Source: Platerodrilus igneus (taxonomy: Eukaryota > Arthropoda > Insecta > Coleoptera > Lycidae). Taken from it: DNA of 64,000 nucleotides. Below, piece after piece: positions 1-64,000 of this stretch. Made by a program: the position numbers and the translations under genes. The first letter of the stretch is position 1. Every line of letters begins with the position of its first letter. The DNA lies in the NCBI GenBank assembly GCA_036346225.1, contig JARFIW010000113.1, positions 25,361-89,360 of the forward strand. The letters run 5' to 3'. The notes below the pieces were generated by a model. That model had not been told where the DNA came from. It saw nothing but the letters and a program-made list of their open reading frames with translations, and ran no database searches.

Positions 1-600
1 CGAAAAGGAACATCATGGACTGTGAAAATATCAACGGCAGAGAAAATAAAAGCATTAGCTGTAAAAGAATCAACCGTACAGAGAGAAACACAATCAGTGA
101 ACACTTCATTTACGTTGGATAAAGGGGCAGAAGCAGATAAAATTTTATCGACTTTAGACAACGGAACAGAATCGAGTAGATCTTCAACAACATTAGATAA
201 AAAAAAGAATCAAACAGAATTTTTTCAACATGAAGTAAAAGAAATTCGTAACATTGGAAAAAGAAGTAAAAGCAATTATATCTTCATCGAGAGTAAATGG
301 AGGAACAGGAACTTCTTCAACAGTAGATAAAGGGACATCGGCTAGAACTTCCTCGACCTTAGATAAAAAGAACAGAAGCAAGTAGAATTTTGTCAGCATG
401 AGATAAAAAAGTACAATCAAGAATTTCGTCAATATTAGAGAAATGAGTAAGAGCAGGTAACGTTGGATCAAAGTCCGATAAAGAAGTAGAATCAAGTAAG
501 ACTTACTCTATGTTAGACAATAGAGTAGAAACAGGCAAAACTTCAGCCACAATAGGAACGGCATTCTCGACAACAGTAGCGACAGGCATTAACGATATCG
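1..600. repeat. 39-bp (13-codon) degenerate tandem repeat region, LTR-element internal part, copy A
   Basis: A motif of the form ttagataaa...agcaagtagaat recurs about every 39 bases, so both strands read as 13-residue periodic peptides. On the + strand the units look like S-T-L-D-K-G-T-E-A-S-R-I-S; on the - strand they look like L-S-N-V-D-E-I-L-x-D-S-V-P. The minus reading has fewer stops and continues into the 503-724 minus frame. The same region recurs at 40240-40850 and 45911-46500. It belongs to the internal part of the LTR element whose LTR follows at about 1185. I cannot assign a protein family. Coding status is unproven because the periodicity alone keeps several frames open. Confidence 0.6.
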
Positions 601-1184
601 GTTTATTAATATTGAAAGATCCGTACCCCTGAAACAGGGCCGTCATACACGTGAAATAGTCAGTAATGATTTTTGCTGAATCCTGCTGTCTATTGCAGAT
701 ATCATCAAACGGTCTTATTCCCACATCAGTTATTTTGTATACGAATAAAAGAAATAGTGGGAAATAACTAAATAGAAACTAGAAATAGAGCGCCAGCATT
801 TTAAAGGACTAGAATTATTGGCGAAAACACTAGTCCAGTAATTCGGAGAGAAACAAAAATTAAGGAAACTGCTATGTAATATAAAAAATACCAAGAAAAC
901 AAATTAATAAGATTTCAAAAGTAACGCCGAAAATCCAAAACTGGTTTCACGGAGGATATTGTCGGGACGAACGTTGAGTATAGGATATCAAGGACGAACG
1001 TAAAGAGAAAAGAATAAGCAGTATCAGGTCGACAAAAGCGGGTAATGTAGGAAATTAGGCAGTACAAAAAAAATCGGGCCTGAAGTAAAGCAAAATAAAA
1101 TCGGAGCAAAAGCTAAGCAAAACAAAATTGAGCCAAACGTTAAGCAACACACAACCGGGGCTCCACGTCAGGGCGTCAAAATTT

Positions 1185-2558
1185 ATATTACGTACCTAAA
1201 CATAACCAAAAGGGCGTAGAAATTTATAAGGTTGAGAAACGCACGGGTCTGATAGATAGAGGAATCCCGATTAAAGTGAGGACCCGCACTAATCACAATT
1301 ACAAAAAAAATGGAACCAAAGAAACGTAGAAATATCAGGCTAACTACCAAACGCGGAGACTGGGGGAATTCACATAAATACCAAAAAGCACATCGCCAAC
1401 GTATTTGTATTAACAAAAAGAATAAATAAAGGATTCTATACAAACAAGCAAAAGAAGTAAACTAAGTGCTACTATTTAAAAGCAAACAATTATATTATTC
1501 GAACAATTTAGTAAGTTAGATACGAAGTGAGCATCTCGTATTTTAAATAAAAAACTAATCAGTAAAAAAAATAAACGTGTGAGAGCATTTAATAAACATT
1601 TTTAAAATTGTACATAATACCTGTTGAAAAATAAACTAATCAGTAAAGAAAATAAAACTTGTGCGCTTTTTTGACAAGCATGTTTAAAAATGACACATCC
1701 CACCTCTAGAGCGATTCTAATATCGATTCGCAGCAACAAACAATAGTTCTACAGTTTCAAGTCTCTTTTCACGTAACTACACCAAACGCTGAATAAGAAT
1801 AATCCCTTGATATACACAAAAAGGAAACAAGTCATATACCTGCACGTGTCGGAATACTTAGCTTGCACACCATCGGAAGAGAATCAGCACAGCGTCGCCA
1901 TGGTAGTCTGGAACCATTTACCCTGTTACCATAACAGCACCAGCAATCTACAGGTAAAAGCAGTTGGTCTGGGGCAAAGAACAGTCGGCCTACATAAAAC
2001 AATTTGGTCCACAGTTAAGAGTTAAAAGAAAATCTTATTAGGATGGGTAATCGCGGAAGAACTTACCGATGATGCACCCAAAATATCCACTACTTGTCGA
2101 ACAAAAAAGCGTTGATCGCATTGAAGTACTAGGACGAGTAATGTAGAAAAATACCTCAAAGTACGAGCTGCAGAATCAAAGTAAAATTCGTTTAATAACT
2201 TGAATTCTATATTCCATCCACGTGTTATCAACAATACAAATGTAATTAGAAACTCGACACAAGCTTTATCAGTAAAGTATGATCCATTATTGCAACGAGT
2301 CTATAAGTTGGTGTAGTATAGAAAGTAATTATGCTCTATCGGAATATGTATCAAGCCGAGGACACTTAAAACAAGGTACTGACTATGTAACTTATAGCTG
2401 AAACTTTGGGTTTAAACGAAATTATAATAGAACGTACTTATTGTAGGAAGGGTTAATATATAAAGGGTTGTTTGAGTATTAAAAGCAAAATCTTTGTGAA
2501 TGAGGTAAGGAAATAAAAACGGCACTGTTTAATACATCGTCGGAAGGCCAACGTAACA
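1185..2558 (-). repeat. Candidate LTR (copy A) of the tandem LTR retrotransposon
   Basis: About 1.37 kb homologous to 37081-38481, 42725-44041 and 47092-48467. Read on the minus strand it begins TGTTACG, a usual TG start. In the B and C copies the inner side of that end is preceded by a G-rich polypurine tract. At the other end lies a candidate primer-binding site at about 1153-1165. By its identity with copy D it is the 5' LTR of a minus-strand element whose body runs off the left edge of the window. The exact inner boundary is uncertain by about 20 bases, because no clean CA end is visible there. Confidence 0.7.
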
Positions 2559-4440
2559 AGATACTTAAAAAGGGTACTGATTAATTATTTTCTGTTAGCG
2601 GAGACTTAGTTGTATCACGTAAACCCTACGGAATGTTTTGAATAAATGTTATTTTTTCCGCAAGTTGGTTTTCTTTGTGTAACATGTTTGTTCTAAAAAT
2701 CTTGTAACGAAAGCATTCTCTCTTGGGGCTTATTTTTCTTCGTTTCTGACCCACACCACTCTATAACCTTTTAGCTAGAATGGCATTCACTCCTTTGGAT
2801 TTTTTTGATTTCTTGCGGTACTCGGTACGTGCTATTTTCTTTGCTATTACTACCTTCTATCTTATCTGAACGAATTATAGTAATAAAATTTGACATGCCC
2901 AACGTAGAGACCCGATTTTTGAAACCGTGTTTTTACTTAAGGTTTCTCCAATTTCCTTGTTTGGAAACCTCTATTCTTTACTTAATGTTTGGCTCCGATT
3001 TGAAAAACCTCACTTTTTACTTAACGTTTCTCGTCGTATTATGGAAAGATCTATTTTATTTAATGTTTGGCCCTGAATCTTTGTACACATCCCGTTCCAT
3101 TTCAATAAAAAATTTTGTTGTGTCCGTTTTATTGTTTCGTTAAATTGAGATTCTCTATAGAGTTTTGGTTTACGTCGAATTATCGAAATTTTCCTTTCGA
3201 AGATAATTTTAATGCTTCCCATCGAAAACCCGGACGCCGAATTTCTTTCTGCTCGCCGGTTTGTTTCTAGTACTTTTTTTCTTATTTAATTCTTTACCTT
3301 TTGTTGCAAGTTCCTCCTAATTTGTTTTATGGTTCGTTGTAATTTTTTGTTGATGTGAGTCCTTGTTGGTTTGCGGTTGCCAGTAACTGGTTATTTTTTA
3401 TTCTCTAGTTATTGTTATTCATGGTGGCACATTGACGACGCATTCATGTGAACAATTTGCGCGAAACAGAGCTGCAGTTTTTTGTATATATATTTTGTTT
3501 TTAATTATAAGTTCTTTCTTTTCCGTTGTATGTTTTGTTCTGAGTGTGAATGAGTGAATGTTTATATATTTTTCTATTTATTTCAGGTTTTTGTTACTTT
3601 AGCTATAGGTATAAGACCCTGCCCACTCGCCGCCTGAGCACGGACTTTCTTTGCCTTTCTTTCTCTTGATTTTTTTAATGTTATGTCAATGTACGTAGCA
3701 GAGTTAAAAATACAAACTAATTATTATTTTTTAAGCACAGATGTGTTTGAAGAACATTGTAAACAACTTTATTTTTATGGACTTTAGTCAACACTGACAT
3801 AAAAGGAACAATTTGATATAGACAAATTAGTGTATTGCCCGTGATTTTATTATATACTAATTGTAATTGGATAGATGTTTGTCTGAGGTCATAGATGGTT
3901 TTGGAATGGACGATGACTGTTGATTGTAAACATAAAGTCAATGTGTTCTAAAAATATAAAATAAGGAAATTTCGAAAAATTCCTCTACTCTTTTATCTTT
4001 GATATTATTTGGAATGATTCCAATAATTGCATAGAAAAAAAGTACAATTTTAAAGGATAGATACCTTAAGGAAATAATTGAACAGTTCTGCATGATGAAA
4101 ATTGAGATGAAGGGTATAAACGTGGTTGCAGAAACTGTTGGTTGTATTAGAAATGAAAACTTCAGAATATACATGAACTTATTTTACAGGCAGATTGTTA
4201 TAATCAGGTATTTCAAAAGACTTTTTGTAACAATTAGAATTATGAAAATTTGGCGTTTTTAATGATTCCTTCCAACAATTTATTTTAATTTTAAGAAGAA
4301 TTTCATGAATAGTTATGGTACTATTGAATATAATTTGTAGGTCAATCAACAAATTCATTAATGTTGAAGAATTTTTGAATACATTGGTAGAGAGAATTTC
4401 TTGCTTTTAAACTATAATTTGATGTGACAAAGAATTAATA
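2559..4440. other. T-rich spacer without recognisable genes; ~40-bp tandem repeat at 2925-3095
   Basis: This flank of the LTR element changes abruptly from A-rich to T-rich on the + strand after about 2620. Between 2925 and 3095 a motif (ttttacttaa[g/c/t]gttt) recurs near 2934, 2977, 3015 and 3056, giving a degenerate tandem repeat of about 40 bases. The open frames here are short and low-complexity and look like chance products. The duplicate lies at 48468-50360. A corrupted third copy of the 2855-3060 part is visible at 62740-62990. Confidence 0.6.
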
Positions 4441-5345
4441 TATGATAACTGTTAAGGTGTTTTAAAGTTTATGTTAAGGCGTGTTAAAGCAGCTTTTAGA
4501 GTTAACTTTTCAACATTCCTTATTTTCGCTACCTGCACCCTTCCATTCCTATATAGCGCAAGGTGCGGTATTGAACAGTGACAGTCACGAGAGTGTTGTT
4601 CAGACTTTTGGTTCGAACCGCAAGTGCACCCGTAATCAACAGAAGCGCGAATGCGGTGTTTTCATAGTGGGTGTGTGAAACAAAGCATTGCACATCATCA
4701 ATCAAACATCAATCATTCATTACAGTCCGCTATAAACATTTTGGAATGGTTCATGACATATGGTAATGTCATAGTAGCAGATAAGACAGTAAGTGCTAAT
4801 ATTAGTTTATTTACACGCTGTATATCGTACATTAATTGATCCTTCGTGCTCAGACCTTATCCTTCATGATGTTCAATTCTTGAAGTGTCTTTGCAATAAA
4901 TCCTAATCATTAATCGTATTTAATCCTCATTGTTTCATTACATTTTCGTGATTACCTTTGATAACTACTAATGTTTAGTGTAACTATAATTTTATTCATT
5001 CAGTCATAATTATATTCATTTAATTAAAGTTGAGGTATTTATTACAAAGCTTCAAAACGTTGGTATGTACAAAGATGCCCCTTGGATATAACGGAATATT
5101 GTAGAATAAATGCTAGTTTTATGTCCTATTTCGAAAGAATTCTTATGCAGGTAGCTTTTAAGGGTTGTGGTTTTAGAATTGCTTTGGCACCAGACACACA
5201 AATCACATCTGTTGCAAACATTTATATCCTGAGGTTTGAAAGCTTTTAAGAAAGTGAACATATTTTTACTGTTTGGTTTGGTTTTCAGGAAATTCTAGTC
5301 GGCAGATTTACAAGGTTTGGTTATTGGTATTTTAATTGAAGTCGT
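4440..5345 (+). promoter_or_regulatory. Candidate 5' LTR/leader region of the BEL/Pao element
   Basis: This ~0.9 kb lies immediately upstream of the BEL gag. It has a possible TATA element (ctatatagcgc, about 4549-4559) followed by a GC-richer transcribed-looking stretch. A consensus-like donor (ACAG|GTAAGTGC-type, around 4786) and a pyrimidine-rich acceptor (tttggttttcag, ending near 5289) could define a leader intron. No second copy of an LTR was found downstream of the truncated element, so LTR boundaries cannot be set. The duplicate is at about 50360-51263. Confidence 0.35.
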
Positions 5346-6135
5346 ATGACTCAATTTAGAATTTCTATGGATCGTCTAATATTAGACATGAAAGATGCTG
5401 TCAATAGGATTTCACAATTACTGGTCAGTACGGATAAATTGGAAAAGACTCGTGAAAATTTGGTTGCAATAAAATTGTTTACAAAAGCCGCCACGGATAT
5501 CATACAAGAAGCTGATATGTCTTATCATGCATGTATTTTCGATGAAGAAAATGCAGAAAGCATTCAGGAAATTGGATCGCTTCGTGTCGAATTGGATAAA
5601 ATTCTATTGTCGATTAAAATTTGTAATGCTCAGTTTGAAAGCATGTTTGAGTCATCGGACATTAAACCTCAACATTCATTTGAAAATAGGTCTGGATCGC
5701 CTACTGGTCTTAGTGGTGTTGCAAATATCAGATTGCCGCGTGTATCAATAAGTAAATTCACTGGAAAGTTTTGTGATTTTAACACTTATCATAGTATGTT
5801 TAAGAATTTAGTTTATGATAACCAGAATTTACTACCCATTGAAAAATATTTCTTCTTACTGGACTCTCTTGATTCAAATTCGAAAAATCTTATTCGTCAT
5901 TTGGCTGTCACAAATGAAAATTTTGAAACTGCTTATTCAATTATCGTTCAGCGTTACGAGTGTCGTCGTTTATTGGCAAAACATACCTTTCAGCGTTAGA
6001 AAATATTTCTAAAGCTCAATCTAACTCACATGTAGAATTAAGAGAATTACTGAATTGCTTTGTAGAAAATTTGGCTGGTTTGCGTCAAATGAAAATTGAT
6101 TTGTTGATTTGATTCTTTTCAATATGTTATCAAAA
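5346..6135 (+). pseudogene. BEL/Pao gag, N-terminal part (copy 1)
   Basis: The frame opens at ATG 5346 (MTQFRISMDRL) and reads 217 residues before a frameshift near 5985, where this copy has one A fewer than copy 2. The segment with the motif LPRVSISKFTGKFCDF, then a tract ending in a YECRRLLAK-type sequence, is typical of the BEL/Pao gag core that forms the particle. The frame shifts again near 6110 (TTGATTTGATTC), and that shift is shared with copy 2. The start is chosen because it is the first in-frame ATG after the candidate leader acceptor. Confidence 0.8.
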
Positions 6136-6136
6136 A

Positions 6137-6720
6137 TTGGAGGTCGATTTGCTTAAAACGTTCGAGTTGGAAAATATTCAGGATATTCCAACATTCGAAC
6201 AATTGAAATCGTTTGTTGAAAAGCACTGTAAGGCACTAGAAATCAGCAGTATGGTGCTAGCAGATAAACATCTCAAATCATCAAGTAAGAATGTGGACTG
6301 GGAAAAACGCCCTAATGCGGGTTCAAAATCACAATCTCATACGTCTTTAGTGACTACGTCAAAGATAAATAAATGCTTGTTGTGTGATGCGACACATTAT
6401 TTATATCAGTATAAAGTGTTTCTTGGGAGGTCACCCCAGGAACGTTATGCTTTTGTTAAAGGAAAAGGGTTGTGCATTAATTGTTGCATGGACTCACATC
6501 ATGCTAGAAATTGTAAATCAAAGAAGTTGTGCAAAAGGTGTTCAAAACCCCACAATACTTTGCTGCATTTTGGAAACTCAGCAGTACAGACTGAGGATGT
6601 CACTTCTTCTGTGTCTGTGGTTTCACCATCAACAGTTTTATCGTCTTCTTCAGCTCCTCAATTGGAAGCTAGCTACACTGCCAGTAGTAGTTTATTTTCG
6701 GCACGATTGTCAAATACGGT
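6137..6720 (+). pseudogene. BEL/Pao gag C-terminal zinc-knuckle region (copy 1)
   Basis: This continues gag after the shared frame change. Residues in the order C-L-L-C...H-x-L-Y, then C-x2-C...H-x4-C in CINCCMDSHHARNC, then C-x2-C...H in CKRCSKPHNTLLH form the Cys/His-rich array characteristic of BEL/Pao gag, which in the family binds RNA. A Ser/Thr-rich linker (about 6600-6700) leads into the protease without a stop, so gag and pol are fused here, as is common in this superfamily. Confidence 0.82.
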
Positions 6721-8119
6721 CACCTTGTTAGCTACGACTAAAGTATCCGTTTATGATGGGTTTGGAAGAGTTCAAACTGTAAGAGCTGTATTGGATAATG
6801 GCAGCATGGAGAGTTTCATGACTGACTTATGTCGTCAACGTTTGGCTTTGAATAAATCAAAAGTTTCAGTAAAGGTGGAAGGACTGGGACTATCGGCTGC
6901 TCAGGTTTCAGGTACATTGTCATGTAAAATTCGTCCTAGAAGACAAAGAAACCCTCAATATGATGTGGATGTTTTGTTCTCCCGGAGATTTGTGGAAAAT
7001 TACCTACGGTACAGTTACCATCAAATAATTGGTCGCATACGTCTGACTTAAACTTAGCTGACGAAGATTTTGATAAACCCGGCAAAATAGATATGTTGCT
7101 AGGGGCAAATATTTTCGCTCATATTTTGATGAATGAATCTCGTGTGGGTTCGTTGGATAAACCTGTCGCTATAAAGACAACATTGGGTTGGATACTGACA
7201 GGAAAACTTGTTTCTCCTGCTTCTTCATGCACCTCGTTATGTGCTATAGTGGAACCATTGGATTCTAATATACGTCGCTTTTGGGAACTAGAAAACATTC
7301 CAGACTCGTCGAGGGTGAGCTCGGCGGAAGAAGCGCGCGAAAGGCATTTTGTTGAGACTCGTGCTAGAGAGGAGGGTGGTCGTTTTGTGGTCCGGTTGCC
7401 GTTCAAAGGCCCAGAGCCTGTTTTGTCGATTCTCGGAGATCGCCATTCATAGATTTCTTTCATTGGAGCGACGTTTGGAAAAAGATTCTCATTTATATAA
7501 TTCATATCGTGAATTTATGCAAGATTACATTGAGAGTGGTCATATGACACTTTGTTCAAAATTGGGTCAAAAATCAATAGATGGTGTGTCAGAATACTAC
7601 ATACCTCATCATGCCGTTGTCAAACCAGAGAGCGCAACAACCAAACTCAGAGTGGTTTTTGATGCTTCGGCTTCTGCGCCTATTGGTGGTTTGTTAAATG
7701 AACATTTGTTAGTTGGTCCTCCGTTGCAGAAAGACATTATGGTTTTGTTGCTGCACTTTCGTCAACATGCTGTGGTATTCACTGCTGACATCAAACAGAT
7801 CTATAGGCAAGTTTTGGTTGCGCCAGATCATCGTCAATATAAAAAAATAATTTGGAGATTTAATTCTTCGGATCCTATCAGGGATTATCGGTTGAACACC
7901 GTCACTTATGGAATGACCTCGTCTCCATTTCTAGCATTGAGGGTCATTCAGGAATTAGCTCAAGTGGAGTCAGCCACATTTCCGCGTGCTGCTGAGGTGT
8001 TGGCATCAGATACTTACGTTGACGATGTTGTGAGTGGTTGTGCTTCTGTGGAGGAAGCAAAACGTTTAATTTTCGAATTAAGTCAAATTTGTGCAGCAGG
8101 AGGTTTTACGTTGCGTAAA
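6720..8119 (+). pseudogene. BEL/Pao protease and reverse transcriptase (copy 1)
   Basis: The protease carries AVLDNGSMESF near 6790. The usual Asp-Ser-Gly triad reads Asp-Asn-Gly, an unusual change present in both copies. A frameshift at about 6975 and another at about 7427 split the region. The reverse transcriptase follows with LRVVFDASASAPI (about 7650), FTADIKQIYRQV (about 7780), the catalytic YVDD at 8015-8026, and GGFTLRK. At the poly-A run near 7840 this copy keeps the frame (KKIIWRF) while copy 2 loses it. The segment ends at TAG 8119, where a Trp codon is expected after LRK. Confidence 0.85.
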
Positions 8120-8122
8120 TAG

Positions 8123-8830
8123 AACAGCAACGTCAGCAAGGTTCTTGAAGGATTACCAGAATCGTCTTGTTATCCGACAACTTCTAGTTTTGAAGATTCA
8201 AATAATTTGTCACAAAAGATTTTAGGTTTGCAGTGGAAACCCATAGGGGATTATTTCTTTTATCACGTTAATCCTATTTCAAAGGATTGTACGAAGCGCA
8301 GTATGGTGTCTGAAGTAGCCAGAATTTTCGATCCGTTGGGGCTACTTACTCCTTTAGTATTTTTTGCCAAACATTTAATCCAATATTTGTGGATATTGGG
8401 TTTGGATTGGGACGAAAGTCCTCCATTAAATATTGTATCAAAATGGAAAAATTATTTGGAACAATTGTCAGAATTATCGAAACTCGAGATCCCTCGATGG
8501 ATTTTATGTGTTGATTACAAAAGTATACAGGTTCACGGTTTCTGTGATGCTTCGGAAGCAGGCTATGCAGCCACTGTTTATTTTCGAGTCGTCGACACAG
8601 TTGGAAACATTAAAGCTTCATTGGTGTGTGCCAAATCTCCTACTAATCGCATTTCTTTGCCTCGTTTGGAGTTATGTGGTGCACTACTGTTATCAAATTT
8701 GGTAGATTTTGTTCGGACTACTTACAAAACACAATTGTCGTTCGATAGTATTTATGCCTGATGCGATTCAACCGTTGCACTCGCAATGGATAGAATTTTT
8801 GTCCAAGTTGTGGAAAACTTTAAAATTACA
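8123..8830 (+). pseudogene. BEL/Pao connection domain and truncated RNase H (copy 1)
   Basis: After the TAG stop the frame continues with ILGLQWKP, then the ARIFDPLGLLTPL motif and the RNase H start VHGFCDASEAGYAA (about 8530-8575), then SLPRLELCGALLL. These are conserved BEL/Pao landmarks. A TGA at about 8759 replaces the Trp of the expected W-x-DST motif (CDSTVAL follows). Similarity ends within about 70 bases, so the C-terminal RNase H and the integrase are absent. The neighbour is the converging Gypsy element. Confidence 0.8.
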
Positions 8831-8971
8831 GTATGAAATGCATGTCTTTTTTATGAAATGTACACTTACATTTTCTGGATTCGACATATACATTTACTAC
8901 GATGGTCATGTGCAACTGGTTGTTTTATAGTTCATTTAGTTATAAATATGTAACTTTTGTTTTAATTAGAT

Positions 8972-9235
8972 TGTTATAGAATTTCTACTTTTGGTTAATT
9001 ATGCAGAGGGTGGCTTCAGTTAAGGTGATATAGAGCCAAACAGTGTTACCAAAAAGAGTTATATAAGCACGCGGACTAGTCTCGGGGTCTATTCCTACGG
9101 AGGCATGAGATGGGGAGGTCTTTTATTAATTAACTTGTCTTTATAAAATTTTAGGGCGCCACTACGTCACAGACATAAACACCAAAAATAATCTCGTTAA
9201 GGAAAGACGTAGATAAACCTTAAGAGAATCAACTT
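8972..9235 (-). repeat. Gypsy 3' LTR (copy 1)
   Basis: 264 bases closely matching 24772-25034, and 54895-55159 in the second copy. On the minus strand the repeat starts around AGTTGATTCTC (a TG start is possible at TGATTC) and ends ...TATAACA. It contains the shared stretch with tatataagcacgcgg-type sequence and a cgtcttt tract. The integrase reading frame runs straight into it after ...RRRDISFKV, leaving no separate 3' untranslated segment. Confidence 0.85.
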
Positions 9236-10160
9236 TAAAAGATATGTCTCGTCTTCTCAAATTATATTGTTTACTGGAACGTTCATAAGCTAAACGTAAT
9301 TTTGCACAAACATCTTTAAATATTTTAAGTAGACCTAAACGATCTGAAACATACGAAGGACGACTATCAGGAACGACTTCAATATCTCCTTCAGGAGTAA
9401 CATCATCACCAAAAAATTTACCACTGACTGGAACATGCCTTCCGAAAACTACAAAAATTTGGAGAATAAGTCGTAGACTCATGCTTGGCGAAGTTCATTG
9501 CATATTGGATCCGTGGCAGCTTAAGATCCCACTAGTCATGCTCGTCAACATATGAACGGATAGCGGTACCAACAGTTCTATTGAACCTTTCTACGAAATT
9601 ACACTGGGGAGAATACACAGCAGTATACCAAATCTTTTGAACTTCATATTTGTCACACAGAGATTTGAAATTTTTCCCAGACAACTGAGGACCATTGTCA
9701 CAAATAATAAATTGCCGAACTCCATAAGTAAGAAAAACTTTTTTCTAAGAAACGTACAATGAAATGCGCTTTGGCATTTCTGAAGGGTTGCAATATGGTG
9801 AATTTCGAAAACCAATCTCCTACAACAAGCAACCATTTATGTCCTGCCTTGGAACGAGGGAATGGACTCATAAGATCTAGAGCAATAGTCTGAAAAGGGA
9901 ACCTCACTGGTTTCTCCTTTCCCATCATACCCATAGGACCCAAATTAGAAGATTTTTGCGCACCACATGTTAGACACTTGCAACAGAATCTCAACACATC
10001 TATGTTCATTTTAGGCCAGTAGTAATGTTCTTGTATTCGTGCCATAGTCTTTGAAAACCAAAATGGCCTGCTATAGCCAGGTCATGACATGAACGAATCA
10101 CTTCCTCCCGCTGTGACCTAGGGACGAGATGCTTCCATTCCACAATATTAGACGAAAGAG
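9236..10160 (-). pseudogene. Gypsy integrase (copy 1)
   Basis: Minus-strand fragments show the zinc-binding part (…CCKCLTCG at about 9955-9985), the first catalytic Asp in IALDLMSPFPRS (about 9880), the second Asp in a CDNGPQLSG motif (about 9690) and the Glu in a FVERFNRT motif (about 9580): a D,D-35-E core. At the first motif this copy has Ser where copy 2 has Gly. The frame breaks near 9730 and 10045. The C-terminal tail ends at YNLRRRDISFKV, where the LTR begins, so the expected GPY/F-type tail is missing. Confidence 0.82.
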
Positions 10161-10723
10161 GTAAATTAGAAGGTAAAATTTAAATACAAAATCATTTTCG
10201 ACTTTCCACTGTGGATAGTCTTCAGGCTTCAACAAAGTTTTTTCACGCAATGAGAGATACCATGGATCTAAATTATCTAAACTAACTTGAACTAAATTAA
10301 CAGTATCTTTTCCTACAGGAAGTGCTCTACTCAAACAATCTGGAACAACATTGAACTCCCCCTTTCTATGTACTAAATCAAAAGTGTGTTGCCTCAAACG
10401 AACATCCCACCTAGCTAATTTTCCAGTTGGGTTTTGGATATTATTCAACCACAGTAGCAAAAAGTGATTGGTGACGACAGTGAACCGGGCACCTTCTACC
10501 CAGGGACAAAATTTTTCTATGGCAAAATCACTGCGAGACACTCCTTCTCGGTAATTGAGTAGTTACGTTCAGTACGGCTAAGAGATTTACTTGCGTATGA
10601 GATTACACGCTCTTCATCACCAATTTTCTGAATAAGAACAGCACCTAAACCAGTATGACTAGCGTCACACTCTACTATAAACGGAACAGAATAATCACGC
10701 TGCGACAATAAAGGAGTAGACAC
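10161..10723 (-). pseudogene. Gypsy RNase H (copy 1)
   Basis: The sequence starts with SVPFIVECDASHTGLGAVL (catalytic Asp, about 10660) and continues with ISYASKSLSRTERNYSITEKECLAV (catalytic Glu, about 10550) and the TNHFLLLWL segment. This is the standard Gypsy RNase H that removes the RNA template. One base is missing near 10525 relative to copy 2, breaking one frame into two. Downstream VPDCLSRALP marks the RNase H/integrase junction. Confidence 0.85.
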
Positions 10724-11709
10724 TAAAGCTTGCTTAATTTGAACAAATGATGATTCGCTTCTGGGCTCCAGTTAATAACTTGGCCCTTCTTTTTCTTCTT
10801 AATTAAATCGTTTATAGGCGAAACTAAGGCAGAAAATTTTTTTATGAATCTATGATACCAGCTGCACATGCCGATGAAACGTTTTATCTCAGTCGTTGTT
10901 TTTGGACGAGGAAAATTAACCATGGCTAAAACCTTTTCTGGATCTGTTCTAAGAGAATTAGAACCTACTATATAACCTAAAAATTTCAAGTATTTTTAAA
11001 AATTCACATTTCTCTAAATTTATGGTGAGATTAGCATTCTTAAGACGTTCTTTACTTCACTCAATAACTCAACATGTTCTTCAAAAGACGACGAACAAAG
11101 GATGATATCATCCAGGTAGCAAAATACATTAGGCTCAAATTGAGGACCAAAAAATTGCGTCAATCAGACGTTGTTGCGTTTGCGCGCTATTTCTCAGCCC
11201 AAACGGTACAGTAACAAATTTATATTGACCTTTAGAGATGACGCTAAAACCAGTTTTTTCTTGAGCACTTTTGGAAAGAGGGATTTGCCAAAAAAAATCT
11301 TCCTCAGGTCCACGCTAGATATAAAATTTGCATTACGTAACGAATTAAGTATTCTAACTATGTTTGCCATCGGATAACTATCATGTTTCGTAATATCATT
11401 CAACATTCTCCCATCAAAACAAAGTCTATACTCGCCAGAAGATTTCTTTACTAGGAGCACTGGAGAATTCCAGGGGCTCTGGCACGGGTCAACTACTCCC
11501 AAACGTAACATCTCGTCTAACTCATCATTTAAAATTTTACTCATGTAAGGCGACATGACATAAGGCTTCCTTCTAATTGGTTTTGCATCGCCTGTATCAA
11601 TATCCATTACTATTTTATCCGTTGTACCCAATTTATCTACACTACTGATTTCCTTAAAGGAACTTACAACACGTTGGGCTTCTACTTTTCTGAGCATCTT
11701 AAAGGTCAT
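10724..11709 (-). pseudogene. Gypsy reverse transcriptase (copy 1)
   Basis: The frame starts near 11709 (MTFKMLRKVEAQ) and carries PIRRKPYVMSP, LDEMLRLGVVDPCQSPWNSPVLL and SGEYRLCFDGRMLN, then ISSVDLRK. After a break near 11300 comes the catalytic YLDDIIL (about 11100-11122), then FLGYIVG and the TEIKRFIGMCSWYHRFI connection motif. All are usual Gypsy RT landmarks. A second frame break around 11000 (short A run) is absent from copy 2. Confidence 0.86.
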
Positions 11710-12297
11710 CTAAGTCAAGCAAATAATCTTTACATTTTAACGGCACTGAAGATTGTCCTATATACGACAATTGATTCCCTATTTTTCCTGTACATACCAA
11801 GAATTATTCTTAAAATCAGCTATAAGTCCAAACAAATTTGCAAAATCGCTTCCAAAAATACATGCATGAGGTAAAGAAGGGACTACTAAAGCATTAAGGA
11901 CACGGCACTGGGTTTCTATACAGACTGGCAAATCAACTACTCCTAACACAGGCTTTAAAGCTCCATCCGCAGTAGATACTCCTTTTTTATCGAACCTAAA
12001 TATCTTCACCTTGAGCTCTTCTATTAAGGAGATGGCAAGGGATCCAACTATCGATGTAGTGCATCCAGAATCCAACAGACCAGTGATGTCTCTATCAAAT
12101 AACTTAACTATGATATATGGACGATTATCAGAGGGCTTCTCCACAAACAAAGAATCAGTTTTTGGAGCATCGGACTTACAACAGAATTGTTTAACTACTT
12201 TAAGCCAATCATACCATTCTTCCTTACAAAAATATTCTTTCTGGTTACACAACATAACTGTAGCCTTTTGAAATGAGGCAGGATGTCGGCCACGCAA
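11710..12297 (-). pseudogene. Gypsy aspartic protease (copy 1)
   Basis: A 172-residue minus frame contains ITGLLDSGCTTSIVG with the intact Asp-Ser-Gly catalytic triad (about 12050-12085), followed by GLIADFKNNSWYV as in retropepsin-like proteases of Gypsy pol. Its start overlaps the gag stop at 12309-12311 in another frame, so pol would need a frameshift or it reflects decay. The frame ends near 11779 at a C-run difference from copy 2, where it continues about 28 residues further. Confidence 0.8.
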
Positions 12298-12308
12298 AAT
12301 CTGCTTCC

Positions 12309-12894
12309 TTACTCGTTTTTTGAGCAGGATGGACAGGAATTTAATGTGACACCTTTATGACCACAACAATAACAAAAGATTCTCTTATTACCCCTACAAC
12401 TTGCAAACATATGACCAAGACGGGAACAGTTCCAACAGGTAGGACTTTTTTTTTAATGAATTTTGAGGATTAACCGATACAGGACTAGAAATATTTTTGT
12501 CTAAAACTTGGACTTGTGGAGACGTCTTATTTTTATACTCTTGGCCTGTAGATGCCGAAAAATTACAACTCAGTACTGGACGTTTATAAACATATCGTGG
12601 CTTGGGATGAAAATTACTTTTATTCAAAACATTTTATTAGAATTATTTGACATTGCTGATAGTGATTTTTGTTTTAACAAGAAGGCCTCCTTAAGCTTCT
12701 TACACAATTTTCTCAAAGTAGATATGCTATCTATTTCAAACAATGCTAGTTGTGAAATTAAATCTGGCAATAAATTTTTTCTTATAATCCTAACCTTTGT
12801 AGTCTCTACTGGTGCTTGTGGTAATCTACAAAACAAACTCTCCATATGAGCAATAAATAATACCACCGGCTGATCCTTCTGCTGTCTACTTGAT
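12309..12894 (-). pseudogene. Gypsy gag, C-terminal part with zinc knuckles (copy 1)
   Basis: This is the portion of gag downstream of the long-TIR insertion. On the minus strand it reads VVLFIAHMESLFCRLP, then a basic linker, then a CCHC knuckle CWNCSRLGHMFASC and a second knuckle CYCCGHKGVTLNSCPSC (C-x2-C-x9-C-x2-C, about 12325-12430). It ends at a TAA at 12309-12311. Frames are broken by T and A runs near 12380, 12450 and 12620. The upstream half of the gene lies at 23734-24512. Confidence 0.82.
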
Positions 12895-12900
12895 TTTATA
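12895..12900. repeat. 6-bp target-site duplication, left (TTTATA)
   Basis: TTTATA directly precedes the left end of the long-TIR element. The same six bases follow the right end at 23728-23733. Removing the element and one copy restores an uninterrupted Gypsy gag frame across the site. Confidence 0.88.
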
Positions 12901-13189
12901 AGTAGAGTATAATTGGGGCATCCACCGCCTCATTTCCCCCAGAATCCCTCATTTCCCCACACATCTGGACCAATTTACATGTAAATTCCCATAAGGGGGA
13001 AATGAGGAGAATCCCTCATTTCCCACACATCTGGACCAAAAGTTTTCTTCGACTAACCATTTTCATCTTTCGAGATAAATGAGCATCCACATTTCCTCCC
13101 ACATCTGAACCAAATAGTTTTCTTTGTCTAGCCATTGCATCTTTCGAGATAAACCTATCTTGTTATGGTATCAATTAACATTAGATGTT

Positions 13190-13510
13190 TCTCAGCTACC
13201 CGAATCTTTAAGAATCGTCTTTAAATCATCCATCACCCAAAGCTGAGCTACCCTGATTTGCTAAGATTTCTTACCTGTAGCGACTTTTGAGCGTTCATTA
13301 TAAATTTTTCTCAGCTACAACCGAATTTCTAAGATTTTTAAGATATCATCACCGCCATAGGCAGCTACCCTGATTTTAAGATTGTCTTAACCTGTAGCAC
13401 TCGACTTTTGAGCGTTCGTTATAAATGACTTTTCTCAGCTACGCCGAATACTCTAGGAATTTGTCAGATTGCATCATCCTACAAGCAGAGCTACCCCAAC
13501 TTTTACCAGA
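13190..13510. repeat. Subterminal tandem repeats in the left TIR (~100-110 bp, about 3 copies)
   Basis: The unit carries ttctcagctac, then an ctaagat/ttaagat tract, a gatatcatc motif, gctaccctgatttt, and cctgtagcgacttttgagcgttc. Repeats begin near 13190, 13310 and 13432 and the last is degenerate. They mirror 23160-23450. Subterminal tandem repeats like these are common transposase or replication-protein binding sites, but no binding is shown here. Confidence 0.8.
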
Positions 13511-14164
13511 TTTTGCTACTATAGCATCAATTTCTAACGTCACCTCTCCTTTTTAATATCTAGCAATCCTTTAACCAAACACGTAAGCAGTATTAACGAT
13601 AAATTAAGCATGCGACAAGATTTATTTTATCACAATTTACAGTTTAAATAATACGTCAATTACAATTTTACAAATGTATAACATTATTTCCGGTAGTGTA
13701 ACCCGAATCCAACTAGTTTAACCTGTAACAAAAATTAATTGTGCATTGTTTAAATAGACTATAACAACAAGAGATTAATGTAAATCATCAAGAGGAAACG
13801 TGTTTTCGCAAGTTAATAAGACATATTATCGTTAACCTAACAATAGTGCTTTTACCGTCCAGCGACACCACGTGACGGTAATACACATTCAATGTAATGG
13901 GTTTTAAAGTAGCGAAAGTACGCTAAATGCTAGTCAATTAACCAGCAATTAAATATTGCTTACTGACCTACCTTAATTAGGTTGCTGTACTATTAGGAAT
14001 GATGTTTAAGACCTCGTACGTATTTTCCGGATTATATGTTGTATTCTTTTTATTAAGTAATCGAATAAATCGTTCTTTCTGCTTCCAAAGAAACTCGGCA
14101 CTCCAATCGTCGAACCTGGCGTTCTTTATGCGATAGCTACCATACGGTTGTTAAACCTGTACTA

Positions 14165-14560
14165 ACCATTTCTACACCATCGTCGCTAGTAGCGGTAACT
14201 GTGCATTTTATGTCTGTTGCTTCTAAGTGTGCGGCATATGTATTCTTTCCATTTCGAAATCGCATACTTTACACATAATTCGTGGTTGTTTCGTACAAGA
14301 CCCTTTAACAGCTGGCGGAGCTGAACGTTTAACAATGACATACCGTGCTGTTTTCCTTGTGTCGTAAGTTGTCCATTCTCGTAAAGCGAAACCGCAAGTC
14401 CCACAGTTTAAGTACTTTGCTGCGGACGGCAACCGTGGACGATGTTACACCCGACATTTGTTCTGGTCCGTTTGAGAGCATTTTCCAGGTATTTTAGCCC
14501 CGATCGCAAAAACGTTTGCAGGTACCATTTTAGTACAAAACAAAATCCGCACTATAAGAC
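14165..14560 (-). pseudogene. Degenerate C2H2-type zinc-finger gene in the left TIR
   Basis: Minus-strand counterpart of 22163-22720. Readable parts are YLNCGTCGFAL (about 14380-14415), the helix end preserved in a neighbouring frame as LRHKENSTVC, and CKVCDFEMERIHMPH followed by LRSNRHKMH (about 14205-14270). The frame breaks several times with single-base gains or losses relative to the right arm. It faces outward, toward the left end of the element. Confidence 0.6.
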
Positions 14561-14739
14561 TTGACTTGTAAGCGAACTAACTTATAACTAAAAGTTTACT
14601 CCAGCGTACCTGCTTTATGTTCCTTATAGAATGCAAACCGAAGGTTTCCGAAGACCACCGAAGGAAGTTGAGGATTCACCGGGGAACTAAATGACGTCAT
14701 AATCCTCGCGCTCGTCCAATACATTTAGCCCAATGATGC

Positions 14740-14910
14740 CCTGGTTCGCTTTGTCCATGGCTGCGAATGCCGTTAGTAAACACCGAAAACGTCTTCCATG
14801 TTATACGGATCGCTGCATATTAAAAATCCAAAAGGGTGGTAGCACACGCACACAAATTGGTGCAAGTCGTGCTGTAGAAGATGCAGTGCTACTATAACCA
14901 AAAACACTTT
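14740..14910 (+). pseudogene. Cys-rich frame in the left TIR, mirror of 21776-21958
   Basis: This inverted copy of the Cys-rich frame in the right arm lies back-to-back with the zinc-finger gene and has extra single bases that break its frame. Conserved bases cover the segment encoding Lys-Asn-Pro-Lys-Gly...Thr-Arg-Thr-Gln and the Cys-x2-Cys pair. See the right-arm entry for what can be said about the protein. Confidence 0.45.
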
Positions 14911-16440
14911 AAACCATTACTAAGAAAATACCAACTTGTTGTCTACAGGATACTTACAACAATTTAATTTTAAATAACTTCTACGTCATATTTTAGGTGG
15001 GCTTGAATATTTTCCAAATGAATCACCAAGCGAAAGTATATGCTAGCAGTATTAAATTAACCATTAATTTCCCATTTTACGACCATGGTTAATTATAGAT
15101 TAAAATTTAATTTGTGCACGTTCGAGCTTCTCGTAAACTAACATATTTTATAGCAACAATGCGTGTATAATACATGCATACCCTCTCTGCGCTACTGCTA
15201 TTCTTGTAATTGCTAGAAAAGTCACTCTCCTTTTACTGTTAGGATGAAGCACCATTTTTATCTTCTATAGACGCACTTTTCGAAATAGCTTCTGTAAGGC
15301 TTTACATTCGCATAGCGTCGGCCCAGAATGATTTCTAGAACCGGTAATACTCGATACGTCCAAATAATTCAGATGACTCGTCGTCAACTTCCATTCCGAA
15401 GGTAGCAACCGCAGTTCCATTAAACTTCGACCCGCCGTTCTGATAATTTACAAACATTTCAACGACAAGGGAGATTTTACCCAGGCTAACGTCGGCGTCA
15501 ATTACACATCCCCGAAACTAATTTGATATTTTGCAGCAACGATTAACATGTACTCTCTCCGTACTTATTCTTAGTTCTTGGAAAGTCAGTCCCTTTTACT
15601 GCTAGGGCCGTAAAAGCAGCCGATTCCATTTTTTAGTGTTCCATTCGGCCTTTTTCAACACTCAATTAAATCTTTTATGTCCTTACACTTTCGCTTATTA
15701 CACACAACGATTGAGTTCCATTCATTTTTCAGGAAGCACCATACGCACCGTTCTTTTACAACGATCCTATGGGCTTCCACGCACTAACCCTTAGCACGTT
15801 CTTCTTCATTGTTAAACAAAAACTACCCGCATTGTGGACGTAAACAATGCTTTGTGGATTACAAAATTGTAACATATACATTAACCAGCTAACTTTTTTT
15901 GTCCACGAAAACTACTATTTTCTAAACCACAATAAAGTCGTCTTTCATGGTCACTTTCCATTCCCAATGCTGGGCAACTACATGATTTATTTTTGAATTC
16001 TTACTCCCGCACTGACATGGAATCATGCCTTCCTTGAGTATTCTCGTTATAGGTTGAACCCTCGGTTTTACTTAACTCGAACGTGAACTTTTGAACATTT
16101 ATGATGTTCTCGTCTATAGCTAGCATTCTACCAACAAATTATCGGACCCCAAATACACTTAACTTTTTACAACTTTTTGTTGACAATTATATTGTTTTAC
16201 GCGGCACTCACTCTTTAAGAAAATATTTGCTAGGTATCAACTAATATCAAATTTTCGGGACCCAATCTGTAAAGTTTCAAAGGACCACCCATACAAGTTA
16301 CGTTTTAAGCCACATAATTTTTCTCATCTTTTTTAACACCATCTTTAAACTTTTGCACAAGCATGATGCCTAGCCAACCTCTCCGAGAAATCTAAAACCG
16401 CAGTTCCGCAACACGGATACACGTATCGTCACCAGGACAG

Positions 16441-16860
16441 AGAGGATGCAAGCGGACAGACAATTATCACATGACACACAACAATACAACATGACCACAT
16501 ATTACACCACATGACCGACATGTCGACATATTCGCAGAGACCTTTGTCATCTCACCAAACATTTTACACATGAAGGTTACAGGTATCCAGCGCCGGCCCA
16601 ACCATAAATTTTCCTTTATCTAACCTAGGTCCACACTTGTTTTTAATGGAAAACTCATTAAAAGCAATTAGGTTAATGGGTTTTAATGAGAAAACTCATT
16701 AAAAGCAATTAGGTCATATGGTCATGCGGTCATGTTCATGGTCATGGCCGTCATGCGGTCATATGGTCATGTGGTCATTGGTCATGGTCATACTGGTCAT
16801 GTGGTCTGTGGTCATGTGGTCATATGGCCCTTCATGTGGTCTATGTCGTGGTCAGTGGTT
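16441..16860. repeat. CATGACC / GGTCATGTG degenerate arrays in opposite orientation
   Basis: From about 16465 to 16545 the + strand carries several ACATGACC-type words. From about 16714 to 16860 it carries more than ten GGTCAT(A/G)TG or GGTCATGCGG words, the reverse complement of the first set. Between them, at 16640-16715, a ~40-bp unit (aaactcattaaaagcaatta...) occurs twice in tandem. The opposed arrays could fold into an imperfect hairpin at the left edge of the core. Unit spacing is irregular and there are no unique spacers. Confidence 0.8.
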
Positions 16861-16884
16861 ATGTGAGCAGGAGATTAATTTGAT

Positions 16885-19423
16885 ATGAGGAACCTAATTA
16901 TCGACATGTGTGATGGCAATGATATCGGATAACAACAGTTCCTAAACCAATTAATCAAGATATGGCGGTGTCCGACATATTCGACTATTTTCGGTAATAT
17001 ACGCCCCACTCTGTAGATACATAAGGAACAATTTTTCGTATTCAATTTAGTATTTGACGGTAGCTAGAACGGTAAACATGCGTCCAAGGTGATTAACGTT
17101 TCTCAACTTCTTGGGAATAAAGTGAAACCGACAAATGAGCTGATTTGGATTATGGCTGTTGACAGAAAATATGTGCAACAATAATCTGGTGACAGATATT
17201 GGTAATATTTGTTATGTCGAAGGCGAAAAGATGCTGACTGGACTACACACCAATTACAGAACCATTTTGTGACAATATAATGTTGGTTAAATTTGCGACC
17301 TTTCTGACACCGACAGCATCTGCAAACAAACGGATGTTTATCCTAAAAAGAAATTTGTGGTCATTTAACAGCTATCTACGAAGAAAGTTCAACGATTTGT
17401 TTCGCTAGGCATGGTGTTAAAGCTAAGCTTCCGTTTTCTCTGGAAAGCATAACAAGATAGGCCAGAGAGTAAAAGAAATTATCGGAAAAGAAGACATCGA
17501 ATGCATTAATAAAAATTCCAAAATCCTATATGTGTTCCATACAAAGTGGAACTAGCAGATGTTAAGTTGGAAACTTTATTGAGGAACTACCAGATATATT
17601 AGACGAAGTCGAAAAGATTATTTCTATCTTTTGACATGGATGTAACCCAAGATTTTGCAGGCATATTTAGCAAGATGGAGATGTGTAATTATTTAACTAC
17701 AAACCATAACTTTTGCTATAAGGGCGAATACGAAGAAAAGTGTAATATTATAGTTGACAACGATAAAACTGTGGATTGATTGTTTAACATGGCTAACAAC
17801 CAATGCAAGAATTAAGATTTACAACAAATTTGTGTGCCAGATAACAAGTCCTGGTGTTAATAAACAACTTGGCAATCATATACTAGATTTTTACGTTGTC
17901 CAGATGTACGTTTAAGGAAACATTTGCGTCTACTTTGGCCAAAGAACATGGTATTACGCGATTGAAGCGACAATATACAACTGTGCAATTGGAAGCTATG
18001 TCAGTGCGGAACGGGTGTATAAACCCTTAAAAGACTGTTTAACCTTATTGGAAGATAGTGTTATACCTCCTAAAGGCGCCAATGTACTCGGTACCACTTA
18101 CCAAAATGTGGAGTAAGCTATCGGACAAGCTACAAAATAGCTGCTGTTTAGTGTATAATAACCTGCTACAGTACGTGTATTGGGGAATGGCAATACAAAG
18201 AAATTGACGGGCTTGCAAATTAAGTTGTCCAAAACCAGAGGAAAAGGAAAATTGATAAAGTATGTGCTGGCTTTAGTTTTAACTATTTACCTGTAAATTA
18301 TTTGGAGATAGTAGAGGAAGATGTCCAAGATAAAATAAAAATCTTACACAAGTGCTACATTAAAGCAGGTAGTACATATTTTACACAATCTGCACACCAT
18401 ATTCTACAATTCCAAAAGAAATAGTAATTTCGGACTTGGGATTGATAGATACGCCTAACATTCGTCCAGAGGTTGTACGACAACGCGTAAATATTGGTAG
18501 TAAACTCTATCCGTTTACGCTAAAGGAAATTGCCCCATTATGTATACCATACGCTGTAAGTGGAAGGAAAAGACAACTGGAATTAGAGGAAATGGATGCA
18601 AAAAGGCGAAAATTGGACTACATGGAAAACACTGCGACAATACGCGATCAATACAAAGATGTGTTAGACAAAGAACATCTTATTAGAGAAAATGAGGAAG
18701 AATTAAAAGATTATTTTATGTGCCGAAGGACTGACTTAGATACATCTGGTTTCTACAAGTTGTATGCATTTGCGGTTAGTAAGAAAGACTCTTTTAGTTA
18801 TGTAGGCGTTCTTGCAGAAAAGGATGGTACTAAATCCGTATACTTTTTAAAAGGTTATTCTAAAAACGTATTTATCAAAATGGCAGATAACAAAGACGAA
18901 CTAAGGAATGCGGGTTTCGTAATCTTTGCGTACACCACACGTAAAGGGGGTCCGTTAAACATTGTATATTTGCCTAGTAAAGAACCTTTCGGATCATTTA
19001 AAACCGAGGGTCTTACAACCTATAACAACCATATATTCCCAAAAGTGGTGGATATGCAACTACACAACGGTGTGTGGAGAAAAAGGATTTCTCCAATACC
19101 GACAAGAAGAAGTCGATCAAGCTAACAAGATACGTATGCAGGATATAGTAGGAAAGCTGCGATTAAAAGATTGTCACAAGCTGCAAGAATTACACGAAGG
19201 AATGGATCTAGTTGTCGGCGGAATCAAAGACTTTAAATATAGAGGCAAACTTCGGTACATTTTACAATTCGAAAACCTAGACGGTCTCTATGTATCAAAC
19301 TATTGGTTAGAAAAGGAGATAGAGGACTTGGGTATCGATTTAAATTTTAAGCTGCGAATAAAATTAGATAAAATTAAAGCCACTCCAAACAAACATAAAG
19401 AAAGGACTGTCTTCTGTGTATAA
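16885..19423 (+). pseudogene. Core gene of the long-TIR element, unknown function, frame-broken
   Basis: Traces of coding in all three + frames line up in order. They include VINVSQLLGNKVKPTNELIW (about 17085-17150), FDMDVTQDFAGIFSKMEMC (about 17630), [20 protein letters not shown] (about 17800-17860) and FASTLAKEHGITRL (about 17920-17960), then one long open stretch at 18436-19125. That stretch has PNIRPEVVRQRVNIGSKLYP, a basic GRKRQLELEEMDAKRRKLDY segment that looks like a bipartite nuclear signal inside a helical, probably coiled-coil region, and a charged tract. A last frame (to 19423) ends in SNYWLEKEIEDLGIDLNF and TPNKHKERTVFCV. The gene has at least five frame breaks and no family I can name. 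It is a good candidate for the element's replication or mobility protein, by position only. Confidence 0.6.
18436..19125 (+). CDS. Longest intact frame of the core gene (C-terminal half), unknown protein
   Basis: 229 residues open without interruption, but ATG 18436 is probably internal to a longer protein, because the upstream frame carries the in-frame-looking text IPKEIVISDLG directly before it. Residues 40-75 are Lys/Arg/Glu-rich, with KRQLELEEMDAKRRK fitting a bipartite nuclear signal. Residues 95-180 look globular, with alternating hydrophobics (FYKLYAFAVSKKDSFSYVG and FVIFAYTTRKGG). The C-terminus RKRISPIPTRRSRSS results from a frameshift near 19085. The natural continuation is the overlapping frame 18962-19423. 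The region recurs in degraded form at 20350-20530 in the right arm. Confidence 0.55.
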   Translation: MGLIDTPNIRPEVVRQRVNIGSKLYPFTLKEIAPLCIPYAVSGRKRQLELEEMDAKRRKLDYMENTATIRDQYKDVLDKEHLIRENEEELKDYFMCRRTDLDTSGFYKLYAFAVSKKDSFSYVGVLAEKDGTKSVYFLKGYSKNVFIKMADNKDELRNAGFVIFAYTTRKGGPLNIVYLPSKEPFGSFKTEGLTTYNNHIFPKVVDMQLHNGVWRKRISPIPTRRSRSS

Positions 19424-19500
19424 CTTTGTATTAAAATTAAGTTTAAATGACCCCATGCTTGGCTATTAAATATTTTTAAATTTGTTATGTATAATGTCAG

Positions 19501-19506
19501 AATAAA
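19501..19506 (+). promoter_or_regulatory. Candidate polyadenylation signal AATAAA of the core gene
   Basis: AATAAA sits 78 bases after the last stop codon (19421-19423) in AT-rich sequence, a plausible 3' end for the + strand core gene. Such hexamers are frequent in AT-rich DNA, so position is the main support. Confidence 0.4.
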
Positions 19507-19559
19507 CATTTTATAATAGTATATAACATTGTTCTTTATTTATAAAAGGCTGTGACGTT

Positions 19560-19695
19560 ACCACGAAATAGCAGTCGCACAGAGAGGGGCGCATGGGCAG
19601 CGCGCATGGGCAGGTGCGTACGCGCAGGGTGCGCATGGGCGGGGGTTGCATGCAGGGGTGCTCATGGGCTGGGATGTGTCTGGGCGTACACGAGG
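19560..19695. repeat. GC-rich GCGCATGGGC-type repeats
   Basis: An island of high GC in an AT-rich element, made of five or six degenerate (g/t)GC(g/t)CATGGGC(a/g)G units. It sits between the core gene's 3' end and the right arm, opposite the CATGACC arrays at the left edge of the core. No gene was recognised in it. The short frame through it is repeat-encoded and ignored. Confidence 0.7.
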
Positions 19696-21775
19696 GAAGC
19701 GGATGTTAACAGTCACCAAGCATCCAATTCTTTATTTGGATGGTATCGAGTACTTGTCTGCGTATGTATCCGGAGTAAAAATACGATTTGCATACGCAGC
19801 TTATTAATAAAATTAGTTTATCGAGGAAGATGACAAAAGGTACATCATTCCTAATAGTACAACAATCTACGCATGGGGGCGTAAAGATATAAGATAGTTG
19901 TTTATATTTGTATATATTAGTTTTAAGATTCCATAATTTTAAGTTCTCGCCCACCTTCCAAATCCTTCCTCGCTTCTATCCTGGTTGACAGAGTATACGT
20001 GTTATCTCCACGTTGTGTTAGCGGAACACTGCGGTTTTAGATTTCGGAAGATGGTTGGCTAAGGCATATGTCTTGGGTAGCGAAAAAAGGTTTTAAAATG
20101 GTGTTAAATAAAGATGAGCAAAATTAGTGATTTGGGTCTTTAAAACGCATAACTTTGTATGGGTGGTCCTATTTAAAATCTATTTACAGATTTGGGGTCC
20201 CTAGAAAATTTAATATTAGTTGATACCTAGCAAAATATATTTATCTTAAAAGAGTGACTACCCGTATAATAAATACAATATAACACTTGTCAACAAAAAG
20301 TTGTAGGAAAATTAAAGACGTATTTAATGGGGGTCCAGTATTAGAATTTGTTGGTAGTAATGTTAAGTCCTACTGTATTGTAGGCGAGAAAGATACGATT
20401 AAAAGATTAAAGGTGGTCTCACGAATTGTAGTTAAGTAAAACCGAGGGTCTTACAACCTATAACGAGCATATACTCAAAAGGAATGGACATGCAACTACG
20501 CAGCAGTGCGCGGGAGAATAAGAATTCTCCAATAAGAAATTAAAGTTTCCATGTACGTAGCATCAGCCATTGGGTAATGGTCGAAATGTGGAACCTATAA
20601 AGACGATTATTAATTGTGGTTTAGAAAATAGTAGTTTTCGTGGACTAAATAAAATAGCTTAGACTGGTTAATGTATATGGTTACATATTCTCGTACACAT
20701 CCACAAACATCTGTTTACGTCCACAATGGCGATACCGGTAGTTTTTGTTTAACAAATAGTAAGAAAATACGTCAGGTGTTAGTGCGTGAAGCCCATAGGA
20801 TCGTTGGATTCAAAAAGAACGGTGCGTATGGTGGTCTCCGTTAGAATAATCGAAAGTGGTTAATCAATCGTATTAGATGTTTAAATAAGCGAAAGTGTAA
20901 ATGCCTACATAAACAAAGATTTAATTATCCGACAAATGTACGCGATGTGCTACACTTATAAAGAAAGTATGGAATGGTGCTTTTAGCGGCCCTAGCAGTA
21001 AAAGGGCGACTGACTTTTCCAAGCAACTACAAGAATAGCAGTAGCGCAGAGAAGGGGTATGCATGTATTATACAGTTGCTCAAAATATGTTAGTTTACGC
21101 GTAGCTCGGATGTGTAATTGATCACGACTTAAAGATCCTCGGAGGTTTAAAAATTCTCGGCCCATTGTCGTTTGAAAATGTTTGTAAATTATCAGAACAG
21201 GAGCGGGTCGAAGTTTAATGGATGATTGACTGAGTTTTTCTACCTTTACGAGGAATTGGAAGTTGACAGACATCGAGCATCTAATTTCTATTTGGACGAT
21301 ATCGAGTACTTACCGGTTCTAGAAATCATTACATGCGGCCGACCGCTATGCGAAAGTGTAAAAGCCTACAGAAGCATAATTATCAGACGAAAAGTGCGCG
21401 ATGTGCTATAGAAAGTATACAAAAATGGTGCTTTGCCCAGTCCTAACAGTAAAAAGGAGAGTGACTTTTCTAGCAATTACAAGAATAGCAGTAGCGCAGA
21501 GAAGGGGTATGCATGTATTATACAACGCATTGTTGCTATAAAATATGTTAGTTTACGAGAAGCTCGAACGTGCACAAATTAAATTTTAATCTATAATTAA
21601 CCATGGTCGTAAAATGGGAAATTAATGGTTAATTTAATACTGCTACATATACTTTCGCTTGGTGATTCATTTGGAAAATATTCAAGCCCACCTAAAATAT
21701 GACGTAGAAGTTATTTAAAATTAAATTGTTGTAAGTATCCTGTAGACAACAAGTTGGTATTTTCTTAGTAATGGT

Positions 21776-21958
21776 TTAAAGTGTTTTGGTTATAGTAGCA
21801 CTGCATCTTCTACAGCACGACTTGCACACAATTTGTGTGCGTGTGCTACCACCCTTTGGATTTTTAATATGCATGCGATCCGTATAACATGGAAGACGTT
21901 TTCCGGTGTTTCTACTAACTGCATTCGCAGCATGGACAAAGCGAACCGGTGCATACAT
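21776..21958 (-). pseudogene. Cys-rich frame in the right TIR
   Basis: The 60-residue minus frame contains RLPCYTDRMHIKNPKGGSTR, then TQIVCKSCCRRC, then a stop. The pattern C...K-x-G...R-T-Q-x-x-C-x2-C loosely recalls the C-terminal cysteine-rich domain seen in piggyBac transposases. No DDD core is present, and a 6-bp TTTATA duplication is not the TTAA expected of piggyBac. Upstream text in other frames may extend it. Its mirror is 14740-14910. It may equally be a fragment of an unrelated zinc-binding protein. Confidence 0.4.
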
Positions 21959-22162
21959 TGGCGCTAAATGTATTGGACGAGCTGCGAGGATTATGACGTC
22001 ATTTAGTTCCCCGGTGAATCCTCAACTTCGTTCGGTGGTCTTCGAAACCTTCGGTTTGCATTCTATAAGGAACATAAAGCAGGTACGCTGAGTAAACTTT
22101 TAGTTATAAGTTAGTTCGCTTACAAGTCAAGTCTTATAGTGCGGATTTTGTTTTGTACTAAA

Positions 22163-22720
22163 ATGGTACCTGCAAACGTTTTTAAGTGCGATCGGGGCCC
22201 AAAATACCTGGAAAATGCTCTCAAACGGCACCAGAACAAATGTCGTGGTGTAACATCGTCCACGGTTAAGCCGTCCGCAGCAAAGTACTTAAACTGTGGG
22301 ACTTGCGGTTTCGCTTTTACGAGAATGGACAACTTACGCGACACAAGGAAAACAGCACGGTATGTCATTAAGCCTTAAACGTTCAGCTCCGCCAGCTGTT
22401 AAAGGGTCTTGTACGAAACAACCACGAATTATGTGTAAAGTATGCGATTTCGAAATGGAAAAGTACATATGCCGCACACTTGAGAAGCAACAGACATAAA
22501 ATGCATCAGTTACCGCTACTAGCGACGATGGTGTAGAAATGGTTAGTACAGCGTTTAACAACTGTATGGCTAGCTATCGCATAAAGAACGCCAGTCTCGA
22601 CGATTGGAGTGCCCGAGTTTCTTTGGAAGCAGAAAGAACGATTTATTCGATTACTTAATAAAAAAGAATACAACATATAATCCGGAAAATACGTACGAGG
22701 TCTTAAACATCATTCCTAAT
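22163..22720 (+). pseudogene. Zinc-finger protein fragment in the right TIR
   Basis: ATG 22163 opens MVPANVFKCDRG, with LENALKRHQNKC completing a first C2HC-like finger (one Cys position is blurred by a frame error). A second finger reads YLNCGTCGFAFTRMDNL with the His helix shifted by one missing base near 22337. A third, CKVCDFEMEKY, precedes a His-containing helix. An acidic, Trp-containing tail follows across frames (VEMVSTAFNN at about 22535; a D-D-W-S segment near 22603). N-terminal C2H2 arrays followed by such a tail also occur at the start of some arthropod Polinton-type PolB proteins. I could not confirm that here, and no polymerase domain follows within the element. Confidence 0.55.
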
Positions 22721-23159
22721 AGTACAGCAACCTAATTAAGGTAGGTCAGTAAGCAATATTTAATTGCTGTTAATTGACTAGCATTTAGCGTACTTTCCTA
22801 TGTAAAACCCATTACATTGAATGTGTTTACCTCCACGTGGTGTCGCTGGACGGTAAAACATATTGTTAGGTTTACGATAATATGTCTTATTAACCGAAAA
22901 CACGTTTCCTCTTTTTACATTAATCTCTTTTGTTATAGCTCTATTTAAACAACACATTAATCTTTTTGTTACAGGTTAAACTAGTTGGATTCGGGTACAC
23001 ACCGGAAATAATGTTATACTTTGTAAAATTGTAATTAGTTTATTAAACTGTAATTGATAAAATAAATTTTCGCATGCTTAATTTATGTTAATACTGCACG
23101 TGTTTGGTTAAAGGATTGTAGATATTAAAAAGGAGAGGTGATTAGAAATTGATCTTAGT

Positions 23160-23450
23160 ACAAAATCTTAAAATTGGGGTAGCTCCTTAGGGATGATGCA
23201 ATCTGAAAAATTCCTAGAGATTCGGGTAGCTGAGAAAATTTATAAGAACGCTCAAAAGTCACTACAGGTAAGAAATCTTAAAATCAGGGTAGCTGCCTTG
23301 GCGGTGATGATATCTTAAAAATCTTAGAAATTGGGTAGCTGAGAAAAATTTATAAGAACGCTCAAAAGTCGCTACAGGTAAGAAATCTTAAAATCAGGGT
23401 AGCTCCTGGGGTGATGATATCTAAAAATTTTAAAGATTCGGGTAGCTGAG
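23160..23450. repeat. Subterminal tandem repeats in the right TIR (~108 bp)
   Basis: Units begin gggtagctgagaaaa and contain gaacgctcaaaagtc, ctacaggtaagaaatc and gatgatatct. Clear copies run at about 23225-23332 and 23333-23440, with a degraded one at 23160-23224. They mirror 13190-13510. Confidence 0.85.
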
Positions 23451-23727
23451 AAAATCTAATGTTAATTGATACCAAACAAGATAGGTTTATCTCGAAAGAT
23501 GCAATGGCTAGACAAAAAACTATTTGGTTCAGATGTGGAGGAAATGTGATGCTCATTTATCTCGAAAGATGAAAATGGTTAGTCGAAGAAAACTTTTGGT
23601 CCAGATGTGTGGGAAATGAGGATTCTCATTTCCCTTATGGGAATTTACATGTAAATTGGTCCAGATGTGTGGGAAATGAGGGATTCTGGGGGAAATGAGG
23701 CGGTGGATGCCCCAATTATACTCTACT

Positions 23728-23733
23728 TTTATA
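23728..23733. repeat. 6-bp target-site duplication, right (TTTATA)
   Basis: Identical to 12895-12900 and directly abuts the ACTCTACT end of the element. On the minus strand it falls in the Gypsy gag codons for ...EDIK. Confidence 0.88.
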
Positions 23734-24512
23734 TCTTCCCATATTTCATCCTCACAATGAGCAGGTAAAAAATCTTTCTTTAACCGTGACTCTAGAGAAC
23801 TCCAATCAGTTAATGAATTCCTCACACTTCTATACCAAAGAAGTCCTTCTTCCTCAAAAAACTCTACTGAACTATTAAATAAATCTACTTCCGATACCTT
23901 ATGAGACTGAACTAATTCATTTACTCTATCTAAAAATATATACAGCTCCTTAGGGTCTCCATGAAATTTTACGAACCAAGAACTAAAAGGTATTGGCGGC
24001 AAAAGATACGTCACTGTGTGCATAGGCACACTGACTGTTGAGGAAGATGCATTAATTGTATCATTATGGAAAGTGGATTCTGAAATTTTCTCCACTTTAT
24101 CATATAACTCAGCTTCTAGAATAATGACAGTAGCTATTGCTTCATTTTTAAATGTGATAGCCTCTTCAGGGTTTTCTAAAGGAACTTGCATTCTCTTAAC
24201 GCGACCAGACAAATAAGTCAACCTAGATTGAACCCTCTTAAAAACAGAATCCGAAGTATTTCCTTCAAATTCAGGCAAAATATTTCTTATCGAGTTAATA
24301 GTGGCATTAATTTCAGCAAATTCCACAGATAATTCTACTGTATATTCTGAAAGATCTATTAAACAACCTGATTTTCTAACTTCTTTTGCCAACAAACGAC
24401 CTAGAATTTTTCTTTTCTCAGAAACAGACCTAGTACTTCTTATACCACAAATATTTAATTCATATTCCAGTTCCTCTTTGTGTAAATATGCAATCTGATA
24501 AGCGTCTGCCAT
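23734..24512 (-). pseudogene. Gypsy gag, N-terminal part, interrupted by the long-TIR element
   Basis: The frame starts MADAYQIAYLHKEELEYELN at 24512, 260 bases inside the 5' LTR. It has a Leu/Glu-rich helical N-terminus, a proline-rich hinge (LLPPIPFSSWFVKFHG), and the gag core text EEEGLLWYRSVRNSLTDWS...L...DFLPAH found in Gypsy-type capsids. The frame is intact up to EIWEDIK, where the 10.8-kb element enters. Beyond that the apparent 319-residue frame merely reads into the element's terminal repeat. The remainder of gag resumes at 12894. Confidence 0.85.
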
Positions 24513-24746
24513 TTTTGGATTCAGTACAAAAAGTCTGATTAATCCTCACTAAAGTTATCGTTCAGTTACGACTACTAATAAATTCACCAACATCGACCAA
24601 ATGTACTAGCTCAAAATTTACTACTATAATATAAAATTTAATACTTCAGGCTTAACCAAGATTATTTCAGTAAATGTGAACTAACAAAGACAAGTTTAAT
24701 TATTCGAACGACAGTGAAATTTAGTCAAACGACAATAAAATTTAAC

Positions 24747-24771
24747 TCGAGTCCCACGTTTCATGCGACAG
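24747..24771 (-). promoter_or_regulatory. Candidate tRNA-Lys-type primer-binding site of Gypsy
   Basis: Directly inside the 5' LTR the minus strand reads TGTCGCATGAAACGTGGGAC. This resembles the complement of tRNA-Lys 3' ends (TGGCGCCCAACGTGGG type) with a few mismatches. The position, one base after the LTR end ...TATAACA, is what a primer site requires. Confidence 0.5.
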
Positions 24772-25034
24772 TGTTATAGAATTTCTACTTTTTGGTTAAT
24801 TATGCAGAGGGTGGCTTCAGTTAAGGTGATATAGAGCCAAACAGTGTTACCAAAAAGAATTATATAAGCACGCGGACTAGTCTCGGGGTCTATTCCTGCG
24901 GAGGCATAAGATGGGGGTCTTTTATTCATTAACTTGTCTTTATACAATTTTAGGGCGCCACTACGTCACAGACATAAACACCAAAAATAATCTTCTTAAG
25001 GAAAGACGTAGATGAACCTTAAGAGAATCAACTT
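24772..25034 (-). repeat. Gypsy 5' LTR
   Basis: 263 bases matching the 3' LTR at 8972-9235 with a few differences, including small indels near 24920. The match ends at 25034 (cttatacc here, ctttaaaa at the other copy). Gag begins 260 bases further in. No matching target duplication is seen outside the two LTRs. Confidence 0.85.
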
Positions 25035-25779
25035 ATACCTGAAAATAGATACTGAACAACAGTGTTTCTTATGCACTTTAACCTTGTAGCTAGAATTTTC
25101 AGAAATAAAACTATTACCTTGTTTGCAGATATGTAATAACGTTATTTCAAGCTCTTGTATATACAGAAAATTAGTCAAATAAATTAATCAAACAAATTCA
25201 TCATATAAATTAATCAAATAAATTAATCAAATAAATTAATCAAATAAATTAATCAAATAAATTAATCAACTATTTGATCAAATAAATTAAAGACAATCAA
25301 AATGACCAGACATGAAGTATAAAGGTAGTATCGATGCTGCATTTAAAAAAAACAGTTACTAGTGGGTGAAGCCCATCATAAAATTAATATTCCAAAACAT
25401 TACTCCAATGCTTCAAACAAAGATCTTTGTTCTCGGCTCACAAGGATAAGTTAAAGATTAGCTTATCATACAACTCATTTATGCTACATACATGTACTTG
25501 TTTAAGTAAACATGCAAGTCCAAGTGTTTACCTGACAGATGTGACCCAAAATTTTAAGATTTATTGGGAAAACGGTAGTTTTACACAGTAAATAAAGACA
25601 CGAATAAAAAAAAACTTATAAAGGAAATTTCTGTAGCATTAATTGTTAAAGAAACACAAAAACGTTTAGGAAGGAATGCAGGTATTGTATACGAAAGTCT
25701 TTGAAAAGGGAATAAGTTTAAGACCCGAAGGCTAACAATTCGGAAAAATTACAAATGAGAATGAAAGCAAATTATATAG
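25035..25779. other. Ordinary AT-rich flank; 13-bp tandem repeat at 25176-25290
   Basis: No gene recognised. Between 25176 and 25290 the unit ataaattaatcaa is repeated about seven times, some copies perfect. It looks like a simple minisatellite. The BEL sequence missing from the other side of Gypsy is not found here. Near 25365 and 25665 short stretches faintly resemble the core gene of the long-TIR element, too weakly to annotate. Confidence 0.6.
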
Positions 25780-28700
25780 TTATAAACAAGTCTGAAATAT
25801 TGTATACAGAAGCGATCTGAAAAAACATAAAGTGAAAAAGAAATGGAAAATACCAAAAAAACGGAAAAAGGTCTTTAAGAAAAAAATGTGAACAAGGAAA
25901 GGGAAGCGTAGTAGGAAAGAATCATAATGGTTAAAATCCAGAAAGAACGTAAAAAAGGTTTGTTTTGCGAATAGAACAGTTACCGTATGGTTGAGAAACA
26001 AAAGAATAGAGGAGTAAAACCAAAGATGCAAAGGAAGACTGCAAAATGGAACCAATTGCGAAAAGTTAAAGTAAAAAACGGGAAAAACCCGAAAGAAACA
26101 AATTTGGCCAATAAACGCTAATGGATTAAAAAAAGAATAAATGAACCAGAAGACTAAAAGGATTGAATCCAAAGGGTCGCAAAAAAAATTCCGAACATAC
26201 AAGAGTGAAAAACCATAAAACAGAAAAACAAAAAAATTGCCCATTAAAAAATAGAGTGAAAAAGATTGTGTATGTATGGTAGAAATTTATTTGTTGCGTG
26301 ATTTTCTTCGGTTGGTGGTTTTTTTTCCTTTACGACCAGCAATTGGGAATACAGTTTTGGAAGTTAAAAAAAGGCAAAAAAATTGGTTTTAACTAATTGG
26401 TTTTGTTTTTTTTGAGTTGGAATTGGATTTATTTTGAATTACCCAAAGGGCGTCTTTATTGGCTCCAAGGGAAGGTATTTGGCGGAAGGATTAAAATTTT
26501 GCGGAACAAATTGGTCGGGGGAGTGGACCTTTTGCTGTTGTTTAACCGCACGCCTCGGAAACCCTTTAACTCCTGGATAAACCAACCAACGGGATAAAAA
26601 AAACTGTCAAATCAAAAGGAAAATCTAAATTCGCCGGGCGGAAATTGCGAAAAATAAGGCGGGAAAACATTTCAGCGGACTGAAGTTGAAGTAGAAAAGT
26701 AGGTTACTGGGAACCAAAAATGAAAGTAGGTATTTCACCTAGGAGAGGGGTAGGAAGTTGGTGGCGGCGGGGATTTGGAGTGGAGGTTAAGGGTAATTAA
26801 AGGCAGAGACAAATTTGGTTGGGAAGGAAATTGCGGAAAGAAATAATAGGAAGTGTAGAAAAAAACAAAGAATGAAAGAGAACTTATTTAGATTAAAAAA
26901 TAAACAAACGTAATAATACAAAGAATAACCCCTCGCTACAGTACGAAAGGTAAAGAATCTACAAGATATAGAAATAAGTCGTAAAAGTAAAAATATTACT
27001 TTAAATGAGGGTAAAGGGAGGTAGGGAAAGGGAAGGTTTAGACGGAAAACGAAGGGAAATAAAGGTTAAATTTTGACAAAAAATTTAATTTCATTTAAAA
27101 ACATAATTTCAAATTCAAAGAAAAGGGAAGAAGGAGTTATAAGGACGATAAAAAGATAACTTGTTAGACAACGTTTAGGAACAAGGAAAACCAGAAAGCC
27201 ACCCAGAAACGATAGTTACTGACCAAACATCGAATTAAGGCCACTTAATTTAAAACTGAAAAAGGAACGGAAACCTTGGATTAGGAAACTAAAAACAAAA
27301 TTTCAGTAAGATTAAAAAAGAAATTTGCCCTGAATAATATGGGAAAATTTGAAACGGAAGAAAAAGAATTTGGAAACTTAAATCCAAGAGAAAAGGGGCC
27401 AAGATTTTGGGTATAAAAGAAAATGAACCGGATAAAAAGGATATGTGATTTAATAGGGAAGAAAAGGAGAAATACAAAAAGATAGAGAAAGGAAAACAGA
27501 GAAAAGAAAATTTGAAATTAATTTCCGAAAAAATTTGGGAAAGGAAAAACTTTAAAGGAACAAGGAAGAAAAGTGCAAAATAATAAGAGGAAATGGAAAG
27601 AAGACAAGATACAATTAATTAGAAATTTTAGGGATAAAACCGTTGGAAAAATTAAAGCCAAGGAAAGTTTAAAGAAAACGGGAAAAATAAGTGGAGAATT
27701 ATATAGAATTAAGGAGAGAACTAACTGCATAAACAGGATCAGAATTGAAAAAGACTTGGGATCTATTAGCGAGTTAATTAACAATTAAAGAGTGGTAAAA
27801 TTTTAATAACGCCGAACAATGGTGCAAGCAAAACTCCTAAAAGCCTGCGGTAACAAAACGTTCCTTTCCAACTTTGGTATATGTAATTTGAAAGGAAAAC
27901 CCAAAATTTCAAACTAATCAAAACTTACCAAAAGAAACGGGTAAATTTGAAATTTTTGAACCTAATTTGAAACCGTGTCAAAATATAAAGGAATTGGCAA
28001 AGGTGGAAAAAGAAGCCGAAAAAGGTTAAGGAAGGAATTTGGGTTTAGGCGAAACAGGGAACACGGGGGAAGCTCCTAAGTTAATGGAACAAGAAAGGGA
28101 AAGCATGTATATGGTTTGAGATCTGGAAAAGGCCCATTGAACCAATGGTAAAATTTGGGAAAAAATGGTTTGAAATTCTTCAAAAATTGGAATGATTTAG
28201 GGGTTAGACGGTTTAGGGTTCTAAATTTATACCCAAAGAGGGAAAACCAGGTAAAGGTTGACAAACGTAAGAAAAAGAAAACAATTAGGAAAGGGTAAGA
28301 CAATGTCCCTACCCCAATTTTAAACCAACAAGAAGAGGCAGGAAACCTTCAAATTTGCCCACTTTGGTTACACCAGGGCAAATTGTAATGCTTAGATTTG
28401 GCAAATATATAGCGGAATTAGCGCCTAGCAAAAAATTGGCCCGGCTCTTTTGAAATTTGGGGAAACCTTCCTAACAAAATTAACCTAAAATTTTAACCAA
28501 AACTAAAACAAATTTCTATTTTGAAAGGTTGGGGAAATAAATTAAAAACAAAGAATACAATATTTTTCAAACCTTACAAATTAAGGAATTTCTTAATAAA
28601 CCAAATAAAAATTAAAACAAAAAGGATAATTTAAAACAAAGAATTTAAAGGTTTCGTTCTACAATTTAACAAGAAAGAAACCCAATTTGTGTTCCCAAAA

Positions 28701-31700
28701 CCACCAAACAATAACACAAGGAAAAGATTGGAAAACCAAGTGTGGAAGGCCAGCACTTGTGGCTTTTGAAGCCTGGAAGGTTTAAGAAGCGAAAAAGAAA
28801 AATTAGAAACCCTTTAAATTGTTGGGTTAACGTAAATGAAAGATTTCTTTGGAAACAGGTAAAAACGAAAGGTACTTGGTAGGGGAAGAAAGAAAAGTGG
28901 AAAAAGGTTTAAAAATAGGAGAAAAAAATGTAGGCCCATTTTCGACTGAGGAATAGTGCGGAATTTAATTTTAAAGCGAAGATTTAGGAAAAGGAAAAAG
29001 GGCAACCTTGATTGACTATGAAACCGGTATTTAAAGATTACTTAAATTTAGAATTTACTACCCAAGGAATTTGAAATTAATGAGGTAATCCAACCAAACC
29101 CAAGATGGATTCTTGGGGAAAAGATTCCGGCTAAAATGATTGGATTAATTATTAAGGTAAATTAAAAATTGGTTGGGAAATTCTCGAATAATGTTAAAGT
29201 TGAAAAGGATTTACTGGAAAAAACCAAATTATTTCCGGCAAATGGGTCCAAAGTTGGTTGGGGGGGATTTTGGGTAGCCCAGGGTTAATTCTTCAACGAA
29301 CCGGAAAATTTGGGTTAAAATTAGGGAAAAAAAGAAAGGGAACGGTGAAAAATTACTTCCAAAAGAAGAAAAGAAGGAGAAGAACAAACCAAAAACCAAA
29401 ATAAAAAGTATAAACCCTACTAAAAAAAGGTTGAAACCAATCCGGATTTCGAAACAATATTAAATTACTAAAAGGAAATAAAAATTTAAAATTCAAATGC
29501 CCAAATTTAGGTAGGGTTGGGAAGGGCCTGGGTTTTCCGAAAAACAGAAATAAGGCCTTAAGAATTTTCAAAAAAACAATTTAACATAAAAAAACATTAT
29601 TTAACATCCTTGTAAAACGATTTACTGGAAGATTCCAAATAAGGGTTATCAAAAATTAACAATTCTTGTTGAAACGGTTTGGAATCTGACAAGTGAAACC
29701 CGGCCAATAAGGGTCCCTGACCAAACAATCTTAATTAGAACCCAACAAATTTAAAATCTGAAAAGGGAAACCCGGAAGGGCCCTTGGACCTTAAAAACTA
29801 AAAGAACAAAGGTTTCAAAAGTTAAAGCAAAGGGTTGCCTAAGATTCCAAAATACAAACTTAAATAGAAACAAATTGGAATTAACAATTAAACCCGCCTA
29901 GGGCGGCCTAGGGATCCAAAAAAATCCATGGAAACAAAGGTATCTGAAATTTAAAGAAGGGCGTCAGATCCAAACAAAACCAAGAACAAACCATTGGGTT
30001 ATTGAAAAGGGAAACAAAAAAAGGTTAAGAAAAGTGGGAAAAGGTACAAAAAGAGGAAATAGAAAGGGCGGAAACTTCAAATTTTTGGGGAATTTTAGGA
30101 TATAAAACCAAGCAAATAAAAAAAAGGAAAGTAATAGAAACAAAAGTTATAGATGGCAAAAATTTGAATTTTAAGGGAAATCTGATTAGCAGGAATAGGG
30201 AAAATGATGGACGGGTTCCTAACTTCAGGATTTGAAAACTTAAAGATTGAAAATGGTGGGGTAAATAATCAAGGAAACTTCCGCTGGAAAAAAAAAACTT
30301 TTAATTGTGTTATGAAACAAATTAAAAATTTAAAGTCATCAATTAAACTTATAAAAAAGAAACCATAGATTTAAAATTTTGAAAAAATTTCAAACCGTTA
30401 AAATTATTAAAAATTGTAAAGAGAATTAAAAAACTGAAGAAATGCTAAAAGAAATTTTTTCCAAAAGGGAACCCTTTTTTTGAAAGTGTTTAATTAAACA
30501 ATTTAAAAAGGGAAAGCCTGGAATAGGGTTTGTAGTTGGAAAAAAATTCCAAGTAAATTAAAAATTTTAAATCCAAAAATTTAATTATTTATTTTGGCAA
30601 TGTTTTTAAAAGGACAAAAGGTAATAAATTGGCGGAACGGTAAAAGTAAACATTGGAAATGAACGGGTGGTTATTGTTTTAATTGTCCTAAAGAGGTGAA
30701 ATTCAAAGGGTTTTTATTGGGGCAAAATTGTTATGGTTGTTTCAGATAAAGGGTTTGCTTCTAACAAGAAAAGTTAAATTTTGTTGGAAAGTTTAAAAAA
30801 TACGGTTGGGAAATTAAAAAATAAATGGTTCTTTTAAATTAAATAAACCCAAAACCAAGAATTACCCAAGATTTAACACCGAACTTACCGAGGTTTAAGG
30901 TTTTCTTTGTCCTAAAGCCAAATTTCCAAATGGGAAACAAAATTAAACCTTGGGCTTAAAAAAGAAAAGAAATTTTCGACCCCTTTGAAACAAGGAAAGG
31001 TTTTAAAAAATTGGGGAAATTAGGCTGTAAGCCACGAGGAAAAGAAAAAAAATAAATTTTTAAATGTTTTGGGTATGTAAAGGATTATTCTTTACAGGGT
31101 TTGGGAGGTTAAAAGGAAAAAGAAAATTTAAAACGGTAAATTGGGGTGGATGATAACATCCTCACAGGGTGGCGGAATATTTTAAAGCAAGTTGGAAAAA
31201 GAAGAAAGAACCTTTAGATTAGTTTGCAAAAGGATACTTTTAAAATGTTTGTAAAAGGTTTCAAAGATTTATTTACCCAAATTAGTTGGGTGTAAAATCC
31301 CAAGATGGAAACTTGACGAAAATAATTGTCCATAAAAATTGTTTGTTTTAAAAGTAACTCAAAATTTTAATATTCTTTTGTTGTTTAAAGGAATTTTTTA
31401 CTTGGAAAAAAATTTGGCAAATGTCTGTTTGGGGATTTTGGTGAATTCCCTCCCTTCATGGTTTGGTAAATTAGGGTATTTCTAGGCGGTTCACTTCTTT
31501 CCCGGAAAAGGAAAGAGAAAGGCCCCAAAACCAAAATCGGCCTTTCCTTAAACCCTTAAAATAATTTTCAAACGTCCTTTCTTTCAGGTAAAAATATTCC
31601 ATTTATTAAAAGAAATAAAAATTTAAAATAAATAAATATCCTGGAATTCCAAGTCCGGGTTTTCCTTTGAAATATTAAATGAAATACAGTACATTACATA

Positions 31701-34700
31701 ATTTCCAAACATAAAATAACAATAAAAAAAATATTAACATTTTAAAAGTTGGACAAAAAATCAAAAGGAAACCTTCAAAACCGAAATTCCCTTGCGTATT
31801 GGACGACAAAATTAAAATAGGGTCCCCGTTCCAATACAATTTAAGGAACCAAATTTTGGTACCGAAATTTTAAACCCGCCAATCCCTAGTCCATATTTAA
31901 ATTCTTATGAAAATTGGTTTCAAACAATTAAACCCTGGGTTGACCATTAACCTTTCCGAAAACATTTAGACAAGGTAAAGTAATTTTTCCAAACATCTTC
32001 TAACCATTGGTTAATCTCAAGTGAAAACCCCCATAACCGCCTGACCAATACAATTTTATAAAATTTAGAACCAAGTTAAACAAATGTTACAAAATGAAAC
32101 CTAGGGAAAAAATAAAATACTTCAACTTTTAATAGTAATAATTACAAAAATTAAAAAGGGTTTCCTAACAAAAGTTATGAGCAAATGGCATAATTTAAGG
32201 GAAACTTAGGTTAAATTAGAATGGGAACAATTTGAGGTCGGTTGCATCTAGGACTTAAGTAATGAAATATTAATAATCAAAACCAAAAAGAAACCATTGT
32301 TTGCAATTAATAAAAATGCTACTAATTAAACTTTAAAAGACCATCAAATCTTTTTTAAAAAAACTTTTCAATTTAAAAAACAAAAAGAAATTTATTTTCT
32401 TAAAAAGAAATTTATCCAAATAAATTTCGTTTTGAAAAGTTTATTATTTAACTTTAAAATTTCAATTCCTTTCCCAAAAAAAGTGATAGTAAAATAAACC
32501 CTCTTTTTAAAAGCCAAATTTATTATTCTACAAACAAAACCTATTTCGTTTGTTGGAAAAACTCCTTTGTTCTTTTGTGCGGAAAGTGGTTCCTAAAAAA
32601 ATTCAAGGTTTTATGGCTTGTTAAATTGTTAATAAGGTTTCCGATTCCCTTATTCAAGAACGTTAAATTTTTTGGAGTAAAAAAATATGGGTAAAATAAG
32701 GTCAAAAACCCAACCTTGGAAAACAAATGTTTTTGTTTAAGAATTTCCTTTTTAAACCATTTATGAAATTATTGGGCTTAAAAGAAAAAAGAAATTTTCA
32801 ACCCAAAGAAAAGGTTTTGAAAATTAAAATATAGTTTTAAGGTAATTAAAATAAATTAATATTCTGTTTTTTAATTCAAAATTTTCTTTTCAGGGTTTTT
32901 AAATTAGGAAAAGATTTAAATTGTTTGTTTTATAATTAGTGTTTAATATAATTTTTGCAAGTTGTTAAAAAAACAATTTTATTTTTATTGAAAGGGTTTG
33001 TTTTCAAAAATTATGCAAAAAAAGTTTGAAAACTCTAAAGTTTAATTTTAAATTTAATATTAATTTTTTGGAAAAACGGAGCGAACTTCCTTTAAATCGA
33101 AAACCTAGTTGTGTTAATAAATTGGTTTTAAAAGTAAATTTTTTAATTTTGCCTTTTAAAAATTTTTATTTTGGGAAAAAAACGGGCATTGTTTTAAAAC
33201 CCTTCAGCAAACACATTTTTTTTTACTTCTTTTGGAAATTCGTAGGGTTCCTCAACTTTTAATGCCTTTCCTTTCTTAAATTTTTAAACATTAAATTTTA
33301 ACGTCCCTTTCGGTTAAACGTTAGGAGAGTAATTTACATTTAGTTAAAATAAGGTGCATAAAAATTTAAAGAAAATTAAGTCCGGTTTTTTGTTGATTAT
33401 CAAAATTTGTTATTAAAAAGGAAAGTACACTTACATTAATTCCCAAACAATGGTTAAATAACAAAAAATTTAACTTATAGGAAAAATTTAAAGGGAAACT
33501 TTATTACCAAATTGTTGTAAAGCACAAATCATTTTAGAATCCCTTCTACAATAATTAACTTAAATTTTGTTTACCCGAAAATTTTAGGGTTAGCTTTTTA
33601 CTATGATTGAATCAAAAATAAAACTTGTTGGAATTAACCTTTTCCGTTAACATTTGCCATAAGGGAATTTTTAAACCCAAAGTTTGTTAATTCTTGTAAT
33701 TGAAAACAACCACTAACCCAATTTTAAACCAAAAAGTTTTATAATTAATTTAGAAAACCCAGTTAAATAAATCCAATGACCACCTAGGCCAAAATCGCAT
33801 TTAAAGCTACCAATACCATACAAATTTTGGTTCCTCAAAGTAAAAATAATTAATTCCCTAACTTAAAGGTAAATTGTTAGGAAATTTCAGGTATTGAAAT
33901 TGTACTTCCGGTTGTCAATTTTTACCTAATAACCAAAGGTGTTTTAATTGGTCCAGAAGGAGAATGCGAAATTAATTCAAAGCTGTTTAAAACCATCAAA
34001 TTCTTGGTAAAAAACAGGCGCAATTTCCAAAAAAGGTGTGTTTTTAAAAGAACACCAGGGTAAGAGGCTTAAAACCCAATTTAATTTGGCAAAAAAAATT
34101 TATTTAGCCTTTAAAATTAATACCTTAAAACAAACCAACATCAAATTGGAAAAACCCTTTTTTAACATGGTTTAAAAAAAAAATAAGGTTTGTAGTTCTT
34201 GTAAATTTTATTTTTCGGTTAAAATTTTAAAACACTCTTTTTGGGGTAACGCGGCAAAACAATTGGAAAACCAAATTTTTGTTTAATGAACACTTCAAAA
34301 CTTTATTTTGAAATGTAGTTTAAAAAATGATATTCTGAAAACGTTTGAAAATTAAAACTTTTGGCCATTTCTGTTGATTTCTTTTAATTTAATCAAAATT
34401 TCATTTTAGTTTCAAAATTAAAAGATTTTTTGATTTTTAATTGTTTAATTGTTTCAAGTGTAAACAAACAATTATTAAATTGAAATTTCATTGGAAAAAT
34501 TGCAAATTTCCTTGCCAACGAATAGTAATTTTAAATTAAGGTTTTGCCCAATTATTTAGGCCGGCCAGGTAACATTTTTAAAATTTAAAAGACCCGGATG
34601 ATTCAAATTGGTTTTAAAGTTTGAGAATCCTTAATTATTGGGAAAAACCTTTAAAAATTAAGCAAACATTTTAAATTTAAACGTCCTTTATTGGAAACGT

Positions 34701-35283
34701 GTTCTAACTTTTATTGAAACTAAATTCCCTTTTTCATTTTTTAATTTAATTTTGGAATTCGGTTAAAAACATTTTAAGTTCTGCTAACCTGGAACAATTT
34801 TCAAGTCTTTTTTTTATTTTTAAAATTTGTTAAAAAGGAAAGAGATTTTAAGGAAAATTTTAACAAAAATTTTTAAATGGGTAAGTTGGGAACTTTTGTA
34901 AATATTGATTTGTAAAACATTTACTAGGGTGGAAACCCTCACTTTAAACTACTTAAAAGGATCTCCTTAAGGGTTACCGTTTTCCCAACGATGTTGCCAA
35001 CCCAAAATTATATTTACTTTGGGTTTACCTTTTGATTAAATTTTTGCCAATAGGGCCTTTGTAAAAATCTTGGATTTATTTATAACTTGTGGTTTAACCT
35101 AAATCAAATTCTAAACGTTTAGAATTTGATTTAGGGTAAAACTTTAAAAGCTTACAGGCCAAATATTCAAACAATTTTATCAAAGGAAACCCTAAATGGA
35201 AATAAATTTGGGTTGAATCCGAAAGGGTATTAAATTCCCCTTTACCAAAATTGGGTTTTAAATAGTTATTGATGGGTTTCACC
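25780..35283. other. Homopolymer-ridden low-information tract, probably a corrupted copy of repeat DNA
   Basis: For 9.5 kb almost every position sits in an A, T, G or C run of 2-5. Open frames are short and of abnormal composition (Phe/Leu/Lys-rich). The first half is A/G-rich on the + strand and the second half T-richer. Three faint anchors fit the LTR-element internal region in order: 26260-26345 with 44960-45110, 26540-26600 with 45430-45500, and 26745-26830 with 45770-45850. The change back to normal complexity at about 35284 is abrupt. I see no gene here and regard most of it as uncorrected sequence or heavily decayed repeat. Confidence 0.6.
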
Positions 35284-37080
35284 TGAAACAGCTAACCTAC
35301 AAATGTTAAGCTGAGGGTCAAACTAAAATTTAAGCTAGAATTCACTTCTAAGAAGATTCTCCTCCCAAATAGCCTGACATAGAACTTTACAAATACAAAC
35401 TGACAAGTGTCCCTACAACATCCTACCTTATAGTAAAAATATTGTTATGCTTAAGCCGTTGTTCGCAATTGAATGTAAGTGCTACGTTCCTATTGGTAAT
35501 AAGATAAATATTGACTAATCAACAAAGAAAGCAACTGTGAGCATCCTAATTGTCTCCTATCTGCATTCATGCATGACGCTTATCTTTTAACTATGTTAAT
35601 ACTCTCATACGTTTAATTCCGAATATGTCAACGACTTAAACTACCTAATGTTTTATAATTTAATGGGATGGTTAGTTTCATAAATATGTTGAGCAACTAG
35701 CGATTTCTCATAATGACTGTTTTTAAAATTTAAAATGTGTTTGTTGACAATTTACTATAAAATCTCAGAGTTTAGTAACTCATCAACTAGGTCTTTCGTA
35801 TTTTCTAAGAGAACTGTTACGCTCCGTCCTTGTGTCTATATAATTGGGCACATGCGTACTTAATTTAAAATTACATATTCAGCATTGTTTTCACGGTTAT
35901 TTTGCATATTTATTAGCAAGTCGAATACCCTTTCAATTTACATAATTATTTGTTTAACATCCTGCAGAACTGTATTAAACACTCAGTTATAAAATCGAAC
36001 ATTTTAAATCTTTTCTATTTTGATAACGTGAAAACCTGAATTTTTTTTATTATTAATAAAGCACGGATATCTACTTTATTTTGAATATAGCCTTAAAACT
36101 GGTATTTATTTATCAAAACGTTTGCTTTAGGTTAGAATATGGTATTTTTTTAAGCAACATACATTTCATAAATAAGTTTAAAGAAGTGATTCGATTAACA
36201 AAACGTTTGTTTTCCAAGGTTGTTTCTGCACGCTTATGTTACTCCATATTTGGTTTACGTCAATGAGAATGCTACGTTCTCGAATAAGTTTTATACGAAA
36301 CATAGGTAACATATGTTACAAGATACATGACAAATACTTAAATTTGTGTTGTTTTAGAACGTCGAGCTGTTCGCGAGCAAAGAGGCAAAGGAGTTTTTCC
36401 ACTATTATCGATGTTAGGTCTGTTTGTGGAGGTATAATGCGTTGGAAGACGGCTCATTACTATACAGCTTTTTTTTGTTTGAACAGAATTGAAATTGGGA
36501 GTATAATAATAAGCGTTGTTCTACGAATTACCCTGGATGATTTCTTTTAAGAAACACTATTTCGTTTTGGTTGTGTAGAATTGAAACAGTCTGTTGTTTA
36601 ATAAGCAAGATGTTGATCGGTCTGTTAACAGCTGTGAATAAGTACGCATTCTCATAACTGCGACAATGGTACTACGTTTTGGTTGATTATGTAATATGTG
36701 TACATACTGGAAGTACCCGATTTGACAACTCGACGCTCAGAATACTGTTCCATACACTAATTTACCTAAGTTAGGGATACCCTGTAATTATGTCATGCTC
36801 ATACTTTGTAGGAAACCTAATTAATTTTGTATGGTATGGTAGCTGATAACAGTGCAAGTATTTTAGTGTTTTTCTAGGTGGTCAATGTACAATTTACTTC
36901 AGACTCGGTTCTAAATTAATTATAAAACATAGTTTGAAGTGTGAAAATGCGGTTATGTGGTTGTTTACAATTCACAATCGAGATTTACAAAACTGGTGTA
37001 GAAGCAGTTTGAAAAATTCACTTACGTGTATAAATGTTACGGAAAGGTTAATGTCAACAGTTTGTATTGTTGTATTGTAT
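35284..37080. other. Normal-complexity AT-rich sequence, nothing recognised
   Basis: About 1.8 kb with ordinary base texture and no copy elsewhere in the window that I could find. The longest frames (36081-36266, 36236-36550, 36934-37368) show no motif, and the last runs into the LTR at 37081. It could be host intergenic or intronic sequence flanking the LTR array. Confidence 0.5.
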
Positions 37081-38481
37081 TGTATTACTACGTACCTAGA
37101 CGTTACCGAAAGGGACGTAAAAATTTATGACGTTAAGAAACGCACGGGTTTGACAGAAAGAGAAAGGACGATTAAAGTGAGGACCCGTACGAATCACAAT
37201 TACGAAAAAAAAGTAGAACCAAAGAAACTTAGAAATACCAAGCTAACTACCAAACGCATAGAGCGGGGGATTCACATAAATACCAAACAGCACATCGCCA
37301 ACGATTTTCTATTAGCAACAAGAATAAGAAAAGGATTCTATATAAAAAAAGCAAAAGACATAAATTAAGAGTTACTATTTAAAAGCAAACAATTATATTA
37401 TACGGACAATCTAGTAATTTCGATACGAAGTGCGCATCTCGTATTTTACACCAAAAAAAACTAATCAGTAAATAAAGTAAACGTTTGGGAGCTTTTGACA
37501 AACATTTTTAAAATTGTACATAATACCTTTTGAAAAATAAACTAATCAATAAAGAAAATAAAACTTGTGCATTCTTTTGACAAGCATGCTTAAAAATGGT
37601 ATATCGCCCCTGTAGAGCGATGCTAATATCGATACGCAGCAACAAACAATAGTGCTACAGTTTTAAGTTTCTTTTCGCGTAACTACACCAAACCCTGATA
37701 AAGAATAATCCCTTGACATACACAAAAAGAACACATCATATAATTACACGTGTCGGGATACTTAGCTTTTACACCATCGGAAGGGAATCAGCACAACATC
37801 GCCACGGTAATCGGAATCCATTTACCCTGTTACCATAACGGCACCAGCGATCTACAAGTAAAAGCAGTTGGTCTGGGGAAAAAAATAGTCGGGCCAACAT
37901 AGAAACAATTTTACCCACAGCTAAGAGCTAAAAAGAGTATTTTGTTAGGATGGGTAAGCGCGGAAGAAATTACCGATGCACACAAGATATCCACTACTCG
38001 TCGAACAAAAAAAAACAAGCATCGTTCTTGAAGTACTAGGACGAGTAGTTTAGAAAAATACCTTAAAGTACGAGCTGCAGAATCAAATTAAAATTCGTTT
38101 AATAACCAGAATGCTAAATTCAATCCCCGTGTTGTCAACCATACAAATGTGATTAGAAATTCGACACAAGCTTTATCAGTGTAGCATGATTCATTGTTGC
38201 AACGAGTATTTAGGTTGGAATAGTACAGGAAGTAATTATGGGCTATCGTACTATGGAGCAAGCCAGCGGATATTCAAAACAAGGTACCGACTATGTATCT
38301 TATAGCGGAAACTTTCTAACTTGCAGCAAGTGGGTTTAAATGAAATTATAATAAAACGTACTTATTGTAGAAAGGTCTAATGTGCAGGGTGTTGTTTGAG
38401 TACAGAAAGCAGAATCTTTGTGAATAAAGAAGGAAATAAAGAGGGTACGGTTTAATACATCGTCGGAAGGAGAACGTAACA
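37081..38481 (-). repeat. LTR B of the tandem array (3' LTR of unit 1)
   Basis: Collinear with the other three LTR copies from TACGTACCTAGACG-type sequence to ...GTAACA. It is visibly diverged from A and D by scattered substitutions, and closer to C. Left of 37081 the sequence is unrelated, so this is the outer edge of the array. Confidence 0.75.
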
Positions 38482-38498
38482 ATTCCCCCGGCAAAATG
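38482..38498 (-). promoter_or_regulatory. Candidate polypurine tract, unit 1
   Basis: The minus strand reads CATTTTGCCGGGGGAATT immediately before TGTTACG of LTR B. A purine tract abutting the 3' LTR primes plus-strand synthesis in LTR elements. It is weaker than the corresponding tract of unit 2. Confidence 0.55.
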
Positions 38499-39299
38499 AA
38501 TACAAGAGTAATGAAACCGGCAGTATAGTACTTACTAAGAACAAAAACAAAAAAGAATTCGTTTGAGAAAACTCAAAGAAAAGTAAAAAAATCAACAGAA
38601 TCAACGTATCCGGCTCGAAAGCCCACTATTCCATAATAGGATGGACCAAAAGAAAATTCGCTTAAGAAACCTACAAGAAACACTCAAAAATAAAAAAAAG
38701 GGTTTTTATCCGGCTCGAAGTACCGCACGACACCAAAAGTGAGAAGGACCACAGGGAAGGATAGGTAGGTGTAGCAATGAACGAGGACAAAGGTAGAACG
38801 GCATCAACACTGCCAAAGTCGTCACAGGACGGATGCTTCTTCCGAAAAGAAGCAGTACAGTCTTCATCTTCATAAGACGATTGGTTTCCTGCAGAAACAC
38901 AAAAGTAAAGAATAGAAGCGGGGAAGAAAACCAACAGTAATAGCCAAAACAAGACAAAAACTGTCAAGCCCCAAAGTAAGCCACGGAACAACAAGAATGC
39001 TGGATGTAAAAAAATTAAAGTACTTCAAACTGTGGTACCAAAGAATCGCACCAAACGATGAATCTAATAAAGGAATTGCTAACTGGGCCTAAAGTCGACT
39101 AAGTCGTGGTTTCTGAAAAAAAGAAAAAAATTGACCAGAAAGCACCTACCACAGGAAGTGGATCGAAAATCAAACCAAGTCAGCACAAAGACCGACAGAA
39201 AAAACCAACACCAAGCAACAAGTACAAGAACCGCATTAAAAAAAAACCTTAAGAATAGCACAAAAGAAAATATAACAGAATCCCAGTGTAGTTATGTAT

Positions 39300-39525
39300 G
39301 AGTATGTGAAAGTGTGTGTATGTGTGTGCGTAGATGTATGTGTATGTGCATGCGTGTGTGTATGCGCGTGCGTGTGTGTGTGGGTGTGTGTTGTATCGCT
39401 TTAGTTACCAATTACGACAGGCAGGTCGTACCATGGGAATATTTTAATCCCGGACCCACCCAGGGTTTGGAGTACAAGAAAAGAGCAAAAGAAAGGATAA
39501 CCAAACAAAAATGTGTGTGTTTATG

Positions 39526-39564
<39 letters not shown>

Positions 39565-39835
39565 AAGTATGAGTGTATGTGTTGGACCGCTTTAGTCGCC
39601 TCTTTCGACATTCAGGTCGTACCATAGGGCTATTCTATTCCCGGATCCACACGGGGTAGGAGTACAAAAGGTGGACGAAAGAAAAGAGAACCAAAAAGAT
39701 ATGTGTTTGTGTGCGTGTGTGTATGAAGTGTGTGTACGAAGTGTGTGGGTATGTGTTGGACCGCTTTAGCCGCCTCTTAAGACGGGCAAGTCGTACTGTG
39801 GGACTATTCCCGAATCCATACTCGGTGAGTGAAAA
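39300..39835. repeat. GT microsatellite interleaved with three conserved modules (unit 1)
   Basis: Three cycles of roughly 180 bases each pair a (GT)n-rich stretch with a well-conserved block beginning CCGCTTTAGTCGCCTCTTA. The block continues with acaggcaggtcgtacc and a cccggacccacacggg-type end. Blocks start near 39395, 39587 and 39761. The same three-cycle cluster occurs at 44950-45520. The blocks are more conserved than the sequence around them. Confidence 0.85.
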
Positions 39836-40239
39836 AAAAAAGGAAAACTCCGTAAAACAGAAAAGTAAATAAAGGAATCGTAAAGTTCAAAAGTCAAATC
39901 CTAAGGGGAGCAAAATCGGCATAAGAATATGGGGCGCGAGGACTATATATTAAGCTTAAGACGTTTACGCCGCCAGCAGAAAAACGAAGCGAGGTCAAGA
40001 ACATTACGTTTTCGCCGACATATATCTTCAGGTTCTGAATTACCATAGCCTATTGTCTGCCTCTTTTGGGCAGTTTCATGCAAAACAGGAAAAGGAGGGA
40101 TGTAGTAGTTGTAGCACGCGGTTCTGGAGGTGTTGGCGAGTGTGGAGGTAGTAGTGGTTGTCGTGATTTAGAAAACTCAGAACGCGTCACACAACGAAGC
40201 CATTTGTTTTTAGGATTAGTTGCAGGAAAGTTAACGGTC

Positions 40240-40850
40240 GAAAAAGGAACATCATGGACTATAAGAATATCAACGGTAGAAAAGGGAAAGCATTGGCTGA
40301 AAGAGAATCAACCGTACAGAAATAAACATAATCAGAGTACACTTCATTTACTTTAGATAAATGGACATAAGCAGATAAAATTTCTTTGACTCTAGACAAC
40401 GGAACAGAATCAAGTAGATTTTCAGCAACATTAGATAAAAGTATAGAATCACGCAGGTTTTTCTTAGCATTAAGTAAAGGAACGTCGTCAACATTGGAAA
40501 TGAAGTACACGCAAGTATATCTTCATCAAGAGTAAATGGACGAACAGAGCCTGGTAGAGCTCCATCAATAGTAGATAAAGGAACATCAACTAGAAGTTCA
40601 TCAACCTTAGATAAAAGAACAAAAGCAAGTAGAATTTTATCAGCATTAGACAAAAAAGCACAATCAAGAAAAATTTCGTCAATATTAGGGAAATGAGTAA
40701 GAGCAGGTAACGTTTGATCAAAGTTCGATAAAGAAGCAGAATCAAGTAAGACTTCTTACACGTTAGACAATAGCGTAGGAACAGGCAAAACTTCAGCCAC
40801 AATAAGAACGGCATTCTCGACAACAGTAACAACAGGCAATAACGATACCG
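40240..40850. repeat. 39-bp (13-codon) tandem repeat region, unit 1
   Basis: Homologous to 1-600 and 45911-46500 with many substitutions. The ttagataaa-type heads recur every 39 bases, and minus-strand reading gives L-S-K-V-D-E-L-L-V-D-V-P-like units. Frames are interrupted, but the period is kept across all copies. Confidence 0.65.
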
Positions 40851-40899
40851 GTTTACTAATTTTAACAGAACCTTCTCGGAAACTACTGGAGGTTACCGT

Positions 40900-41840
40900 T
40901 ACTTCAGCTACAGTTGTTACTGCAGCTACACAGAAATTTCTTATGTAGAACGTTTAATAAAGCAGGAACAAACTCTTGAGTTGCTACCTGTAGGTCATTA
41001 ATTTGAAGTATGGGCTCAACTCGTGGAGGAGGCACAGCCTGCGGTGAGAGTGAATACGTAGGATCCATTTGATCATCGTTTGAATTGCAAAAGACAGAAG
41101 AAATTTGGTTCTTGTTAGTCGAAGTTTGGTAAGTAGAGACGTGATAGCCGTAGAAGTCAGTATTATAGTTTAAAAGCCCATATGGCTGAAAAGAATATGA
41201 TGTGATGGTAGTAGAGCGAGCAGAAGGAGGTGCAGAATAGGATATAGAACTAGAGACGGAAAAAAATTTTGTTCAAAGCTATATTTGCCGAAGAAGGGTA
41301 AGCTTTGATAGTAGTAGCAAGATAATCTGGTTGAGGTACAGAAGAGAACGTAAAATTAGAAGCACAAGTAATTTCGCTCCTAGATCTGAGAGCAGAACTT
41401 GGAGTATTATTCGAAGACCTATTTGTAGTAGGATGACAGTTCGGACAGTTGCGGCGAGAAACTCCCTTATGTCCGTAACCATAGCAATGGAGTGTTTGAG
41501 GACGAGTAAAACGTGTCAAAACATGACCAGCTTTGTCGCAATTAAAGCATACAACCTGACGAGTAAAAGCAGATCTAGAACTGCAAACAGCAGAAAGTAG
41601 AAAAAAAGTCTTTGATCTGTCCGTATGCGTAGAAAAAATCTTAACAATTCAGTCATGTGAGGTAAAAATATTTTTCTCAATTATAGCAGACTGATCAGCA
41701 AAATTCGGTTCAGCAGTAAAAGCATGTTGGTCTTGACTATGTGTTACAAAATTATCGGTCAAAAACTTTTCCGGTTCTAACTTCGGACATTCGTTCCTTA
41801 ATTCTTGCAAGGTTACAAAGCACAATGGGCAATTGATCAT
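40900..41840 (-). pseudogene. Gag-like nucleocapsid remnant of the non-autonomous LTR element
   Basis: The minus frame opens MINCPLCFVTLQELRNECPK at 41840. After breaks it shows CFNCDKAGHVLTRF (CCHC knuckle with the last Cys replaced by Phe, about 41520-41560) and CYGYGHKGVSRRNCPNC (C-x2-C-x9-C-x2-C type with the second Cys replaced by Tyr, about 41440-41490). A Ser/Thr/Pro-rich tail follows. The paired knuckles match the layout in the Gypsy gag at 12325-12430, which suggests a Gypsy-related parent. No protease or RT follows. In this family such a protein would bind RNA in the particle; here two zinc ligands are already lost. Confidence 0.6.
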
Positions 41841-41918
41841 GCTTATTGAAAGATCCGTACACCCGAAACAGGGCCGTCATACATGTGAAATAGAAGTAAT
41901 GCATTTTACTTAATCCTG

Positions 41919-41936
41919 CTGTCTATTGCAGATACC
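41919..41936. repeat. SINE target-site duplication, left (18 bp)
   Basis: CTGTCTATTGCAGATACC is repeated exactly at 42233-42250. Copies A and D carry a single, uninterrupted version of this site (about 688-706), so it is the empty-site allele. Confidence 0.9.
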
Positions 41937-42232
41937 GTGGATTTATATTTCAATGCTCCACCAGAAGGTACTACATTGGCCAGGGGCGAGTTATTTGTTG
42001 CCTGAAAATTTAGAATTTTGCCGAACACTTGCCGTTCCAGGCAAGGTAGGGCTCTTTAACGTGCGTGATAACACTCACACACGGGACCTCCATTTAACCT
42101 CTCATCCGAACGAGGGCGTATTTGTGAAAAATGCTCACCTGTTATTTTTCAAGCAGTCGGCCGTGTCGGGATTTGAACCCAGGACCTTGGGATCCGTAGT
42201 CTGACGCTTACTACATTGATCCACGGCGACGC
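41937..42232 (-). mobile_element. tRNA-derived SINE, minus orientation, 296 bp
   Basis: Read on the minus strand, the head (42232 down to about 42155) resembles tRNA-Arg(ACG). It has an A-box-like TGGATCAATGTAGTAAGCG, the anticodon-arm text CAGACTACGGATC and a B box GGTTCAAATCC (42169-42179). A ~220-base body follows, with a ggtcccgtgtg-type block and a tail near 41937. An exact 18-bp target duplication flanks it, typical of LINE-driven insertion. It interrupts unit 1 only. Confidence 0.85.
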
Positions 42233-42250
42233 CTGTCTATTGCAGATACC
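42233..42250. repeat. SINE target-site duplication, right (18 bp)
   Basis: Exact copy of 41919-41936, directly after the tRNA-like head. Confidence 0.9.
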
Positions 42251-42699
42251 ATCAAACAGTCTTATCCTATATCAGTTATTTTGCATACGAATAAAAAGAA
42301 ATGGTAGCAAATAACTAAATAGTAACTAGAAATACAGCGCCAGCGTTTTAAAGACTAGAATTATTGGCGAAAACACAAGTCCAATAATTCGGATAGAAAC
42401 AAAAATTAAGGAAAACTGCTATGTAATATTTAAAAAAACAAGAAAACAAATTAAAAAATTTCATAACAAAATAACCGAAAATCGAAAACTGGTTTCACGA
42501 AGGATATTGTCGAGACGAACGTTGAGTATAGGATTTCAAGGCCGAACGTAAAGAGAAAAAAATTAGCAGCATCAAGTTGAGAAAAGCGCGTAATGTAGGA
42601 AATTAGGCAGTACAAAAAAATCAGGCCAGAAGTTAAGCAAAATAAAATCGGCGCAAAAGTTAAGCAAAACAAAATCGAGCTAAACGTTAAGCAACACGC

Positions 42700-42713
42700 A
42701 ACCGGGGCCCCAC
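42700..42713 (-). promoter_or_regulatory. Candidate primer-binding site, unit 1
   Basis: The minus strand reads GTGGGGCCCCGGT just inside LTR C (copies A and D read TGGAGCCCCGGTT). A TGG start is usual for a site pairing with a tRNA CCA end. The matching tRNA was not identified, and the spacing to the LTR edge is somewhat long. Confidence 0.35.
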
Positions 42714-42724
42714 GTCAGAGCGTT

Positions 42725-44041
42725 TTATATTACGTACCTAGACGTAACCGAAAAGGGCGTAGAAATTTATAAGGTTAGGAAACGCACGGGTCTGACAAAA
42801 AGAGAAAGGGTGATTGAAGTAGGGACCCGCACAAATCACAATTATAAAAAAAATAGAACCAAAGAAACGTACAAGTACCAAGTTAACTACCAAAAGCGGA
42901 GAGTGGGAGGGATTCACATAAAATACCCAAAAGAACATCGCTAACGATTTTCTATTAACAGCAACAATAAAAAAGGATCCTATACAGACAAGCAAAAGAA
43001 ATAAATTAAGAGTTACTATTTAAAAGCAAACAATTATATTATACGGACAATTTAGTAATTTAGATACGAAGTGTGCATCTCGTATTTTACATAAAAAAAC
43101 TAATCAGTAAAAAATAACCGCTTGAGAGCTTTCGACAAACATTTTTAAAATTGTACATAATAGCTTTTGAAAAATAAACTAATCAGTAAAGAAAATAAAA
43201 CTTGTGCATTCTTTTGACAAGCTTGTTTAAAAATGGTACATCGCACCTGTAGAGCGATTCTAATATTGATTTGCAACAACAGAAAATAGTCCTACAGTTT
43301 CTAGTTTCTTTTCAAGTAACTACACCAAACACTGACAAAGAATAGTCCCTTGATATACCCAGAAAGAAGACAAGTCATATACCTGCACGTGTCGGAATAC
43401 TTAGCTTGCACACCACCGGAAAGAATACAGCAGAGCATCGCCACGGTAGTCGGGATCTATTTACCCTGTTACCACAAAGGCACCAGCAATCTACAAGTAA
43501 AAGCGGTTGGTCTGGAGCAAAGAACAGTCGGGTTTACATAAAAACAATTTGTCCTACAGCTAAGAGCTAAAAAGAGAATCTTATTAGCATGGGTAAGCAC
43601 GGAAGAACATACCAATTCACCCAAGATTTTTACTACTTGTCGAACAAAAAAAAACGTGCATCGCTCATGAAGTACTAGGACGAGTAATGTAAAAATACCG
43701 CAAATCACGAGCTGCAGAATCAAATTGAAATTTGATTAATTACCAGAATTCTGCATTCAATTCCCGCGTTATCAACCACACAAATGTGATTAAAAACTCC
43801 ACACAAGCTTTATCAGTGAAGTATGAGCCATTATTGCAACGAGTACTGACTATGTATCTTATAGCGAAAAATTTTCTAACTCGCAGCAAATGGGTTTAAA
43901 TAAAATTATAATAAATCGTACTTATTGTAGGAAAGTCTAATATACAGGGTGTTGCTTGAGTATTGAAAGCAGAATCTTTGTGAATGTGGAAGGAAATAAA
44001 GAGGGTACGGTTTAATACATCGTCGGAAGGCGAATGTAACA
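42725..44041 (-). repeat. LTR C of the tandem array (shared by units 1 and 2)
   Basis: About 1.32 kb, the 5' LTR of unit 1 and 3' LTR of unit 2. The minus strand starts TGTTACATTCGCC directly after a run of nine G. It lacks a ~60-base stretch present in LTR B near 38220-38290. Confidence 0.78.
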
Positions 44042-44055
44042 ACCCCCCCCCACAG
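44042..44055 (-). promoter_or_regulatory. Candidate polypurine tract, unit 2
   Basis: The minus strand reads GCTGTGGGGGGGGGT immediately upstream of the TGTTAC of LTR C. It is a strong purine tract in the exact place required for plus-strand priming and supports minus orientation for the array. Confidence 0.65.
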
Positions 44056-44949
44056 CAAAATTAAAGCTCGGAGTTGGAAAACAAAAGTAACAAAGCCGGT
44101 AGTATAGTACTTAATAAAAGCAAAAACAAGAAAAATTCGTCTGAGAAAATTCAAACAAAAGTAAGAAAAAAATCAACAAAATCAGCTGATATCCGGCTCG
44201 AAAAGCCCATATACCATAATAGCATGAACCAAAATGAAATTCGCTTAAAAAACTACAATAAACATTCAAAACTAAAAACAGAATTTTCACCCGACTCGAA
44301 GTCCAAGGTACGCGAAGCCAAAAGTAAAAAGAACCACAGGGAAAGATAGGTAGGCAGTAGCAATGAACGAGAGCAAAGGTAGAGCGGCATCAACACTGCC
44401 AAAGTCGTCACAGGACCGATACTTCAGCAGAAAAAAAAAACAGTAGAGCCTTCAACCTCATACGACGATTGGTTCCTGAAGAAAACCCAAAAGTAAAGAA
44501 AAGAAGCGAGAAAGAAAACCAACAGTAATAGCCAAAACAAAACAATAACTGTCAAGCCCCCAAAATAAACCAGGGAACAACAAGAATGCTAAATAGAAAA
44601 AAATTAAAGTACTTCAAACTGTGGTACCAAAGAATCGCATCAAACGAAGAACCTAAGAAAACAATTGCTAACTAGGCCTATAGTTGACTAAGTCGTGGTT
44701 TCCGAAAAAAAGAAAAAAAAAGGACTCGAAAGCACCTACCATAGAAAGTGAATAGAAAATCAAAAAGAGACGGCACAAAGACCGACAAAAAGTAAGACCA
44801 CCCACCGGAAAAATGAGAGGAATGTGGAACGAAAGGAAGAACGGGGAAAAAAAGGAAAAATCAAAAACAACAACACCAAGCAACAAGTACAAGTACCACA
44901 TTAAAAAACCCTAAGAGTAGCACAAAAGAAAATAAAACAGAATCCCAGT

Positions 44950-45520
44950 GTAGTTATGTATGAGTATGTGAAAGAGTGTGTATGTGTGTGCGTAGATGTA
45001 TGTGTAAGTGTGTGCATGTGTTTGTGGGTGTGTGTGTGTGGGTGAGTGGGTGTGTGGGTGGGTGGGTGTGTGTTGAACCGCTTTAGTCACCTCTTACGAC
45101 AGGCAGGTCGTACCGTGGTAATATTCTAATCCCAGACCCACACGGGATTTGCGGTACAAAAAGAAAACGAAAGAAAGGACAACCAAACCGAAATGTGTGT
45201 GTGTGTGTGTGTGTGCGGGTTTTTGTATGAAGTGTGTGTGTGTATGTGTGTATGTGTTAAATCGCTTTAGTCGCCTCTTACGATAGTCAGGTCGTACTAT
45301 GGGGCTATTCTATTCCCGGACCCACACGGGGTTGGGGTACAAGAAGAGCACGAAAGAAAGGAGAACCAAAAAGATATGTGTTTGGGTGTGTGTGAATGAA
45401 GTGTGTGTGTATGAAGTGTGTGTGTGTATGTCTCGGACCGCTTTAGTCTCCTATTAAGACAGGCAGGTCGTACTGTGGGAATATTCTATTCCCGGATCCA
45501 CACGAGGTGAGTGAAGGAAA
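44950..45520. repeat. GT microsatellite interleaved with three conserved modules (unit 2)
   Basis: Same layout as 39300-39835. Conserved blocks start near 45076, 45259 and 45436, each following a (GT)n-rich stretch. The first (GT) stretch here includes GGGTGGGTGG interruptions. Confidence 0.85.
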
Positions 45521-45910
45521 GAAAGAAAACTTACCAAATACGAAAGTAAATAAAGGAATCGTAAAGTTCAACAGTCAAATCCTATGGGGAGCATAAGGAT
45601 CTGGGGCGTGAGGACTAGATATTGAGCTAAATACGTTTGTGCCGCCAACAGGAAAACGGAACGAGGGCAAAACATTAGGTTTTCGCCGACATATATCTTC
45701 AGGTTCTGAATTACTATAGACTATTGTCTGCCTCTTTTAGGCAGATTCTTGCAAAACAGGAACAAAAGGGGGAGTAGTAGTTGTGGCACGCGGTTCTGGA
45801 GGTGGTGACGAGTGTGGAGGTAGTTGTGGTTGTCGTGATTTAGAAAACTCAGAACTCGTCACACAACGAAGCCATTTGTTTTTAGGATTAGTTGCAGGAA
45901 AGTTAACGGT

Positions 45911-46500
45911 CGAAAAGGAACATCATGGACTGTGAAAATATCAACGGCAGAGAAAATAAAAGCATTAGCTGTAAAAGAATCAACCGTACAGAGAGAAACA
46001 CAATCAGTGAACACTTCATTTACGTTGGATAAAGGGGCAGAAGCAGATAAAATTTTATCGACTTTAGACAACGGAACAGAATCAGTAGATCTTCAACAAC
46101 ATTAGATAAAAAGAATCAAACAGAATTTTTCAACATGAAGTAAAAGAAATTCGTAACATTGGAAAAAGAAGTAAAAGCAATTATATCTTCATCGAGAGTA
46201 AATGGAGGAACAGGAACTTCTTCAACAGTAGATAAAGGGACATCGGCTAGAACTTCCTCGACCTTAGATAAAAGAACAGAAGCAAGTAGAATTTTGTCAG
46301 CATGAGATAAAAAAGTACAATCAAGAATTTCGTCAATATTAGAGAAATGAGTAAGAGCAGGTAACGTTGGATCAAAGTCCGATAAAGAAGTAGAATCAAG
46401 TAAGACTTACTCTATGTTAGACAATAGAGTAGAAACAGGCAAAACTTCAGCCACAATAGGAACGGCATTCTCGACAACAGTAGCGACAGGCATTAACGAT
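45911..46500. repeat. 39-bp (13-codon) tandem repeat region, unit 2
   Basis: Nearly identical to 1-600. Small A/G-run differences change which frames are open: a 102-residue + frame in copy A is lost here, while a minus frame at 45859-46071 shows LSNVNEVFTDCVS-like units. This frame sensitivity argues against relying on either strand's open frame. Confidence 0.65.
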
Positions 46501-47091
46501 ATCGGTTTATTAATATTGAAAGATCCGTACCCCTGAAACAGGGCCGTCATACACGTGAAATAGTCAGTAATGATTTTTGCTGAATCCTGCTGTCTATTGC
46601 AGATATCATCAAACGGTCTTATTCCCACATCAGTTATTTTGTATACGAATAAAAGAAATAGTGGGAAATAACTAAATAGAAACTAGAAATAGAGCGCCAG
46701 CATTTTTAAAGGACTAGAATTATTGGCGAAAACACTAGTCCAGTAATTCGGAGAGAAACAAAAATTAAGGGAAACTGCTATGTAATATAAAAAAAATACC
46801 AAGAAAACAAATTAATAAGATTTCAAAAGTAACGCCGAAAATCCAAAACTGGTTTCACGGAGGATATTGTCGGGACGAACGTTGAGTATAGGATATCAAG
46901 GACGAACATAAAGAGAAAAGAATAAGCAGTATCAGGTCGACAAAAGCGGGTAATGTAGGAAATTAGGCAGTACAAAAAAAATCGGGCCTGAAGTAAAGCA
47001 AAATAAAATCGGAGCAAAAGCTAAGCAAAACAAAATTGAGCCAAACGTTAAGCAACACACAACCGGGGCTCCACGTCAGGGCGTCAAAATT

Positions 47092-48467
47092 TATATTACG
47101 TACCTAAACATAACCAAAAAGGGCGTAGAAATTTATAAGGTTGAGAAACGCACGGGTCTGATAGATAGAGGAATCCCGATTAAAGTGAGGACCCGCACTA
47201 ATCACAATTACAAAAAAAATGGAACCAAAGAAACGTAGAAATATCAGGCTAACTACCAAACGCGGAGACTGGGGGAATTCACATAAATACCAAAAAGCAC
47301 ATCGCCAACGTATTTGTATTAACAAAAAGAATAAATAAAGGATTCTATACAAACAAGCAAAAGAAGTAAACTAAGTGCTACTATTTAAAAGCAAACAATT
47401 ATATTATTCGAACAATTTAGTAAGTTAGATACGAAGTGAGCATCTCGTATTTTAAATAAAAAACTAATCAGTAAAAAAATAAACGTGTGAGAGCATTTAA
47501 TAAACATTTTAAAATTGTACATAATACCTGTTGAAAAATAAACTAATCAGTAAAGAAAATAAAACTTGTGCGCTTTTTGACAAGCATGTTTAAAAATGAC
47601 ACATCCCACCTCTAGAGCGATTCTAATATCGATTCGCAGCAACAAACAATAGTTCTACAGTTTCAAGTCTCTTTTCACGTAACTACACCAAACGCTGAAT
47701 AAGAATAATCCCTTGATATACACAAAAAGGAAACAAGTCATATACCTGCACGTGTCGGAATACTTAGCTTGCACACCATCGGAAGAGAATCAGCACAGCG
47801 TCGCCATGGTAGTCTGGAACCATTTACCCTGTTACCATAACAGCACCAGCAATCTACAGGTAAAAGCAGTTGGTCTGGGGCAAAGAACAGTCGGGCCTAC
47901 ATAAAAACAATTTGGTCCACAGTTAAGAGTTAAAAAGAAAATCTTATTAGGATGGGTAATCGCGGAAGAACTTACCGATGATGCACCCAAAATATCCACT
48001 ACTTGTCGAACAAAAAAGCGTTGATCGCATTGAAGTACTAGGACGAGTAATGTAGAAAAATACCTCAAAGTACGAGCTGCAGAATCAAAGTAAAATTCGT
48101 TTAATAACTTGAATTCTATATTCCATCCACGTGTTATCAACAATACAAATGTAATTAGAAACTCGACACAAGCTTTATCAGTAAAGTATGATCCATTATT
48201 GCAACGAGTCTATAAGTTGGTGTAGTATAGAAAGTAATTATGCTCTATCGGAATATGTATCAAGCCGAGGACACTTAAAACAAGGTACTGACTATGTAAC
48301 TTATAGCTGAAACTTTGGGTTTAAACGAAATTATAATAGAACGTACTTATTGTAGGAAGGGTTAATATATAAAGGGTTGTTTGAGTATTAAAAGCAAAAT
48401 CTTTGTGAATGAGGTAAGGAAATAAAAACGGCACTGTTTAATACATCGTCGGAAGGCCAACGTAACA
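47092..48467 (-). repeat. LTR D of the tandem array (5' LTR of unit 2)
   Basis: Nearly identical to LTR A (1185-2558) and more diverged from B and C. A candidate primer site is at 47061-47073. To its right is the same T-rich flank as copy A, marking the outer edge of the array. Confidence 0.75.
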
Positions 48468-51263
48468 AGATACTTAAAAAGGGTACTGATTAATTATTTT
48501 CTGTTAGCGGAGACTTAGTTGTATCACGTAAACCCTACGGAATGTTTTGAATAAATGTTATTTTTTCCGCAAGTTGGTTTTCTTTGTGTAACATGTTTGT
48601 TCTAAAAATCTTGTAACGAAAGCATTCTCTCTTGGGGCTTATTTTTTCTTCGTTTCTGACCCACACCACTCTATAACCTTTTAGCTAGAATGGCATTCAC
48701 TCCTTTGGATTTTTTTTTGATTTCTTGCGGTACTCGGTACGTGCTATTTTCTTTGCTATTACTACCTTCTATCTTATCTGAACGAATTATAGTAATAAAA
48801 TTTGACATGCCCAACGTAGAGACCCGATTTTTGAAACCGTGTTTTTTACTTAAGGTTTCTCCAATTTCCTTGTTTGGAAACCTCTATTCTTTTACTTAAT
48901 GTTTGGCTCCGATTTGAAAAACCTCACTTTTTACTTAACGTTTCTCGTCGTATTATGGAAAGATCTATTTTTATTTAATGTTTGGCCCTGAATCTTTGTA
49001 CACATCCCGTTCCATTTCAATAAAAAATTTTGTTGTGTCCGTTTTATTGTTTCGTTAAATTGAGATTCTCTATAGAGTTTTGGTTTACGTCGAATTATCG
49101 AAATTTTCCTTTCGAAGATAATTTTAATGCTTCCCATCGAAAACCCGGACGCCGAATTTCTTTCTGCTCGCCGGTTTGTTTCTAGTACTTTTTTTCTTAT
49201 TTAATTCTTTACCTTTTGTTGCAAGTTCCTCCTAATTTGTTTTATGGTTCGTTGAAATTTTTTGTTGATGTGAGTCCTTGTTGGTTTGCGGTTGCCAGTA
49301 ACTGGTTATTTTTTATTCTCTAGTTATTGTTATTCATGGTGGCACATTGACGACGCATTCATGTGAACAATTTGCGCGAAACAGAGCTGCAGTTTTTTGT
49401 ATATATATTTTGTTTTTAATTATAAGTTCTTTCTTTTCCGTTGTATGTTTTGTTCTGAGTGTGAATGAGTGAATGTTTATATATTTTTTTCTATTTATTT
49501 CAGGTTTTTTTGTTACTTTAGCTATAGGTATAAGACCCTGCCCACTCGCCGCCTGAGCACGGACTTTCTTTGCCTTTCTTTCTCTTGATTTTTTTTTAAT
49601 GTTATGTCAATGTACGTAGCAGAGTTAAAAATACAAACTAATTATTATTTTTTAAGCACAGATGTGTTTGAAGAACATTGTAAACAACTTTATTTTTATG
49701 GACTTTAGTCAACACTGACATAAAAGGAACAATTTGATATAGACAAATTAGTGTATTGCCCGTGATTTTTATTATAAACTAATTGTAATTGGATGGATGT
49801 TTGTCTGAGGTCATAGATGGTTTTGGAATGGACGATGACTGTTGATTGTAAACATAAAGTCAATGTGTTCTAAAATATAAAATAAGGAAATTTCGAAAAT
49901 TCCTCTACTCTTTTATCTTTGATATTATTTGGAATGATTCCAATAATTGCATAGAAAAAAAGTACAATTTTAAAGGATAGATACCTTAAGGAAATAATTG
50001 AACAGTTCTGCATGATGAAAATTGAGATGAAGGGTATAAACGTGGTTGCAGAAACTGTTGGTTGTATTAGAAATGAAAACTTCAGAATATACATGAACTT
50101 ATTTTACAGGCAGATTGTTATAATCAGGTATTTCAAAAGACTTTTTGTAACAATTAGAATTATGAAAATTTGGCGTTTTTAATGATTCCTTCCAACAATT
50201 TATTTTAATTTTAAGAAGAATTTCATGAATAGTTATGGTACTATTGAATATAATTTGTAGGTCAATCAACAAATTCATTAATGTTGAAGAATTTTTGAAT
50301 ACATTGGTAGAGAGAATTTCTTGCTTTTAAACTATAATTTGATGTGACAAAGAATTAATATATGATAACTGTTAAGGTGTTTTAAAGTTTATGTTAAGGC
50401 GTGTTAAAGCAGCTTTTAGAGTTAACTTTTCAACATTCCTTATTTTCGCTACCTGCACCCTTCCATTCCTATATAGCGCAAGGTGCGGTATTAAACAGTG
50501 ACAGTCACGAGTGTTGTTCAGACTTTTGGTTCGAACCGCAAGTGCACCCGTAATCAACAGAAGCGCGAATGCGGTGTTTTCATAGTGGGTGTGTGAAACA
50601 AAGCATTGCACATCATCAATCAAACATCAATCATTCATTACAGTCCGCTATAAACATTTTGGAATGGTTCATGACATATGGTAATGTCATAGTAGCAGAT
50701 AAGACAGTAAGTGCTAATATTAGTTTATTTACACGCTGTATATCGTACATTAATTGATCCTTCGTGCTCAGACCTTATCCTTCATGATGTTCAATTCTTG
50801 AAGTGTCTTTGCAATAAATCCTAATCATTAATCGTATTTAATCCTCATTGTTTCATTACATTTTCGTGATTACCTTTGATAACTACTAATGTTTAGTGTA
50901 ACTATAATTTTATTCATTCAGTCATAATTATATTCATTTAATTAAAGTTGAGGTATTTATTACAAAGCTTCAAAACGTTGGTATGTACAAAGATGCCCCT
51001 TGGATATAACGGAATATTGTAGAATAAATGCTAGTTTTATGTCCTATTTCGAAAGAATTCTTATGCAGGTAGCTTTTAAGGGTTGTGGTTTTAGAATTGC
51101 TTTGGCACCAGACACACAAATCACATCTGTTGCAAACATTTATATCCTGAGGTTTGAAAGCTTTTAAGAAAGTGAACATATTTTTACTGTTTGGTTTGGT
51201 TTTCAGGAAATTCTAGTCGGCAGATTTACAAGGTTTGGTTATTGGTATTTTAATTGAAGTCGT
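48468..51263. other. T-rich spacer and BEL leader, copy 2
   Basis: Duplicate of 2559-5345, with slightly longer T runs. It includes the ~40-bp tandem repeat (about 48840-49010), the TATA-like element, and the candidate leader donor and acceptor (about 50704 and 51207). No gene recognised. Confidence 0.6.
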
Positions 51264-52031
51264 ATGACTCAATTTAGAATTTCTATGGATCGTCTAATAT
51301 TAGACATGAAAGATGCTGTCAATAGGATTTCACAATTACTGGTCAGTACGGATAAATTGGAAAAGACTCGTGAAAATTTGGTTGCAATAAAATTGTTTAC
51401 AAAAGCCGCCACGGATATCATACAAGAAGCTGATATGTCTTATCATGCATGTATTTTCGATGAAGAAAATGCAGAAAGCATTCAGGAAATTGGATCGCTT
51501 CGTGTCGAATTGGATAAAATTCTATTGTCGATTAAAATTTGTAATGCTCAGTTTGAAAGCATGTTTGAGTCATCGGACATTAAACCTCAACATTCATTTG
51601 AAAATAGGTCTGGATCGCCTACTGGTCTTAGTGGTGTTGCAAATATCAGATTGCCGCGTGTATCAATAAGTAAATTCACTGGAAAGTTTTGTGATTTTAA
51701 CACTTATCATAGTATGTTTAAGAATTTAGTTTATGATAACCAGAATTTACTACCCATTGAAAAATATTTCTTCTTACTGGACTCTCTTGATTCAAATTCG
51801 AAAAATCTTATTCGTCATTTGGCTGCCACAAATGAAAATTTTGAAACTGCTTATTCAATTATCGTTCAGCGTTACGAGTGTCGTCGTTTATTGGCAAAAA
51901 CATACCTTTCAGCGTTAGAAAATATTTCTAAAGCTCAATCTAACTCACATGTAGAATTAAGAGAATTACTGAATTGCTTTGTAGAAAATTTGGCTGGTTT
52001 GCGTCAAATGAAAATTGATTTGTTGATTTGA
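51264..52031 (+). CDS. BEL/Pao gag N-terminal part (copy 2)
   Basis: 255 residues from ATG 51264 to a stop at 52029-52031, longer than in copy 1 because the A run near 51899 keeps the frame through LLAKTYLSALENISK. It holds the capsid-like core. The stop comes from the shared frame change at TTGATTTGATTC, after which the same protein continues in another frame. Confidence 0.78.
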   Translation: MTQFRISMDRLILDMKDAVNRISQLLVSTDKLEKTRENLVAIKLFTKAATDIIQEADMSYHACIFDEENAESIQEIGSLRVELDKILLSIKICNAQFESMFESSDIKPQHSFENRSGSPTGLSGVANIRLPRVSISKFTGKFCDFNTYHSMFKNLVYDNQNLLPIEKYFFLLDSLDSNSKNLIRHLAATNENFETAYSIIVQRYECRRLLAKTYLSALENISKAQSNSHVELRELLNCFVENLAGLRQMKIDLLI

Positions 52032-53785
52032 TTCTTTTCAATATGTTATCAAAAAAATTGGAGGTCGATTTGCTTAAAACGTTCGAGTTGGAAAATATTC
52101 AGGATATTCCAACATTCGAACAATTGAAATCGTTTGTTGAAAAGCACTGTAAGGCACTAGAAATCAGCAGTATGGTGCTAGCAGATAAACATCTCAAATC
52201 GTCAAGTAAGAATGTGGACTGGGAAAAACGCCCTAATGCGGGTTCAAAATCACAATCTCATACGTCTTTAGTGACTACGTCAAAGATAAATAAATGCTTG
52301 TTGTGTGATGCGACACATTATTTATATCAGTATAAAGTGTTTCTTGGGAGGTCACCCCAGGAACGTTATGCTTTTGTTAAAGGAAAAGGGTTGTGCATTA
52401 ATTGTTGCATGGATTCACATCATGTTAGCAATTGTAAATCAAAGAAGTTGTGCAAAAGGTGTTCAAAACCCCACAATACTTTGCTGCATTTTGGAAACTC
52501 AGCAGTACAGACTGAGGATGTCACTTCTTCTGTGTCTGTGGTTTCACCATCAACAGTTTTATCGTCTTCTTCAGCTCCTCAATTGGAACCTAGCTACACT
52601 GCCAGTAGTAGTTTATTTTCGGCACGATTGTCAAATACGGTCACCTTGTTAGCTACGACTAAAGTATCCGTTTATGATGGGTTTGGAAGAGTTCAAACTG
52701 TAAGAGCTGTATTGGATAATGGCAGCATGGAGAGTTTCATGACTGACTTATGTCGTCAACGTTTGGCTTTGAATAAATCAAAAGTTTCAGTAAAGGTGGA
52801 AGGACTGGGACTATCGGCTGCTCAGGTTTCAGGTACATTGTCATGTAAAATTCGTCCTAGAAGACAAAGAAACCCTCAATATGATGTGGATGTTTTTGTT
52901 CTCCCGGAGATTTGTGGAAAATTACCTACGGTACAGTTACCATCAAATAATTGGTCGCATACGTCTGACTTAAACTTAGCTGACGAAGATTTTGATAAAC
53001 CCGGCAAAATAGATATGTTGCTAGGGGCAAATATTTTCGCTCATATTTTGATGAATGAATCTCGTGTGGGTTCGTTGGATAAACCTGTCGCTATAAAGAC
53101 AACATTGGGTTGGATACTGACAGGAAAACTTGTTTCTCCTGCTTCTTCATGCACCTCGTTATGTGCTATAGTGGAACCATTGGATTCTAATATACGTCGC
53201 TTTTGGGAACTAGAAAACATTCCAGACTCGTCTAGGGTGAGCTCGGCGGAAGAAGCGCGCGAAAGGCATTTTGTTGAGACTCGTGCTAGAGAGGAGGGTG
53301 GTCGTTTTGTGGTCCGGTTGCCGTTCAAAGGCCCAGAGCCTGTTTTTGTCGATTCTCGGGAGATCGCCATTCATAGATTTCTTTCATTGGAGCGACGTTT
53401 GGAAAAAGATTCTCATTTATATAATTCATATCGTGAATTTATGCAAGATTACATTGAGAGTGGTCATATGACACTTTGTTCAAAATTGGGTCAAAAATCA
53501 ATAGATGGTGTGTCAGAATACTACATACCTCATCATGCCGTTGTCAAACCAGAGAGCGCAACAACCAAACTCAGAGTGGTTTTTGATGCTTCGGCTTCTG
53601 CGCCTATTGGTGGTTTGTTAAATGAACATTTGTTAGTTGGTCCTCCGTTGCAGAAAGACATTATGGTTTTGTTGCTGCACTTTCGTCAACATGCTGTGGT
53701 ATTCACTGCTGACATCAAACAGATCTATAGGCAAGTTTTGGTTGCGCCAGATCATCGTCAATATAAAAATAATTTGGAGATTTAA
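52028..53785 (+). CDS. BEL/Pao gag zinc-knuckles, protease and N-terminal RT (copy 2)
   Basis: A 585-residue frame without interruption. Residues 90-155 form the Cys/His array (CLLCDATHYLYQ, CINCCMDSHHVSNC, CKRCSKPHNTLLH). Residues 215-345 form the protease with LDNGS in place of LDSGS and the MLLGANIF segment. From about 470 onward the RT fingers follow with KLRVVFDASASAP and FTADIKQIYRQ. It ends at 53783-53785 after YKNN because of a short A run; copy 1 keeps the frame there. The true start lies upstream in gag, since the frame begins mid-protein. Confidence 0.82.
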   Translation: MILFNMLSKKLEVDLLKTFELENIQDIPTFEQLKSFVEKHCKALEISSMVLADKHLKSSSKNVDWEKRPNAGSKSQSHTSLVTTSKINKCLLCDATHYLYQYKVFLGRSPQERYAFVKGKGLCINCCMDSHHVSNCKSKKLCKRCSKPHNTLLHFGNSAVQTEDVTSSVSVVSPSTVLSSSSAPQLEPSYTASSSLFSARLSNTVTLLATTKVSVYDGFGRVQTVRAVLDNGSMESFMTDLCRQRLALNKSKVSVKVEGLGLSAAQVSGTLSCKIRPRRQRNPQYDVDVFVLPEICGKLPTVQLPSNNWSHTSDLNLADEDFDKPGKIDMLLGANIFAHILMNESRVGSLDKPVAIKTTLGWILTGKLVSPASSCTSLCAIVEPLDSNIRRFWELENIPDSSRVSSAEEARERHFVETRAREEGGRFVVRLPFKGPEPVFVDSREIAIHRFLSLERRLEKDSHLYNSYREFMQDYIESGHMTLCSKLGQKSIDGVSEYYIPHHAVVKPESATTKLRVVFDASASAPIGGLLNEHLLVGPPLQKDIMVLLLHFRQHAVVFTADIKQIYRQVLVAPDHRQYKNNLEI

Positions 53786-54044
53786 TTCTTCGGATCCTAT
53801 CAGGGATTATCGGTTGAACACCGTCACTTATGGAATGACCTCGTCTCCATTTCTAGCATTGAGGGTCATTCAGGAATTAGCTCAAGTGGAGTCAGCCACA
53901 TTTCCGCGTGCTGCTGAGGTGTTGGCATCAGATACTTACGTTGACGATGTTGTGAGTGGTTGTGCTTCTGTGGAGGAAGCAAAACGTTTAATTTTCGAAT
54001 TAAGTCAAATTTGTGCAGCAGGAGGTTTTACGTTGCGTAAATAG
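53760..54044 (+). pseudogene. BEL/Pao RT palm region (copy 2)
   Basis: Continues RT in the next frame: IIWRFNSSDPIRDYRL, VTYGMTSSPFLALRV, the catalytic DTYVDDVVSG (about 53930-53957) and GGFTLRK, ending at the shared TAG. The open frame technically starts earlier, at 53637, but those first residues are out-of-frame text. Confidence 0.82.
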
Positions 54045-54128
54045 AACAGCAACGTCAGCAAGGTTCTTGAAGGATTACCAGAATCGTCTTGTTATCCGAC
54101 AACTTCTAGTTTTGAAGATTCAAATAAT

Positions 54129-54683
54129 TTGTCACAAAAGATTTTAGGTTTGCAGTGGAAACCCATAGGGGATTATTTCTTTTATCACGTTAATCCTATT
54201 TCAAAGGATTGTACGAAGCGCAGTATGGTGTCTGAAGTAGCCAGAATTTTCGATCCGTTGGGGCTACTTACTCCTTTAGTATTTTTTGCCAAACATTTAA
54301 TCCAATATTTGTGGATATTGGGTTTGGATTGGGACGAAAGTCCTCCATTAAATATTGTATCAAAATGGAAAAATTATTTGGAACAATTGTCAGAATTATC
54401 GAAACTCGAGATCCCTCGATGGATTTTATGTGTTGATTACAAAAGTATACAGGTTCACGGTTTCTGTGATGCTTCGGAAGCAGGCTATGCAGCCACTGTT
54501 TATTTTCGAGTCGTCGACACAGTTGGAAACATTAAAGCTTCATTGGTGTGTGCCAAATCTCCTACTAATCGCATTTCTTTGCCTCGTTTGGAGTTATGTG
54601 GTGCACTACTGTTATCAAATTTGGTAGATTTTGTTCGGACTACTTACAAAACACAATTGTCGTTCGATAGTATTTATGCCTGA
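54129..54683 (+). pseudogene. BEL/Pao connection domain and truncated RNase H (copy 2)
   Basis: 184 residues with ILGLQWKP, ARIFDPLGLLTPL, VHGFCDASEAGYAA and SLPRLELCGALLL, ending at the shared TGA in place of the Trp before CDST. Identical in content to copy 1. Integrase and 3' LTR are absent; the Gypsy 3' LTR begins about 210 bases later. Confidence 0.82.
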
Positions 54684-54894
54684 TGCGATTCAACCGTTGC
54701 ACTCGCAATGGATAGAATTTTTGTCCAAGTTGTGGAAAACTTTAAAATTACAGTATGAAATGCATGTCTTTTTTATGAAATGTACACTTACATTTTCTGG
54801 ATTCGACATATACATTTACTACGATGGTCATGTGCAACTGGTTGTTTTATAGTTCATTTAGTTATAAATATGTAACTTTTTGTTTTAATTAGAT

Positions 54895-55159
54895 TGTTAT
54901 AGAATTTCTACTTTTTGGTTAATTATGCAGAGGGTGGCTTCAGTTAAGGTGATATAGATCCAAACAGTGTTACCAAAAAGAGTTATATAAGCACGCGGAC
55001 TAGTCTCGGGGTCTATTCCTACGGAGGCATGAGATGGGGAGGTCTTTTATTAATTAACTTGTCTTTATAAAATTTTAGGGCGCCACTACGTCACAGACAT
55101 AAACACCAAAAATAATCTCGTTAAGGAAAGACGTAGATAAACCTTAAGAGAATCAACTT
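54895..55159 (-). repeat. Gypsy 3' LTR (copy 2)
   Basis: Same 264-265 base unit as 8972-9235, with one extra T near 54912. Its 5' partner is not present, because the block is cut at 58702. Confidence 0.82.
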
Positions 55160-55970
55160 TAAAAGATATGTCTCGTCTTCTCAAATTATATTGTTTACTG
55201 GAACGTTCATAAGCTAAACGTAATTTTGCACAAACATCTTTAAATATTTTAAGTAGACCTAAACGATCTGAAACATACGAAGGACGACTATCAGGAACGA
55301 CTTCAATATCTCCTTCAGGAGTAACATCATCACCAAAAAATTTACCACTGACTGGAACATGCCTTCCGAAAACTACAAAAATTTGGAGAATAAGTCGTAG
55401 ACTCATGCTTGGCGAAGTTCATTGCATATTGGATCCGTGGCAGCTTAAGATCCCACTAGTCATGCTCGTCAACATATGAACGGATAGCGGTACCAACAGT
55501 TCTATTGAACCTTTCTACGAAATTACACTGGGGAGAATACACAGCAGTATACCAAATCTTTTGAACTTCATATTTGTCACACAGAGATTTGAAATTTTTC
55601 CCAGACAACTGAGGACCATTGTCACAAATAATAAATTGCCGAACTCCATAAGTAAGAAAAACTTTTTTTCTAAGAAACGTACAATGAAATGCGCTTTGGC
55701 ATTTCTGAAGGGTTGCAATATGGTGAATTTCGAAAACCAATCTCCTACAACAAGCAACCATTTATGTCCTGCCTTGGAACGAGGGAATGGACCCATAAGA
55801 TCTAGAGCAATAGTCTGAAAAGGGAACCTCACTGGTTTCTCCTTTCCCATCATACCCATAGGACCCAAATTAGAAGATTTTTGCGCACCACATGTTAGAC
55901 ACTTGCAACAGAATCTCAACACATCTATGTTCATTTTAGGCCAGTAGTAATGTTCTTGTATTCGTGCCAT
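55160..55970 (-). pseudogene. Gypsy integrase core and tail (copy 2)
   Basis: CCKCLTCG zinc ligands (about 55885-55910), first catalytic Asp in IALDLMGPFPRS (about 55800), second in ICDNGPQLSG (about 55615), and Glu in FVERFNRT (about 55505). Two overlapping frames switch at a T run near 55665. The tail again stops at RRRDISFKV against the LTR. Confidence 0.84.
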
Positions 55971-56650
55971 AGTCTTTGAAAACCAAAATGGCCTGCTATA
56001 GCCAGGTCATGACATGAACGAATCACTTCCTCCCGCTGTGACCTAGGGACGAGATGCTTCCATTCCACAATATTAGACGAAAGAGGTAAATTAGAAGGTA
56101 AAAATTTAAATACAAAATCATTTTCGACTTTCCACTGTGGATAGTCTTCAGGCTTCAACAAAGTTTTTTCACGCAATGAGAGATACCATGGATCTAAATT
56201 ATCTAAACTAACTTGAACTAAATTAACAGTATCTTTTCCTACAGGAAGTGCTCTACTCAAACAATCTGGAACAACATTGAACTCCCCCTTTCTATGTACT
56301 AAATCAAAAGTGTGTTGCCTCAAACGAACATCCCACCTAGCTAATTTTCCAGTTGGGTTTTGGATATTATTCAACCACAGTAGCAAAAAGTGATTGGTGA
56401 CGACAGTGAACCGGGCACCTTCTACCCAGGGACAAAATTTTTCTATGGCAAAAATCACTGCGAGACACTCCTTCTCGGTAATTGAGTAGTTACGTTCAGT
56501 ACGGCTAAGAGATTTACTTGCGTATGAGATTACACGCTCTTCATCACCAATTTTCTGAATAAGAACAGCACCTAAACCAGTATGACTAGCGTCACACTCT
56601 ACTATAAACGGAACAGAATAATCACGCTGCGACAATAAAGGAGTAGACAC
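55931..56650 (-). CDS. Gypsy RNase H with integrase N-terminal zinc-binding start (copy 2)
   Basis: 239 uninterrupted residues. RNase H spans about 1-125 with VECDASHTGLG, TEKECLAVIFAIEKF and VTNHFLLLWL. A linker with VPDCLSRALPVG follows. The integrase N-terminus supplies the two His of the HHCC domain in VIRSCHDLAIAGHFG, before a frameshift near 55975 separates it from the Cys pair. Confidence 0.85.
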   Translation of the reverse strand: MSTPLLSQRDYSVPFIVECDASHTGLGAVLIQKIGDEERVISYASKSLSRTERNYSITEKECLAVIFAIEKFCPWVEGARFTVVTNHFLLLWLNNIQNPTGKLARWDVRLRQHTFDLVHRKGEFNVVPDCLSRALPVGKDTVNLVQVSLDNLDPWYLSLREKTLLKPEDYPQWKVENDFVFKFLPSNLPLSSNIVEWKHLVPRSQREEVIRSCHDLAIAGHFGFQRLWHEYKNITTGLK

Positions 56651-57093
56651 TAAAGCTTGCTTAATTTGAACAAATGATGATTCGCTTCTGGGCTCCAGTT
56701 AATAACTTGGCCCTTCTTTTTCTTCTTAATTAAATCGTTTATAGGCGAAACTAAGGCAGAAAATTTTTTTATGAATCTATGATACCAGCTGCACATGCCG
56801 ATGAAACGTTTTATCTCAGTCGTTGTTTTTGGACGAGGAAAATTAACCATGGCTAAAACCTTTTCTGGATCTGTTCTAAGAGAATTAGAACCTACTATAT
56901 AACCTAAAAATTTCAAGTATTTTTTAAAAAATTCACATTTCTCTAAATTTATGGTGAGATTAGCATTCTTAAGACGTTCTTTTACTTCACTCAATAACTC
57001 AACATGTTCTTCAAAAGACGACGAACAAAGGATGATATCATCCAGGTAGCAAAATACATTAGGCTCAAATTGAGGACCAAAAAATTGCGTCAA
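56650..57093 (-). CDS. Gypsy RT palm/thumb and connection (copy 2)
   Basis: 147 residues beginning just before the catalytic YLDDIIL (57031-57052), then EKCEFFKK, KFLGYIVGSNSLRTDP and TEIKRFIGMCSWYHRFIKKF. The frame ends at an A-run difference near 56650, beside the RNase H start. It is broken near 57093 from the RT fingers. Confidence 0.85.
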   Translation of the reverse strand: MTQFFGPQFEPNVFCYLDDIILCSSSFEEHVELLSEVKERLKNANLTINLEKCEFFKKYLKFLGYIVGSNSLRTDPEKVLAMVNFPRPKTTTEIKRFIGMCSWYHRFIKKFSALVSPINDLIKKKKKGQVINWSPEANHHLFKLSKL

Positions 57094-57639
57094 TCAGACG
57101 TTGTTGCGTTTGCGCGCTATTTCTCAGCCCAAACGGTACAGTAACAAATTTATATTGACCTTTAGAGATGACGCTAAAACCAGTTTTTTCTTGAGCACTT
57201 TTGGAAAGAGGGATTTGCCAAAAAAAATCTTCCTCAGGTCCACGCTAGATATAAAATTTGCATTACGTAACGAATTAAGTATTCTAACTATGTTTGCCAT
57301 CGGATAACTATCATGTTTCGTAATATCATTCAACATTCTCCCATCAAAACAAAGTCTATACTCGCCAGAAGATTTCTTTACTAGGAGCACTGGAGAATTC
57401 CAGGGGCTCTGGCACGGGTCAACTACTCCCAAACGTAACATCTCGTCTAACTCATCATTTAAAATTTTACTCATGTAAGGCGACATGACATAAGGCTTCC
57501 TTCTAATTGGTTTTGCATCGCCTGTATCAATATCCATTACTATTTTATCCGTTGTACCCAATTTATCTACACTACTGATTTCCTTAAAGGAACTTACAAC
57601 ACGTTGGGCTTCTACTTTTCTGAGCATCTTAAAGGTCAT
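57094..57639 (-). pseudogene. Gypsy RT fingers region (copy 2)
   Basis: 171-residue minus frame identical to the copy 1 segment, with RRKPYVMSP, DPCQSPWNSPVLLVKK, EYRLCFDGRM and SSVDLRK. After that the A-rich stretch near 57225 shifts the frame in both copies, which removes the expected F-x-Q-I-P motif. The shared break suggests real decay before duplication. Confidence 0.83.
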
Positions 57640-58231
57640 CTAAGTCAAGCAAATAATCTTTACATTTTAACGGCACTGAAGATTGTCCTATATACGACAA
57701 TTGATTCCCTATTTTTCCCTGTACATACCAAGAATTATTCTTAAAATCAGCTATAAGTCCAAACAAATTTGCAAAATCGCTTCCAAAAATAAATGCATGA
57801 GGTAAAGAAGGGACTACTAAAGCATTAAGGACACGGCACTGGGTTTCTATACAGACTGGCAAATCAACTACTCCTAACACAGGCTTTAAAGCTCCATCCG
57901 CAGTAGATACTCCTTTTTTATCGAACCTAAATATCTTCACCTTGAGCTCTTCTATTAAGGAGATGGCAAGGGATCCAACTATCGATGTAGTGCATCCAGA
58001 ATCCAACAGACCAGTGATGTCTCTATCAAATAACTTAACTATGATATATGGACGATTATCAGAGGGCTTCTCCACAAACAAAGAATCAGTTTTTGGAGCA
58101 TCGGACTTACAACAGAATTGTTTAACTACTTTAAGCCAATCATACCATTCTTTCTTACAAAAATATTCTTTCTGGTTACACAACATAAATGTAGCCTTTT
58201 GAAATGAGGCAGGATGTCGGCCACACAACAT
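57629..58231 (-). CDS. Gypsy aspartic protease (copy 2)
   Basis: 200 residues with the ITGLLDSGCTTSIVG active site at about residues 72-86, and HAFIFGSDFANLFGLIADF near residue 145. It overlaps the RT frame by a few bases in another frame. It differs from copy 1 by several substitutions near its N-terminus (LCGRHPASF against RGRHPASF). Confidence 0.8.
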   Translation of the reverse strand: MLCGRHPASFQKATFMLCNQKEYFCKKEWYDWLKVVKQFCCKSDAPKTDSLFVEKPSDNRPYIIVKLFDRDITGLLDSGCTTSIVGSLAISLIEELKVKIFRFDKKGVSTADGALKPVLGVVDLPVCIETQCRVLNALVVPSLPHAFIFGSDFANLFGLIADFKNNSWYVQGKIGNQLSYIGQSSVPLKCKDYLLDLDDL

Positions 58232-58239
58232 CTGCTTCT

Positions 58240-58702
58240 TTACTCGTTTTTTGAGCAGGATGGACAGGAATTTAATGTGACACCTTTATGACCACAACAA
58301 TAACAAAGATTCTCTTATTACCCTACAACTTGCAAACATATGACCAAGGACGGGAACAGTTCCAACAGGTAGGACTTTTTTTAATGAATTTTGAGGATTA
58401 ACCGATACAGGACTAGAAATATTTTTGTCTAAAACTTGGACTTGTGGAGACGTCTTATTTTTATACTCTTGGCCTGTAGATGCCAAAAATTACAACTCAG
58501 TACTGGACGTTTATAAACATATCGTGGCTTGGGATGAAAATTACTTTTATTCAAAACATTTTATTAGAATTATTTGACATTGCTGATAGTGATTTTGTTT
58601 TAACAAGAAGGCCTCCTTAAGCTTCTTACACAATTTTCTCAAAGTAGATATGCTATCTATTTCAAACAATGCTAGTTGTGAAATTAAATCTGGCAATAAA
58701 TT
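58240..58702 (-). pseudogene. Gypsy gag C-terminal part with zinc knuckles (copy 2), cut at the block edge
   Basis: Contains the CCHC and C4 knuckles (about 58265-58360) in broken frames and the basic linker upstream. The gene ends abruptly at 58702, where the duplicated block joins foreign sequence, so the capsid half is absent. Confidence 0.75.
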
Positions 58703-61700
58703 TAACCCAGGACCTTGGATCGTTGTCTGGGTTTATCAGATCAGGATCCTTCCGTTTCGCTTATAATTGCATACAAAAAGAAATCAAATATATTAATTTG
58801 ATCGAAAAAAGAAAGGTACAAATTAAAAATAGTAATGAAAAACAGCGCCATTTTAAAAAAAATTATGGGAAAACGAAAGTCCAAAATATTAAAAAAAGAA
58901 AACATAAATTTAAGCAAATAAAGAAATAAAAAAATGCAAAAAGGAAAGCGAATTGAAATTAGAGTAATAAGCAAAATAAGCAGAAAAAATTGAAAGCTAA
59001 GAAAAATACTAAGAAGAACAAGGGCCATAGGATTAAATAAAAGGCCAAAGTTAAGAAAAAATGAAACAAAGTTAGCAACAGCAAGGGTGAGAAAGCTATA
59101 TACGAAGACTAGAAAGGAGTAAAAAAATACCAGGCAGAAAAGTTAAACAAAAAAAAGGTCGAGAGCAAAACAAAAAAAAATAACCAAGAACACTTAAGAA
59201 ATTTAAAAGGCAAAAGGTAATTAACAAGTTAGTATTGTACTTTAAAATAACCAAAAAAAGGGGACAAATTTTAGAATAGAAAATTTGAAAAAAAACTAAT
59301 TTAAAGAAAAACTTAATTTACACATTTTAAAATGAACATGACTTGAACATAAAAATAACAAAAAAAACGTTTATTTGAAGCCTTTAAAAATTTAATCCCA
59401 AAGAGCATTTAATACATCAAGAAATAGCTTCAAATTTTAAACAAGTTTAATACACCAGAGCAAAGAATATTTATTTACCAAAAAAAGCAACATTAATAAT
59501 TACGAAAAACAAAAGTCCAATTCAAGTAAAGTCAAAGCACGATTTTAAATTAGGGAGAAAACCATTCACAAAAATTTTCACGGCTAGAGATCTAACGACA
59601 CGAAATCTAAATTAAAAAGCTTTTCCTGAAAAAATAAATTGTAATTACAGAGATAAGGAAAATTAGCAAACAGGACTCCAATCATAAGTTTAATTTGAAC
59701 AACTGATCTATGAATCTAAGATATTAACTCAGCAGTAAATAAATTATAATATTTAGTATCTTTAATAATTCGCAAAAAAAATTTTTTGGAAAAATACAGT
59801 TTCGAAGAAAACCAATTACGGGGAAATATTAAAACGGGAAAACTAACAAGAACAAACAAAAAATCGGTTAAAAACGTAACAAAGAGAAAATCTAAAAGTA
59901 ACAGGGTTGCTTTAAAAAGCAAACTTTAATAAAAAAAAATCAGTAAATCAAAAGAAAACAAGCATAACCGAGAAACAAAATTCACCAAATTTAAAACACA
60001 AAAAGTAGAATCAAAACAACAAGGTAACGTCAGAAAGATAAACGAAATTAAGAAAAAATACAGCAAAACACATCCGGTTTCGAAAACCCAAAAAACAGAA
60101 TTAGCAAAAAATTTCCGTAAAAACACAAAATAATAAACAAAAAAACCAATTAAAACAAACTTATGAATAAAATAAACGGGCCAAAAGTAAGAAACTAGAA
60201 AATTAGTAATTTACAAGACCGAAAAGAAATAAAAAAGCACACCAAAATTCAAGGGAACAAAAGAAAAAAGGAACAGAAAGCCAACTAGAAGAGGGAAGGA
60301 AAACAAAAGGAAAAAGAAGCACCCGAAAAAAAAAAGAAAAAGAAAAATAAACAAAACCCAGTAAGAAAAAAAAACAAGAGGTTAGAAAATAAAAATTTAG
60401 AATTGTAAAGTTTGTTCAAAAGGTAAGAAAATGGGGGTTTAATGTGTGTATGTGTTTCCCCGAAAGGACCTTAAAAACCCCCAACAATTGCGAATGAAAA
60501 AAAAAAAAAAAGGCAAAAACCAAAGGGTTTTGAAATTGGTTGGGGTTGTAGAAGTTGGGGGAGGAAGTAGGTTAAAAGCATCACAGACACAAGGGCTAGT
60601 AACAAGAAAGGAAGGGGAAAGAAAGGAGAAAAAGTATGTGTTGGTTTGGGTGTAAGTGGTTAAAGTTTGGGTTGTGTTGGAGCTTTTCCTTTAAGAGGGG
60701 TTCGTTGGGAATACACCCAACCAGGGAAGTAGGAAAGAAAAAACTTACCAAAGAAGTAAAAAAAAAAAGCAAACAAATCCAGGGGGAAAAGGATTGGGGC
60801 TAGAAGAATGAAATAGTTTGTGGAAGGAAACAAGGGGCCAAACATTAGTTTCGCATTAATTCGGGAAACTTAGACATTGGCCTTTACAACCAAAAAAAGG
60901 GATAAGTGGTGGGTTTGGAAAAGGCGGGTTGTAGGTGTCATTTAAAAGAGGTCACGAAATTGAAGAATCCACAAAAGTTAGAGGAAAGGAAAAACGAAAA
61001 AGAAGGTAAAAAAAATCAAAAAAAACAAAAGAAATCATAGGGACAATAAAACTGACGTAACAAAAGAAACAAAAAATTTTCCCCAGATTAGAAAAAGAAT
61101 ATAGTATTAAAATTAATGAAAAAGAATTTAATGAAGGAAAGGGATTGTTGGAGGTTGGGGTAGAGGTATGGAATTCGGTTAGTAATTAGAACTCGAACCT
61201 TAAAAACAAGCAAGTGGAATTTTGCGGAAAGTTACAAAAAAGAAAAAGGAAATTAAGAGAGTAAAGTTATAATTGTATAAGAAAGTAAAGAGTAAGGATC
61301 AAGTCAGGTAAAAAGCTTACGACAAGAAGATTCATTAGCGAAGATTAAACATAACCATTGAAAACACGGTAAACGGTTTTAATAAGAAGGAACCCGTATA
61401 GAAGTAAAGGTTATATCTTCAAGATATTGATCGAATTTAAATGTGGAAAGTAATTTGTTAGAAATAAGGGATTAAAGATAGAAATTGGAGCATAAGTGAG
61501 AGAAAATAATTCGAAATTAAGAGATAAAAAAAACAAGAAAAATATGATTTAAAATACCGAAAAAAAATTTAGGGAAATGTGGACAACTTATTTATGGACA
61601 ATAAGGAAAGCTACAGACAAAGAAGAGAAATAGGGAAAAACGGGGAAAGGCATACGAAAAGGAAATAAAAATAAAGGTCCCGGCAAAACTAGGTCATTAC

Positions 61701-63837
61701 CAACTTAAAACAAATTTCCTAGGCGATTTATAATAGAAAACGATTAACCACCAGTTATAAGGAAAAGAAAATAGGAAATAGTAATAGGTAACTAAATTAA
61801 GACAAAGGAACAGATAAAAAAACCAATGCCGGAATTTGAAAAAAATAAGGAAAAACATAAGGTTGATAAAAAAAAAAAATAAAAAACAAATTAAAAAAAC
61901 AATCTCAAAACAAAATTTTCATAAATTAGACGAAGTTGGATTCGTATTTAAAAAAAAAATATAAAAAAATAAAGGGGAATTTAAAAATTTAAATTTAAAA
62001 TCTGGAAAATAAATAACAAAAAAAAAAAATTGCGCTTTAACAAATTTAAAATGAACATCCACCTCTGAGACTAAAATAATTTCGACAAACAAATCAAGTT
62101 TAAAATTCTTTACGAACTCCAAAGTAAAGGAAAATCCCTTGAAACCAAAAACAACATATTCAGTGCAAACTAGTTCAACCATGGAAAAACACCAAGGCCC
62201 GGTGTCAAATTTACCGAAAAACACCAAACCAAAAAGAGTTGCTTGGGAAAAAATAGGCCTAAAAAACAATTGGCAAAAGGAAAAGAAATCTTATTTAGGG
62301 AATGGGAAGAAACCCAATTCACCAAATATCAATTGGAACGGGATCCTTGAACGTATAGAAAAATAAATAGTAAATAAAAAAAGTTAAACTTAATTAAACC
62401 ATTTTCAAAATACAAAATTTAAAATCAAAACTTTATCAAAAATAATGTTTATTAAGAGTTATAATTGGGAATAGAAATTTAGCTCTATCGATTTCGCCAG
62501 AACTAAAAAGTACTACTTGTAATATTAAATTTTAAACGAAATTTAAAAACACTATAGAAGGGAAATATAAGGGTGTTATAAAAAAAAATTTTGAGGGAAA
62601 AATAAACGGAGTTAATACTCGTGGGAACTAAAATATTAAAAATAACAAGAATTATTTAGATGTTCAGAAATTAGATAAAATTTGTAATTATTTTGAATTT
62701 TTTTACTTTGTGGAAAATGTGCAACAAATTCCTCTTTTTTCCTTATCTGGACCCAACAATTAAAATTTACTAAAGGCATACTCCGGATATTTAAATTCGG
62801 TTTATTGTATTCTATTATCCTCACTTTAACCAATAATAAAATTTGAAATCCCAACAAGACCGATTTTGAAAGTGTTTTTAACGGTTCTAATTTTTTTGGT
62901 AAATTTTCTATTTTTATAACTAACTTAAAGTCCGATATGAAAAATTTTATTAATTTGGGTTTAGAAAAAATGGGTTTAATTTGGAATTTTTTAAAAGGTG
63001 TATTGGATTCTTTTAATTCATAATTTTATAATTATGAAAAAAAAATGTTTAAAACCCAGCCTTTCGCGCCGGGTTCAGATTTTTCAATTAATCCCCCCTT
63101 TTTTTTTAGGTTTTTAATTTTTTGGAGGATTTTTGGTTTTTAGAATTTTTTTTATTCCTTTTTTTAAGGTAATTCAATTATTAAAATTTCCAAACAGGTA
63201 TTTTTAATTTTTTTTTTAAATTTTTTTTCTTTTTTTGTTTTGGGGAAATAAATTTTAATTTTTTTTTTTAATTTTTTTTTATTTTTAAAAAACCCCCCCT
63301 CCCCCGGGGAATTTCTTTGCCCTTTTTTTTTTTTTTTAATTTTTTTACCAAGGAAAAAAAAAAATTTTTATTTTAAAAAGGTTTAAAAATTGAAAAACTT
63401 TTTTTAATTTTCCCAAAAAAAAAAATTTATTAAAAAAATTTTTTCCCGGTTTTTTAAAAAATTTAAAAATTTTTTGGGAAAGGGTTTTAAAAATTTTTTA
63501 AAATAAAAAGGTTTTAAAAAAATTAAAAAAGGAAAGAAAACTTCCCTTTTTCAATTATTTTTTCCAAAAAAAAAAAGAAATTTTAAAAAGAATTTGGAAA
63601 AAAAATTCCTTGGAAAAGAAAAGGGGTAAAAGGGTTTAAAACTTTTTTTTAAAAAAAAATTAAAAACAAAATTTTTTAAGGAATTTTAAATTCTATTTCA
63701 AAAATTTTTAAAATTAAATTAAAAATTTGGGTTTTTTAAATTTTAAAAAAATTTTAAAAAATTTTAAATATTTTCTTTTTTTTTAAAAAAAATTTTAATG
63801 TTGAAAATTTTTAATAATTTAGGGTTTTTTTTTAAAA
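58703..63837. other. Corrupted collinear copy of the LTR-element locus (matches 42.18-49.16 kb), decaying to homopolymer
   Basis: Ordered anchors are: 58703-58730 with the SINE head at 42178-42200; 58763-58880 with 42280-42380; 59015-59095 with 42510-42590; 59120-59280 with 42600-42770; 59700-59760 with 43845-43925; 60600-60660 with 45350-45400; 60720-60745 with 45512-45540; 60841-60950 with 45681-45830; 62740-62990 with 48755-48960; 63055-63080 with 49135-49160. Large fractions are missing and most of the rest is altered toward A or T runs. The final 700 bases are nearly pure A/T homopolymers. No usable gene. Confidence 0.75.
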
Positions 63838-64000
63838 AATGACAAAATACTCAAATAGCAATCACAAACAAAGAAATCTAAAACTAATACTTGCGAAATC
63901 CAATAGTACTTATTCAATTTGTAATTAAAGTTATTAAATACCTTATGCTTTCATTCTTAAATTGATGTCAAAAACTAGCTTACAAGATTTTCCATATTAT
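63838..64000. other. Return to normal-complexity sequence, nothing recognised
   Basis: The last 163 bases have ordinary texture, with an abrupt change from the homopolymer tract at about 63837. No copy elsewhere in the window was noticed. Confidence 0.5.

What the first reader, a model, noticed from the sequence alone, without database searches (positions are those of the whole stretch)
12901..23727. A 10.8-kb element with ~3.6-kb inverted arms, a 6-bp TSD and an unrecognised core gene
Seen: exact TTTATA duplication, AGTAGAGT...ACTCTACT ends, ~3.5-3.8 kb arms, a 3.5-kb core, and insertion into Gypsy gag such that excision restores the frame. Known: Polintons/Mavericks make 6-bp duplications and have AG...CT ends, but are usually 15-20 kb with PolB, integrase, ATPase and capsid genes; fold-back elements have giant TIRs with subterminal repeats. 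Inferred: this is either a minimal Polinton-like derivative that keeps the integration chemistry but has swapped its gene set, or an undescribed long-TIR family.
Basis: partly seen in the sequence, partly recalled or inferred. Interest (0 to 1): 0.78.

Follow-up and report, generated by a model that had tools for sequence, protein, structure and literature searches.

The report
Giant palindromic Maverick-like transposon with replication gene
It is one copy of a jumping-DNA family, probably from an insect, whose members are huge mirror-image sequences; they insert the way Maverick elements do but carry a different gene, which may be a DNA-nicking replication enzyme of a type so far reported only from bacteria and archaea.

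Summary
The element is real: 12901-23727, TTTATA duplication, AGTAGAGT/ACTCTACT ends. It belongs to a repeat family in a 2.7-Gb genome. In 18 copies with both ends read, 17 have an exact 6-bp duplication and one 5/6. Ends, duplication length and a relic of the Maverick DNA-polymerase N-terminus tie it to Mavericks, but no PolB, integrase, ATPase or capsid domain was found in the copy-half scanned. In 9 of 10 other copies fetched the arms run into the 'core' gene on both sides, and about half keep a central palindrome: the family is a head-to-head palindrome (half about 7.1 kb), and the window copy has lost its left core. Arms differ by 0.28% within a copy but 4.5% between copies, so the second arm seems to be remade from the first. 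The core gene is a ~785-aa protein found in several insects, with a distant relative in a mussel. Its N-terminal domain models with the fold of Rep_trans rolling-circle initiators (top fold hits, marginal scores); the catalytic tyrosine and metal triad are conserved; sequence-profile tests were negative. Best reading: a Maverick-integrated satellite replicating through a hairpin with a Rep_trans-like nickase. The mechanism is inferred.

The parts
12895..12900 (.). left target-site duplication TTTATA
12901..23727 (.). whole element, palindromic Maverick-like copy, 10.8 kb
12901..16414 (+). left arm (indel-rich, poor sequence)
13017..13153 (.). subterminal tandem repeats, 74-bp unit
14189..14444 (-). 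left-arm copy of the C2H2 / PolB N-terminal relic (broken frames)
   Evidence: homology to PolB shown with the C237 copy
16415..16586 (.). short remnant of the left inner half; the left copy of the core gene is missing here
   Evidence: sequence shown directly
16587..16603 (.). degenerate remnant of the central palindrome that is intact in other copies
   Evidence: matched by eye
16712..16827 (.). GGTCAT-rich tandem repeats next to the centre
17078..19423 (+). core gene: ~785-aa protein with Rep_trans-like N-terminal domain and possible OB-fold C-terminus; broken by frameshifts in this copy, open (~804 aa) elsewhere; start codon placed by eye
20015..23727 (-). right arm
22115..22496 (+). C2H2 zinc-finger / Maverick PolB N-terminal relic (broken frames)
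   Evidence: homology to PolB shown with the C237 copy
23163..23454 (.). subterminal tandem repeats, 110-bp unit
23486..23631 (.). subterminal tandem repeats, 72-bp unit
23728..23733 (.). right target-site duplication TTTATA

Best explanation
A satellite element that uses Maverick-type integration and whose normal genomic form is a head-to-head palindrome. Each ~7.1-kb half carries a terminus, subterminal repeats, a relic of the Maverick PolB N-terminus, one replication gene, and half of a central cruciform. Shown: the palindromic architecture, a centre shared by many copies, Maverick-like ends and 6-bp TSDs, arms far more alike within a copy than between copies, and a conserved core protein whose N-domain is modelled in the TBP/Rep_trans fold with the Rep_trans catalytic tyrosine and acidic triad conserved. 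Inferred: the core protein nicks at the cruciform (its C-terminal OB-like part binding single strands), one half is copied to remake the other through a hairpin intermediate, and an integrase supplied in trans by resident Mavericks inserts the product. Copies then lose part of one inner half by deletion beside the centre; the window copy did.
For: Architecture [arm][core rc] centre [core][arm rc] in 9 of 10 fetched copies. Central palindrome perfect in C1307, C427 and C1667, one mismatch in C1146 and C1088, cut short in C929. Its 19-nt half-site occurs 122+147 times genome-wide against 0+0 for the reversed control, and by my count 44 of the 100 listed rows form opposed pairs 1-2 nt apart. C772 is a second copy of window design: 10.9 kb, centre about 3.6 kb from one end, own TSD. 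TSD exact in 17 of 18. Arms 0.19-0.49% within 7 copies against 1.78-6.65% in 21 between-copy pairs. PolB relic, and many Maverick PolB genes in the genome (87 scored of 6269 candidates). Core protein: 53 proteins at E<=0.01; 20 of 59 scored genomic copies without stops; N-domain model pLDDT 89.5, with 4cwe and 4cij (Rep_trans) ranked 1-2 in the PDB. Motif residues: D69 35/36, D193 36/37, Y254 34/35, K256 33/35, R301 31/32, E303 31/32 of the rows with a letter there, 37 rows in all.
Confidence: 0.55

Rival explanations
1. A Maverick-derived palindromic non-autonomous element moved and replicated entirely by Maverick enzymes (protein-primed PolB in trans). The palindrome arose once by snap-back of a displaced strand, and the core gene is a single-strand-binding or regulatory passenger rather than a nickase.
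For: Maverick ends, TSD and PolB relic. Symmetric and asymmetric snap-back genomes are known in AAV (PMC8235507, passages). Foldseek on the full-length model ranks baculovirus LEF-3, an ssDNA-binding protein, first at E 2.3e-3.
Against: Conserved Tyr-x-Lys and acidic triad in the Rep_trans order; PolB terminal priming does not by itself need a tyrosine nickase.
Confidence: 0.25
2. An ordinary long-TIR transposon whose arms are kept alike by gene conversion between palindrome arms, with no special replication mode.
For: Near-identical palindrome arms can be kept so by conversion (recalled). Inner breakpoints differ between copies.
Against: Within- versus between-copy difference is about 16-fold on average over the arm segment of 7 copies. 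No DDE transposase was found in 44 frames of one copy-half, and the ends are Maverick-like.
Confidence: 0.15
3. Assembly artefact: false palindromes from fold-back long reads, or a duplicated contig.
For: Indel-rich left arm; the window repeats 12.8 kb at 99.4% 46 kb away; the contig is only 89 kb.
Against: A fixed centre sequence at many loci on other contigs, distinct left and right flanks, and 6-bp TSDs in 17 of 18 copies.
Confidence: 0.04

Closest known systems
Maverick/Polinton elements
   Same: 6-bp TSD, AGT-type ends, PolB N-terminal relic; copy lengths of 10-16 kb overlap theirs
   Different: No PolB domain, integrase, ATPase, protease or capsid found in the copy-half scanned; 3.6-7-kb arms instead of 46-1,447-bp TIRs (range in vertebrates, PMC8097293 passages); carries a Rep_trans-like gene
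Rep_trans (PF02486) rolling-circle initiators, including the archaeal Rep-Arvir group
   Same: Modelled TBP-like fold; tyrosine in Y-x-K on a strand; D, D, E triad in the same order; R-x-E
   Different: In animal genomes; no significant sequence similarity; motif I arginine and motif II absent; fused to a C-terminal part with weak OB-like matches
Snap-back defective genomes of AAV
   Same: Head-to-head palindromes from one end, symmetric or asymmetric around the turn (PMC8235507 passages)
   Different: Here the palindrome is inherited by a whole repeat family, with a centre shared by many copies
Foldback / Galileo elements
   Same: Very long, internally repetitive inverted arms
   Different: 6-bp TSD and Maverick-like ends; no transposase found (Galileo's P-element classification: PMC3573991, abstract start in listing)
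Helitrons
   Same: A transposon with a rolling-circle-type initiator and, in some, an ssDNA-binding part (recalled)
   Different: Helitrons have HUH Rep plus helicase and lack TIRs and TSDs (recalled)

Membership tests
Maverick/Polinton | 6-bp target-site duplication | tested here: met
   17 of 18 copies exact, one 5/6
Maverick/Polinton | AG.../AGT-type ends | tested here: met
   AGTAG[A/G]GT ends in the 18 copies read; end motifs from PMC8097293 passages
Maverick/Polinton | protein-primed PolB domain | tested here: not met
   Only the N-terminal relic and short C-terminal-like pieces; no Pfam PolB in 44 frames of the C1088 half
Maverick/Polinton | rve integrase, ATPase, protease, capsid | tested here: not met
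   No such Pfam match at E<=0.01 in 44 frames of 50 aa or more from one half of the C1088 copy; only two weak zinc-finger matches. Frames broken by indels could hide a domain
Rep_trans (PF02486) | TBP-like catalytic fold | tested here: inconclusive
Rep_trans (PF02486) | catalytic tyrosine, Y-x-K | tested here: met
   Y254 34/35, K256 33/35; motif from PMC4797284 and PMC5714925 passages
Rep_trans (PF02486) | D, D, E metal triad on the matching strands | tested here: met
   D69 35/36, D193 36/37, E303 31/32; strand order from the model. Correspondence by order and spacing; spatial clustering not measured
Rep_trans (PF02486) | motif I RxD, motif II, motif III glutamate | tested here: not met
   Motif I is D-x-D; motif II and the YxKxxE glutamate not matched
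Rep_trans (PF02486) | sequence-profile similarity | tested here: not met
   No PF02486 match among 21 homologues; hhalign not significant
Foldback/Galileo | P-type or other DDE transposase | tested here: not met
   none among 44 frames of the C1088 half
Helitron | no TIR, no TSD | tested here: not met
   TIRs and TSDs present

The most novel reading that the evidence does not exclude
A new class of eukaryotic mobile element: the first Rep_trans-type nicking initiator outside bacteria and archaea, encoded by a genome that exists as an obligatory palindrome. The nickase opens the central cruciform, one half is copied to remake the other at every round, and Maverick integrase borrowed in trans inserts the product. 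Relatives of the gene in Hemiptera, a grasshopper and a mussel would make it an old, widespread satellite lineage of Mavericks.
Probability: 0.35. Interest if true: 0.92.

Novelty: new variant of a known kind. Interest (0 to 1): 0.78.

Why it matters
If the core protein is a Rep_trans-like nickase, the Rep_trans superfamily, described in 2026 as bacterial and newly archaeal (PMC13107129 passages), also exists in animals. It would also give a case in which a giant palindrome is the heritable form of a transposon, with arms that date insertion much as LTRs do. Both points can be tested with existing assemblies and one enzyme assay. A satellite-helper relation to Mavericks would mirror virus-satellite systems inside animal genomes.

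Tried and rejected
Rejected: a Maverick that simply shrank (PolB domain absent, another gene present); a central 'core' separate from the arms; a false palindrome (shared centre and TSDs at many loci). Searches that gave nothing firm: Pfam, PHROGs and PDB sequence searches with the core protein (only weak, scattered matches, the best a single-member Pfam match at E 8e-4); relatives of the core protein in viral contigs and genome contigs; homologues of the 226-aa arm frame in the protein collection; the viral fold library, where no match reached E 1e-3 and the leading rows were uncharacterised proteins and LEF-3; sequence-profile proof of Rep_trans homology (one search was a first run with realignment that gave meaningless short alignments). 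Of the 10 inoviral Rep proteins, one was confirmed as PF02486 by hmmscan; the other nine came in by tblastn similarity to it and their annotation. Structural comparison rests on models of related proteins P0002 and P0023, not on the window's own broken gene. Papers: I saw only search listings and the passages named. Literature searches for a prior description were in an open-access library; no listed title or abstract start described it, which is not proof that nothing is in print. The host species was not identified. Searches for an empty site with the window flanks, and for the arm protein in the genome, did not complete.
Full report
1. The observation. The element at 12901-23727 is there as described. 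Left TSD TTTATA (12895-12900), start AGTAGAGTATAATTG, end TTATACTCTACT, right TSD TTTATA (23728-23733). The arms pair 12897-16414 with 23731-20015 at 85.7%. Joining the flanks with one TSD kept leaves a minus-strand frame of 362 aa open across the site. Frames beside it match retroelement domains weakly, Asp_protease_2 and RT_RNaseH, both below Pfam cut-offs, so 'Gypsy' is plausible; that the interrupted frame is gag was not shown.

2. It is a family. The window lies in an unnamed 2.71-Gb genome. A 1-kb piece of the core gave 40 scored hits of 3783 candidates at 97-100%, the terminal 258 bp gave 40 scored of 3885, and a related protein (P0002) gave 59 scored of 27,673. These counts are lower bounds or loose candidates, not copy numbers.

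3. Ends and TSDs. For 18 copies I read both ends. Exact 6-bp duplications: window TTTATA, C835 AGAAGT, C1307 GTGTAG, C1146 TTCGGT, C427 GGTAGC, C412 CTTACT, C237 GGTACG, C1088 TATAAT; C772 AAATTT, C1658 GTCCTG, C991 TGTAGT, C1166 GATTCC, C260 GAGCTT, C1048 CGCAAT, C215 GATGGT, C929b GTAGTG, C1644 AATACG. C1055 has ATAGAC/ATACAC, 5 of 6. Three fetched copies (C929 first copy, C782, C1667) had only one end found by the end-motif scan and are not counted. Ends are AGTAG[A/G]GT. Vertebrate Mavericks have 6-bp TSDs and (AG)3 or (AGT)2 end motifs (PMC8097293, passages).

4. Anatomy across copies. In 9 of the 10 fetched copies the order is [arm][core, reversed] centre [core][arm, reversed], the core being whole or partial; C782 showed one half only. 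Left and right stretches align over 5.2-7.4 kb in C835, C412, C237, C1667 and C1088 and over less in C1307, C1146, C427 and C929, partly because the fetched pieces cut the alignment. The inner halves usually stop unequally (for example C427: window coordinates 18231 on one side, 16587 on the other). The central palindrome AATAGGTTAGGCCAGCGCC | GGCGCTGGCCTAACCTATT, with 0-2 nt between, is perfect in C1307, C427 and C1667, has one mismatch in C1146 and C1088, is cut short in C929, and was not found in C835, C412, C237 and C782. The half-site occurs 122 times forward and 147 reverse in the genome, 0 and 0 for the reversed control; by my count 44 of the 100 listed rows are opposed pairs. The window keeps a degenerate centre at about 16587-16603 and a full right half of 7.1 kb, while its left copy of the core gene is gone. 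C772 (10.9 kb, centre 3.6 kb from one end) has the same design. C526, whose core-protein frame has no stop, appears to have it too, but with a different centre, and its ends were not read. The middles of C237, C782 and C1667 hold hAT-like, BEL/Pao-like or LINE-like sequence, read as later insertions (the LINE and BEL/Pao readings are by eye from the frames).

5. Age and copying of the arms. Substitutions between the two arms of one copy: 0.19-0.49%, mean 0.28% (7 copies). Between copies: 1.78-6.65%, mean 4.48% (21 pairs). Core: 0.19% against 1.20%. These are 7 of the 10 fetched copies; C929, C782 and C1667 were left out because one arm was incomplete in the fetched stretch or, in C1667, aligned to the window only in pieces. 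Small indels are frequent (8-13 openings per kb in arms), which I take as long-read consensus error. The window arms differ by 5.0% with 67 openings per kb, so the window's left arm is poorly sequenced. Its contig C113 is 89 kb long and repeats window 1-12777 at 45911-58703 with 99.4% identity.

6. Genes. (a) The arm of the C237 copy holds a C2H2 zinc-finger frame that is 55% identical (E 1e-32) to the N-terminus of a Maverick PolB protein of the same genome and stops where the PolB continues with RGSSYIELP; short PolB C-terminal-like pieces (63 aa at 71%, 38 aa at 58%) lie nearer the core in C526. PolB itself is abundant in this genome (115 matches from 87 scored of 6269 candidates), but the nearest of the 87 lies 57 kb from the 59 core-protein hits, 77 kb from the 40 terminal hits and 280 kb from the 40 core hits. 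(b) The core gene encodes a protein of about 785 aa. Homologues: 27 at E<=0.1 with the C237 reading, 53 at E<=0.01 with the profile, among them named proteins of Cacopsylla, Planococcus, Cinara, Laodelphax, Aphis glycines, Schistocerca americana and, more distantly (24% identity over 48%), Mytilus coruscus. Of 59 scored genomic copies, 20 carry no stop (my count). Pfam finds nothing in the C237 reading, and only two weak zinc-finger matches in 44 frames of the C1088 half.

8. How it probably works. Inference: nicking at the central cruciform by the core protein, copying of one half to remake the other through a hairpin, single-strand protection by the C-terminal part, and insertion by Maverick integrase in trans. 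Symmetric and asymmetric head-to-head snap-back genomes are described for AAV (PMC8235507, passages), which shows that such forms can arise. Within-genome substitution in the core gene shows only weak constraint (77 nonsynonymous to 31 synonymous, ratio 0.78 to neutral expectation), as expected if most copies are dead on arrival; conservation across insects and a mussel is the stronger sign of selection.

9. Novelty. Maverick-like integration is known. The combination of an inherited giant palindrome, a Rep_trans-like gene and an animal host did not appear in the listings and 122 of an open-access library. I rate it a new variant of a known kind, with a categorically new class as the bold reading.

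Noticed in passing
window 1-12777 and 45911-58703: A 12.8-kb stretch with BEL/Pao and other retroelement frames is present twice at 99.4% identity, ending about 120 bp before the element; a true duplication or an unresolved haplotype in a short contig.
   Followed up: partly
window 5340-8761 and 51258-54683: BEL/Pao retrotransposon frames (DUF1759, Peptidase_A17, RVT_1 below cut-off).
   Followed up: no
L024:3-1791 (C237 copy): A hAT-like transposon (DUF4371, Dimer_Tnp_hAT) sits near the centre of a palindromic copy.
   Followed up: no
P0047 (Aphis glycines): A relative of the core protein carries a precomputed PF13843 match (recalled as a piggyBac-type DDE domain), possibly a second mobilisation route or a chimeric gene model.
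   Followed up: no
L071 (C526 copy): Short PolB C-terminal-like pieces precede the PolB N-terminal relic, in reverse of gene order, suggesting a past rearrangement or circular intermediate.
   Followed up: partly
C1088 copy, L027/L028: One palindromic element is inserted inside another copy of the same family (TSD TATAAT within core sequence).
   Followed up: partly
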